Below are positions 1 through 64,000 of a stretch of 64,000 bases of DNA, piece by piece (the stretch's first letter is position 1; each line of letters begins with the position of its first letter). Position numbers and translations under genes: made by a program. Source of the DNA: Marchantia polymorpha subsp. ruderalis (taxonomy: Eukaryota > Streptophyta > Marchantiopsida > Marchantiales > Marchantiaceae); assembly GCA_037833965.1 (NCBI GenBank), contig AP031354.1, forward strand, positions 14,300,001 to 14,364,000. The letters are read 5' to 3'. Below the pieces are notes generated by a model that was given only the letters and a program-made list of their open reading frames with translations, was not told where the DNA came from and ran no database searches.

Positions 1-2330
1 TTAATAAAACGTTTTATTTTAAGTTTCAATTGGACAGATATGAAAGAAAGAATAGTTTGTTGATCTCATATGATATATCTTATAAATTTTTAATAGAAGT
101 TGTGAACACTACAGTTTGTATGATGAATTTTTTCAAATGCATTTTTTAAAATAAACAGTAGTTGACGCAAATTATTTCAAAAAGTACTTCTTTGTACGCC
201 TAAGTATACTAACTTTACTCCAGTGAATTTCATTTGGATTAGCAAACAATGTAAAAATTCATGAAGATGAATGCTCAGATTTGTTTTCATGAGCTATGAT
301 CATTCAAATGAAAAAACTATTGAAAATGTTCATACATATAACTTGAAAAAGATATCTATGTTTTTCATTTTGGAAAAAATGATTATAACATTTTTAAGAT
401 CAAATCATACATCTGTGAATAAAATAAGAAATTCTTAGTTTTAAAAACTAGATGAAGTTTAAGTCAAACTGGTAATAAATTTCAATAACTGGATTTACAA
501 TAAATTTAACAAGATTTATTTTATTTTTAATAATTTATTATAGATTTATTCAGTCTTCAAAGGATAAAAATGGTGAATTTTATGAGATTGAAATGAATAA
601 ATATGAATATGAATGGGAATTACAAATGTACAAAATTTTTTATGAAAGATATTAATTTGATGCATTGTATAGATAAAAAAGAAAAAATGAATAAATTTTT
701 TTCCATCTTAAAAATATGTTTTGTATCTCATGCCAAAAAAAATTAAAGTGATAGACATTAAATTGTAAGTAAATATGAAACTCAATGTTTATCATTTAAA
801 ATTTACACAAATATAATAAATATAATAAAAGTTATATATATAATTTGGGTTAAACCCTAAACCCTATATATAATTTGATTAATCCATATATAATAATTAA
901 TAATTTTCATCATGAATTGATTTTTTTAAATTTTAAATTTGAATTGGTGCAAACAAATGTATAAAATATGAATTGTTTGACTAAAATTTTGAATAGTTTT
1001 GTGTATTTGATCATATGCACAAGATTTGATATTATTATAACAATATAGAAATTCATATTAATTCTAGAAACACTCGCATTTAAAATTACGTGAACAAAGT
1101 TATCAGATTACCAAATGAATTAGGTTATAGCTTCTAATAATTTTTTCAAAAAATAAATATTTCAGATATATTACATTGATGTTGATTCAAAACAAATTAA
1201 AGCTCACAATTATGTATGTGTAGACATTACTCAATGCTCAAGTTAGAAATTACCTTGTAAGTTCATTATAGACTTAGCTATAACATATAAATATGTATAA
1301 TAAAATAAAATAAATTTTTGTTTATAATTTTTTTAAATCAGAAAGAATAATTAATAATAATAATCCAGCAAAAGATTTGTTTAGGTAAGTATGTATTTAT
1401 TATAAATTAACTATTATGAATTTTTGTTTTAATAATAAAAATGCATAATAATTTATAGCCTACAAACTAATGCAAAGTAAAAATCATCATTATTTTTTAA
1501 CTAGCTATTAGATTTTAAAGCAATGTAATATTTGATTAATTTGATCAAGTATAAACATTGAATTAATTGAATTAACTTCAGATTTGGATGAATGAAAAAA
1601 TAATTTAGCTATTAATTATTTTTTAAGACATCAATATCTTACATTTATGAGAAATTAATAAAAAATCGTATGAAACATATCTAATTGAAAATTAATCAAG
1701 AGATCACAAAACAATATTGTTAAGCAATTTCATTACAAAATAAGAAATAAAATATATGTGACATTAATCTATTGTGTTGAGATAAATTCTGAAGATTAAA
1801 TGACTCACATCAATAACTAACAAGAATCACCAATCTAGTAGATAATAAAACCAGAATTCACAAACACAAGAATCAACATGAGTATGTTGGTGATTCATAC
1901 TCAATATGAACAACGTCCATGGGGAGAAAAATTTAATGCTAATTTTTTTTTGGAATGCAACAAAAATTCTATGCCATAAAGTTTACTAACTAGGGATTAA
2001 TCCAAAATGCAAGTTAAACCCTAACAATCTTTCCAACTCATGATGAAGTAATAATAAACCTCGTAATTTGTAGAATGACTCAATAGTAATTTCTAGAAGG
2101 AAACATAACAAAAGATTTATTTTTATAACTATATTTAATTATAACTAAGTCGTAGCCAAAACATAAGAGAGTAATAATATAGAGAGATAATTGAAATGCT
2201 AGCAAATTTTATGTGTGCTACTCATAAAAAACCTCCAAAATAGCACAATTTTTTTTGAAACTTTTTTAAAGAATAACTTTGCTTAACACTTTAGCTCAAT
2301 TGAGTTTAACATCAATTTTAACTAGCTCAA
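1..2330. other. AT-rich intergenic stretch without recognisable genes
   Basis: Very AT-rich sequence with frequent stops in all frames. Two tandem AAACCCTAAACCC-type telomere-like units lie near 851-870 and another AAACCCTAA near 2014. No coding region, RNA gene or clear transposon end is visible to me. It is probably decayed repeat DNA next to the copia relic that follows. Confidence 0.6.
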
Positions 2331-3606
2331 TACTTTTATTAAGAACTGTATGTATGATAAAGTGATCTTACGTGTCGATGTGCTTCACTTCGGAGTTCAT
2401 CATTTGATTTGCAGCAAGATGTAAATCTGATTATCACAATGACAATTGACAAAACATTTTTAAATCTCATTTGAGTGATAAGCATATTTAACCATATAGT
2501 TTTCTTTGACACTTCCGCTTTATATTTTGCTTCTGTTGAATATTGAGCCACTCACTTTTGCAAGCTTAGCCAACTAATGTTTCCACCACCAAATGTATAT
2601 ACATATCTAATTGTAGATTTCCTTTGGTTGATGACCTTGGGGCTGACTATCAATTAGTACTATCTCAAATGACTTTTTGGTAGTTTATCACGTTTTAGAA
2701 GCTAAGATCTTTTTTGGTTTTACCTCTCGATTCTGTCCTCGTATGTGTTCAATTGTATGCAGCATCCCTGTGGACTCCCCGATGTTCATTCTTGGTCAAT
2801 TAGTTCGATTGAAAGGTGAAAGGATTGTAGTTGGAGTTGGGCATAGAGGGTCTTAAGGCCATGATTGCTGTCACAAGGGCCCAACTTGGGAAGAGAAGGC
2901 ATCTTCCATTAGCTCCAACGTGACCATGTTCCAAACATCTTCACATCAAGTCGGGAGCAAACATCATTGTTCGGATGTGAGCTCTCCATGTGATAATGGC
3001 CAAAGGCCAGAAATGGCTTCACGATTTCTGTGCACAAACACCAGAGGCGGTTCAACCCTCTCATTATAGATTGAGTGGCCAAAGAGCCCTAGGGTTCGGG
3101 AAAACGCATTGAAGAGAATGTAGTTAACTCATTTACATACTCACGGATGGAGAGGAATTCGATCCCTCGGTATTCTCAATACTTCGGTTTCTTATAGTTT
3201 GAACATTGTTAGATTGAAAATAAGAAATTGAGACAAAAATAATAGATCGAGAACTATATATGAACACTTGTAGGAGAGATAGAGTACGAATCTCCATGGT
3301 CGATACTGAAAGTTCTTCATAGTTAAGAAATATTTGTTAAGTTTTCAAATCTATAATTAATTCAATTCCGAATTGGTCTAAATTGAATCTATTAGATGGA
3401 CCATTGAACCTCTGTTTTGCGGTGCGCGCGAACGTATGTTGTTCACTGTATGCCTTTTGAGGATGCCTGTCGGGAGGTTCCGCCCACGTGTCTTTGAAGT
3501 CATGGGGGGCAGATCTCAAGAGGTCAACAAGGATGCGGTTGACCGTGTCGTTGCATGAAGGCAAGCGACAGTGTACCACTGTGCGAGTGCGCGGCCAGGT
3601 CAGACG

Positions 3607-4286
3607 CACACAAACTCACCACTCATTACTCAATTGCAAACACTCATGGATACTCAAAAGAATAGTGAAACTCGAATTCATATTAATGAAACAAATCTTC
3701 ACACAATGAACTTTCAAAAATTGTTTCAAAGTCTACTCTCGATCTTTTTACTTATTTTATTTGAGAAATTACAATAGTTTTAGTAATAATTATCTTATAA
3801 TTTACTTTTACAAAGATAAATTATTGTATATTAGATAAGTTTTCAATATGTTGCAACATGCTATTGCACTTCTAAATCTTATAGAAGTTTCCTAATACTT
3901 AGGTTGAGGTGCAGACATGTCATTTGATAATTTAAATCTTATATAAAATTCATTTGCCACTAAGTCAACTTTAGATTTAGTCAAACCAATGAAATTTTCA
4001 TTACTTAGTCAAATCAATCAAACTAATCATAACTCAAAAGTATTTTACTTTAGAATCTAGATTTTTATAAAAAACAAAACATCCATATATTCTCCATATA
4101 TCCATAAACAAAATCCATATATTCTAAAATTCACGTTATTATTTTTCCAAGTATAAATTATTTAACTAAACTTAATTATAACTAGCTAGATTTAGTTATA
4201 CCTAACCTAACCTAACCTAACCTAACCTTGGTCAACATCTTGGCTAGTTACAATAATATTTCACACATAAAATAACCAATCCTACA
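3607..4286 (-). repeat. TGTAAGACC-family repeat (probable solo LTR), copy 1, minus orientation
   Basis: Read on the minus strand, this begins TGTAGGATTGG and continues with stretches shared with the plus-strand copies near 33962 and 38734, such as the ATGTGTGAAAT box, the GACTAAATCTAGCTAGTT-type box and the GTGTTTGCAATTGA/GAGTTTGTGTG region. It lies inside the copia relic. The homologous part fades below about 3607, where GC-richer DNA takes over, so its 3' end is uncertain. It contains a short internal CCTAA pentamer array at about 4200-4226. The family looks like solo LTRs, but a non-autonomous element is possible. Confidence 0.6.
4200..4226. repeat. CCTAA pentanucleotide array
   Basis: Four to five tandem CCTAA units inside the minus-strand repeat copy. 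The pentamer differs from the plant telomere heptamer CCCTAAA, so it is a simple repeat, not a telomere relic. Confidence 0.8.
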
Positions 4287-5870
4287 AGTTCATAATCTAT
4301 TTGAACTCAGTATCAACGTAACATAACAAAAATTTAACATTTTTTAATAAACCATCAAACAATAAACCATAATCTTTATATTTATTTGAATACCTAAAAA
4401 TCCATTTCACTACTTCGCATTGAACATTTTTTGAATTTGATATGTACATGTTCAACTTGTTTATTGCTAGAGCAACATCATGTATTGGACATATAATCAA
4501 ATACATGAGGTTATCTACAGTTTGATTATAAGAAACATATGACATTTTTTCTCTTGTTATGGCATCGATAGAACATTGAGTTGCAGATAATTTGAAATGT
4601 GATGCCAAAAGAGCACATATTACTTTAAAAGCTGCCATATTGAACATGTTAAGTATACATCAAATATATTTGCTTGATTTAATCATAAAATCGTCTTCTT
4701 CTAATTTGCATAATATATTTTTTGACTTCCTCAAATTCTACATCTTAAATGTAGAATTCAATTAGTTCCTGCATTTATCAACGTCGTCGTATCTGATCTT
4801 CAGCAAAATGAACATGTCATCCACGTAGAACACAAGAAGAAAAAGATTGAATTTGTCAAGATTCATCTCTTTTATGTTGATACAAGGATCATAGACACTC
4901 CGTGAACAATCTTGTGACTTCATGAACTTGTGAAAACATGTATTAGATTGCCTAAGAGCTTGCTTTAATCCATATAGTGATTTCAGCAATCTACAGGCCA
5001 ACCTCTCATGACCTATCCTCTCAAAGCCAACAAGTTGTTTCATGTAGATCTTGTACTCTAAATATATATAGAAAAATGTTGTAACCACTTTCATCTAATC
5101 CATAACAAGATTAAATATTGTAGCTAGAGCACATTCTAGAAAAAATGTAGCATACTTTGCTACAGATGAAAGTTTTTTGTTGTAGTCCACACTTTTTTCC
5201 TGTGTGAAATCTCTAGCCACCAACTTGATTTTGAAGATTATTTTCTTGTCTTGAGCTGCACTGCACTTCAGCTTGTACATCCTGTTGCAATCAATCAATG
5301 TTTGATCTCTAAGAAGTTCAACTAGGTCATAAATTTTGTTGTCAATCAGTGATTGCAATTCAAGTTCCATAGCAACATTTCACTCAAGTTTATTGACCTC
5401 AGCTTGAACTTCCCTGTACAAAGAAAGTTTTACTTCTTTCAAGACCAATGCTGTGTCATCACCTCCTTTGTATCAATGTCACAATCTTTAATAATGGATG
5501 AATTTGCTCATGTATCATATTGACAAGAGATATGTTAGTTCAATATAGTAGATCTTATAGTAGAGGATTCTAGTAGATCTCTATGGTCTAGTGAAGATAT
5601 GTGAGTCTCACCAACGATAACCTGCTCTTTTAGTTTTTGTTCTCAAAACTTGCTCCATCTATAACGGTGCTCTTCCTCATATCAGATCATTAATTACACA
5701 ATGATCAAACTTCCCCTTAACAACATCAGCGAGTGAAGATTTTTCCTTGAAAGTGTGTGGAACCTGAAATTTCTTCCATCGTATAAAACGAAACTTGATG
5801 GAACCTAGTAAGAAATTTGTATTTTGACGGTTACCATGAAATAATTTCCTCGATTAAAGTGATTTACATT

Positions 5871-6900
5871 CAATGTAACTGTTTAGAATTTTTTTGTACA
5901 AAAAATGATAAACTATTTTTTCAATTTATATTGAATTATGTCTTATTTTTTATTTTCAATTTCTTATACCAGATAAATCGATACTGAGGGAAAGTTGAAG
6001 GTGATCAAGTTCATAGCAAACAAGTTGGTGAGAAAATTGACAAATGAATTTCTGAACAGATAGAACGTTATCAATGTGGGATAAACGTAAGTATTTTAGA
6101 CTTGAGAAGTGAATGCGCCTCATGTCGGATCTACCCGGACATAGTATGGAATGCGGTGCTTTGGCAAAGTGTGCGGGCTAGTCCTCCCTCCGTCGACTTC
6201 GGCCACTGATCACCAAGGAATATGGCAAGGCCCTGTGCATACTTCGTTAGCCAGGAAAGATAAGCATTTGTGGGTGAAGAAAAACGTCAGAAGAACACTG
6301 AAGACATTAGACCATAATATTTAGACGCTGGAGCTTTCAATTTTTGGTGGTTTATCCAGCTCCAATATAGAAGTAGAAACAGCTTGACAGGTGAAAGAGT
6401 GACAGTACAAAGTTTATGATTTCTTCAAGATCTTGTCATTTTTTAACGCACGTCGCCTTCTAATATTTAAAATTGAGATGCAGAGGACATGAATTACTGA
6501 AGGTGTACAGCAGATAGCAAAAGGTCGAAGTTAAAACGTAAAACATGTGACTCGAGGGATTCCAAGTGCGAATAGTTTCTAACAATGTACGATGGTCCAC
6601 AATAATAGCCCGAGTGAGGAAGAAAATCATGAGACATGGAGGGGTCAATATTCGGTCAATTAGAAAAAACCAGAGAGAGATTAAAAAAAAAACACTAAAC
6701 TAAGAGACGAAGAAGAAGGATATTATAATAGACCCTACCCCGGCCTCGACTTGCAGCTAATTAGTGAAATCCGTTAGCCTAGGAAGTGGGGAAAAATGAT
6801 GCGAAAATAGAGGGACAAATATTCCGAAGTTTGAATACTGTATGTTGCGTGTCGGCCCAGCTAATCAAACGGTAAATAATATCTGTCCGCCTCCGCAAGA
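5871..6900. other. Transition zone without recognisable genes
   Basis: The sequence changes from AT-rich transposon relic to the GC-rich gene island. Short ORFs of 60-70 codons occur on both strands, but none has a recognisable domain or a convincing start context. I see no RNA gene or transposon end here. Confidence 0.5.
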
Positions 6901-8431
6901 GGAAGGAAATAAGCTTTCGCTGCTCGTCCTGATGCGGCCCGGTGGAGCATGCACGGCCCACCGCGACGGAGCTTGATCCAGCAGACAGACGCACAAACCT
7001 CAGGTCGCACGACGGCCAGGACCGGATCGAGGTTTGAGACTGCCCGTGTGTCGGTAGGTGATAATTGTGGAGTCGGATTTCGTGATTATGAGCAGTCAGA
7101 CGAGAGCGGCAGAGAAGTTATTGCGCGGAGTTGAACTCTCGGAGAGCTTTGGGAGCAATCGAGTGCTGGCGAGCTGGCTGGCGCTGTTCTCACTGTCGCC
7201 TGTTTGGCCGATCGAATGGCCGACCTGGTTTTTTAGCCCTAAATCGTAATAATGGCCGAGGGACTCGAGCTGAACGTCGTCCAAATCTAGGGGCAGAAGT
7301 GTGGCGCGAGTGAGTTGGCTTCAAGTCATGGCTGCGGGCGATATTGTTGTTGTTGTTGTTGTGGCCGGCGCTGGAGATCGGGCTTGGGCCTTGGCCAGAG
7401 TGCCGCCACTTTTCCTGGGAGATGGTACAGGATCCATCCGCAGAAGGTACAGTTTGTATCAGATTCAGCTCGTCCTATCGTGTCGCAGCTCTCGCTCCCC
7501 GTCCCCCGTAGCAGCAGCAGCAGGAGGGTGTTCGTCTCGTTCATGCGACCGCGGACTCGGTAGGGATGGGAGCCGACTTTTCTTGTTACTACGATCGAGG
7601 ATGGATCCGGGGAATGTTTCCGAGGCTCAGAGGACATGATTGCTGCCGCTGCTGCTAACTTACCCATGATGTCCGCGAGGACAAGTGCGGCAGCTGACTC
7701 TCGTTGAGGGCGATCGAGTTAGTAGCGGGGGTGGGGGTTTGCATCTGAATTTAGTGACTCGGGCTCGGAAGCTGTTAGGCCTTACAGCTCTCATGATGAG
7801 GAATGTAAGATAGCTGACCATTTCAAAGCACTGTAGTCTCGTCGCATTTAGGATGGAATGGAATGGTTGTGAGCATTGGCGAATCCCGCCCGGGCCTCGC
7901 GTGGCCGGCTGGTCGTTACCAGTACCGCAGGATCTATGGCGCCATTCGTTTCGCTCCGTCTGTTGCTTTCCTTGTTAGGAGTAGACGTTGACATGTCACC
8001 AGCGGGCGAATCTTGCGCTCGAGTTCGTTAATGCTCGTCTGTTCGAGTGAGGAGTTGCGGCTCTTTCTCTTTCTCTCTCTCACATGCATTGTGTCGCGAA
8101 TTGCTGCTTGCCTGTCTGCCCGCCTGCCTCTGGGTGGCATTTCTTGGGCAGAGGACTTTTTGTTGTACTAACGCGAACTGAACCGCAGGATACTGTGCCC
8201 GCTCATCAGTTCTCGGTGCGACCTCGAGCCGGTTGGACCAAAGATCGACGACTCAGGTGTGTGAAATTCTCAACCAGCTCGGTTCCAGTGACATTCAAGC
8301 CGTCTTAGGTTGTGAAGCTCAACCCGGGCGAAGCGTAATTGAGCGTCGTTTGAGCAGGTGTACGCATGTCGTTTGTGTGGTTGCGCTTCCTGTGTGAGCT
8401 CAGCCGATTCTGGGATCGAATAAATGGATGA

Positions 8432-8478
8432 ATGAGCTGAGCTGAACCGAGCTGAACTGAACCCAACCGAACAGAACT
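8432..8478. repeat. Degenerate pentamer run (GAGCT/GAACY)
   Basis: About nine consecutive five-base units alternate between GAGCT and GAACC/GAACT/GAACA. A related GCTCAGCTCAGCTCAACC run occurs on the plus strand near 11110-11127, at the start of the Gln-rich gene's leader. Confidence 0.6.
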
Positions 8479-9568
8479 GTGTCATTGTAGTTGAAATTCG
8501 TTCGGGTGGTAGGCCAAACGAACTGCCATTCCACCTGCTCGCTATTATGTGGCATGGGTAACCGCAAACAGTGGCGGGCGAGCTCGCCTCAGCCTGCTTG
8601 TCGTGTGCGACTTCGCCTTGCTTTGCGAATTGGAGAGTTTTCGTTCCGAATTCTTATCTGAATTGGTTACGCGTCGGCTTTCTTACGACGACTGAATCGG
8701 ATGCGAATGAACCCTCATTCGTCGCCGACAGGGAAGGGTTTTCAACCTCTGCGATTTTTAGTCAAACTGGTCATCCAGATATTTTTGAGATGCGGGACTG
8801 CGAGTACCACCCCTGACGAAACTGTTATCCAAGCTAAATCGGGCAAATTCGTTATGCCCAACATTTGAGCTGCAAAGTTTGACTGTCCCTAGGAGCTGTC
8901 GTTTGTTCGTGGACAGCATTGGCTGCATTATTCTCGGTCTCTGTAAATCCTGGTTATACGGCTCTGCTGCTGGCTTCGTGGATTGGGAAGAAGTCTTCCT
9001 CGAAGGGAGAGAAGTATGCCATGGGAGGTAGTCGTAGAGGTAGCTCGATCTTTATGATTAGCGGATGTCTAATTGGGTGCAGCGATTTGTAATTGTTCGC
9101 AGGAATGTGTGTTCTAGTCGAACTTGCGGGCCGTGTGAAGACGAAGTGGGGGTGGAAGAATGCCGAGAGTTTCAGGCTCCCTCTGCGGCCACTTACAAAC
9201 GCCCATCTCGTAGTGGGAGGGCCCCACACCCCTGGAAAGCTGGTGACGTGAGAAATGTTGGGCCAATTGATTAACGGTCTATGGTCATTGTGGAGGGAGA
9301 TGATAACTCACCATCAGAAGTAGAGCTTTGATCCGCAGAAAAGTGATCTGTACAGTCTCCGCACTTCCTATGGAATGAACACACCATGTACCAGACCGGT
9401 TCCCCAACTTTTCGACCCGAGGAGAGGAAGCCACAAGTCAAACACACCTAACGAGCACTAAAGGGTGGCCTGTCGAAATCACGGACTTCCAATTGGAGGA
9501 GGACGTTCTAATTGAGAACGGTAATTTTTGTTTTCGAGGAGGAATATTGCATTCTATTGTAGAGAGGA

Positions 9569-9587
9569 GGGGAGGGGAGGGGAGGGG
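9569..9587 (+). other. G-quadruplex-prone tract, four GGGG runs
   Basis: Four GGGG runs separated by single A residues sit at 9569-9572, 9574-9577, 9579-9582 and 9584-9587, followed by a GAGAG purine tract to about 9606. This matches the consensus for a very stable parallel G-quadruplex on the plus strand. A mirror C-rich tract lies 600 bp downstream. Confidence 0.8.
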
Positions 9588-9701
9588 AGAGGAGAGGAGA
9601 GGAGAGGTGACGTTAAATACCGCAATCCAGCACCTACTGGCTGACGGGATTCTACAGGAGCTCGAACTTATTGGTTCGGCTTGTTGATATATCTGACTGC
9701 A

Positions 9702-9736
9702 GCAGCGCTCACGCTCATGCTCACGCTCAGGCTCAT
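9702..9736. repeat. GCTCAN hexamer minisatellite
   Basis: Five consecutive hexamers of the form GCTCAC, GCTCAT or GCTCAG. It produces His-Ala or Glu-Arg runs in chance ORFs on the two strands, which I do not regard as genes. Confidence 0.75.
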
Positions 9737-10188
9737 GTTGCCAGCGAAAGTCATTTTTTCCAGTATACAGTGACACATCCTTGTATTGAACATGTTGCTC
9801 GGAGGAAGAGTTTTGAATATCTGACAATCTGGATGGGCTTACACATGCTTTCTTCTCAAGACAATGACCATACACTCGAAAGACGCCGACCCTGGGGCCG
9901 TTGGATGGCATTTCATGGCGACCGTAATTCCTGGGATTGTAGCACATTGATTGCAAATGCCCGATGTGGGCATATCTCCAATGATGAGACGGGACGCGGT
10001 CTCATCCAGCGGTCGCATGAGTGGCGTAGAGCGTATCTGACGGCTCCAGCATTGGCTATTCAATACATTGCGTTGTAGCTTAACGCATGGCGCGCCTGAC
10101 ATTCCTGGTGCTGGTGCGTGACATGTTTGTCCATGGTGTGTTTCGATTCGAGTTACTATGAATAACGTATAACGCCCCATGTCTGAAG

Positions 10189-10212
10189 CCCCTCCCCTCC
10201 CCTCCCCTCCCC
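10189..10212 (-). other. C-rich tract, five CCCC runs (G-quadruplex on minus strand)
   Basis: Five CCCC runs separated by single T residues lie at 10189-10192, 10194-10197, 10199-10202, 10204-10207 and 10209-10212. This is the reverse-complement class of the tract at 9569-9587, so the two could form quadruplexes on opposite strands or pair with each other as distant inverted repeats. Confidence 0.8.
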
Positions 10213-10924
10213 GTCCAGAGCCGGGAATATTACAGTGCCCACGCTGCACTGGTAACCCCAAGGTTCATCCCAGACGGCGTCTACCTGATGGCTCCGCACT
10301 TCGAGAACGGAACTAGCGCAAGAGTACGATCACCGAATTCACATTTGGACATAACCCCGAGCCAAAGAAATGCGTCCAGCGGCTGCGAGAACGAGAAAGG
10401 TGGGGGAGAGCGCAGTAATGGACGATGTAGCTCGACGTTCCTGAAGGGGCGATAAAGATTAACTGCAATGTAACAGCAGCAGCCTACAACGCCCCCGCGG
10501 TATTCTGGGCCTGGCAATAACCTCCTGTTCAACATCGGGTAATGAATGCCCTCGCAGGTAGAACTAGCGACTTGTCCACCCAGCACTAATGGCTTGCCGA
10601 AAGTCCGGCTGAAAACTCGTGCTACCAAAGACACTTTATGGAGGCGGCCAGGCGGGACGTCTGGCCGCTCGCGCTCATACGGAGCGGCCTCTGCTTTTGC
10701 CGAACCGGAGACAAGAACTTTATCGAATTGCTCTTGCAAGCCAGATGGCTATGCATGTACCCATGTGGTTGCTTTCCAGACGGAGCTTCCCAAAATCGGC
10801 GCGGTGGAAGGAGGTATTTATTACGAATACCGAAGAACTGCACTGACGGCTGGAAAGGCGACTCGCCGGTGAGAAACATAAACCCTCTGCATATGTACTA
10901 CGGACCACGAACAGATCTCCTTAA

Positions 10925-11443
10925 TTGAGCACTGTTCTCTGCCCCTGCGAACGCAGTCCTGCGACAAATAGAAATTGCGCTTTGCAGCCCCTTTGCGCCA
11001 GCTCCTCTTCATTCCCTCCCTCCCCATCTCGCGTCGGCTGCAATATCCTCTTCTCTCTCTCTCCGTGGTCTACGCAGCCCTGCCCTGTCCTCCCCCCCTC
11101 CACTCCTCGGCTCAGCTCAGCTCAACCCAGTTCACCTGAACTTCGAGCTCAGATCACTACACCTAGACTCAGTTCCCCATTCTTCCTCCCTGCCCGCCCC
11201 GTCCGCTCCCTAGATCACCATCCCCATCACCATCACTCGTGGCTCCTGGACGGTAACGCCAAGCTGTCCGTCGTTCGAAGAACTTGGACACGCATCGCGT
11301 GTGAAGGCAACGAAGCCCCGAGACCGATTTTTCCTCGCCTCTCCCTTCTCTCTTTCTCTCCTCACAATCCTCCCCGTGTACTTCCCTTCTCCTTCTGGCC
11401 CTTCCTTCTCGCTCATCTCGCCGGTTCACGGAATCGAAGAATC
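10925..11443 (+). promoter_or_regulatory. Pyrimidine-rich probable 5' leader of the Gln-rich gene
   Basis: The 500 bp before the ATG at 11444 are strongly C/T-rich on the plus strand, with CTCCCTCCC, TCTTCTCTCTCTCTCC and CTCCCTTCTCTCTTTCTCTCC tracts. This is typical of plant core promoters and 5' UTRs. The frame is open upstream of the ATG, but the residues there are low-complexity Pro/Ser-rich, as expected of translated leader. The transcription start cannot be placed by eye. Confidence 0.5.
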
Positions 11444-11848
11444 ATGAATTACTACGGAAATTCTGGCTACTCTCATCAGCAGCAGCAGCAGCAGCACAAC
11501 CAGCAACAGCATAACCAACAACAGCAGAGAAATGACTACTATTCTGCAACTCCTTCGTACGCAGCGTCAATCTCAGATCAATCCGCCCAACATCCATCTC
11601 ATGTAAAGCTTCAGCAGACTCAGACGGTGTTCCATTGCCGGGTTCGTGATATGTACTTCTCGTCGTGGCAGGGCCAGCAGAATCAGCAGCAGAACCAACA
11701 GCTGCAGCTGCAACAACAACATTCGCAGCAACCGGAGTCGGTGTGGCAGGGCCACAAAAATCCCAGAGTCTACTTGGGTGAAGAAGTGCACTGCTTCAAC
11801 ACCTACTGCCAGACCACCTTTCGAAACTCTCAGATGCTCGTCGCTCAC
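11444..11848 (+). CDS. Gln-rich protein, first coding exon, with start of a C2H2-like zinc finger
   Basis: This is probably the first coding exon of a host nuclear gene, 135 codons. The chosen start is the ATG in AATCATGAA; it begins MNYYGNSGYSHQQQ, and the sequence upstream looks like leader. The protein has two Gln-rich blocks (about residues 9-27 and 73-92), consistent with a disordered nuclear or RNA-binding factor. At the exon end, residues about 114-135 read HCFNTYCQTTFRNSQMLVAH. This resembles the first half of a U1/matrin-type C2H2 finger (two Cys, an aromatic, a hydrophobic, then the first His), with a four-residue rather than two-residue Cys spacer. The exon stops in phase 0 at an excellent donor, CAC|GTAAGT. 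I could not find the exon that would supply the second His, so function and total length are unknown. Confidence 0.55.
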
Positions 11849-12114
11849 GTAAGTGAACCCTGCTCTGTGTTTTCGCCATCTTCGTCCTGGATTGAAGCGC
11901 TTCTCGGATGCCCGGGCCTCACGGCAGTGGCGGGCAGAGAGAAGCGTTCGTGATCACTGTCCTTCTGTGTTGCTTGTTGTACTCCCTCGGGGTCTTTTGT
12001 CATGGTCGCCGGACCGAAAGCCATGAAAAGAATATGGCTTCCCATCCGGCGAAGCTGTGATGCGGGCTGCGATCGAAGGTTTGTTGCTGAATTTTGGTTG
12101 GACCGTCGTCAATT

Positions 12115-12483
12115 ATGGAGCATGCGCAGATTCTGCGCGGCGAGTGCGGGGAGATCACAATGGATGAGGTATCGTGTCTGGTGAGGGATTGGAAAGCGCT
12201 CCAAATTGAGCTAGGGAGACTGGGAAAGCTGACAGTGGACGAGATTTCGTGTCTGGAAAGAGCATGGGAGCTTCTCCAAACCGAGCAGGCAAAGAGTGGG
12301 AAAATTACTCGAGAGCTGATCGGGTTTCTTGTGCTCGCCTGGGAGATTCTGTCTGGAAATCGAAGTAGGTACACTTTAACCCCGCCAACAGCAACTTCTT
12401 TAATTCAAGAAACTTCTATTGGAGAAGTGGATCAGACTTGGAGAGCTAGATTTCGGTACTCCACTGGGAACTTGAAGAGGTGA
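12115..12483 (+). CDS. Unrecognised 122-residue ORF with three 25-residue repeats
   Basis: The ORF starts at ATG 12115 (MEHAQILRGECGEI) and ends at 12483. Residues about 13-80 are three imperfect 25-residue units of the form G-x-[IL]-T-x-[DE]-E-[VI]-S-C-L-x-R-x-W-x-x-L-Q, at DNA positions about 12151-12225, 12226-12300 and 12301-12362. The unit is amphipathic and Trp/Leu-rich, suggesting a small helical repeat. It lies 270 bp beyond the donor of the Gln-rich exon on the same strand, so it could be an independent gene, an internal exon of that gene, or intronic DNA with a 75-bp tandem repeat. The antisense strand is also open across the repeats, which weakens the coding case. I do not recognise the family. 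Confidence 0.3.
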   Translation: MEHAQILRGECGEITMDEVSCLVRDWKALQIELGRLGKLTVDEISCLERAWELLQTEQAKSGKITRELIGFLVLAWEILSGNRSRYTLTPPTATSLIQETSIGEVDQTWRARFRYSTGNLKR

Positions 12484-15400
12484 ACTTACAATCTTGACCA
12501 TGTGGCTGCAAGGCAACGAGCAAGTTTTCAATGAGGGTGGATGGACAAGGAAACGCACTCGGAGTTCGGGGTGAAAGCTCTCACAGCATGCGACAGTATT
12601 CCAGCGGTGCCCCGCATTAGAATGCCATAGATGGGTGCATATATTTCTCTTTGTATGATCGCCACCGTCTGGGACACTGACCTGTTTCTACACCGAAGCG
12701 CCGAATCTTGCAGACAGTGACATGTCCCTGCTCGTATGCGACGGGGGTTTGGAGGATCGATGGCAATTAGAGTGCTAGTAAGCCAGGATCGTGGTGTTGT
12801 CATGCCGTCTAGAGTGTCATAATCGGTTCGGCCATCAAGCGGATGCCGAGAGAGATTTTCCAACTCGTTTCCCAAGGTCCCGAAAGGGGAGGATGTGCCG
12901 ATTCTTCTTCAGGTCCACGCTGCTGCAGCTGACAGTTTTGGCAATTTTGTCACTTTCAGTGGTCCTCGAAACCGAAGATCACCACAAGGATGACATGGAT
13001 GGTGCCAGCGATAGCGCCGGATGAAGTTGATGACTCTACTGCAGTTCCGAGTTACATGAAGTAGGTTATAATGGGACGCCGTGCCGCGACGTCGTAATCT
13101 GCTGTAGGTTTTGAGCGCTCTTGCAGCACTCGGCCCAGAGCAGATTACGAATTGCGGCATCGTTCAGAATCGATTACAAACGGTAGGCCATGTACACCGT
13201 CCTCGTCGTCGTCATAGCTATCAATCGGAGTCGTAAGGAGAGCAATTTTTGTAGGTTTGTATTTATTGTAAGAGAATCGTCCGGATCCTTTCCCTACGAT
13301 CGAGAGATTTGTGGTCGTCAGCAGTACAGTTGCAGTAAATAACGTGAACTGTTTGTTGTACATCATGTGCGATTGAGAGTCTGACCGAGCTTTCGAAATA
13401 ATGTTGTGGACGTGGGTACCTCGTTCGTGTGACTGTTCTCTGGTCCCATCTCGGCACGCAACACTCCCCATCCAAACCAGCAGGTGTCAATGGCTCATGA
13501 GTCTCACATTCGGGAACATTTGCATTCTTCCTCCTCCTGCCACGCCCCCAGTAGTACACTCCACTCTGCAGTCCCCAGCAGCAGTGTGCCCAAATCATGC
13601 GTGCATAGATGAATGGCACCACCGCAGGGCACTTGCACAAAGATCGCACCTGTCAGTGTCGAGAATGCGGTATCATGGCCACATGACGTCGCCGGGCAAT
13701 CACGCACCTCGCATCTGTCATCAAGGCACGATATCAGAATCTTCGAAACCGCAGTTCGCTCGCCCCCTGACTGGCCCGCTGCGCTCGTCTTTCCAAACTC
13801 AACTTCCGTCATGTCCGAGCCCAATCAGAGCCGCACCCTCGGGGCTTTTCCGAGTGGCCTAACGGTCCACTCGCCCATCGCCCATCGTCCATCGCCATCT
13901 CCATCGTGATCGAATCTGAGCCTTTTGAATTTTCAAATCGATTGTCAAGAGCTTCGTACGACAGTACTCGAATGCAATGTCTCTGCACGAAATCGGGATT
14001 CCGCCCATGATACGCTGTCTGCATATACCCCACAATAGCTGAGGGGTGAAGGGAGAGGGAGAGAGCAATGATTGAGAGCTCTCGCTGCCTGCAAACCCCG
14101 AGGTAGAGATGTACCAATTTCCTTCGCCCTAGTCCAGACGGACCTTCCCTTTGTTCACGTCATCATGTTGGTTGCGAAGGTGACGATGGGCAAACGATTG
14201 ACATCGAGAGCCGAATCTCGGATAGGCCACTCGACGAGTTTATTTAGATCGATCCACCGAACCGTGGCCAATACTAGTGTACGCCAGACAGTAATTTGTG
14301 GGACGCAACCGTGAAGGGGAGAAGTACTCTTCTTTGCCACAGGGCGTGACGTGCAGTGACATGCTGCAGCGGCACAGCAACCCTCGATGGGCTATGATGG
14401 ATTTTGTGCGTGCGAAACTAACGCGACGTTACAAACAAACGAATTTCCGTTTAGAAGGGTTAGCTTGCAGCCTGAGGTGCGGGTTTAAGGATGGACGGCC
14501 AATGCCATTGCCCTCGACGAGCAGTGGGTATCAGACGTAAATCAGCAATTAAGTCAGCATGATCCTTGTCGCTCTGTATCCTCGCCGAAATATGCCACTG
14601 GCGTTCTTAAAGTCCAACGACGAGACGGCCATGTGCTACAAATTTTTTTCAAGCCAAAATCGTGCAGATCATAGTTCGAAAGGGAAAGACGAGTGACTAT
14701 CTGGAGCAGGGAGGTCTAATAGATCCGGAATGAAACGACCACCCGGAGCAAAGCTTCTTCGAGTTAATGCGAGTGTAACGACAATAGAGTGGTATGAATG
14801 CGTTATAGGTACCGGGTCCACGGACGCGATTGAATCGGTTCGTCGTCACTGAAGGAATCTGGGATCATTAAACCGAAGTGGATTACGCGCAGCTGAGCTC
14901 AGCAACAACATTTGGGATCGGCTCTTTCGGATGGTGAGTTCTGGATTGGCGAGCATGTGGAGCACAGCGCTCACCCGGCCGCAAAGCCAGCGTCATAGCG
15001 TCAACACGGCCCCGGACAACAGAGGATCGATGGCATAGTTCAGTTCCTCTGCAGATCTTGAGCGCGGAGTGGCCATCTGGTGTTCGAGGCCGTCGATAGA
15101 ACAGCCTATTAATACGGCCAAAGACGTCTCTTTAATGCTCTGGGCCTCGTTATGAGATGCACCACAACAGCAGCGACCTTGTCGTTAACAGAAACTTGCG
15201 ACACGCGACAAGTTACACAAAAGGCTCCGCGGACGCTCGTCCAATTTGACGATCCCTGCTTGAGGACACAGGGCCTGGACCAGCTCGCGTCTGACTTTTC
15301 TGGACTCTAAACACGGCACTTCTCCATCATCGGACAGAGCGCTATCCATCGGAGCAGCAGCACCCATGCAAGAATCCTACCCATAACTCCGAACAAGCTG

Positions 15401-17170
15401 ACAAACAAAATAGCCCTGGGGCCCTGGAAAGCGTCGAGAAGTAAACGCGGGGATCTGGTCGTTCGCGGTAAAAGGGAGGGTAAGTCAGTCCATTAACAGG
15501 AGAAGTAACTGAGCTTTTGTGAATCGTGATGTGTGGCTTCGGCTGGATTAGCTCGGGGGGTTGTTGAGCCAAATCCTGAACCATGTTCCTGTTTTCGTTC
15601 ATATTTTTTGCCGATTTATTTCGGACCCGAGGATCGAGGATCGAGGGTCGATCTTCGATCCAGGTCCATCTGCGGAGCGAGACGGACAGCCTGCACCCGG
15701 CCGCACATTTGAAAGTCACTTTACCTCCATGTGCAAGATATTAATTTCACCGAAGCCAGTCAGCAGATCCCAACTGCGAACTTATTTCGTCCCCCTGAAG
15801 GTCGTTCATCTAGATGCACAGGTTTAGCGATCCAGCACACAGGGCTTTCTGTTACGGAGCATTTCGTTAGAGACAACAGTCAGTCGTCTCCGATCTTCGT
15901 CGGCTCAAGTTTGTTAATCATCAACTAAGTCGTCCATTCGCTTTCCAGTTGTTACTCGAGAGCATGTGATCGCCGCAGTTCTCAACAACAGCCGCAGGTT
16001 TCCGAATGACTGAGGTAAAGAATGGGTTCGTTAGATGACGATGTTGGTACGTGTCGTTCAGGACTTTAAGAGAACATGTCGCGCAACAGATCGGTCGACA
16101 CGCTCGCCACCTACGGGCTTCCCGTCGTGGGGGTAGCCTCGAAAGTCTGTAATGACCGAGCGGTTGAAGCAACTGAGAGAATCAAGACGTGAGGAGCTGT
16201 GAGCCCGACTCGCAGAGGAAGGTTTCGTACGTCGGGCGAGAAGATCACTTCGAAATTGAATCATTGGTTTCTGTCCAAACCCTGAAACGCCCCAGAATTA
16301 GCTCGTGGTAGACCTCATGAATATCCTGGCATAATCATGTGGAGGAATCTGTTACCCAATGACTGACGACCAATGCTTACATTTCCTCTATGCTAGTGCT
16401 TTGCAATCATCTACATCATGTACGTCTTGGGTAAAGAATTTTCTATATATATATTGAGTTCGTGCGCTGAGGCCTACGCTTCTCGAAGCAATCCCTAAGT
16501 TGCCTCGACATCTCGGACCAATCTCCGCACTGCCGTCGTTTCCGTCAGCTGTTTACGGCACATGCTTGCACAAGACGTTTCTACCGAACTTCTGGCAATG
16601 GGCACATTCTAGGGGATGCTTGCACATGTTGCTTTTCTTGAACGGACCAGTGCAGATGAAGAATTCGAAGTTCGATCCAAAGGCTTCTCAAGTTCTAATT
16701 TTTTTTTGAGATCTCATGGGGCACTGGAGACCGGGTGTCATGTCGAGAAAAGTTGTCATGCTCCCACCGCATCCCGGCAGCAGGTAGTTGGAGCATGTAG
16801 ATAGGGTAGTAAGTGAAAGGTGCCGCCATAATTACTTTGCCGACTTCGTGAGAATTGAGGTACAATAGCAGCCTTAGTTCGACAGAGGGACGATCGGTTC
16901 GTAATTAGTGTTTACTGCAAATCTCTGCTTACAAACGTTATAGAAATTACAAAATTCTGCCGCCCAGGCCTTTCTCTCCCGACCAGAGGCTACTGATAGG
17001 GATAGGGTGTATCGACCGATCATCCAGATTAAGAACGAGAATTTCTCACGATCCATTCATCGGCTGTGCTGTGCACTGCGCGCATGCTCCACGACTATGA
17101 TTCTCGAAGGAAGTTTTGGTGGAGGTTTCACACATCGTTCCAGGGCTCTCCTCTGGGTTGAATTCCAGAA
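12484..17170. other. GC-rich, probably intronic or intergenic DNA without assignable genes
   Basis: Mixed-composition sequence with many overlapping ORFs of 60-150 codons on both strands and no recognisable domain, conserved motif or coherent splice chain. A run of CCATCG-type hexamers occurs at about 13872-13907. Part of it may be introns of the gene starting at 11444, since that exon has a strong donor. I cannot support individual exons by eye. Confidence 0.45.
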
Positions 17171-17202
17171 CTATGCAAGTTTCATTATTATCAACGCGTA
17201 CG

Positions 17203-17583
17203 CTAGTGGGCTTGCCCTGCTAAACCTCGCTTGAAAATTCTCCACATGAAAACTGCGGTCGAGAAGGCCAATAGAGGGAAGACCAAGCACAGTGAGCTGA
17301 CTATGCCCAGCAGGTAAACGAGGTGGTTTGTAGTCAGGACGGTCAGTGCAATCAGAGGACCTGTTCCGGAAGCAAATAGTATCACCACGAGTAGAATCCA
17401 TCGTCTCTGGATACAAAGCCTTCTCGTGTACCTGGTGTACACTACGTGCAGCGCAAAGCAGATCAGTGACATAAACAGAGTGTCCCACAAGATAATGGCG
17501 ATGATGAACACAATGTCAACGCCTTCGCGACTCAATCTCCCTGGACCTGACGTCAGAGGAGTTATAGAATCATCGGACCCCAT
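17203..17583 (-). CDS. Small hydrophobic membrane-protein ORF, unrecognised
   Basis: This 126-residue minus-strand ORF begins MGSDDSITPLTSGPGRLSRE and has an organised membrane-protein pattern. There are three long hydrophobic segments at about residues 22-47, 61-82 and 88-112, separated by short Arg-rich loops (YTRYTRRLCIQRR and, at the end, WRIFKR). The positive loops suggest a defined topology. The start is the first ATG in frame, and an upstream in-frame stop makes it look like a whole short protein, though it could be one exon. No family is recognised. There is no clear operon-like or divergent partner; the sequence 5' of it (17590-17800) holds only chance ORFs. Confidence 0.4.
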   Translation of the reverse strand: MGSDDSITPLTSGPGRLSREGVDIVFIIAIILWDTLFMSLICFALHVVYTRYTRRLCIQRRWILLVVILFASGTGPLIALTVLTTNHLVYLLGIVSSLCLVFPLLAFSTAVFMWRIFKRGLAGQAH

Positions 17584-17589
17584 TTCAGG

Positions 17590-19040
17590 ATGAGAGGAGA
17601 ACGTGAGAAGAACACAGAACTATGTCGATTACTCCAATATCGTCGTGCTTTTGCTGAGAATTATGCCACCTACTCTTACACGAAACTAGCCTCTTGTTGT
17701 GAAAGCATTGTCACCAGAACTCTTCACCGGAGCAACTTCACCGGGCGAATTGCGCCGAGTGGAATAAGTCTGGTAGAGAACAAGAATTGCAGAGTGTAAT
17801 GGTAGCGGCTATAAGCACGGCGAAGTACAGAGAAACGACGGCTAGGCCTGCGGATGGGCATGACCGGGTCTCATTTGGTCTTGTGGTTCAGTGACGAGCC
17901 ACAGACAGTCTGGGATCGAATGGACGAGCAAGTAAATATGGAAACGGATTCTCTGAGCTGTTCATAACTCACAGCAAGGACTGTACAGGAGGAGATCCTC
18001 ATAGGGCCGTTTACGGTAGTCCAGCCGACTCCGAGTCCTGCGTCTGCTCAAGCGCAGATGTGCCCTCACTGTGCACGTTCTTGTTGGTATTCTGAGCTGT
18101 GTGACTTGTCATCTGTCCTCTTTCGAGACGCACCATACGCAGTCCTTTTGACGACCAAACATTGTGCATCTTGGTGCAAACCAGAACATTTCAAGGGGGG
18201 TTTCTGTTCTGATATTCTGTTCTGTCTCTGTCGCAGATGTTACGTTGCACTTGTGCGTTGAAGTGGATTCTGTTCCTTCTGCGTCTACCGCTGGAACCCA
18301 ATTTACTTCTCCCGTGTCGATGATCTCTGACACCAGCGGTAGAAGATGCACCAGCTTCCGCTGGTGCTGATTTATTCCATTTGGAACCAATTTTCTGTAC
18401 CCTGATGCACTAGCGGTGGATGAAATAACAGCAGCCCTAGACCCCGCATCTGAAATCACAGAACAATGATGTGGAATACGAAACTGTTATCCAACTAAAC
18501 CTCCAATATTTTTGGTGTGACATGCATCCCTCATATGCAACAATAATAGAAACAATTAATTGATGGGACACTGCGGAACACAAAATGTTTTTTCGGTACA
18601 TTCCACGGTTTCAAGACGCACCATACGCAGTCCTTGTGACGCTATTAGACAGTTATCCTAATAGCGAACGAAAAACTTGTGATTCCTGGGCCAAATTGCA
18701 ATGGGGTGCAAATCAGTCAAGACCTTTTAGAGAGTGTTTTGGCTACAGTGGCTCCACTTCTCTCCTCATTGTCATCTAACATCCTCATCACTCTATCCAT
18801 CCACAAGACTTTGTCTACTTGCGATCTCGTCGTTTAGAATCGGTGCGGATTCCTTTGTGTCTCTTTGCGGTCAAATTGGCGAGAAAGGAAATAGTTGAAT
18901 CGCTAAGATTCAAATTAAAGATTACAAGCACCATTGGAGACTGTCTAAAGCACAACTCTTTAAATTCGGCAAACGCTCCCCTTAAATGCCGAAAGTGCCT
19001 AATGTAATGGTGCCGAGGACCCCAAAATTTTAACAGGAAA
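17590..19040. other. Intergenic stretch with a duplicated segment
   Basis: No recognisable gene. About 28 bases (GACGCACCATACGCAGTCCTT and flanks) occur at about 18121-18153 and again at about 18608-18640. Similarity continues patchily downstream through GGTGCAAA..CAG, suggesting an old 480-bp-spaced duplication. The second copy has an extra segment bounded by CTATTAG and CTAATAG. Confidence 0.45.
18121..18640. repeat. Direct repeat pair (about 30 bp core, 487 bp apart)
   Basis: TTTC(G/A)AGACGCACCATACG plus the following CAGTCCTT(T/G)TGACG is present at 18121 and 18608. The second copy is interrupted soon after by CTATTAG-N9-CTAATAG, a small inverted repeat that could be a footprint or a tiny insertion. 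Confidence 0.55.
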
Positions 19041-19053
19041 AATTAATGAGCGT

Positions 19054-19156
19054 AGAGTTTACACTTTATAGCATAAACTCTTCAGTTCAACTTCGCCAAA
19101 GCCCGTTTACGCTTTACACTTTCCAGCATAAAGTGTAAATGGGCTTTGGCGAAGTT
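19054..19156. repeat. Cluster of two palindromes, possible 5' terminal region of the hAT-like transposon
   Basis: Stem-loop 1 has arms AGAGTTTA (19054-19061) and TAAACTCT (19074-19081). Stem-loop 2 has arms AACTTCGCCAAAGCCCGTTTAC (19089-19110) and its complement at 19135-19156 with one mismatch, enclosing a perfect TTTACACTTT / AAAGTGTAAA pair. A weakly similar TTTGGC..GAAGTT..AAC string occurs in inverted sense near 38558-38580, beyond the hAT C-terminal segment. This would fit terminal or subterminal repeats of that transposon, but the match is loose. Confidence 0.4.
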
Positions 19157-19185
19157 TAACGCACACACAAGTCACTTCGCGACGA

Positions 19186-19253
19186 TGGTGGTGTCAATCA
19201 GCAAAGCGCTAGCGAACTCGAAAGCTCGCGGCACGCCGATTCAAGCAAAGCAT
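19186..19253 (+). other. Possible 5'-most segment of the hAT-like gene, cut by the LINE
   Basis: An open frame beginning MVVSISKALANSKARG runs into the LINE 3' end at 19254. The hAT-like coding sequence resumes immediately beyond the LINE 5' end at about 24390. This placement suggests the LINE landed in the 5' part of the transposon. No homology by itself supports this short piece, and I could not find a clear target-site duplication. Confidence 0.25.
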
Positions 19254-19365
19254 GGTAATGGTAATGGTAATAGATCAAGCCCGGGGGACCCAAAGGGTCA
19301 AAAGGCTGAAAAACACAAAACAAGCGACAACCACAAACGAGGGAAAAGACCCCAAAGGCCAATCC

Positions 19366-22300
19366 CTAGCTAGTGCCAAGAGCATTAGAACGATAACTAA
19401 TAATGTCCCTAATATAACAACCTAAATCAAAAGGAACTAACTGTAACAAATAATAAAAATTCTCTACATCTATATTATGAGTCACTCTAATCTTTGTATA
19501 TCTAGTACAAGTAAGAAATACATGCTCTTCTTCCTCAACTTCTCTTCCATCACATAGCCTACAAATACGTTCACTCCTATCAATATTAAGCCAACGTCCT
19601 TCCTCAATTCCAAGTCTATGAGATCCAGTTCTATGCCTAGCAATAATATGACGTAAGGATGTAGAGATTCCTGCAAGTAGATAATCCTGTTCACAATAAA
19701 CAAGCATAGGATTCACATGAAGTTGATAAAACTGCATCTTGGTGCCGCGCTTGCTCCAAATAATGTTTAGAAACTCCTCCTTTAGACGTTCACGTAGTGC
19801 TATAGGTTGTACGTCCCAATCGCGTTCCGTCACATTCCACCTCAAAGACCAAGTTATCACATCCGCTAACCATCCTTTGGCACGTGTGGCACTCAAAGCC
19901 TGAGGAGGGAGGCGAGAAGCATCAAGAGACCTCACCCTTGTGATGTAAGTGATGGTCAAGTATAGAGCTTCAGCCTCTAGAGGTAAACAACTTGTTTCCG
20001 CAAGAAGAATAACATATGAGGTTTGGTTTCTCACACCCAATTCTTCTTGTAGAAATATCTTTTGCACTCTCTCCACACGCTCCCAACCTGTCTTCTTACA
20101 ACCAGGACCCCACAATTGGGTTCCATACAATACTACCGGCAACACTAAGCTTCTGAATAAAAATTTCCTAAAACTCAAAGACACAAGATGAGCCCTTCTA
20201 CACCAATTTAGCAATGAATATAGAGCTTTGTAACCACCTTCTACTCTCTTTTGCACACAAAGTGCCCAACTATAATCATTAGAAAAATCAATGCCTAGAT
20301 ATTTATAACTCTTCACCTCTTCTAATTGTAAATCCTGGTAATAGAAGAAAAACTTGAATCTAGTGCCCACTATCATGACTTTGGACTTCTCTATATTTAC
20401 CTCCATCTGATTCTGGGTACAAAAGTTAGCCAAAGTGTATAGGTGTTTCTGTAAACTAATTGCATCACGTGCTAGTAATATGATATCATCTGCATACAAG
20501 AGAGCTTTGATAACAAAGTTTCCAAGCTTGACACCTTCACTATCACATGCCTCCAACCACTCTTTGATATCATCTATACAATCTCCAAATAGAGTAGGAG
20601 AGAGAGGACAACCTTGAATCACTCCAATGGTACTCAAAACCTCTTCAGTTTGAGAAGTGTTGATCTTGGCTCGAACAGATTGGTAAAGCGTGGCCACAGC
20701 TGCTAGAAGATCTGATGGTACTCCAATGACTTGCAGCCTTTCCCATGATAGCTCACGAGGTACGGTGTCAAAAGCTTTCTTAAAATTAATGAAGGCGCAA
20801 AACAAAGCTTTGCCGTTGCCCTTTGACTTCTCCCATAAAACACGCAAAGCCAAGATATGGTCAATGGTGTTGTATGTGGGGCAAAAGCCTGCTTGAAACC
20901 GCGCTCTCTTTCGATGAGATTCAGTCCATGTGCTCAACTTTGACTCCACCAATTTGCCAAATAACTTGGCAAAAACACTACCCACCATGATAGTGCGATA
21001 GTTTGTCACCAAGTCCTTCCTTCCTGACTTGTGAATAGGCACAATCTTCCGTAATGACCAAGCTGAAGGAAAACCATATATAGCTGCATTCTCTAACGCT
21101 TTGGTGAGTCTTGGTCCAATAACATCTCCTCCCCACTTCAAAAGTTTAATAGAAAGACCATCCAAATCCTCCGATTTACCATTTGCTAGTTCTAACTCGA
21201 GTCATCACCTCTGATTCAGAAAATAAGCCTGATGTTCCTTCACAACAAGGCATTGATGCAGCGTTGGGAAAGAAATAAAGCTTTTCAGCAAAGTCAATCA
21301 AACTCTTGGGATCAAGAGGAGGTTTTGAATACCTTACAACTAACCGTCTCCAAAAGGATTTTGGATTCTCCATCAACTCCTTTGTCAAGGATTCCTGCTT
21401 CGTCCTCAAAAAAGCTCGTTTTTTAGACTTCACCAAGTCTTTGTAAAGCCTTGTCAAGATAAGCCGACTTTGGAAATCCAAAGACTTGTCAACTGCTCTC
21501 ATCCTCGCTTGCTTACAATCCAAGTCAAACCATTCATTGCAAGGAAGCCTCCTAGCTCTTCGATCCTTGTGCCGCAAAAAGAACTTAGAAGCAGTGTCTT
21601 TGAACAACTCTATTAATTGCCCACTCGCTGTATGTGGATCAAGGCTCCATGAAGTGTGAGTCAAAAGGTCTTGAAAATGTGACATGTACTGCTCTTTCTT
21701 ACTAGGATCTAAACGAAACTTCGGAGAAGCTAAAACATAATGGCATGGAGAGAGAGGGATTGTTTTTGATAACAAGAGAGTAAATAAGAGAGGTGCATGA
21801 TCTGACTCTGGCTGAGGTTCTAGAATATCAAATTTCGAAATAAGAGAGCTATGAGTGGCTGAGGATAGAAGATAATCAATGGTGCTAACACCTGTAGGAG
21901 AAAAACACGTATTGGAAAGGGAGTTGGGAAACTCAGAGATACCATTGAGAACTTTCAAATTACATGTGGCTCCAAAGGTTAGAAAGTGTTCTGTCAAAGG
22001 ATTTGTACAAGTATGGGAAGAGTTTCTACACCACATACTATCTTCAAGTTCTTCAAAAGGGGGAGAACTCAAGAGATCACCAACTTGGGTAAATTGTGCA
22101 CAACCTATTCGAGCATTGAAGTCTCCAACCAGAAAAACTTCACCATTGCTCTGATAATTGAGAACATCTCCTATAAGTCGATGGAATGGTTGACTCCGAT
22201 TGCAAGTGCGTGTGGAGTAGATAGGCATGGACAATGGTGCAAAGTAACAAATTGCCAAATAACTATAAGATACTCCAGCCAATCCAAGACGAAGCCAATG

Positions 22301-22564
22301 ATATTGACCCCCAATATCATGACCTTCTAGGTGTATAAGAGGTAGAAATTCAGATCTGATGAGAGTAGCAATACCGCCATAGCCTCTTCCTCCTCGTTGA
22401 CTTCTATGATTCCAAGTGGATCCCACCAAAGTAAACCATGGTATCTCTTCAATAGTGTTGCTCTCATGTTCTCACGTCTCCACAATGTTGATGATGTCAG
22501 CCATCTTCCAAATCGGATCAGCACTCACACATTTTGTTGAAGAAAGAACTCTAATATTCCACAT
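19366..22564 (-). pseudogene. LINE ORF2: endonuclease and reverse transcriptase, disrupted
   Basis: This is the nicking endonuclease and target-primed reverse transcriptase of the LINE. It starts at ATG 22564 (MWNIRVLSSTKCV, the usual WNIRG-like opening of plant L1 ORF2). The endonuclease covers about 22500-21180, with FLVGDFNARIG and the SDHAPLLF motif containing the catalytic Asp-His. The RT covers about 21150-20200, with FINFKKAFDTV (first Asp), IQGCPLSPTLF and ALLYADDIILLA (YADD). The C-terminal zinc-knuckle-like segment CRLCDG..EEEHVFLTC lies near 19550. There is an in-frame TGA within about the first 35 codons and a frameshift near 21165-21176, just before the RT. The RT frame alone is open for 599 codons. 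No RNase H domain is seen. Confidence 0.9.
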
Positions 22565-22588
22565 TAACACCCTCAAGCTCTTGGATTG

Positions 22589-23323
22589 CTAGGTTGATGA
22601 TTGTCTCCTCCTCTTAGTGATAACAGCTTGACTATCACGTAGAAAAGCTACAAAACCTGCATCTTGAGCTTCTTTGACTTTTGCAAGCTCTTTTCTCCTT
22701 GCCTCTACTTGTAGAGGTGTGATATCGAGATCTAACCAAATCCTTTGTCCCTTGAGAACAGCTTTATTAGCTAAAGCCGTATCACATTGAGTTTGGTCAT
22801 TGAACTTAACTATGATAGCTCGAGATTGGGTTCCTATTGTTCCAATGCGAAAAGCTTGAGCCACATCCGGATTAGCAACATGAAGTGTTTCAGCCAAAAA
22901 CTTGGTAACAACACTTTTCACCTCTTCCTTCTCAGATTCAAGTAGACCAGAAATCCTCACATTCTTTCTACGAGCAAATTGATTAGCCTTTTCAATCTCT
23001 TGCTCTTGACAGAAAGAGATATGAGCAAACTTGGTGGCTTCGGCATAAGACTTCATTTTCACCTCTAGACTTTCAACCACTTCATGGAAACCAGGTGTAG
23101 TAACAGTAGAAGCTTGGGAACCAACCTTCTCTTGGATGTCTTCAACTGATCCAGATATTTCTAGCATGATCTTTTCAAAACTTTTGTGGGAAATCTTCAA
23201 CTCCCGGATTTCATTCTTTGCAGCAATCAAAGCAGCATTTTGTACCTTGAATTCTTGACGGAGCACTTGCAGTTCTTCTAAAACCGTTTGGAGAAGTTTT
23301 GCAAGGTTGTCTTGAGATGCCAT
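22589..23323 (-). CDS. LINE ORF1 protein (coiled coil plus RRM-like nucleic-acid chaperone)
   Basis: An intact 244-residue ORF from ATG 23323 (MASQDNLAKLLQTVLEEL) to a stop at 22589. Residues about 5-75 have heptad-like Leu/Ile spacing typical of the trimerising coiled coil of L1 ORF1p. Residues about 110-215 resemble the L1 ORF1p RRM and C-terminal domain: ARRKNVRISGLLESE, then AFRIGTIGTQSRAIIVKF, then the Lys-rich end. In L1 elements this protein binds the element RNA. There is no CCHC knuckle here, unlike many angiosperm L1 ORF1 proteins. It is the best-preserved ORF of the element and sits directly after the 166-bp monomer array. Confidence 0.85.
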   Translation of the reverse strand: MASQDNLAKLLQTVLEELQVLRQEFKVQNAALIAAKNEIRELKISHKSFEKIMLEISGSVEDIQEKVGSQASTVTTPGFHEVVESLEVKMKSYAEATKFAHISFCQEQEIEKANQFARRKNVRISGLLESEKEEVKSVVTKFLAETLHVANPDVAQAFRIGTIGTQSRAIIVKFNDQTQCDTALANKAVLKGQRIWLDLDITPLQVEARRKELAKVKEAQDAGFVAFLRDSQAVITKRRRQSST

Positions 23324-23334
23324 CTTGTATGGTT

Positions 23335-24390
23335 CACTTAAAAATCATATTCTCAAGTACAAACTACAACCTCAAGTTCTCAGAACTCCTTCAAACTCTT
23401 TCCTCATCCGTTGAGTCTGAAACTTTCCAGGTGATTCAGTCCAGCCGAGTGGAATGTGCCTGCAAATTTTCAGGTCGAGTTGCTACTCCAGTACAAAGAA
23501 TTTGCAAACGCAAAATCTGTTCACCACAACCTCAAATCAGAGCTCCGACCCTAAGAACTGCTGCGAATCATCCCCGTTGGGTCTGAAACTTTCCACGTGG
23601 TTCCGTCCAGCCAAGTGGAATGTGCCTGAAAAATTTAAGGTCGAGTTGCTACTCCAGTACAAAGAATTTGCAAACGCAAAATCTGTTCACCACAACCTCA
23701 AATCAGAGCTCTGACCCTTAGAACTGCTGCGAATCATCCCCGTTGGGTCTGAAACTTTCCACGTGGTTCCGTCCAGCCAAGTGGAATGTGCCTGCAAAAT
23801 TTAAGGTCGAGTTGCTACTCCAGTGCAAAGAATTTGCAAACGCAAAATCTGTTCACCACAACCTCAAATCAGAGCTCCGACCCTTAGAACTGCTCCGAAT
23901 CACCCCCGTTGGGTCTGAAACTTTCCACGTGATTCCGTCCAGCCAAGTGAAATGTGCCTGCAAAATTTCAGTTTGAGTTGCTACTCCAGTGCAAAGAATT
24001 TGCAAACGCAAAATCTGTTCACCACAACCTCAAATCAGAGCTCCGACCCTGAGAACTGTTGCGAATCATCCCCGTTGGGTCTTAAACTTTCCACGTGGTT
24101 CCGTCCAGCCGAGTGGAATGTGCCTGCAAAATTTCAGGTTGATTTGCTACTCCAGTGCAAAGAATTTGCAAACGCAAAATCTGTTCACCACAACCTCAAA
24201 TCAGAGCTCCGACCCTGAGAACTGTTGCGAATCAACCCCGTTGGATCTGAAACTTTCCACGTGGTTCCGTCCAGCCGAGTGGAATATGCCTGCAAAATTT
24301 AAGGTCGAGTTGCTACTCTAGTGCAAAGAATTTGCAAACACAAAATCTGTTCACCACAACCTCAAATCAGAGCTCCGACCCTGAGAACAG
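23335..24390 (-). repeat. 166-bp tandem monomers forming the LINE 5' region
   Basis: The landmark GTCTGAAACTTTCC (or a one-base variant) recurs at 23415, 23581, 23747, 23913, 24079 and 24245, exactly 166 bp apart each time, and partial units extend the array to both ends. Each unit also contains CAAAGAATTTGCAAACGC and CACCACAACCTCAAATCAG. The array abuts the ORF1 start codon on its 3' side (minus strand) and the hAT-like DNA on its 5' side, so it belongs to the LINE. Units are highly alike in the middle, and the one nearest ORF1 is the most diverged. Short ORFs across it are shadows of the repeat. Confidence 0.9.
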
Positions 24391-24405
24391 TAATAAACAA
24401 CCTGC

Positions 24406-25528
24406 ATGAAGTCAAGTACGACCTCAAAGGTGGTATCCCGAGACGCGAATGGTGTCGTTGATAGTGTTCAGTGCCAATTTTGCCGATTCCATGTTCGGGA
24501 GCAGGTTCCTGGTGCCAAACGCAAGCATATCCAGAACATCAAACTCTTTGCACCACCTTATCAAATGTACAACTATCAAGTCCATCACAAACAGGCCCAC
24601 GTGAACAAGTGGGCCGAGTACAAGGTGATCTCGTTCGAGGACAAGAAAGTGTTCTTCAACAAGCGACCGGAATTCAAGTACACGTTGTTTTACTTCTTTG
24701 ACGACGCGAGCTGATATTCACCGTAAGTGCGCCCATTGTCAAAGTTCTGATTGGCGATATGTTCTTCGACTCCGAGGACAAAACGATCTTGACAGAGACA
24801 GCGTTGAAGTTGTTTCGGCGCCATGAGCACGGCAGCTACAACGTCACGATCAAGACGCCGCTTAGGTATTAGCTCGCGATTCAGCACACGTCAGCCGGGT
24901 TGTCATTTAAGCAGACCGCCACCGTCATTCAACAACACCAAAAGCTCACCAAGACAAAAAAATTGACTGGAGCGACTGATGCTTTGGTCAACGGCTACGT
25001 CAGTATTATCGTTGCGGTCGCCATGCATCTCAGTAATCTGATGGAAAATTCGTCCATGTGGACATTCTTGTTTGTGTGTGACTTGAGCACTCACATGGAT
25101 ATTTGATTCATGGATCACCGTCTGGTGGTGGATGGTCTTCTCGTCAACCTACATTGGCTAGCCATTCCCATGTTCGATTGGCACATCGCCATCAACTAGA
25201 TCAATCTGATCACAAAGGTCATGAACATTATCAATTCCGGCTGGCGCGATAAGCTGATTGGACTCTCTTCGAATGGCGAGAACATCATGACAGGCTGTCA
25301 CGGTGGAGTCATCACTTTGCTCAAGCAGCAGGCGACGAATGATGTGCTGAGCGTTTGGTGTCATGCGCACCAGATGGATCTTGTCATGAAGACGGGGTTC
25401 GCCATGATTAACGATGGGCAATTCGTCAATGGAACAAACCGATGAATTATGCATCTCAGCTATTAAGAAAATCTCATCAACGACATTGGCTCGGCGTGTC
25501 CGAAGCTGATCAATTGCGGGCTGCATAT
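24406..25528 (+). pseudogene. hAT-like transposase, N-terminal and central part (broken, split by LTR element)
   Basis: The transposase of a DNA transposon, beginning MKSSTTSKVVSRDANG. Residues about 20-65 resemble a BED-type zinc finger (CQFC, then KRKHIQNIK, then HHKQAH). A central segment at about 25220-25445 reads KLIGLSSNGENIMTGCHGGV followed by VWCHAHQMDLV, which fits the hAT core around the second catalytic Asp and the conserved C..H motif. Between and after these parts there are several in-frame stops (for example soon after codon 102), so it is a pseudogene. The reading stops at 25528, where the Ty3-like element begins, and resumes at 37533. From memory, the closest-looking proteins are hAT-like transposases abundant in oomycete genomes; this needs a search. 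Confidence 0.7.
25525..25528. repeat. Target-site duplication, left copy (ATAT)
   Basis: ATAT directly precedes the first base of the Ty3-like insertion (TGCCATG at 25529), and the same four bases follow its last base (CGACA at 37528). Four matching bases is short; Ty3-type elements usually duplicate five, and the neighbouring base does not match. Confidence 0.45.
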
Positions 25529-25820
25529 TGCCATGTAGTTACGAGTCGGCTCACGCAATTTGGGCAGTTACTATATTTAGACGTGGAGATAGAGTTCGGG
25601 TCACGAGGGATATACAGTCGAGGACGGCTCGAAGAACTCTAGTTCTTTGAGTTGAGCCTGGAAGCGTTGGGAGCGTAGAGCGACTTTTTCCTTTGCGTCG
25701 ACCTGGATTTTTTGAGTGTGGAGTGGGTTGGGCTTGACTCATGTTTGTGACAGTGACGGTTTGTTGCCAATAGGGTAATCGACCGACGGGAATTCCAGTG
25801 AGAAATGTCCCTTTATTTCA
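25529..25820 (+). repeat. 5' LTR, partial (segment Y, 292 bp)
   Basis: Begins TGCCATGTAGTTACGAG and ends CCCTTTATTTCA. It matches 37121-37412 over the same 292 bp with about 19 mismatches by eye, of which about 16 are transitions. Only the Y part of the LTR is present on this side; the 114-bp X part lies at the far end of the element. An internal palindrome-like box CTCGAAGAACT..AGTTCTTTGAG lies at 25628-25651. Confidence 0.85.
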
Positions 25821-25832
25821 CTCGAAGAACTC
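25821..25832 (+). promoter_or_regulatory. Candidate primer-binding site, complementary to the element's own LTR
   Basis: CTCGAAGAACTC starts at the base after the LTR terminus TTTCA. It is not complementary to the initiator-Met tRNA primer usual for plant Ty3 elements. Its complement AGTTCTTCGAG is present inside the LTR (about 37232-37242 in the 3' copy). This is the arrangement expected for Tf1-type self-priming, where the 5' end of the transcript pairs with the site. It is also simply a copy of the left arm of the LTR palindrome, so chance or duplication is possible. Confidence 0.45.
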
Positions 25833-28830
25833 ACGTTTTCTGAAATCGTTGCAGTTTAGGGTTTTTGTTTCGGTGCTTTCCTGGTTGTAGTCTTGGTATT
25901 TTCCGGGTGATTTTCTCAGTTGGGGTTGGAGATTTCTCGTGTTTGTGACGGGACTCTCACGCTCAGTTTGAGCTTTAGGATTTCGAACGAATGTTGTCTA
26001 ACGGAATTGCCTAGGGTTTAGGAGGGCGGACGAGCGATATTCCGAATCTATTCAGATTGGTGGTGTCATCGAATTTTGGATTGCATGCTACTGGAGGCAA
26101 GAGGTTACGAGTGCAAAGTCTTCAGTTTGGAACGAAGATTTTCTCCGAGACACTAGTTCAGGTAGATTTGTCTATCAAGCTTTTCAAGTTGTTTAGAGAT
26201 ATGAAGGAGGTTGAAGCAGACACCGTGGTTAGTGCAACGCAGGAAGTTACAAGATGGGCTTATGGGTGCCTTGTCGTTTGAATGAGATATTGAAGTATAG
26301 AGTTCAGAACTTACCGCACGATTTGGAGCTCATCGTTTTTTTAAGTAACCCCGTGCTTCTTCGTCGGCAAGTAGATCAAATTGGATGTGGCATGTAGCTT
26401 GTGCCGACCGGTAGGCATAATCGTAGGTTCACACTACGAGTCATTCTCCTTCAGATAGGCTAATTGGGAGCTGAGCAAAGCGCAGACTTGTGCTGTATCG
26501 AGCAGAGGTCTCGACGGGTAATTGCAGCATTTACAGCGGATTAGGGTATGGTGACCGGACCAAAGGTTTAGATACTCGTTCATTTGAAGCAGGTGGAGAC
26601 GAGTTGTGATAGGAAATACTGTCGGAGTCAAGGTCTGGTATGTCTTCATTCTGAAAGTCTGCTCCAATATCAAGAGAGGAATTCGAGGGAGAGCTCGCAA
26701 AGGCTAGTTTACTCTGACCAGTTTCTTCCACTTTTCTCATAGACATGTAAACATCGAACGGATTCGCAGGCGGTGTAGGAGATTTCAGAGGTAAAAGAGT
26801 CCTCTGAAACGTGGCTTTATGGGCGTACAGTCATGGTTTGCACAAGAAGCATTTCTATCCACATTTAGTGTACATCATTGTGTACAATGATGTACTCAAT
26901 GAGTTTTCATTGTATTGTACTTTTCATTACAATACAAGGGTAGGCAGTTGATACAATCCTGGAATATAGGCCCTTGACAAACTCCATGCAGTCTATCGGG
27001 AAGGGAATCGATTTCGAGAGAAGTATCATTTTCAGCATCCAACAATCGTTCTGAAGAGTCGGCCTATCACCTTTCAAAACAGTCGTGTGAGTTAAAAAGT
27101 TGTCCGTGCAGCCGTGGTAGAAAAACCTGCTTTCAATCCATTTTGACCAATGATTGGAGGTTTGGGGTGCAGGCTCGTGGGTTCATGATATTATTCTGCA
27201 TCAAACTATCTAGAGAACCTCCTGAACACAAGTCCATACCCTCTTGTGAACTGTATGAATTTGCTTGGTTGCTAGGCGACCGTCTCTTCTGATTTATCAC
27301 ATCCATTTTAGTTTCCCCACCTATTGGAGTTGCCTCTACCTCAGTTGCATTAACTCATCCAGTCAATCATCGAGGTCTTATAAGGAAGGTATTTTTGAAT
27401 GTCTACCTTCAGATGAACAGAAACGTAGAGTAGTCAATACAGTGGCAAATCTTATGTGATTTTCACAAGTACAGGTCTAAAGAAAGTTGTAGTTTGGAAG
27501 CTTTATACACCAGCACCTGTTTCGAGAGCAAGGGCTATAGTTCGGGGTGCAGTGAGAGCACTTGCAGTCCTCACTGAAGGTAGATGACTGATCTGAACCT
27601 CAACTGTGAAGAGTGTCGTTTGTTTGTCATCAGTCATCCTTCCAACAGAATATGATTCATCTCAATATCATGTATCCCTGCAATCAGCCAACACCAACTG
27701 CAAGTTCAAAATCTTAAAGACTTTTTGAGGAGCACGGATTGCTTGCACGTTATGAACGTGAAGGAAGAGAGAGTAGAGAAAATTGTTGGAATAGGGGGAA
27801 AACCATGTATTTCACTCCTAAGTTCGGAATTAGTACCATTGAAGGTTAGTCTAGGTAAGAGACATTGTGTTTCTATTATCAACTTAAATCTTTCTTTTTC
27901 CTGTTATGTTTAGAGAAGTATATTTTTTCTTCTTATTTTCACCCCTATAGTTGAGAATACATTTATCTTTCTTGTGAAACTAAATCTTAACCTGAAGATA
28001 GAGTAGTACTCTGTACTTTCTACCTTGAACAAGTCAAGGTGATTTTTGTGAATTCGTTGGCATACATTCAGAAATGAATTCAGCCCTTTAGTCCAGTGGT
28101 ACATGTGGAAAAATAAAAATAAAAAAATATTCTGAAAAGATTGAGAACTTGCACTCAATCTTACCTATATGAGTTTTTTTGGTTGTGAAGACATGTACTT
28201 CTATAGTTCTTAGTGTGTATGTTTGTTGAGGTAGTGGAAGTATATGTTTTAGCTGTATCTCTTTTCTTATGGTGAACGATTAGAGTAAGTAACGGTTTTT
28301 AGATTCCTTGCCCTAGTGGAAGGAGAGGTGTGATTTGCTGTATGAGACAGCTTGGTGGAGATATCTTCTTTACGACGGGATGAAGGAGATAGCGTTGGGG
28401 GCGTGAAAGAAGCAGACACGGAGCCTGACGAGTCAATGAACTTCTGCGCTACATGTGCACTTGCAAACGGAAGGTGGTAGGGCGATGGAGATCGAATCGG
28501 GATCGCGAAGCAATGCGATGTCCCATGTGTGTTGTCTTGTTTTGTGTTGTGTTTCCTTTAGATTGGAGAGTTGTTGCTAGCTGTTTGCTTGTGTTTGGAT
28601 CCTCTCCAGTCTTGCTTCTTGGTGCGCGCCCGTGTAGGGGTGACGCTGATTTCCGGAGTAATTTTACTCCTGTGTGCTGTCGATAGGGGGCTGGACTTGA
28701 TCACCGGCCGGCCTATCTATGTTTCTCTCACGGTGAGACTGGAGTGATGACCAGTAGACCGTGAGAGTCTTCTTGCGGTGATGACAGGTTAGGTTGCCCA
28801 TACCCCTTAGCTAGTAGGGCTAGAGTAGCT
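25833..28830 (+). other. Three-kilobase leader of the Ty3-like element, with gene-like but unassigned patches
   Basis: No gag-like sequence is seen here. Several patches have composition like plant genic DNA: a GTTTAGGGTTTTTG box near 25856, an open stretch at 26057-26281 (plus), a Ser-rich open stretch at 26531-26746 (minus) and one at 27725-27850 ending near a GT donor-like site. They could be captured host sequence, an older inserted element or chance. Two adjacent hairpins lie at 26870-26937. I do not recognise any protein. Confidence 0.4.
26870..26937. repeat. Twin perfect hairpins in the leader
   Basis: Hairpin 1 has arms GTACATCATTG (26870-26880) and CAATGATGTAC (26885-26895) around TGTA. 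Hairpin 2 has arms TTGTATTGTA (26910-26919) and TACAATACAA (26928-26937) around an 8-nt loop. Both stems are perfect and only 14 bases apart. Confidence 0.8.
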
Positions 28831-30180
28831 CAGTGCGGCACGACGTCAGGGGCGGATTGGGTTATTGGGTGGAGATCTGGCAGTGGTGCCAGTTCAGGTT
28901 TTGTCATCACGGAGCAGTCTAGTGGTCCTGTTGAGGACCGCGGTGGATTTACGCGGAGTGGGTTGAGGTATCGGCTACCTTCACTTATCTCGCCAGTTGT
29001 TGCGGAGGAGGACCAGAGTCTTGCAGACATAGAATCTTCGGTGGTGATATCGTCTAGTGTTCCAACCCCATTGATTTGGGACATGGACGGGATGTACGGG
29101 GCCGTGAAAGGCCCTCGACGGTACTCTGGTGCAGTGAGCACCATCGAGTTGGATGATTTTATTCAGGAGTTCGACACGTGGTGTGACATGCAGTTTCTGC
29201 GTAATCCCACGTTGTTTACACCCTTCTTTGCGTGGAAGGGGTTATTCCAGCATTTGGAGGGACCTCCCATGGACGATTATCATGAGTTTGGGAGAGATTA
29301 TGCTATTGAGATTGATGCATGAAGGCACCATTGGTCTCCGAGCTACTTATCCATTACCCAGGGTGGGGTGGGTACCAGTGGAGGTGCGAGTATCGGCATC
29401 AGTGGAGGTGCGAGTAGTAGCATCAGCGAGGGTACCTGTGGAGCAGTTGGCGCAACTGGTACCAGTACCAGCAGCGATACTGTTAGCATTGCTGGTGGCA
29501 GCACGAGGGGAGATGCTAGTGGCGTAACTTCGTTTAGCCCATTCCTGAGTTCTTCCAGAGATTGAGGAAGAATTATTAGGGGGTGAAGACGGAGAAGTTG
29601 AGGAGCCTCCAGGAGTTTGAGCGGAAGACTGGTGAGAGTCTTCGTGAGGCATACACTCGTATGCGACGGCTAATCTCGGTTACTCACGGTGTGACTGAGG
29701 CACAAGCTGTCTAGTACTGGTATCGGATTTTGGACAGAGAATTGCGGAGGAGAGTGTGTGATGCTACTCTCATGAGCGACTCATCACTCACATTAGCCCA
29801 TGTGTTTACTCTTTCTGAGAAGATTGAGCTTAACATGGTGGAGGAGAGGGTGGTGACGTCTACATTTGCGAGGGACACGACTACTACCTCGCGTATTCCA
29901 CATAGTACAACACAGTCTCGCTCCATGAATGGTGGTACTGGGAGTCGTGGAGGTCATACCCGACATCCTTCAACTCATAGAGAGCCTAGTACGCGGCCAC
30001 CACTGCCTTCATTTTTGGGCCAGCCATAGGGATCGTCATGTTGGACATGCGGAGGTGGTCATATGAGGAAGGATTGTCCCCATGAGAGAGAGGGACAAAC
30101 TCCATAGGCTAGGCCACAGCCAGCACAAGTGACCTGTGATCATTGTGGTCGACCGGGTCACCCTTGAGAGCGTTGTTTTG
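28830..30180 (+). mobile_element. Gag region of the Ty3-like element
   Basis: Capsid-like sequence is seen at about 29090-29310 (RRYSG.. then a FIQEFDTWCDMQF segment) and about 29600-29860 (a REAYTRMRRLIS segment, then LTLAHVFTLSEKIEL), as in Ty3 Gag. Two zinc knuckles follow at 30039-30077 (CWTCGGGHMRKDC) and 30133-30173, both of the slightly short form C-x2-C-x3-H-x4-C. Low-complexity Gly/Ser/Thr-rich DNA lies between the capsid halves. The region is broken in several places. Confidence 0.7.
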
Positions 30181-30977
30181 ACCTTCATCCTGAGTCGAGA
30201 TTTGGAGGTAAAGGTCGTGGCGGTGATGCTCCACGAGGCCGAGGTGGTAGAGGTATCGGTGCCATTGAGCATACCGCAGCGAGTGCTACTTCCGCCACAG
30301 AGAGCGCTATGGCTGCTCGAATTGAGTAGTTGGAGCAGAGGCTTGCTGCTATGGTTGGTCTGGGGGCGAGCACTTCCACACCTTACGAGGGAGAGGATTT
30401 CTCCTACAGTGCGGCATAGGTTGAGGCATCAGTTGCAGTGACCAGAGGTGTTGCCCGCACTTTAGAGCCACGTGGTGCGACTGTGGAGTTGGATCCTTAG
30501 AGGGGTGAGGGTGAACGTCAGTCTAGACTTCCCCACTCTTTTTTGTTGTCGGAGGTGGGCAACAGTTCATCTATGAGACCTGCACCGCCTAGTGACACTA
30601 GAGTGAGAACAGAGGTTCTTACACAATCTGTTGTGGACGCAGACGTGCCATCTAGTGCAGTGATGCGGATGGCCACTTCAGTCTTGCGATCTCCATTGTT
30701 TTCAGCCACGGAGTTGATGGACTCTAGTATTGATTTGGCCCGAGTATTTCGGGTAGCAGCCACGTCGTGTGAGCGTGGGAGAGTCACTGCTACGAGTGCC
30801 GAGATACGTGAGGATACGGTTGAGGGCTCATCCTCAACGTCTACATTTTTCGAGGAGACGACTTGGCAGGCGGCAGAGGCGAGGATGGAGTCCTTACCAG
30901 CTCGCCCAGCCATTGATCGCAAGAGTATTGTTCTTGGTGTATGTACGGTGGATAACTGAAGTGATCTATTTCGGTTA

Positions 30978-31370
30978 GTGAGTTCTACTAGACAGGTTTA
31001 TGTCCCAGCCAGAGTTTTGTTGGATTCCGGTGCACAGCCCTTGATGTTGGGCAAGACTACATGCATTAGTTTGGGTATTCGGAGGTCAGAGTTGGAACCT
31101 TGCCCATTCCAGATCCAGACATCCCTTGGTGGCACCACCGATAGGTCTTACTTTATGATCAGGGAGAGCATAGTAGTGCAATTGAGGCATGATCACCCTC
31201 ATGATAGCTTGCAGTTTGGAGTTTGTGTGGTGGTTACATCAGCACAGTCATATGATGTGCTTGTTGGTGGAGCTGGGTTATATCCAATGGGTTTTCGGAT
31301 GGACTATTGGACGGAGACTGCTGCCTATCGTCTTGGTTGGCATTCTGGCGATGGACGTCTTAGCGAGTTG
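30978..31370 (+). mobile_element. Aspartic protease region of the Ty3-like element
   Basis: Contains VLLDSGAQPLMLG near 31015, the catalytic Asp-Ser-Gly motif followed by the hydrophobic flap-side pattern of retropepsins. The later YDVLVGGAGLYPMGF segment resembles the usual YDVILGMDWL block of Ty3 proteases, with the expected Leu-Gly replaced by Val-Gly. It leads, through a linker of about 120 residues, directly into the methyltransferase domain. Confidence 0.75.
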
Positions 31371-31734
31371 CCAGTGAGATTTATTTCTCGAGATCGACCT
31401 CTTGGATCTTCATCTACGGTCTTAGCATCCGTTGCGGGTTTCAACGGAGTGCTTACTTGGCCTCATGACTTGTTAGAGGGGAACATGTCCGCCGACGATA
31501 CCTCAGTCTACGAGGATATAGAGGAGTTTATGAGTTTCACAGCGGCGGTGACTTCACCCTTAGATGTTCCACGGTGGAGTTCTTGTCAGACACTTCAGTT
31601 GGAGGCTGATAGGTTGGTGAAGAAAGCTTGGAGTGAAGCCTCTTTACCGGCAGAGCCAGAGAGAGCTTCAGCTGATCCGCTAGTTGGTGGTTCTAGCGCA
31701 TTGTCTCCATTGATTGCTACACCTATTGCATGGG

Positions 31735-32735
31735 AGTTTTCCTCAGAGAGCGTTTGTTTGCTGGATCTTTTTGGTGGGATCAGCATAGGTTTGGCAGCGG
31801 TGTTGCAGTCAGGTGTTCTCGTACGGAGATACTTGTATGTGGAGAAGGATGAGACTGCACGTCGAGTCTCTTCACGACATGTTGCATAGTTGATGCGGCG
31901 TTTTTCTTTGTTATTGCCGCGATCAGCTGTCCAGGGATTCCACGAGGCGTTGCCTTCAGACATTTCGTTGCTGGGGGCGCCAGAACTTGACCGCGTTGGC
32001 CATATTGATATGGTGATTGCGGGCTGGCCATGTCAGGGACACACACGCGCTGGACATGGGACAGGGTTGCATGATCCCAGATCTCGGATGTTTTGGGAGA
32101 TGATGCGAGTGTTACGTCATCTCCAAGTGCAGCAGACACGTTCTCCAGCATACATTCTGGAGAACGTACCATTGTTGGATGACACTCGGGCGCAGTTGAT
32201 GGCGAGTGTCCATCAAGTCCGAGCATGGATTGGATCAGCAGTACTGTTTGATGCTGCGAGGGTTGGATCACGTGCTCATCGTGCACGTTTATGGTGGACC
32301 AACCTTTTGCCACGTGAGATATTGCGTCATGCCTATGATTCTGTGTAGCGTGATCATACACTCACCGTTGACAGTGTCTTGGATGTTTTCCGACACTCTC
32401 AGGTGGTGAGAGTTGCTGATATATCGCCTATGGCGTTGATGAACCGCGTAGGTCAAACTCGGATGGCTTTACCTACGTTGGTCAGTTATCCGGCATCACA
32501 TGCATATCGTGAGGGTAGATCTGGACTACTGTGGGATAGTACAGTACATCAGTTGGTGGAGCCTAACGTTGATGAGAGAGAGCGTGCGATGGGATTTATG
32601 ACTGGTGTGATCGCAGCTGCTTCAGTTTCAGAGGCTTCACGTCGTCAAGTTTTGGGTCAAGCTATGGACTTGAACTGCTTGACGTGGATTGTGAGCTTGG
32701 GTTTGACGGAGCAACGTCGTTTGCGCGTTGATTTA
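31735..32735 (+). mobile_element. C5 cytosine-methyltransferase domain inside the Ty3-like element
   Basis: The conserved C5-MTase motifs occur in normal, non-permuted order. Motif I, LLDLFGGISIGLAAVLQSG, lies at about 31758-31814 (S-adenosylmethionine binding), followed by a motif II-like acidic YVEKDE. Motif IV, AGWPCQG, lies at about 32020-32039 with the catalytic Cys. Motif VI, ILENVP, lies at about 32154-32171. Motif VIII-like RARLWWTN lies at about 32280. The motif IX/X-like RERAMGF and LGQAMDLN segments lie at about 32580-32670. The PCQ and DRS patterns look like the DNMT3/bacterial side of the family, and the order is unlike plant DRM enzymes, whose motifs are permuted. Known family role: methylating cytosine at C5. 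In the element it could have methylated reverse-transcribed copies; that is inference. This copy is broken. Confidence 0.85.
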
Positions 32736-32979
32736 GTGGTTAGTACACCACTTGTTAGCTCATTGCCTACCGGGACGGTAGTGGCAATGGCTGGGGAAGA
32801 CAAGCGAGATATTCGTCATCCTTGGAGTTTATGGGACGTGACGAAAGGACTTGCCGGAGTTGCAGCCCATGCAGTTGGAGAGGATTCCTCATGTGGAGGT
32901 GGCTACGAAGGAGGGTACGGAGAACCCTTCTTTGCAGTGTCTAGCGTAGCAACCATTGACAGTGTCGGCTCCCTCTAGT

Positions 32980-33965
32980 GTGTCTATGGAGGAGGAATGG
33001 GAACCATTGATTGGTTCCCATATCACAGGAGAAGAGAGGCGACGATTGACACAATTCCTACAAGACTATAGGAGTTGTTTTGCCTTCAGTATGAAGAAGT
33101 TGAGTGCGTTGATTGGACCCGGTATACGGATAGAATTGGCTAGTGATATGCCAATCTTTCGTCGTTCTTATTGATACAGTGAGATGGAGAGAGATTTGAT
33201 TTGGAGTAGGACGTTAGACCTACTGGAGGCTGGATTAGTGGAGTTATCGCATGATGAGTATGCGTCAGCCACTGTCATGCCGGTGAAGAAGGATGTACAT
33301 GGCAACTACACGGATAGGCGCATGTGTGGAGACTACCGTCATATCAATCGGCAGACGAAGTCCGATAAGTATGCCATGCCTACACTTGAGGAGATCTTCG
33401 ATGTGGTGGGACATGCGAGGATTTTTAGTACTTTGGATCTTCGGGCAGGATAACATCAGTTGTCAATTCGGGAGGAGGACAAAACCAAGACAGCGTTTTG
33501 GGGCGTCAACTCCCACGGCAAGGATTGTTTGTATCAGTGGCGATTCCTACCCTTTGGGTTGAAGAATGCACCTGCCGAGTTTCAGAGGGTTATGGACAGA
33601 ATCCTGGCGGGGCTGGATTTTGTCAGATGTTACATTGATGATATCTTGGTGTTTAGTGACACTGTGGAGCAACATCAGATACATTTGCAGATTGTGTTTG
33701 AGCGATTGAGGGCTCATGGTTTGAAGTTACATCCTGGGAAGTGTAAGTTCTTCCAGGATAAGGTTGAGTACTTGGGTCATGTGATATACCCAGGTGGTTT
33801 AGGAGTTCATCAAGCAAATGTGGAGGCTATTGCACGCATACCTCGTCCCACGGATGTGAGTAGAGTTTGTGCATTCCTGGATTTGGCGAACTACTACCGG
33901 AGGTATGTGAAGGGGTTCAGTGTTATAGCCAAGCCTTTGAATCAGTTGCTGAAGTCAGATCTGTA
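32980..33965 (+). mobile_element. Reverse transcriptase region of the Ty3-like element
   Basis: Clear Ty3 RT blocks are visible: a VMPVKKDVHGNYTDRRMCGDYR segment (seen at 33275-33345), FSTLDLRAG, LPFGLKNAPAEFQRVMD (about 33546-33600) and YIDDILVFSD (about 33631-33660). The last holds the catalytic Asp pair. The connection to RNase H is interrupted by the solo-LTR-like repeat that starts at 33962. Confidence 0.9.
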
Positions 33966-34712
33966 AGACCAGATATTGCATGTGTGAAATAAAACTAGAT
34001 TTAGCCAAGGAGTTAATCATGGTTAAGATAGTTATGACTAAATCTAGCTAGTTTAGCTATAATGTCTATACTTGGCGGAATAACAAGAGAAGTTCTAGAA
34101 GATTTGAGTGAGCACTTCTATTTTGTCTTGTACAAAAGTCTAGATTCCAAGAGAAAAGACTTTTGAACTTCATGTTTAGTTTTGATTGGTTTGACTAAAG
34201 TAAGGAGTATTCCATTGGTGAGATTAAGTCTAATGTTGACTTAGTGGAAAGTGGAAGTTCTAGAAGTGGGAAAGGCACAAATGGCATGTCGCCACCTCAA
34301 TCTAGAGATTAGTAAACATCTAGAAGGTTTAGGGGGCCAATGGCATGTTGCCACATATTGATAACTAGTCAACCTTACTATGGTTTATCTTCGTAAAAGT
34401 AAGTTAGATAGGAATTACCATTTGTTACTATGGTAAATTCTCAAGTAGTATATATAGAGAGGTAGGAAAGAGCCTCTCAGGCAAGTTTGGAGAGTTCATA
34501 TGTAGAGACTTGTTTCGTATATGAAAGAGTGACGAATTTTCAGTACCTTGGAGTGTCGATGAGTGTATGAGTTGGAGTGATACCTTGAGAGATTGTGTGA
34601 GAAGGTGTTTAGGTTATGAGTATGATGTGGAATCCTAGTCTTCTAGAATCATGATGAGTTACCGAAAAGCCATCTGAGGTAAACCTGAGTGAGAGTCAAC
34701 CCGGAGGTTGCA
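33962..34712 (+). repeat. TGTAAGACC-family repeat (probable solo LTR), copy 2, inserted in the Ty3-like element
   Basis: About 750 bp beginning TGTAAGACCAG and ending GGAGGTTGCA. It is flanked by AGATC at 33957-33961 and at 34712-34716, with the shared A making the exact end ambiguous by one base. The insertion lies between the RT and RNase H regions, so it is younger than the Ty3-like element. No internal ORF is present. The TG..CA ends and short duplication suggest a solo LTR; the minus-strand copy near the copia relic hints at a Ty1/copia origin, but this is not proven. Confidence 0.75.
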
Positions 34713-34719
34713 GATCAGG

Positions 34720-35200
34720 AGTGGCAATGGGGAGATGAGCAGGAGAGAGCTTTTGTTGAGCTCAAGGCCAGGTTGGTGGCCGCTCCCATCTTGAGGAGAC
34801 CTATCAGAGGTCGTCCATACCAGTTGCACACTGATTGAAGTATGTCGGGACTTGGAGCGGTGTTGACACAGCGTGATGATGAGGGCAAGGAGTTTGTGGT
34901 TGCGTACGCTAGTCGTTTGAACAATGCAGCGGAGTCGCGGTATAGTTCGTACGAGGGAGAGTGCTTGGTAGCGGTGTTAGCTATGGCACACTTCAGATGT
35001 TACTTGTTTGGTACGCAGTTCAGCCTTGTTACTGATCATCAACGGCTCAAGTGGTTGATGGTGTCCGACAAGCTTACAGGGAAGCTTGCACGGTGGGCTG
35101 TCATCTTACAGGAGTACGACTTTCAGGTAGTGCATAGACCTGGAGTTGCGAACCTAGATGCCGATGGTTTGAGTCGGAACCCATGCACTAGCCAAGAGGA
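34720..35200 (+). mobile_element. RNase H region of the Ty3-like element
   Basis: Shows the Ty3-type RNase H pattern: AFVELKARLVAAPIL, then GLGAVLTQRDDEG, YASRLNNAAESRYSSYEGECLV (with the conserved Glu) and FSLVTDHQRLKWLM (with the catalytic Asp), then WAVILQEYDF and VHRPGVANLDADGLSR. Confidence 0.85.
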
Positions 35201-35519
35201 TGACACTGGAGCTAGATGGCATGGTGAGGTTGACGAGGAGATGGTGCCTGGTTGGCATGCATCTGCCTTCATGTGTTGGTTACGTGGGAACTCCAGCAGA
35301 GAGGATCATCTGACATCTTACTCTAGTTAGAGAGTAGATGGTCGATCTTCAGATCCTGAGGTTGAGGATGGTGGTGTGGATCAGCGTGATGTTCACGATG
35401 ATGCATTGGTGTTGGAGTTCCTACGGACCAGCATGGTGCCACGCACTATGGGTGCCAAGGAGCGAGATCGTGTTCTCCAACGGGCGAAGAGATACCGATT
35501 GGAGTGATCACATGTTCTC

Positions 35520-36650
35520 CGAGTGTGGGAGTACGGTAGGGTACGAGTAGTACCACATCCAGCCCAGAGAGCACGCATTGTGAGGCATGCTCATGAGGAG
35601 TTGGGACATTTTGGAGTGAAGCGTACATACAGCTTACTCCTTGGTCAGTATTGGTGGCGTGGTATGCATACTCAGGTACAGCAGTTGGTATCACGTTGCA
35701 TGGTTTGTGATCGAGTGAGGGCATCATTCAACGCCCCGACATCAGTGTTACATCCATTACCCATCATGGGGTTGGTTTACCGTTGGAGTTTGGACTTTAC
35801 TGGACCACTACCTTTGATTGTACGACATCATCGGTATGTGTTGATGATGGTGGAACATTTCTCCAAGTGGATTGAGTTGGTGGCATTACCTGACAAGGCA
35901 AGTGAGGGAGTAGCGTATGCTTTCCTTGACAGAGTGCTTAGTCACTATGGTGCACCAGCTGAGGTGTTGACCGATCAGGGGACGGAGTTTCAGGGTGAGT
36001 TTCAGGTCTTGTGCGACAAGGCACTGATTGATCATCGGACCACGTCGCGAGATCATCCAGAGGTTGATGGTTTAGTTGAATGTGTTGTACAGACGGTGAA
36101 GAGGGCGTTGCGCAAGTATGGCATGCAGAAAGGTCATCTTGGGGACTGGGATATCCAGTTACCGTGGTTGGCCCTGGGATATCGGTTTAGTCGGTAGGCA
36201 TCCTTGGCTTCCTTCTCACCATATTTTCTATTGTACGGCCGAGATCCAGACTTGCCAACATCGATTCGTCGTGAGTCTAGCGAGGTGGTGAACCTTGATG
36301 ACGCGAATATGTGGGTGAGAGTATATTCTCAACGTGCAGAGCTCTTTCGAAGAGTTATGCATGCAGCGTTTGAGAATCTTGCGATTGCTCAACATAGAGA
36401 TACGTTGCGGTATGCAACCATTCGGGGAGGATGTTATCGACCATCGATTCGTAGATTCCATGTGAGAGCCTACGTCTATCTACAGCAGAATGCACCGACG
36501 ACATTGGATGTGACGGCGGGACGCACAATCTTGCGGGTGCGGGAGGTGTTACCTTCTGGAGTTCTCCTGTTGGAGGGTCGTGACGGCGTTGTTTGGAAGG
36601 ATCATGTGCGCAATTGTGCGCCATGCCACCTCCCAAACATAGATGGTACT
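35520..36650 (+). mobile_element. Integrase region of the Ty3-like element
   Basis: The N-terminal HHCC finger is visible as HAHEELGHFGVKRTY followed by SRCMVCDR (about 35597-35715). The DDE core shows WSLDFTGPLPL (first Asp, about 35790), VLTDQGTEFQGEF (second Asp, about 35970) and the DHPEVDGLVE segment (Glu, about 36060). The C-terminal part reaches about 36650. No chromodomain is seen where chromoviruses have it. Confidence 0.85.
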
Positions 36651-36689
36651 ATGGACCCAAGCTTAGCAATAGTACGTGCTGGCTTGAGG

Positions 36690-36825
36690 TGCATGCTATG
36701 TTGGTAAGCTGGTGAGGTGGCCCGTACGTTGATGTGTGATAGGTGTTCTAGGGGATGGCACATGTTGTGCCTGACTCCGCCTATCGATGTTATTCCGGCT
36801 GGACGATGGGTTTGTCCTCGATGTA
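36690..36825 (+). mobile_element. PHD finger at the 3' end of the element's pol
   Basis: The C4-H-C3 spacing of a PHD zinc finger is readable: CMLC, then CDRC eight to twelve residues on, GWHMLC, and a closing WVCPRC after about 20 residues. This is the position where chromoviruses carry a chromodomain. In known families PHD fingers read histone H3 tails, so a role in choosing chromatin for integration is plausible inference. The polypurine tract and 3' LTR follow within about 200 bp. Confidence 0.75.
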
Positions 36826-37004
36826 CTTCAGAGGGTTAGATGACTTGATCTTCACATGTTATGAATTGCAGATAGGCGACTAACGATGGGGCGACATAGC
36901 ACCCGGCCTACTGGTTCGCGCACCCACGAAGGTGTATAGCATGTAGTTGCAGATAGGGCTACCTGGGAGTCAAAGTGACCTGACCGCCAGCTAGGGGGGC
37001 GAGT

Positions 37005-37412
37005 TGTGACATTTGAGTGTGTACTCTCTCGCGCCTTATATGTGTGTATGTGTGCGTATGTGTATGTGAGTAGCATGTCAACGATGTAGAGTGTATGGCG
37101 ATATGTATTCGCACGACATCTGTCATGTAGTTACGAGTCGGCTCACGCAGTTTGAGCACTTACTATATTTAGACGTGGATATAGAGTTCGGGTCACGAGG
37201 GATATACAGTCGGGGACGGCTCGAAGAACTCTAGTTCTTCGAGTCGAGCCTGGAAGCGTTGGGAGCGTAGAGCGACTTTCCCCTTTGCGTCGACTTGGAT
37301 TCTCCGAGTGTGGAGTGGGTTGGGCTTGACTCATGTTTGTGACGATGACGGTTTGTTGCCAGTAGGGTAATCGACCTACGGGAATTCCAGTGAAGAATGT
37401 CCCTTTATTTCA
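37005..37412 (+). repeat. 3' LTR (X plus Y, 408 bp)
   Basis: Starts TGTGACATTTGAG at 37005, directly after the purine-rich AGGGGGGCGAG, and ends CCCTTTATTTCA at 37412, giving TG..CA ends. It consists of X (37005-37118), the dinucleotide TC and Y (37121-37412). X is GT-rich (TATGTGTGTATGTG). Y contains the perfect palindrome CTCGAAGAACT-CT-AGTTCTTCGAG at 37219-37242. Confidence 0.8.
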
Positions 37413-37414
37413 GT

Positions 37415-37528
37415 TGTGACATTTGAGTGTGTACTCTCTCACGCCTTATATGTGTGTATGTGTGTGTATGTGTATGTGAGTAGCATGTCAGCGATGTAGA
37501 ATGTATGGCGATATGTATTCGCACGACA
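37415..37528 (+). repeat. Second X segment (114 bp) beyond the 3' LTR
   Basis: A near-identical copy of 37005-37118 with four mismatches, all transitions. It is joined to the 3' LTR end by the two bases GT and abuts the hAT-like DNA after ATAT. Together with the X-less 5' LTR it makes the overall order Y-internal-X-Y-X. Confidence 0.9.
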
Positions 37529-37532
37529 ATAT

Positions 37533-38470
37533 GGATCTCACGCTCGATTGGATGCTCGACAAGCGCTTGCGTCTATTGACACACATTGAGGAAAAAAAGC
37601 ACGTCGATGCGTCTATTGAGTTGTGGTATATCGAAGCAGCGGTTGTTGCGGCAGTGACGGCCGTGGTGAATGCGACATTTACGAAGATCCAGACAAAGTA
37701 CATGATCATCTTGCAGCATCATAGTGAGATTGAGCAGATGGTCTGTCGGCTGTGCATCCTAGTCTCCGCCGAGCTGTTGCCCAATGACTTCAACCTGGTC
37801 GGTGCAGATAACGTCTGCTCTTTGCTTTGGTGGATACTGGCGGAAGCCTTGATCAACTTCATCGAGGATCAGATATCATTCGTCCACGACCTACTTAGTA
37901 ATCTTAGTCTGAGCGACGAACCGAAAGTCCTACGGAAAATTGGCGAATTCATACTCCATATCGTTGAGGGTATGTACGATGTCTAGGAAGAATATGATAA
38001 CATGAACCAGGCTGCCGCTTCACTTCCTCTTGCGGTCATGCCGACTGAGCTGGTCAAGATGCCACCACGTATATTCGTCGTCGGAAATTTGATCCACGCA
38101 CATACCATATAGTGAAATTCTAGTCTACGGAGCAGAGCGAGGAGATTGAGAGCGATCACCGTTGATTGTGTCGAGAGTACATTGTCAACAAACGCGTCAA
38201 GACCAAGATTGACCAACATGATCACAAGACGATGTTTAACGTTGGCTAGGATGATGTCTAGGGCTACGTATCGGACGGTTCGTTCCGTTGTTTGCGACAA
38301 ATCTGCAATGGACTTGCCATCATGTTTGCCAACACAACGTCGGTGGAGTCGGAATTTTCCATATTGAAGTGGGAGAAGGACGATCGGCACACAAATTTGA
38401 CTTGTTTGACATTGGAGGGGGTATTCCAGGCGAAACAGTTTGACATAAGGACGCGTCTGTAGAAATAAAA
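37533..38470 (+). pseudogene. hAT-like transposase, C-terminal part including dimerisation region (broken)
   Basis: Continuation of the transposase after the LTR element, starting MDLTLDWMLDKRLRLLTHIEEKK. The segment to 37986 is open and helical in character. Further on, in another frame, about 38280-38460 reads LRQICNGLAIMFANTTSVESEFSILKWEKD and then LTLEGVFQAKQFD, which fits the hAT C-terminal dimerisation motif (the usual FPNTASVESDFS.. block). There is a stop at 37984-37986, several more near 38110 and 38165-38265, and at least one frame change, so the gene is dead. Downstream, a perfect hairpin at 38507-38550 and the TTGGCRAACG-like repeats to about 38630 may be the transposon 3' end. 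Confidence 0.7.
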
Positions 38471-38506
38471 AATTGCGCGTTTGGTTGATGCATGGAAACT
38501 CATCAA

Positions 38507-38550
38507 GCGCATGCTTTATTACTACATGTCTATAGTAATAAAGCATGCGC
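38507..38550. repeat. Perfect 18-bp hairpin near the hAT-like 3' end
   Basis: Arms GCGCATGCTTTATTACTA (38507-38524) and TAGTAATAAAGCATGCGC (38533-38550) around the loop CATGTCTA. It may be part of the transposon's subterminal structure. Confidence 0.85.
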
Positions 38551-38733
38551 ATTTGGTTAACTTCGACCAGTGCCAAATTTTTACATTAGATGGCGTGCCA
38601 AATTTAGCTTATTCTTGATAGATTTGGCGTTTGCCAATTTTACAAAGGTCTGGTCTAAAGGTACAATATGCATGATTTTGAGTTAATCATGCTCATATGT
38701 TATCTTATCTTGTTCGTTCAATTTGGACGACTT

Positions 38734-39474
38734 GTAAGACCAGTTGTTATACATGTGAAATAGTATTAGAACTATTCAATGAGTTGATTATGGTTAGCTT
38801 AGTCATGACTAAGTCTAGCTGGTTATGACTAAGTTTTGTAAAAAAAATAAAAATACTCACTCAAATGTTCTAGAACTGCTTTAATTATTCTGTCAAATGT
38901 AGATATTATAGCTAAACTTAGTTCAAAAGTCTAGATTCTAAGAGAAAAAAGTTTTGACTACATGTTTAGTTTTGATTCGTTGAAGACTTAGTTTAAAGTT
39001 GACCTAGTGTAAATTGGAGGTTCTAGAACTTTGAAGGTTTCAAATGGCATGTCGCCACCTCAATCTAACAATTAGAAAGCTTCTAGAAAAGTTAGGTAAA
39101 TCAATGACATGTTGTCACTTATTGGAAAATAGACAAATCTATCATGATTTATCCCGTAAAAGTAAGTCATGATGTAATTATCATTTGTTACTTTGTTAAT
39201 TTTTGTGAATAGTATAAGTAAGTTTGGACTAGAGAAGAATCTTTTAAGCAAGTTTGGAGAGTTCACTATGCAATGATTTGTTTTCAATATAAGTTTGAGT
39301 TACATTATCTTTTTTACTATCAATAAGTGTTTGCAATTGAATGATGAGTGAAGAGTTTGTGTGACATGGTGTTTGGATTATGTACAATTAAAGAATCTTG
39401 ACCTTCTATAACCATAATGGGCTTCCACAAAGCCATCTTAAGTCAACCTTAGTAAAAGTAAGTTTGGAGGTCAT
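38734..39474 (+). repeat. TGTAAGACC-family repeat (probable solo LTR), copy 3
   Basis: Begins TGTAAGACCAG and ends near TTTGGAGGTCA. It is collinear with 33962-34712 over most of its length, sharing for example ATGGCATGTCGCCACCTCAATCTA and CAAGTTTGGAGAGTTCA, but is more decayed and AT-rich, so probably older. No convincing target-site duplication is seen. It follows directly after the presumed end of the hAT-like transposon. Confidence 0.7.
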
Positions 39475-39479
39475 AGACC

Positions 39480-41030
39480 GAATCCAAGACCAATTCCAAA
39501 ATTTGGATAAATGAACTTTTGACCCAAACGCTAATATCAATTACAAGATCATGCTAAATCTATCTACAGAGTTGATTCGTCTCGGCGCATTGGATGGACT
39601 GGGCTGGTTGGATATATAGAGGTAAGAGTATGTTCGTGATCACTTGAAACTCTGAAAGATATTCTTCTTGCTCTCGGCTCAAGCAATAAGAAGTTGATCG
39701 TCACGAGCTCTATATTTGTCTTCTCTCTCTTTCTCTCCCAAGCCATAGCGATGAACATTTTTCTTAACCGATGTGTCTTCCTGTTTTATTTTGGTTGCTT
39801 CCGCCTCCCCCTCGGATTCTTAGATTCTAAGAATGTTTTTGATCCAAGTCGTGAGCAAGGAGCCTGTCATACACGTATCACTCATCTCAGTCCCTCGCTT
39901 GATCAACCAGCCGAGTCCAGAAATCAAGCCTACATTGCTAGCACGTTCACCTCCAACTTTGGCTCTACATCTTCAATTGCGTCTTGTCATGATCCAAATT
40001 TGCTCGATCTGATTTACAACACTCGCTTGCTCAAAAAAATCTAATCAACTATTTTGGAATGCACACAATGAAAGCCTCCAACTATAGATCCATAAGAGTA
40101 ATCACTCCCCCATACCATAGTCGCCAACCATCTAATTACAAGAATTTTGTTTGAAATATGAATGATCATGTGATGTAGTGATGTCGGTGAGGGATCAAAT
40201 GATACATGTTGAGTACCTAGAAGTATAATGTGTTATGCAGTATATCATCAAGTCATTTCTCACAATATTATGTGATTTTATACTTATAATATACATGTGT
40301 TTTATTTTTGAAAATAATAGTTTTAAAAATAAAAGTTTTTGTACTTAGATATATTATATGAGATCCAACGTTAAAAAAACAAAATTTTAATTTCAGAAAG
40401 TGGAATGCAAGATGTAATTTTAGAAATTTTTAATTTGTTGATTGTCATCATATATCAAAAGTTAATTGTGAGATTTAAAGCAATATTGAAACATCATTAG
40501 TACGTTGAAAAAATTTGTAATCTTCAAGTCATTATTATGTATATGAATGAAATTGAAATTTTAAAAAAGTTCAAACAAGATTTCAAAGATCAAATATACA
40601 ATGTTAAATCAAAGATACAATGTTAAATAATCTATCTACAATAATTGAAATATATATAATTGCTCAACAAATTTCAAGTGCTTATGAAAACATGCAAGAA
40701 AAATCATAAAAAAATTTATGATCTAGATATCTAGTATAAAGCCAATGGAAAAATTTACGTCTTAGAAATATTATGCATCATCACAAAAACCAACATTAAG
40801 ATTTGGAGAGAAGATTTGTCAAATATTAGATAAAAATATAAAACCAGTGTGTGTAAATAATGAAATGACTCAAGAAGTAGAAGACATTTGTTAATATTAT
40901 ACATGAAGAAGTATAAAACATATTGTCAAATTGTGCAAAATTTGTCTAGAAGACAAGAAATTTTATCCATTTTTTAATGAACGTCCAACTTTTGTATATG
41001 TATAATATATATAATTTTTTCAACATGGTT
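39480..41030. other. Unassigned stretch with one short ORF (39694-40044)
   Basis: A 116-codon plus-strand ORF begins MIVTSSIFVFSLFLSQAIAMN, which resembles a signal peptide, and continues with a Ser/Asn-rich segment. No family is recognised and its length is not far from chance, so I do not call it a gene. The rest, to about 41030, is AT-rich with dense stops and nothing recognisable. Confidence 0.4.
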
Positions 41031-41035
41031 GTTAG

Positions 41036-41440
41036 AAACTACTGAAATAATTACGGAAAATAAATTCACCACTAAACTTACTTGAGATTTTATGGTTTTC
41101 ACAAAGCAAAGAAAAATAGAATTAAAATATCCAGTGATTAGAAATAATTTTAGAAAATAAAATCACCAATAAAATTGCTTGGAATTTTATGAGTTTCACA
41201 AAGCAAAGGAGAGTAGAATTATATATACAGTGATTAGAAATAATTTTAGAAAATAAAATCACCAATAAAATTCCTTGGAATTTTATGGGTTTCACAAAGC
41301 AAAGAAAAGAAGAATTAAAATATACAGTGACTAGAAAAAAGTTTAGAAAATAAAATCATCAATAAATTTTCCTTGGAATTTTATGGACTTCACAGAGCAA
41401 TGAAAAATAAGATTAAAATATATAGTGATTAGAAGCTCAT
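41036..41440. repeat. AT-rich tandem repeat, about 97 bp, four copies
   Basis: TTAGAAAATAAAATCACCAA-type landmarks recur near 41052, 41151, 41247 and 41344, 96-99 bp apart, and each is followed by GGAATTTTATG..TTCACAAAGCAAAG. Copies are imperfect. There is no coding potential. Confidence 0.85.
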
Positions 41441-44020
41441 AAAAAAACAAGAAACAAGTACAAATGTGAGAATATGTTGAATTTATGATTGATGAAAGTA
41501 GGAAAGTTTTCTTATCTCAAAATGTTCCAATGAAATTAATATTGATATTTATGTAATACATGAGTGACAAAATTGCAGATGAACAAAATTAAACAATAAA
41601 GATATTATCATGGATTTTGAACTAAATGTTATATTAAGTAGTTTTTATAGTGAGATTAAATAAAATAATTTTCTTAATTTTCTTTCATTTTATACTAAAA
41701 CTCCTAAGAAATAAATTTTCTACGTACAGTGGAAAAAGAGTGATAAAAATATAATGGAAAATGTATAAAAACAATAGCACATTTCAAAATAAAAATTTAT
41801 CTTTTTGTAATTGATGAAAAAAAAAATGATGAATTTTTTTTCCAAATTTAGAAGAAAGATTGTTGAAGTCATAGACATTATTTAAATTTTGGATTTTTTG
41901 AATAATATTTATATGGAGTTTAAAAATATTTTTGCACATTATCATACTTGTAGTACTATCATCAAAGATTTAGGTATTATTTTAATTTTTATGTTCAAAG
42001 AATGTTGTATAACAAATTGAAAACTATATCTTTATGATGCTAAAAAATTTAATTTATGTTGATAAAAATAATATAACTATGGTAAAGTCATCAATTATAG
42101 AATTTATACTTGAAAAAACATCAATCTGCAAAAATTTCTATTGTTTGACTTCAAAAAAATTAGAAAAATACAGAATTAAAATAGAAAATGTTGAACAACA
42201 GATTTATTCAACTAAAAAATTCATTTTGCAGCACATTAGTGCTATTTATGAAAAATATAAATGAAAAAATAAATTTATGCATTGATTAATGTAATTTATA
42301 TAAATTGATAATGAAAAAAAATCCATTCAAAAAATACATATGACTTATTTTCATCAAATTCAAGTTAAAAAATAATTTATAAAATTTAATTTGAGTGGCA
42401 ATTATGACCAAAATCAATTTTTGTATGAAGACATTCACAAGGTAATTTTTTGTATTATGTATGATCATTTTGATATCTAGTCATAACTTTTAATCTCACC
42501 AGCAACTTTTACATTCATGAAATTGATAAACGGTATTATCAAGTCTTATGTAGACACATCAATTAATGTTTATTACTCTAGATTTTCAAGAAGTGGCTTA
42601 TTACTTTTTTTCTTTGAAAGTACTCCTTGGGTTTGGTAAGTCTGGATAGACATCGTCTGACAAGAAGAGCACAAAGTCAGGGTACATTGTTGTAGAACAA
42701 AAAACAACCCTAAACAATTTGATCTTCATCTTACAAAAGTATATAGAAGAATAGAGGTGAATGGATCTTGTGCATAATATTTTGATTTATAACAAAATAT
42801 CAAATTATCATAAACAACATCTATAGAAACTACTCAAACTTCAAAAAAAATATTAAATTACATGTCAAAGTTTCAAAATACGAATTTAACAATAAAAATA
42901 TAGATCATATAGTGTTGTAGAAGTCAGTCAAATGATGACCGATAAAATAATCAATCTAGAAGTGTACAATATCTTATTGATAAGCTAAATCAAAGAGTTT
43001 CTCAGTGTTGAATGATTATTATTATTAACTATAAACAGTTTTTTTGTCTTGTTGAAGACTTATTATTTATGCTAGACAAATGGAAAAATATGGAAATGAA
43101 AAATAGCTCAAAGATTTGAATTTCAATTATTGAAAGAGACGTTTTGCTATACAAATCTTTTTTTTAAATGATATGATTTTATTTGATTCATTAAGTTGGG
43201 CACTAACTTTTTGAGTATCATCGTGAGTGACATATTCAAATAAGAAAAGGATGAGAGATAAAATTTAATTTGTTTTTTCTTCAAGTTTGATGGCAGTCAA
43301 ATAGAATTATCAAACAACTAAATGAGAGGAATTATTTTTTCAGTTGATAACAAAATATTGAAAGTACTTGGATGACCAGAAATTTGTGTTGAAAGTTAAT
43401 CTAAGATATCTCAAAATCTATCTTGAATCATGATTTTTTTAAAAAACCTAAAAGTATTTAAACAAAAAATTAGCAAAGTAGCATAAGTGCTTGATACTAA
43501 AATTTGTGTACAAAGAGAGCAAAAAAAAAAACTAACAAATGACTCATACAAATTTCATCTCTCAATCATTATTATGAAATGTAAAATCAAACTTATTGAA
43601 TAGCACGATGATACATGCCACAAAGAAATCTAAATATTTTATCAAAGCATTAAAAAAATAAGAGTTTTTAAGGTTTAATGATTTTCTTACTTGGTCTAAT
43701 TTACAATGGAAGATGAATATCTAGCTACAACAGAAGCAACAAAATAAGTTATTTGATTAAATAGATTTATCACTAATACGGTACTAAAACAAGAGGTTGT
43801 CAATGTGAAAGTCAAAGTGATGTGCAAATAAAATGATGGACAATTGAGTAAAACGCATAAAAATCACGTATCATTTTATCATACATGAAATTTTTGATAA
43901 TAAATTTAGCTAGTCAAGATTGACGTTAAATTTGATGCAATTAATGCTTTATAATCTCTTAATTTGGCTTCAAGTTTGTTCTGGTTTGTTCTAGTTTGAA
44001 GAGTAATATTTGTTAGAATT
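41441..44020. other. AT-rich DNA without recognisable genes
   Basis: Very AT-rich with stops in all frames. The only ORFs (60-76 codons) are Lys/Asn/Ile-rich and look like chance. A few plus-strand patches near 42970-43720 have faint copia-like flavour, but too little to assign. Confidence 0.5.
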
Positions 44021-44023
44021 TGT

Positions 44024-45031
44024 AAATAGATCAAGCCCGTGGGACCCAAAGAGTCAGAAGGCTGAAAAACACAATATAAACAATCCAACTCCAATCTATG
44101 AGAGAATCAAAAGAGACCCTTACCTAGTGCCAAGAGCACTCAAACGGCAACTAATAACATCCCTAATGTAACAACCTAAATCATAAGGCTCAAGCTGAAG
44201 CAAGGAATAGAAATTCTCAACAACTTTATGAGCCACTCTAATCTCTATATATCTAGTACAAGTAACAAACACATGCTCTTCATCCACAACTTTTTTGCAA
44301 TCACATAGCCTACAAATACGTTCACTCCTATCAATGTTCAACCAACAACCTTCTTCAACCCCAAGACTATAAGATCATGTTCTATGCCTAGCAATAATAT
44401 GACGTAAAGATGTAGAGATCTCCGCAAGTAACTATACTTGCTTACAATGAACAAGCATAGGATTCACATGAAGTTGATAAAACTACATTTTAGTGTCTTG
44501 TCTGCTCCAAATAATGCTGAGAAATTACTCCTTGATACGTTCGTGAAGGGCCATAGGTTGCAAATCCCAATCAAGTTCCGTCACATTTCACCTCAAAGAC
44601 CAAGTCACCACATCTGCAAACCATCTCTTGTGACGTGTGGCACGCAAAGCTTCAAGAGAAAGTCGAGAAGCATCAAGAGATCTCACTTTTTTTACATAAG
44701 TGATAGTCAAGAAGAGAGCTTCAAACTCAAGATGTAGACAACATGTTTCCGCAAGAAGAATAGCATATGAAGTTTGGGTCTTCACACCCAATTTTTCTTG
44801 TAAGAAGATCTTTTGCACTCTCTCCAAACGTTGCCAACCTGTCTTCTTACAACTAGATTCCCACACTTGTGTTCCATAAGATAACGGGAAACACTAAGCT
44901 CATAAATAAGAATTTCCTTAGACTCCAAGACACTAGATGAGCTCCTCTACAGCTATTTAGCAAGGAATATAGAGCTTTGAAACCAGCTTCAATACTCTTT
45001 TGCACACAACGTGCCCAACTATAATCGTAGA
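44024..45031 (-). mobile_element. 5'-truncated LINE of the same family, minus strand
   Basis: This matches the 3' part of the LINE at 19254-24390: the AATAGATCAAGCCC 3' end at 44024, the zinc-knuckle segment ERICRLCDCKK..EEHVFVTC (about 44260-44320) and the ORF2 C-terminal region (44588-44866, KTGWQRLERVQKIFLQE). Similarity stops at about 45031, inside the region just after the RT, a typical 5' truncation. It lacks the TTACCA tail and has several stops and frame changes, so it is an old dead copy. Confidence 0.85.
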
Positions 45032-46280
45032 AGATTCATTAGATTTTCTTCCAAAAATTTTTGCAAAGTAATTTTTTTAGGTTATGGAAATTATAGTCTA
45101 TTCAAAATGAATTAAGGAAAAAATTGTTAGGCTGTAATTCACGTCAAGTGTTATTTAGAACTTGTTGAGATGTGAGTTTGGGTTTCGACTATAACTACTA
45201 AGATGGAAAACTCTAGCTAGTTTTTTGAACTTTATAAGTAAAATTTGTGATCCGTAGACATAGTCAAATGGCAAACCACAATAATTTTTTAGCCTGTACT
45301 TGCATGTCTTTGTGCTTTTGTGTGAATTTGTTTCGACATTAAATGTGTTTTGCTATTCATTTTTTCAAAAAAATTTGACGCTTTGAATTATATTTTTATT
45401 CTTAATTTTTAATGTACAAAATATATGATTTGTGAAATTTTTCAGAAAGTTATTTTAACGACAAATTTTGAATTCAATTAAAAATCAAGATCTAATGAAT
45501 GTATAACAAAATTTGAAATGATTTCAAATTGAATGTTGATCCAATCATAAAGAGAGGTTGATAATCAAACTTGATACAGCCAAGTACAATTGCTCTTAAG
45601 AACATTCAAATCTAAACATGAGAATGAAAATACACTCTCAATGCTAACAATTTTGGAATATTATTCAAACCAAAGACTAATTTGATGGCAAAGTATTGAC
45701 TTGCAAAAGATAATTGTAAACACAATTTTAAAATTTAAGTAAAAAATCTATTTACTAGAAATTTTTCATTAAAGAATAATTCATACAAATAAACATGATC
45801 TAACATGATTGCTATTAAAAAAATTGCCACAACAAATACTTTATATGGACAAATAAAAACTTGTATGATAAATCTTTCTAAGAAGTAAAGAAGAAGAAAA
45901 ATAACATGTACATTAGTATAACTGTGCATATGAACGTATAGCTATTATTCATAGTTCTATGTTACTTCAAAATCAAAAAGTAACCTTACAATATTTTCAT
46001 TAATTGCAAGACGATGTTTCATTCGTTGTCTCTTGTCAAGTTAATTATAATTTATTACTTGTAATGAAACATATTGATCACTCAATTATAATGAAAAAAT
46101 TGATGTGATTATTTCATCTATCCCATCCGCCACACTTTGCTCGAATTAACTATATGCCTATTGTAACCCAGCCATCAGAGCATATCAATGCTATCTTATC
46201 AGGAATATATAACAAACACTGTGTACCTTACGGCTAAAGTATGATCTGCATTCCAAGTTGCAAATTGGCCATATGTAAGC
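45032..46280. other. AT-rich DNA without recognisable genes
   Basis: AT-rich, stop-dense sequence. I see no gene, RNA or transposon end. Confidence 0.55.
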
Positions 46281-49200
46281 GTGCTCCAAGACTAGACGTT
46301 ACTTTTCCCCTAGCTTTTCCAGATAAAATGTTTGCTTCTTATATGTGCAGGATTGATCCTTTTCCTTGACAGTATTGCGAGTTTTCGCCCTCCTATTTTC
46401 TTCGTTGCTTTCCTTTGCGCTCGATTCGCAGTCTACAGGTACCTAAATCAGAACTTCGAGAGGGAAGTAGTACATCGGGCAATTTCCTTTGATACAGAAT
46501 ATATGGCCTTCTGAGATATCTTTCGACTCTGGTAATACACTCAATGCGATAACATTAGTGAAAACAAATTGTTTCACACTGGCTCTAACGTTCTAAGCGG
46601 TGTGTTAAGTTGATCTTATTTTCTTCTAGTTTCGGGAGGATAATGTAGTCAGTCCTGGTTGCCCAATGAAGCCACTATCCAAGCAAACGTCTCGTCTTCC
46701 GAAATGCATGAGATTCATCTGCAGACACTGCGGAGTGTTCCAGAAGACTGAAACAGCTATATTTGCAAAATCCGTCATTAACTACCAACCATTCCTGGAT
46801 GATCGATCTATCATGCTGGTGGCGTGACTCCTGCGACAATTCATGTTTCCGGAGTAAAAAAATCTGATTTCTGGACAGCTGACGTTTTCTAAACCCTAAA
46901 CCTAAAGATGACCTTCCCAGATCGATTTATAAACCTTAAAAGCAAGACTCCCAAGACTATAATGTAGGTTTAACTCCACAAGATTTCGAACGTAAGTAGA
47001 CTTGATTTCCTAGGGTTCGGAAGTGTTGTCTGTATCATAGAAAGTTGAAGGAACGAGTGACCACCACGGCTCTGTACAGAAAAGGTTCTACCCAGTATTA
47101 TGGCATATACTAGCAGTTTGATAAGTCCAATACGACGGTTGGGGGTCAAAAGGCAGATACTAACACATTAGATGCAAAGACTTCCGACGGCCATAAATTA
47201 GTACATCTGTTCGCATTATCGTGTTCAAATATTGCAATTCTATGTGCTTGATATTATGACATGCACAAATGTTAAGTTATACAGTTTCCTTGTTACAACA
47301 CCAGTTCTTCAACTCAACCAGTTCCATACAGCGGCTACAGAGCTACTGACACGACATGGTAATAGATACATCGTCCGACACTATAACCTCCTGGAATAGG
47401 AGTTTACACATGTAGGTTAGTATGAATCTACGCAAGCCCGACGTCAAGTGTGATATACAAGTCTTCTTTAATCCTGACTTGAATCTTCTGCATCCGCATG
47501 GGGAATATGGTACGGACTAATCCTTGACTATAAGCTAACTGAAGTCTATATATCTACTGGACTTCCCCTTTGCACATGCGCGAGTACTTTTCAGTACGTT
47601 CCTCGAGCCAGTGAATTAAATTTCGTCAACGAGTTCATCGCTCGCCTTCCTTGTACCAGTCAGTAGTGTACCTTCATTGCTCTTGAAGTGTACACATCTT
47701 GTGCTGTTGACCTGCAAAGCTTTAAAAAGAACACGTTGGTCAGAATCCTTCAATCTGCCTTAATGTCAACCTCCCCCCAAGCTTCTCATAAAATCCTAAG
47801 AGAGGGACACTTCGTGGTGCAAAAGTTCAAGCTGTCAACTTATTGCTGATATGGAGTATCAGCACAAGGGAACTTACCTACTGAACAATCATCTTGAGCA
47901 AGGGGCATTTTCAGTATTCATTGCATACATCTGTCCAAGATTTCAATCTTGTACAGAAAACAAAAATCGCTCAATACGCCTACACTAAAGAGTATAAAAG
48001 AATCCAACTACACTAGGTCATACATGACGATGCATGTACCAAAAGACGGTATGGCAGCAAACATACAAAGCCTGACACGATAACGAATGCATAAGGAAGG
48101 CATAGGATTGTCGAAGTAAACAAGGCAAGACTAAAGTTTAAGCAAGTCCAGAGATAGCGTTCGATGGACTGACACGGTGTAGAAAGCACAAACTGCATGC
48201 GAGAAAGGAAGGCAAGAAAAACGCATTTACCTGACAACAAAAAGAAGAGTACATGTCAGAGATGCGGAGGACAGGTTAATACATCAGAGTGATTTAAAGC
48301 AATTTGAAGACAATCGTACAGTAAAGTTCCTCACATCCGATGAGAGAGGGGATTAAGGACCAGAAGCAAGATTTGACCAAAGGGCATCAGAACCATTACA
48401 TCATAAAGTCCGGCTTCCTCAGTGGGTACCTCGGTGAATCGGCTCTGTACTGGACCACTCCGGGATTAAGGTGAACTTTGGAACCCAACAGACAAAAAGT
48501 CCATTTCAGACCTATATTTTAACATGCCTAGCACAGGGTTAAGAACTAAAAAACCATAGACCTTGCGAACCTGCAAATGGATGAGAGTATAATTGAGGGA
48601 ACTCCCATTACTAAACACAATGCCAAGAACCGTACACACCATAAAGGTGACAAAACCGATGACGTTACCTACGGATAAAAGGTTCTTTCTAGAAAACCCT
48701 TGAAACTTTCGCTCAAATCAACTTACTAAAATTAGCAAAGAAGGGCATAAAGGTCGAGACCAAAGTTCCTAGGTCGAGAAAACAGTAGCATCGAGTAAAC
48801 GGTACATAACCATAACATTGGTAAGCAGAACTTTGACATCACATGCAAATCGAGAAAGGAAATTGCTAGGTAAGGCCTTGACCGATAAGGGTGTCTTACA
48901 AGCCTTCACTTCATATGAGTTACGCACAAGAGGGTTCATAAATTAGTGAGAGAGGTACAACCCAGCTTCAACGGATACAGCCAGTATAACATGCTGCAAA
49001 CTCTTGCAATTTCCATGCCCTTCAGCAACGTGACTTCTTCAGAGCCTACCCTGAGGGAAACATGATAAATTCACCGTAGGTTTGAACAAATGGTTGCCCA
49101 GGTAAGAAAAACAATTATACAAAGTTCTTGTCTTCCCTTGCTAGAACAGGACGTGTACGACTTCGTCTCACAATGGATATTCAGTCCATTGGCGGATTCA

Positions 49201-51040
49201 CAAGTAGGTTACAATATAACGTATAGATGGGTGTACGGAGTTTCTGCGCACATTCATGTGCAGTCAATGCCAGATCAAGGGAAGTATTGCACAGAGCATA
49301 TTAAGTGATGACGCTACATATGCCATATTGACCTCTCGTTTGTACAAAGCACCGGTAACAAGTTCATCGTTTAGTAGAATCGCCAGTAAAAAAGTTCAAA
49401 AAAGTCCAAAACAGCTCTGACATGGCAAGAAAACAGCCCTATTCGAAAGCACCAAGCCTTCACGATTGCCCACAAACGGTACAAGATCTCACTTCTTCTT
49501 ACACAGAAGAAGTGAGATCTTGTTCCTTGTTACGAAGTTCTGTATTTTCTACAACGATGGGGCAATTTGCAAACATAGAGAATTAAAAGGTTCAACCAAA
49601 GATTTCTTTAACCCTTTCGAGGCCAAACGTAGGGCAATGTTCGTTGCAAAACTTGCGAAATAAACTTTCAAAATAACATTGTCTTCAAGGAAAAAAAATC
49701 ATATCGAAGAACCTAGTGAGGTACACGGCAACATGACTTCACACTAACGAGCGTTGCAGAGCGCAAGGCATAAATTTGAGCATAATGGAACCTCGTGAAT
49801 TCGGTAGTACGAAGATGGACGAGCACAAACCAAAAATTCACAGGAAATGTCCAAAGACAACTTCCCGGCCAGATTGAACATGCTGTAGATTACAAAATAT
49901 GCGCATCACCGCCACTTCATCACAGCCATCACGTTCTCCAGGTAGCTGGGTGAAATTAGTACTCCTCGTCACGAGGTCCTGTAGTTATCAAATGCATCTA
50001 AACTGTTTGGATAGAAGTAATGGTTCTCAGCAAACTCTACTGAGGACACGCGATGTAATCTGTTTCAAATACTAAGGAGTTAACAAAGTACATTTACAGT
50101 ACTTGTAACGTAGAAACAAGTTATAAAGCTCTGGAACGCAGCTGTGCCTATCAAAAGTCTACAAGATCAAAGCTTTAAGTAGAAGCCGTCGACCTCACGA
50201 TCTGCAGAATACTTCGAATGGAATCTAATTCTTTCAGGAAAAGACAATGAGAAAATTTGAGGAGGAGCTCAGGAAAGAAAACATCTATTTGTCACTCAGC
50301 CTAACTGGTGGAGCCATCACATATTCAACAGGAATGCTTCAGACTAGCCTTTTTCCCAAAATGATGCCAAACGTTGAGATCTAAGGCCAATTTCATAACT
50401 CAAGCTCAGGAGAAGATAGCAATATCTTGGCAAATGATTGGTTAAAGGTGACTTGGTACGACACTCACGCCAAACCCACATGTGTAAGACAGTAAAAGGA
50501 CAGTAGAACAACTGATCTCAGAAATCAATGAAATAACAGTTTGAAAAACACTGGAAAGAAAATAAATGGGATTGAGTAAAACTTACCAGACGCAAGATAA
50601 TCTTAAAGGCCAGCAACTGCCGTCTTCGAAATCGACCATGTCGGCTTTGTCGGTAAAGTTTGACAAACAAAATCTCTGACATGTGCCTCGTGTGTTTCAT
50701 CTAGCGGCATATTATTTTGAAAAGATCTCACCATGTAGAACGTGCGTTTTTTATCATAACGCAAGGAGGTCAAGCTCGTAGCCACTCCAACAACCACTCT
50801 GGAGCCATGGCCCGATTGGGGATACAAGACCCAATCAGGAGAAGCTCCGCCGCTATCCAATGTGCTAGTAGCCATGCTGCACAAGATTCCAACCCGCAAC
50901 ACTCTGTGTTGGGTTGCTGCTCCTTGCCCGGACGTTCGGCATTGAAGCTGATTGCACTTTGGATGGTACGAAGTCCTCCCCACAAAGCATTGGCGTTTAG
51001 AGTTGGCTCCCTTCCAGGCTGCGCTAAGTGCAGTTCTCCT
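46281..51040. other. Mid-GC region 3' of the LRR gene, no kinase or other domain seen
   Basis: Composition is closer to genic DNA than the flanks, and a double telomere-type box (TAAACCCTAAACC) lies near 46890. ORFs are short (60-76 codons up to 49700, and up to 200 codons near 50600-51300, antisense to the LRR gene) with no recognisable domain. I looked on the minus strand for kinase motifs that might continue the LRR receptor and found none. A perfect hairpin is at 49481-49523. Confidence 0.45.
49481..49523. repeat. Perfect 19-bp hairpin with 5-nt loop
   Basis: Arms ACAAGATCTCACTTCTTCT (49481-49499) and AGAAGAAGTGAGATCTTGT (49505-49523) around TACAC. The stem is too short for a typical plant miRNA precursor unless flanking bases also pair, which they do not obviously do. 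Confidence 0.85.
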
Positions 51041-51046
51041 TCCTCC

Positions 51047-53464
51047 TTAAGGTACCCGCACATTCTTATTTGCCCCTTTTGCAAACTCACTATGTATACC
51101 GTCACTCGAAGCATAGTGAGAAACCTGAGAAAGGTGAGGTTTCTCGTCGGCTGGCAAGAGAACACCGGGGTGCTTGCAAAACCAACAAGCGCCTGCAATA
51201 ATCATGAAAGCAGCACCACCAATGACAGCGGCTATTATACCGACCAACGCTCCGGTAGAGACGGTTGTCTCCTGCCACATGTAACCTTGAGTATGTGGGG
51301 GAGAAAAACCATTATTTGATGGGCACATTTGTAACAATCCTCCACACAGACCCTTGTTCCCATCGAAGGAGCTCGCCGTCATTGTCTGGAAGACGGGTAC
51401 GCTGGGCAGTGGTCCTGTCAACAAATTGTAAGATAAATTTAGGAATGTAAGACCAGTCAGTTTCCCAAGAGCATCTGGAATAGATCCTGTGAGCTCATTG
51501 TTGCTCAGATCCAAGGACATCAGGAGTACCAGGTCTCCCAGCTCAGGAGGGATTTCTCCTGACAGTGAGTTACTACTGATGTTAAGGGCATACTGTAAAC
51601 TGATAACTTTTCCCAACTCTGATGGAATGGATCCTTGCAACTTGTTGCCGCCCAGTTCCAAAACTGATAAGTGGAAGCAGCTGCTGAGAGACGGGGGAAT
51701 TTCACCAGTAATGTTATTGTCTGCAAGAGATAGCTGCTCCAGCAAGGTCAAGTTTCCAAACTCTGCAGGGATGCTGCCACTGATCATGTTTCCTCCTAGA
51801 TCCAGGCGAAGTAGCTTGTAACAGTTGCCCAGTGACGACGGGATGCTACCGGTCAACAGATTGTTGGAGACGTTGAAGGCTGCCAAATGCGTGAGCTCCC
51901 CGAGTGAGTTGGGTAGCTCTCCGTGAAATCGGTTGCCAGCTAAGGAAACCACTTTGAGCATCCGACACCTCGCAAGCTCTGCAGGTATGGTTTCTTCAAA
52001 CGAATTGTTACTGAGTTCCAGATCGATGATCTCTGTGTTGTTCGTGATGTCCATCAACACTGACCCCACAAGATCGTTGTTCATGAGCACTAAGCGCTGA
52101 AGAGTCTTGCACCTTGCCAAAGAACTTGGCACAGATCCTGTCAACTGGTTGGAGCTCAAGTATACCCACTCGAGATCTTCAGAATCACATAGAGTATCTG
52201 GTATGCTTCCATTCAGATAATTTTCGGATAAATCCAGGTTCTTCAACATCATATTACTACCAAGAAGTGGGGGTATCTCTCCACTGAATAAGTTATCAAA
52301 AAGTATCAGCCTACTTAGATTCGGCAGGTTCTGCAGACCAACCGGAATAGACCCGTCGAGCTGGTTCATTGAGAGGTCGAGCTCCTTGAGGTTCTCCAAC
52401 TCTGTGAAACTACGCGGGATGGGACCCCTTAGCTTATTCTCGAATAAAGAAAGAAGTTCCAGGGACCGAATCTTCCCTAGCTCCTCTGGAATGGTACCTG
52501 TTAGTTCGTTTTCTGAAAAATCGATTTCAGTTAAAGCAGTCAAATTTCCCAACTCCTCAGGGATGCTACCATTCAGGTTATTTGCATATATGTAAACCAT
52601 CTTCAGTGAGTGTAGCCTGCCAAGCTCCCGAGGTATCTGCCCCCTGAGGTCATTATCGTATAGTGCCAACATCTTCAATCGGCTACAATTTCCGAGCTCC
52701 GGCGGAATCCCACCTACAAGAAGATTTTCCCATAAAACAAGATTTCTAAGGTTTTGCATCCTCCCCATTTCTCTCGGGATCACCCCATCAAGGAGATTTT
52801 GAGCAAGACCAAGATAGGTCAGATTCTTGCAGTTGACTATGCTTGGAGGGATAGGTCCGCTGATAGAGTTCTGCCCAGCACGGAGCACTTTCAAGCTAGT
52901 TAGATTGCCTATAGAAGAAGGCAAAGGACCGCTGATGTTATTTGAGTAGATCAAAATTTCGGATAGCACGAGCAGATTTCCTACTGAGGAAGGGATGGAT
53001 CCTCCCAAAAGATTGTTGATCAGGTACAAACCCTGCAAATTGATCAAGTTCCCAATCTCTGTAGGAATTTTTCCAGTCAACAAGTTGTCTCCGAGGTCAA
53101 GAACTTCCAGCTCCGTACAATTTCCTATACTACTGGGAATCGAGCCCGAAATTGAGTTGAACGACAGGTTGAGTTGCCTAAGAGAACTCAAAAGGCCGAT
53201 CGCAGGCGAGATACTCCCGGTCAGATTCCTGGCCGAAAGGTCGAGGGACCAGACACGACTATCACCGTCGCAGCTCACACCATCCCATTCACAGTGAAAG
53301 ATATTTGTGGCATTCCAGCTTGACAGGTTATCTTCAGGATCTTGCAGGGACTTCCGGACCTCCATTAGAATCATCCCTTCCGATGAGAGACCAACCGACT
53401 CCCCAATAAACCCAAAAATAATGACTGAAAACGCCAAAACAACAGTCCATCGTTTGACGCTCAT
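51047..53464 (-). CDS. LRR receptor-like protein with 26 leucine-rich repeats and one membrane segment, no kinase
   Basis: An uninterrupted 805-codon minus-strand ORF. I chose the ATG at 53464 (MSVKRWTVVLAFSVIIFGFIGESVG) because it opens a textbook signal peptide; the frame extends 36 codons further upstream. After the N-cap with paired Cys (FHCEWDGVSC) come 26 plant-type extracellular LRRs (LxxLxLxxNxLxGxIPxxLGxLxxL), then GLCGG and a Cys cap, and a single membrane helix (ALVGIIAAVIGGAAFMIIAGACWF). It ends after a 40-residue cytosolic tail. The ectodomain resembles LRR-XI-like receptor kinases that bind peptides at the plasma membrane, but such kinases continue with a kinase domain. Here a stop follows NKNVRVP; a donor-like GTACCT at the very end could allow splicing to a distant exon, yet none is visible. 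It may be a receptor-like protein, a truncated receptor kinase, or an incomplete gene model. Confidence 0.8.
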   Translation of the reverse strand: MSVKRWTVVLAFSVIIFGFIGESVGLSSEGMILMEVRKSLQDPEDNLSSWNATNIFHCEWDGVSCDGDSRVWSLDLSARNLTGSISPAIGLLSSLRQLNLSFNSISGSIPSSIGNCTELEVLDLGDNLLTGKIPTEIGNLINLQGLYLINNLLGGSIPSSVGNLLVLSEILIYSNNISGPLPSSIGNLTSLKVLRAGQNSISGPIPPSIVNCKNLTYLGLAQNLLDGVIPREMGRMQNLRNLVLWENLLVGGIPPELGNCSRLKMLALYDNDLRGQIPRELGRLHSLKMVYIYANNLNGSIPEELGNLTALTEIDFSENELTGTIPEELGKIRSLELLSLFENKLRGPIPRSFTELENLKELDLSMNQLDGSIPVGLQNLPNLSRLILFDNLFSGEIPPLLGSNMMLKNLDLSENYLNGSIPDTLCDSEDLEWVYLSSNQLTGSVPSSLARCKTLQRLVLMNNDLVGSVLMDITNNTEIIDLELSNNSFEETIPAELARCRMLKVVSLAGNRFHGELPNSLGELTHLAAFNVSNNLLTGSIPSSLGNCYKLLRLDLGGNMISGSIPAEFGNLTLLEQLSLADNNITGEIPPSLSSCFHLSVLELGGNKLQGSIPSELGKVISLQYALNISSNSLSGEIPPELGDLVLLMSLDLSNNELTGSIPDALGKLTGLTFLNLSYNLLTGPLPSVPVFQTMTASSFDGNKGLCGGLLQMCPSNNGFSPPHTQGYMWQETTVSTGALVGIIAAVIGGAAFMIIAGACWFCKHPGVLLPADEKPHLSQVSHYASSDGIHSEFAKGANKNVRVP

Positions 53465-56050
53465 GTTGAAGCGTTTGTTGTACTCCTCGATCAGACTTGC
53501 TCGCAAAAACTTTAATGTGAAATTATGCAGTGCCCTCCGATTGTCCACATGACAGCACCTGGAACACATCATGACCTAAAATGAGGACGACGAAATAACA
53601 CAGACCCTCGTTCCGACACTTCAGACATAACCTAATCCAAACAGATCGAGGACTGCCTTTTGCAGAAAGACGACTCCAAAGAAACTGACAATTCGGTCTC
53701 AACAAACTATTTCGGCCAAACCTTATAGAATTACGATGAGGCGACGCAAGTTGACATGCAGATGAATGGGAAGTGAAGAGCCTTGCGTGATTCAAAATAC
53801 TCCAAGGGCAACAAACTCTGCCAAATGCTGATAGTGTTCCAGTTACTACGTACCTTCTCCAAACCTCTTCATCCTCGACCACCAAGGTTGGTCTCCAGAG
53901 AACTTGCAAATCCTTCGTCTCCACTACACCCACAAACTAGTCACACCTTACTCCTTGCTCCACTCACTGCACATGGCAAATGTCAAGTGTCTCAGTTGCC
54001 ATCCGTGCAAAGCAACTGCGGCCAACTCATTCAAAACTCCCACTCTTCGTCGCATGTTCACCTGTCAGGGAACTTTGACCGGTCTATACCGCAGGTGGTT
54101 GATCAGGCTCTAGAAAGGGTCGCCTGCTCAGGGTTCCGTTATCAACTCGGGCACTATCTTCCTGGAAACGGGGGAGGTATTACGCTATCCAGCTTCTTCG
54201 AGGACCCAAAATTGTTGAAGCAAGTCCCTTATCGTCGCATCAGATAGGGTCTGCAAGACGTGGGCATCCCAACTCTGAAGTTGCAAGTCAAGAGTCGCTG
54301 CTAGGGCACCATAGCCAAGTTCACAAGACCCTCCTGTCAATTTGTGCCCCGAAACTAGGTCTCAACGAGAGCACGGCCCTCTCATCCTACACACAGAATG
54401 CATAAGTGAAGCCTTCCCGCCTTCCATATTCATTCTCCCGCGCTCTTTCTTGCAGATAAACTCCATCTCTTTCAGTGTTCCACCAACCATCAGAAATCCT
54501 ACCTCTAGTCCAAATCCCGCCGTCCAAAGAGAGCATCGTCCTGGTAGTTCACCTCTGTATACAACTCAGTAACTTCGACTCAGCACTGTCACAACAAACC
54601 AGAATCAGCCAATGACGTCGATAAGTACCTTGCAGACGCTGGCTTCTGATCGAGCCCTGGAATCAAAAGCGTCATTTAGAGCACATAAAGCCATGGCCTC
54701 GGCCTCATAGTCCGATATCTTGCCGCATCAAACTGTCAATCCACTGTCTATACACATGACCGCATGGTCAGGACACAGGCCATAATCACCGCCCCTCTCA
54801 TGCACGACCTGAGACTTCAAGATCACTTGACCTCCCTGTCTTTCACATCGTCCTCCCGTTTCTCCCGCTCGAGACCTCGTTCAGCCTCTTTCTCTTCACT
54901 CTCTCTCTCTCTCGCGCTCGCGCCTTCTCTCGGAGTCCAGGCCTCCCCCTGGACCCCACTCGATGCAGTCCGGGATCCGAGGGAGAAAGGGCTGCCCGCC
55001 TACCAAATGCTCTTCTCACGCATCGCCCGCTAGATCCAATATCTCCATCGCAGTATCCATCATCGAGCATCGATGTCGTCTCCCCGCAGCACCTCGAGCC
55101 GCAATCCTCGCCATGCCCGATGTTATTTTCTCCTCGCGTCCTTCCGCTCTTTCCTCGTTCCCTCCCTCCCTCCGTAGGTCCGTCCGGGCCCCCTCCTACT
55201 CCCGCCCTGCACCTTCCCTTCCCTTCCGTAGCTCGATCGGCTCTTCCGTCCAGCAGCACCCTCGACCAGCAGCTCTGGCAAAACTGCCTGCGATCACCCT
55301 CCCTCGCTCACGACTCCATCCCCAGGCCCGTCATCGCGCGAGCGAGCGAGCTCGCAACCAAAGATTCCGACCGTGCACTCCGCTGCACTGCTCTGCTCTG
55401 CTGCGCCTCTTTCGCCTTCATCAGGACTCGCTGAAGGGCTGGAATTTGATACAAAAGCGCCCGCCCTCGAGTCCTCGTGCGCCTCCGCCCAAGCCCCGAA
55501 CCGAATTTCTTGCACCGCGGCGGAATTCGTTTTAAATTTCTCTGTCGTTTGCTTCTGCCGACTCCCCTCTACGCTGCCTCTGTCCTCACATACGTCAAGG
55601 CCAACTTCATCTGCCCGTATGCGTACGATACGCCGGAGCCCGAAATGCGGATTGTCGACGAATATACCGGGCTCATCCTCGCCTCGCCGGACGAGACCCA
55701 CCCAACCTAACCGCGGTCGGCCCCCACTGCCCGGGTCAGGGCTCGAGGGTTCCGGACCCCGGGTAGGCGTGTGGCCACTTGCTTCCTGCCTCTTGCTTCC
55801 TGCCCGTTGCCACCTAGGCTGTCATGATCTAATCTATCCTATGTTGACAAATTGCTGGAACCTTGCCATCCTCGGCGTCGCTCCTGACACGTGTCCGATT
55901 CGATCGGATGTTCTGAGTTGTTGCGATGTCATCTATCATGCTGAATGTCGTCCGTATGCAATCAATCGCAGTAACGCATGCTCGGAATTTCTTCTACTAA
56001 TTGCTGATGCCCATTATCTTATGTTTTGACTTGGTCTATTTATAGTTGGT
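53465..56050. other. GC-rich 5' flank of the LRR gene; promoter-like, with antisense chance ORFs
   Basis: A GC-rich island with many overlapping ORFs on both strands and a CTTTCTCTTCACTCTCTCTC tract near 54888-54915, which is typical of a plus-strand plant leader. It may hold the LRR gene promoter and the leader of a divergent plus-strand gene. A plus-strand frame at about 55580-55710 (VLTYVKANFICPYAYDTPEPEMR) looks more protein-like than its neighbours but is unrecognised. I cannot support a defined gene. Confidence 0.4.
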
Positions 56051-59000
56051 GTGGCTTTCGGTTTAACTTGGCATGCCGATGTGGTGATCATCTGACTTCA
56101 TTTGGTGTCATGCGAAATTGAGAAGATGAGGAGTTTAATCAAAGGATTGCCTCGTGGTTGACTAAACACGTCCGTGACGCGTTATAATTCTCAGCTGATG
56201 TATTAACTTGATGAGCTTCTCCCGTTTCGATTCTGCATAAACATTTTAGATACTCATTTCCTGATTTATCTCCAAAAATTAGCCTTATAATGTGCACGCT
56301 GTACTAGTGGTCTAGCATGTCTCTTCAAGTGAAACTTATAAATCATACTGTATTATGATTACACATCGATGTAAAAAACCTTAGCTATCTTCATTAGAAA
56401 CAATCTTCATTTGTTGCTCGCATTCCTGCTATCTAAGCAATTTCATAGTCGTCGAATTAGATTTGAGATTAAAACGGGAAATGATAAGATCATGTGAATA
56501 CACTGTTCAATTAAAGTAACACTGATCAATAGATTCAATTAAAGTTGCTCCACACGGTTGTTCAATCTATCAAAATATATCAGCAATAAAACTGAATCAG
56601 GCCATTAAGGTAATACAAAGCTAGTTTCGACATTTCTAATCTTTAGAGTTCAACAAATTTGAATGAAGTGTTTTGTTTTGAGTCGATCGAGTATGACTGA
56701 TAGTTTATTGTAGATATATAAAAATATTATCAGTCATACTCGATCAACAATCAAGGCTGTCAAGCGCGTTGATTCGATTATCATCGTTTAAATATCGACT
56801 TGATAGTTCATATGAGCTATCTTTCAAAGCATCTTACTGAATGTTTACAGAAACATGGGTGCCCGAAACAAATTGTATGAAAATGTATGTATTGAAATTC
56901 TGCCACTTAATGAGGTTAATTTTTTATTAATTTAGAATTAGAAAGTAAATATGATATTTCACAATTTTTAAATTAGTTTTTATTCAGCTCGTGAGTTTCT
57001 TTCTCAAAGAGATTATCAAAATTTACAATAAAAAAACATGATAGGAATTCTTTCTTTGAAAAAAAATTTGAATTGGGAAATGAACTTGAAAAATAATATT
57101 CCTTACACAAAGAAACAGACCTGTATGTAATATTGTTTTTTTGTAATGTAAGAAGGATTCTACTGTTTCCGTAATTATCTCAAATATATTTATCAGATGT
57201 ATAGGTTTTTTAATGAATTACATCATATAATTTATATGTCATCAAATTGTGAATCATTCAGGAGGTTCTTACACAGAAATCTGCATTTAGAATTCATCTT
57301 GTGTTATAATTTACTCTTTGAATATATGTACTCAAGTATTATCTCCGTTAGATTTCATATCTTGAAAACTTCTATGATTTTCTATGATTTCATATATTAG
57401 ATGTCTCCGTTTCAATTTCATATATTGAAAATTTGTAAATAAAATCACTAATTATCTCAATCACTACAACGGAAGCTTTCATATTGGTATCAAATATGGA
57501 ACAAATTTTTGTGAGTACGTTTCTTGATTTTCTAATAAAAAAATGTTATAATTTTTTTGAATATGATTTATCTTATTGGAAACATTCTACGATTCTTAAA
57601 ATTAAAAAAATCCATTCTGAAAATATGTTTCCGTATATATGAAATATGTAAAATTTCTTGATTTATTCATCAAATTGAAGTTAGTCATATAAATCGTTTG
57701 CATATATTATGCTAATTTTAAAACTATACTCTCACAAATGTAATTACAAATTGGGACATATATTACATTATTAAGTACAGTATTAATGATATAAGTGAGG
57801 AATGGCTGCTGTAAAAGGAGATGTACCCTCTTATTTGTCTTTTGAAATTTGTACGATACTTTTCATCTGCGGAAACTGAAAACCAGACCCGTTGAGAATT
57901 ACGGTTCCGCGAAAATGAAAGGGAAGCAACGATCCGTCGTGTACTTTTCTCCGCTTCAAGTAACTTTCAAAAATTTAATACATCTTTTAACCAACTTGAA
58001 CGATTCCTACAATCTGCCTTATATCACTGTCAAAAGACGAGACATTCTTAGTGCACTAACTTTGCTACCCCATGTCACATCCACCTGTTTCCTAACTCTT
58101 TTTCAGGATACATTTATGATGTATAAACCATTCTCTCCGCAGTAAAATACAAAAGCCTACAAGATACTTCATATTGACCAAACAAGAAGCAGAGTACTTG
58201 CCTGTAGAGTCAAATCCAGTTGACTGGAAGTAACCTAGATTGCAAACAACCTTAATTTAAAACAACGAAAGTTAATGAAATACCCCATCAAGTTTCACAT
58301 ATATAAAAACCGAATGGTAACATGGGGCTAGTGATGTTAACTACACGACGGAAAATTCATCATACCCTATCTCATATATTTGTCCAAACTATCTAAGTCT
58401 GTTTCCATAAAACAGTGAATTCAAATAATCATCAAATATTGCTATATAACATCAACTGCTTTTTATAGAGAAAATCAAACATGTGACCTGCTGTGGGTTA
58501 GATATTGAATGAACATTTTGTAAATCTAAAATTACCATTCTTACTATCACGGTTACAATATCAATCTGAGTGTCTCTAAGTGTAGTTGAACTAAAAAATC
58601 TTTCGTAGCATATTGTCACGGAAATAACATACATAATACAACTTCAAACTAGAAGCGGTGTTGGTGACTATTTTCAACTTATGAGTTAATAGTAGCTTCC
58701 TAGTAATATATATAGAGAATCTTGAGACATTGTCAATCAACACTAGTTGTATCTAGTCTTTCAATTATCAAAATTCTTTTCAATTTTTCACTTTGAGTTT
58801 TATTTTAAGTCTTGTATAACAAATTTCCTCAAATTTGTTCTATTTTGATTTCTGAATTTGATTTTGATATCTCATCAATCTAGTCTTTAATTATATCATA
58901 GAGTTGCTGTGCGTAAAACATATGCTTTTAAAAATTTTATATAGGTTGGATTCTTTCACATGAAATTGTTGACATCTAATTTGAAGTGTTTGAGAATCTA

Positions 59001-61190
59001 TAGTGAGTTTCTTATAAAATCTAGGTGATAATTTAGATTATTATATCCTAACTATAGAACATGTTTCATTTGCTTTAGCATATGAGATTACAGGGATATG
59101 CCACTCTTCGATTAATTTTAAAGAATACTAAGATAACATTATGCAATGATAGCAAGGAATAGAACTATTTGCCAACAACTGTTATGTCTTTCAAAACTTT
59201 CCGAAGTCTTTATACAATTTCTCTTGAGCAACTATTTCGAGGTGAAAAGCAAGTGATGCTTTAAGTCTCACCATCAACGAGATTCACTTTAACAAATCCG
59301 ATTCGCTCTACGCGCATGCCAAAGAATGAAATTTCAAGTATGATAGTCTGGATTCTTCGTCATTCTGATATACAGTGTTTTTTTTTTCTGGATGCTCTGC
59401 CTACCATTGAGTACAATGTTGGACCGTGAAAATATCTTCAATCCCAAATACATACATAGCCATCAGGGATGTTCGAACGTTCCCTACATTGGAAAGATTG
59501 TAAGTACGCTTAGTGAAGTGGAGTCATACTGAAGTTTATTTGTAATCAAACATGTCTTTTGCATGGAATATTGTTATTATGATATGGGTTTTGTGTTATT
59601 TGCAAGTAATGTAGTTATCCTTAATGTAATGTAGTTACCTTTTCCAGATGCGTGCAGTATTGCCACAATAATTAAATTCTTGAATGAGTAATTCGTATAA
59701 TTGATGGCAAACTTTAAGAACGGTAAATCTTCTACGAAATAGATCTATACGTTTATAAAAATAAAATTTGGCAGGTAGTGGAAGAGAAGGAAGTTATACG
59801 GGCCAAGATTGGAAAGGGATTTTATTTTTACACTCATTTGAGCCTATGCATGAGATTTTCATTTCACACGACTCCTATGTATTTGAGTAGGTGAAGTGTT
59901 ATAAACAATTATGATAAGTGAACTATAATAAAAGTGAATTTTAGTACAGTTTGACAGATGAGAGCTATATTGAAACTAGTTTGTTATAATAAGAATTTTT
60001 CTTCAAGAATCTTATGGTTTCAAGGAAGTTAAGTTCCAAAAATTTGTTGGAATATCCGGTATATTAGTTAATCTTTAAAACTAAAACTAAAACTATCAAT
60101 AAATTATCATATATTGTTATTATTTTTGGAAAAAAATACTTCCAAATAATTTCAAATCACACATACGAATAATATTATAATGTCTTAATGATAGTACTTT
60201 AGGAAAGCTCAATGTACTTGTGAAGGCTTTAGTGCAGAAATTTGGCTTATTTTTTAGTGTCCAGTTGCATCACAGTACAAATGTTTTACGAACACTACAA
60301 TTCCCCACTTTCAACATACGTTGTTATAAGAGCTACGACATCTTATGTCTAATCAAGTATCACAATTACAAAACTCAAATACGAGTGAAGCAGCTTGCGA
60401 CAGACAGTTGCTACACTATTAGAGGCCGATCTACTTTCAACGTCTAAAATGTAATCATGATGGAATTTGCTACTAATGCCGGTTTGTAAATACGGTAGTG
60501 AGTACGAGGTCAATCGACGGTAGGACAAGACATACTTTGAGACCAGCAAGGGCTATCAACATGAGAACGGATTTGAGAGTCGTCACCAATGCAAACACCT
60601 CGCCGAGATCTACTTGCTGTCGCTGAACAAATCCCTTTCATGTTTCAGCTTTAACACACACTTCAATACGATTGATTTGTGACATGCATGAAGATCAACA
60701 AGTCGTCAATTACAATTTTTGAGTATGTAGTTCATCTCCTCATCCATAAGGCGATAAATTCATCGGATGGATTGACTGAGAACATCCCCGTTGACGTGAT
60801 CTGCATCTTAAATGGGACGTGGATCGTGTGCATGAGATTCATTAGGTTAATCGTTGCCCGATATTTTGTCTACAGCTCAAACTTGATCCTCACCTTGCTC
60901 TCTTTCACCACAAGCAATATGTTCATCCCTAGCAACTAAAGGAGAAGATCACGTATCCGAGTAGTATCATGGCAAAGTACAACATACAAAAGAAATGTGA
61001 ATTGTTATCTCTCTAAATAGAACAAAATCAAGGCTAAAGCTTTCCATGTTTAAGCATCAAAGTTTTCATCTCACGATACAAAAATATTAAGAAATTCCTA
61101 TTAAGTCAATGAAACTTCAATGTGAAGAACTACTAAAGTTAAAAAGATGTAACAGAGCTATAATCTCATAGTTGTGAAGTTGGTTACACA
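56051..61190. other. AT-rich DNA without recognisable genes
   Basis: Mostly AT-rich and stop-dense. Two plus-strand ORFs (57849-58145, basic and Leu-rich; 60679-60939, hydrophobic) are less AT-biased than their surroundings, but I do not recognise either and do not call them genes. A perfect 18-bp inverted repeat lies at 56685-56745. Confidence 0.5.
56685..56745. repeat. Perfect 18-bp inverted repeat with 25-nt loop
   Basis: Arms GATCGAGTATGACTGATA (56685-56702) and TATCAGTCATACTCGATC (56728-56745). The arms are far less AT-rich than the loop, so they are not a trivial low-complexity palindrome. Confidence 0.85.
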
Positions 61191-63975
61191 ATGATTTCTC
61201 AATGCAAAATCTTTAAATTTGTACAATCAATTTCAAATGAGTCAGGAAAAAAATCAAGTTACAAATTGTTCAGCTTATTCTTACACATATTCAAATCTGA
61301 AAGTTGAAAAACTCTCAAGATATTATGAGAATAGAGATTCAAGATAATCTCAGTGTGATGTTTGATATTTTGTAAGCTATTATAGATGTTCGGACCAAGA
61401 CATTGTAAGTAGTGACTTCTCATAGTAGTACAGGATTGCATAATGTGATAAAAACTTTAGAGTCAAAATTCAAATCGTATGCTGAAGCTACAAAGGTTGC
61501 TCATATTTCTTTTATGTAAAGAGCAAGAGATTGAAAATGCCAACCAATCTACATCTAATTTTTTTTAGAATCTATGTTTTACCAAAAAAAAATAATCAAG
61601 ATGTCAAAAGTGTTGTCATCAAATTTTTGATTGACACACTTCATGTTCATAATCTAGAATTAGCTCAAGCTTTTTGTATTGGAAAAAATTGAACTTAATC
61701 TCGAGCCATTTTGTTAAGTTTGTTGATCAAACTCAACGTGGTTTGGCCAAGACTAACCAGTCTATTTTCAAATGACTGAAAATATGGTTGGATCTTGATC
61801 TTATTTCACTACAAATAAAATCCAGAAGAAAATAGCTTGCAAAGATCAAAGAGTCTCAAGAGTTAGGTTTTGTTGCTTATTTACGCGATGATAGAATAAT
61901 CATTATTTCCAAAAAAAAAAAGAGTCATTTGTCTAGCAATCTAGCCAATTGAGGGTGTTGATGTGAAATATCCTGAAAAACTTTCACCAACAAAGTATGT
62001 ATGTGAGTGTTGTTTCAATATGGGAGATCATGGAGATTAAAAACATGATATCACTGCTGAGCTACAAGAATTAATTTTGGTGGGGTCGACATGAAGAATA
62101 AAAACATGATATCACTACTAAGCTACAAGAATTAATTTTGATGGGGTCTACATGGAATCAAAGGAGATAACATGCAAAAAGTTGTCATCGAAATATTGTT
62201 ACTTTCATGAAGTCACAACTTATACCTCTCATAGATTTAAAAGCTCAAGATATCGATGGACAATATCATTGAATACGTCTTGGTTTGGTTGGAGTATTTT
62301 ATTGTTATTTAGCAGTTTGTTATTTTGCACCACTATCCATGCCTATCTACTCAACACGTTTTTGCAATCAAAATCAACCATTTCATTGGCTCATTGGAAA
62401 TATTCTCAAATATCAAAGTTGGAGATTTCAATGTTCGCATATGTTTTACTCAATTTGCTCAAGCTTGACTTCTTCCTTGAAAAAATTCAGGATAATTTGT
62501 AATCTAGAATTTTTTTACATATTTATTGACATATCATTTTTTGACTATTGGAGCCACTCATAATTTGAAGGTTCTTAATGTAACCTCTTGCTTTTCCACT
62601 TTTCAATTCAATACATGTTTTTCTCTATCGGCGTTAGCACAATAGACTTTTTTTGGTACTTCTAAGTTAATAGTTCTCCTATCTCTACTTTTGATGTTCA
62701 TAATCTTTAGCTTGAATTAGATCATGCATCTTTTTTTTTTACTCTTTCAATGTTAAAGTCAAACTCTCCTTTGACCTGCCAATTTGTTTTAGCTTCTTTC
62801 AAATTCTACTTAATTTCTTGTAATTTTTTTTGTATGCATTACATTTATTAGATCCTTTGATTTGCATTGTATGGAGCAAGTATTCACATACAACCAGTTT
62901 GCGACTCACAAAATTGTCCAAAACTTTGAATCTAAGTTTTTTTTGAAACATAAGAACAAAAAAAATAGTATGCTACCTTGTAATGGATGATTTGACTTTA
63001 AATGCAAAGTAGGAATGACAAGATATGTTGATAGATATTTGGATATCCAAAGTTGGCTTCCTTTAACAACAATATACAAAGACTTGGTGAAGTCTAAAGA
63101 AAGTAGTTTTCTTGAGGCGGAATAAAAAATCCTTGACTAAGGAACTTACGAAGGAACTGATGAAGGATTCCAAAAGTACTTGGAATTCTTCATCCTTGAC
63201 GATTAGATCTATCATCTTCAAAACCTTCTTTAGATCCCAAGTCTTTGGTAACTTTTTCAAAAAAAATTAATTTTTTTCCTGAAGCTACTTATATATCATA
63301 TTCCAAAGCAGTATGTGGTTTATTCTCTGAAAAAGATTTGATAATTCAACCTAGATGATTAGCAAATGACAAATATGAATATCTAGATGGTTTGTCTTTA
63401 GAATTTATCAAGTTGAAAGAAGATTATATTGGACATATTCTCATCAAAGTTTTGGAAGATGTTATTTCTATGGTTTTTTTTCAACCTGGTCACTACGGAA
63501 GATTGTTGCCATTCACAAATAAAGAAATAAGCACTTGGTGACAAACTATCTCACTATCATGTTTGGTAGTATTCTTGCCAAGTTGTTTGGGAAGTAGATG
63601 AAATCAAAGTTGAATTCACATACACATTGTTTTCAAAAGAGAGCAAGGATTCAAGTTGGTATTTGCCCAACATACAACATTATTGACCATATTTTGATAT
63701 TACTTGTATAATGGAAAAATCTAAAATTAATGGTAAAAATTTATTTTATGCCTTCATTGATGTCAAGAAAACTTTTCACACGGTTTCTTGTAAGCTTTTA
63801 TGAAAAAGGTTGCAAGAGATGGACGTATCACCTTATCTTTTTGAAGTAGTGGTCACGTTATACAATTCAATTTGGACTGTTATTAGCGCTATTTAGCCTT
63901 GATAGATTTTAAGTCCATCGGGATTATTCAAGATTTTACTCTCTCTCCTACTACATTTGGAATTTTCATAAATAT
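61190..63975 (+). mobile_element. Decayed LINE of the same family, plus strand
   Basis: Collinear with the LINE at 19254-24390 but strongly eroded toward A/T. ORF1-like sequence is seen at about 61250-61930 (for example SYAEATK-like and VAYLRDD-like strings), then the ORF2 endonuclease start at about 61960-62560, the central region, and RT at about 63330-63975 (a FIDVKKTFHTV-like block and PTTFG). Many stops and frame changes are present. About 61 bp (AAACATGATATCACT..) are tandemly duplicated at 62041 and 62102. The copy ends abruptly in the RT, where an opposite-strand LINE begins. Confidence 0.75.
62038..62160 (+). repeat. 61-bp tandem duplication inside the decayed LINE
   Basis: AAACATGATATCACT through GGGGTCGACATG occurs at 62041 and again, with a few changes, at 62102. 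The duplication is absent from the near-complete LINE copy, so it arose after this copy inserted. Confidence 0.8.
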
Positions 63976-63984
63976 ATGGTATAT

Positions 63985-64000
63985 GGTAATAGATCAAGCC
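63985..64000 (-). mobile_element. 3' terminus of another LINE copy, minus strand, running out of the window
   Basis: The last 16 bases, GGTAATAGATCAAGCC, equal the 3' end of the minus-strand LINE at about 19269-19284 (tail TTACC followed by the family's terminal bases, read on the opposite strand). They are preceded by GGTATAT, an imperfect tail unit. The body of this copy lies beyond the window. Confidence 0.7.

What the first reader, a model, noticed from the sequence alone, without database searches (positions are those of the whole stretch)
31735..32735. Ty3-like retrotransposon encoding a C5 cytosine methyltransferase between protease and reverse transcriptase
Seen: C5-MTase motifs I (LLDLFGGIS), IV (PCQ), VI (ENV), VIII and IX/X occur in order within about 1 kb, flanked by a retropepsin (DSGA) on one side and Ty3 RT blocks (YIDD) on the other. 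Known: methyltransferase genes captured by retrotransposons have been reported in charophytes and dinoflagellates (de Mendoza and colleagues, 2018, from memory). Inference: this is a similar or related capture, possibly in a land plant. Such an enzyme could let the element methylate its own DNA copies, against the usual picture of methylation as host defence.
Basis: partly seen in the sequence, partly recalled or inferred. Interest (0 to 1): 0.92.

Follow-up and report, generated by a model that had tools for sequence, protein, structure and literature searches.

The report
Liverwort retrotransposon carrying DNA methyltransferase
This stretch is a worn copy of a jumping gene, abundant in a Marchantia-type liverwort, that carries its own DNA-methylating enzyme, a chromatin-reading finger and oddly split ends, so it offers a way to test why a genomic parasite would carry the very mark its host uses to silence it.

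Summary
Window 25529-37528 is a decayed Ty3/gypsy-type element with a DNMT3-like C5-methyltransferase (31719-32690) between protease and reverse transcriptase. The genome (241 Mb, 9 contigs, Marchantia-like) gives 123 scored PF00145 matches; 24 lie in open frames of 1351-1365 aa. Relatives occur in Marchantia polymorpha, Calypogeia, Sphagnum and metagenomes; a second arrangement (RT-RNaseH-MTase-integrase-PHD) occurs in the green alga Haematococcus. The 43 element MTases put in a tree form one clade apart from host DNMT3/DRM.

Closest known: KnitGypsy-Dnmt3 of Klebsormidium (de Mendoza 2018), a gypsy with DIRS-like repeats. New here: land plants, a large recently mobile family, PHD, leaky stop, and a structural case for integration from end-joined DNA. 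Enzyme activity and self-methylation are inferred, not shown.

The parts
25525..25528 (.). 5' target-site duplication ATAT
   Evidence: matches 37529-37532; 4-bp duplications in 8 of 8 copies; joining the flanks leaves a 171-aa open frame across the empty site
25529..25820 (+). 5' terminal repeat B (starts TG; no A part here)
   Evidence: 93.2% identical to 37121-37412
25820..25831 (+). putative self-primer binding site ACTCGAAGAACT
   Evidence: 12 nt complementary to a stretch inside B in 7 of 7 young copies, 7 nt in this copy; 2 of 1000 shuffles of one B reach 12; transcription start not mapped
25832..28108 (+). copy-specific leader
   Evidence: does not align with leaders of the other copies compared; pieces match other genome places
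28109..28835 (+). leader shared with other copies (in part)
   Evidence: 28109-28380 matches several other copies at about 93-96%, and about 400 bp before gag align at 95-97%
28960..30335 (+). gag with two CCHC-like knuckles, frame broken
   Evidence: matches gag regions of Marchantia proteins by BLASTP; Pfam zf-CCHC only 0.18
30981..31320 (+). retropepsin-like protease (LLDSGA)
   Evidence: Pfam Asp_protease_2 0.061, below cut-off; conserved in relatives
31719..32690 (+). DNMT3-like C5-cytosine methyltransferase, two amber codons in this copy
   Evidence: Pfam 7.9e-11 on the stop-free piece; PDB DNMT3A 1.4e-7; model of an intact copy closest to DNMT3A/3B
32947..32955 (+). amber stop with CAACCA behind it (UAG-CARYYA type) between ORF1 and ORF2
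   Evidence: same site ends the MTase frame in 10 of 10 copies read; motif name recalled
33139..33966 (+). reverse transcriptase
   Evidence: RVT_1 6.8e-33
33967..34715 (.). extra sequence inside the RT/RNase H region, similar to a dispersed repeat
   Evidence: RT to integrase gap 1557 bp here against 807 bp in copy c6a; about 70% similar to 38921-39459 and 3607-4079
34716..35327 (+). RNase H
   Evidence: RT_RNaseH 6.3e-33
35523..36194 (+). integrase (zinc-binding and rve core)
   Evidence: Integrase_H2C2 9.1e-17, rve 8.3e-14
36690..36836 (+). PHD finger behind the integrase
   Evidence: Pfam PHD 3.9e-10, 40 bits against 24, on 36708-36836
36993..37001 (+). polypurine tract AGGGGGGCG
   Evidence: directly before A1 in 8 of the 11 copies searched (window plus 10) and, exactly so, in 13 of 14 further 3' ends
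37002..37118 (+). terminal repeat A, first copy
   Evidence: 96.6% identical to 37412-37528
37115..37124 (.). A-B joint GACATCTGTC, in other copies the palindrome GACAGCTGTC
   Evidence: 142 places genome-wide at up to 1 mismatch, reversed control 0
37121..37412 (+). terminal repeat B, 3' copy
37412..37528 (+). terminal repeat A, second copy, ends CA
37529..37532 (.). 3' target-site duplication ATAT

Best explanation
A degenerate copy of a large, recently mobile Ty3/gypsy family of a Marchantia-type liverwort. SHOWN by sequence: order gag-PR-DNMT3-like MTase-[UAG]-RT-RNaseH-integrase-PHD; split terminal repeats B...A-B-A; 4-bp target duplications; palindromic A-B joint; purifying selection on the MTase between subfamilies. 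INFERRED: ORF1 is translated as Gag-PR-MTase and ORF2 is made by stop-codon read-through, so the MTase is made at Gag-like levels and packed with genome RNA and RT in the particle, where it methylates the new cDNA; this would protect the cDNA, or set the chromatin state of the new insertion. Reverse transcription is self-primed by the RNA's own 5' end and gives a cDNA with A-B repeats at both ends; the ends are joined, and the DDE integrase cuts the GACA-GC-TGTC palindrome inside a repeat (CA-3' ends, 2-nt overhang) and inserts B-internal-A-B-A with a 4-bp duplication. The PHD finger reads histone tails at the target, much as chromodomains do in chromoviruses (recalled).
For: Domains. Family. 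Same order in 10 of 10 fetched copies (picked by the MTase). ORF1 ends at UAG-CAACCA (9) or UAG-CAACTA (1) in 10 of 10 copies; RT opens right behind it in the same frame in 8 of 8 main-subfamily copies. B pairs 100% identical in 4 young copies and 99.6% in a fifth. MTase dN/dS 0.12-0.15 in five between-subfamily pairs. 4-bp duplications in 8 of 8, cross pairs 0 of 56. B|A2 joint is TTTC|AGTTGTG, an exact fusion of the ends that the purine tract and primer site would define, in 18 of 20 3' ends, one of them with a base change.
Against: No activity, transcript, methylome or extrachromosomal DNA data. K. nitens KnitGypsy-Dnmt3 did not express detectable activity in yeast in the 2018 study (read), though the authors call this inconclusive. 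DNA copies lacking the MTase were not excluded. No clear CpG depletion. Random cutting of two-repeat circles should also give B-A-B-internal-A, yet the A-B joint lies downstream of the MTase in 57 cases and upstream in 1: this polarity is unexplained. Exact joints in 18 of 20 could also be inherited. The 12-nt complement is reached in 2 of 1000 shuffles of one B. MTase dN/dS is higher than that of RT (0.06-0.07) and integrase (0.08-0.10) in between-subfamily pairs, and 0.16-0.26 in within-subfamily pairs.
Confidence: 0.6

Rival explanations
1. Same element, but the integrating DNA is a linear cDNA whose ends B...A are made directly during reverse transcription, with the split repeats as internal guide (DIRS-like); no circle is needed.
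For: The strict polarity, 57 joints downstream against 1 upstream of the MTase, and exact B|A2 joints in 18 of 20 3' ends. De Mendoza 2018 call the K. nitens repeats DIRS-like.
Against: Copies with B-int-A (c6a, c9a, c5), B-int-A-B-A and B-int-A-B-A-B-A, and a head-to-tail array, coexist; c9a and c3a share leader sequence at 98.5-99.8% but differ in 3' structure. Primer site and purine tract predict A-B repeats at both cDNA ends.
Confidence: 0.35
2. The MTase acts in some other way than cDNA self-methylation: it methylates RNA, marks or quiets host DNA near insertions so that the host tolerates the element, or only binds nucleic acid.
For: No activity data; the closest tested relative showed none in yeast. 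Position with Gag would also suit an RNA-binding role.
Against: Catalytic motifs PCQ, ENV and AHRAR are kept across relatives; the model is closest to the DNA enzymes DNMT3A/3B.
Confidence: 0.3
3. The extra 3' B-A arises after insertion by unequal recombination or slippage between repeats.
For: Repeat number varies between copies.
Against: The inserted ends are B and A in every copy whose target duplications were read (8 of 8), and the joint has the same exact sequence in 18 of 20 3' ends at different places.
Confidence: 0.1
4. A chance insertion of a host DNMT3 gene into one dead copy.
For: The window copy is broken.
Against: Same place in 10 of 10 fetched copies (picked by the domain) and in relatives from other plants; element MTases are a clade apart from the host genes.
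Confidence: 0.01

Closest known systems
KnitGypsy-Dnmt3 of Klebsormidium nitens (de Mendoza et al. 2018, PMC5890265; parts 1-3 of 7 and Discussion read)
   Same: Ty3/gypsy domains, intact-order DNMT3-related MTase in the element, repeats arranged as in DIRS, purifying selection on the MTase.
   Different: Here: liverwort host, MTase upstream of an amber stop in the gag-protease ORF, PHD finger, 4-bp duplications and palindromic joint described, variable leader. The paper calls its case an independent acquisition.
SymbioDIRS-Dnmt3 and SymbioLINE-Dnmt of dinoflagellates (same paper)
   Same: Retrotransposons with a cytosine MTase.
   Different: DIRS or LINE backbones. A protein that looks like the DIRS type (P0168; tyrosine recombinase judged by eye) falls outside the element clade, on a long branch.
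DIRS/Ngaro tyrosine-recombinase retrotransposons
   Same: Split direct repeats.
   Different: This element has a DDE-type integrase and 4-bp target duplications.
Chromoviruses (Ty3/gypsy with a chromodomain behind the integrase; recalled)
   Same: A chromatin-reading module behind the integrase.
   Different: A PHD finger in that place.
Self-priming Tf1-type elements (recalled)
   Same: A site after the 5' repeat complementary to a stretch that could be the RNA's 5' end.
   Different: Only predicted here; Tf1 has ordinary LTRs and no MTase.

Membership tests
Ty3/gypsy (Metaviridae-like) retrotransposon | PR-RT-RNaseH-integrase order with gypsy-type RT | tested here: met
   Pfam RVT_1, RNase H, rve; best PDB match of RT is Ty3, 3.1e-45
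Ty3/gypsy (Metaviridae-like) retrotransposon | two equal LTRs at the ends | tested here: not met
   5' end is B alone, 3' end A-B-A or A
Ty3/gypsy (Metaviridae-like) retrotransposon | short target-site duplication | tested here: met
   4 bp in 8 of 8
KnitGypsy-Dnmt3-type element | gypsy element with DNMT3-related, unrearranged MTase and DIRS-like repeats | tested here: met
KnitGypsy-Dnmt3-type element | common descent with the K. nitens copies | not testable with these tools
   no K. nitens protein was named among the hits
DNMT3 family of C5-MTases | motif order I to X not rearranged, DNMT3 fold | tested here: met
DNMT3 family of C5-MTases | falls inside eukaryotic DNMT3 in a tree | tested here: inconclusive
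   element MTases are a separate clade; rooting outgroups sit on long branches
DRM methyltransferases | rearranged motif order | tested here: not met
   motif I precedes IV and VI here; this genome's two DRMs show the rearranged order
DIRS/Ngaro retrotransposons | split direct repeats | tested here: met
DIRS/Ngaro retrotransposons | tyrosine recombinase, no target duplication | tested here: not met
   rve integrase instead; 4-bp duplications
self-priming (Tf1-type) element | RNA 5' end complementary to the primer site | tested here: inconclusive
   12-nt complement in 7 of 7 young copies, but the RNA start is unknown
tobamovirus-type leaky stop | UAG-CARYYA between two frames in phase | tested here: met
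   motif in 10 of 10, frames in phase in 8 of 8 main-subfamily copies; read-through itself not testable here

The most novel reading that the evidence does not exclude
A retrotransposon with a DDE integrase that integrates from DNA whose ends have been joined (forms with one, two or three repeats) by cutting a palindromic site inside its repeat: the circle route once proposed for retroviruses and later dropped (recalled). Its DNMT3-like enzyme, made together with Gag, methylates the cDNA and so protects or licenses these intermediates.
Probability: 0.35. Interest if true: 0.93.

Novelty: new variant of a known kind. Interest (0 to 1): 0.8.

Why it matters
DNA methylation is the host's main brake on transposons. 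A large, recently mobile family that keeps its own DNMT3-like enzyme under purifying selection, in or next to a genetically tractable liverwort genus, makes the 2018 self-methylation idea directly testable. It also suggests that what was read as an independent capture in one alga may belong to an old green-lineage family with two domain orders and a PHD finger. Split ends with target duplications question the rule that DDE integrases use only linear cDNA ends. Programs that look for two equal LTRs could miss such elements, and the published Marchantia count seen here is five DNA methyltransferases (passage in PMC5784723).

Tried and rejected
Chance similarity and a host-gene fragment in one dead copy: rejected. 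DRM-type rearranged enzyme: rejected by motif order. DRM structures are not among the 50 chains shown by VIA-align, which excludes nothing. CpG depletion as a trace of self-methylation: observed/expected 0.81-0.90 in the MTase of 11 copies, 0.73 in the window element against 0.83 in the rest of the window, no clear signal. Window leader as spliced host mRNA: the gaps tested show no GT-AG pair, left open. Viral contigs: 1 locus with a 33% MTase match; phage records: no match. RT tree: 12 rows with RT matches under 200 residues and 18 of 20 gypsy outgroups (near-identical) were dropped; deep order weak. The MTase tree used 40 of the 147 relatives with an MTase match (counted), chosen by hand to span them, plus the window and two copies. 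The PDB profile also matched PHD fingers (ATXR5, WSTF, BAZ2B), but that part of the profile comes from the type II relative P0102, not from the window. The first protein was read in a wrong frame and says nothing. The 'PPT' lines that one search printed for the other copies hit a wrong G run; one search replaced them. Copy c6a gave no exact match to the A1 start, and c5 and c9b (other subfamily) none; c5, c9b and c2 were not used for the target-duplication count. The two flanks of the insertion gave no Pfam match. The ten paper searches listed no paper on DNMT-bearing elements in Marchantia or other bryophytes; the library lacks most subscription papers and all bioRxiv preprints.

Full report
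OBSERVATION. The frame at 30981-32975 reads a retropepsin-like stretch and then the main C5-MTase motifs in order, with two amber codons. The stop-free piece 31890-32345 matches Pfam DNA_methylase at 7.9e-11; the domain matches DNMT3A at 1.4e-7. RT, RNase H and integrase follow.

FAMILY. Three protein searches gave 70, 49 and 58 rows, partly the same proteins. Domain mapping shows two orders: type I, PR-MTase-RT-RNaseH-integrase, and type II, RT-RNaseH-MTase-integrase-PHD (19 proteins with all five parts). The PHD also stands at the end of the window element and of Marchantia protein P0020; it was not found in type I proteins P0094 and P0096. In a 49-row tree the 43 element MTases are one clade (99/99), apart from the host DNMT3 and two DRMs of this genome and human DNMT3A (97/92); type II is a clade within it (100/97) (root for drawing only). 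This favours one capture with later relocation; two captures from one donor are not excluded. In the RT tree (35 rows) type II is again a clade (100/99); deeper order is weak.

GENOME. The window is C5:14300001-14364000 of a 241,466,482-bp assembly in 9 contigs. One copy (c5) lies 0.013 changes per column from a M. polymorpha protein in the MTase tree, so the host is probably a Marchantia or very close kin; no tool named it. PF00145 gave 123 scored matches of 290 candidates; at least three are host genes (C6:12459429, C2:342518, C3:19066770), and the window plus 10 fetched places were verified as element copies. Counted from the table, 24 matches lie in open frames of 1351-1365 aa. The window copy is old: its B repeats are 93.2% identical, against 100% in c8a, c8b, c8c and c3a and 99.6% in c6b. 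MTase dN/dS is 0.12-0.15 in the five between-subfamily pairs run and 0.16-0.26 in four within-subfamily pairs; between subfamilies RT gives 0.06-0.07 and integrase 0.08-0.10 (c5 holds one stop in each, skipped).

ORFS OF YOUNG COPIES. In 10 of 10 fetched copies the MTase frame ends at UAG followed by CAACCA (9) or CAACTA (1). In the 8 copies of the main subfamily the RT frame opens right behind it in the same frame; in 7 of these 8 the integrase frame runs on to the PHD finger, in c6a it is broken. The context fits the UAG-CARYYA read-through motif of tobamoviruses (recalled). The MTase would thus be made with Gag and protease.

ENDS. B (292 bp) stands at the 5' end and A-B-A at the 3' end of the window copy. 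Among fetched copies c8a, c8b, c8c and c6b have B-int-A-B-A; c6a, c9a and (other subfamily, weaker matches) c5 have B-int-A; c3a has B-int-A-B-A-B-A with shortened B parts; c9b (other subfamily) has A-B-A at its 3' end; c2 is part of a head-to-tail array with a single A-B between units. The element is bounded by TG...CA and a perfect 4-bp duplication in 8 of 8 copies (window, c6a, c8a, c9a, c3a, c8b, c8c, c6b), cross pairs 0 of 56. The inner A-B joint is the palindrome GACAGCTGTC; a 24-nt pattern over it occurs at 142 places at up to one mismatch, reversed control 0, and 97 of the 100 listed are exact. Of the 100 listed, 57 lie downstream of an MTase match on the same strand (49 of them at 3970-4869 bp), 1 upstream, 42 have none from the list within 14 kb. 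Among the 24 long-frame copies, 15 have the joint downstream and 9 do not: c6a, c9a and 7 with frames of 1362-1365 aa, the length class of the diverged subfamily.

REPLICATION SIGNALS. Directly after B, 7 of 7 young copies have 12 nt complementary to a stretch inside B. The tract AGGGGGGCG precedes A1 in 8 of 11 copies searched and in 13 of 14 further 3' ends. Together they would give a cDNA with A-B repeats at both ends, running from AGTTGTG to TTTC. The B|A2 joint is just such a fusion, TTTC|AGTTGTG, in 18 of 20 3' ends (6, 14; c8b has one base change); c3a has lost the end of B, and c8c has lost the start of A and gained filler. These facts suggest that cDNA ends are joined and that integrase then opens the palindrome, whose two strands cut after CA would give normal processed ends. 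The strong polarity is unexplained, so a DIRS-like linear route stays open.

LEADER. Between B and gag the copies differ over long stretches. In c6a, 1.29 kb of leader matches C6:26133212-26135971 at 96-100% in five ordered blocks; in all four gaps a GT-AG intron on the minus strand fits, so the fragment is spliced and antisense to the element. By eye its protein resembles a DIS3-like exonuclease (recalled, not searched). Two further blocks of this leader match other places. For the window copy the test was inconclusive; for c8c the leader was searched but splice sites were not examined.

LITERATURE. De Mendoza 2018 (PMC5890265; parts 1-3 of 7 and Discussion read; passages) describe KnitGypsy-Dnmt3 as an independent acquisition in K. 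nitens with DIRS-like repeats. A 2025 study (PMC12344493, passages) says some DNMT3s sit in 'LTR Copia and DIRS' elements of streptophytes and dinoflagellates. Schmid 2018 (PMC5784723, passages) lists five DNA methyltransferases in M. polymorpha. Of PMC10952607, PMC11244446, PMC6453930 and PMC12477816 only passages were seen; none of these speaks of such an element in bryophytes. The ten paper searches listed none.

VERDICT. Real, recently mobile in this genome, and a new variant of the KnitGypsy-Dnmt3 kind. What the MTase does remains to be shown.

Noticed in passing
L010:940-3560 (G000:C6:30094939-30097559) against G000:C6:26133212-26135971: The leader of copy c6a holds a spliced, antisense fragment of a host mRNA (four of four gaps fit GT-AG introns), chained to blocks from other places; leaders differ between copies, so the family may be a transcript-capturing element.
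   Followed up: partly
L022/L023 (G000:C2:20743000-20759100): Head-to-tail array of element units with a single A-B between them, and inverted element pieces nearby.
   Followed up: no
L030 (G000:C6:12457929-12461231): A host MTase with unrearranged DNMT3 motif order and an intron, although the Marchantia passage seen (PMC5784723) lists only MET, CMT and DRM enzymes.
   Followed up: partly
window 25300-25528 and 37533-37983: The element sits inside another reading frame: the two flanks joined give an open run of 171 aa; no Pfam match.
   Followed up: partly
window 19366-23323 (-) and 44025-45032: A LINE-like element with long ORFs by eye (endonuclease- and RT-like, not searched) and a second, 82% similar stretch.
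   Followed up: no
window 23408-24537: Tandem array of a 166-bp unit (about 94-96% identical copies) next to the start of the LINE-like element.
   Followed up: no
window 51047-53572 (-): Open frame of 841 aa that reads like a leucine-rich-repeat receptor kinase ectodomain (by eye).
   Followed up: no
P0168: Protein with DNMT-like MTase and, by eye, RT and tyrosine-recombinase parts, like the dinoflagellate DIRS-Dnmt3 elements.
   Followed up: partly
P0100-P0110, P0112, P0133: Type II elements with the MTase between RNase H and integrase; some have long extra C-terminal parts behind the PHD finger.
   Followed up: partly
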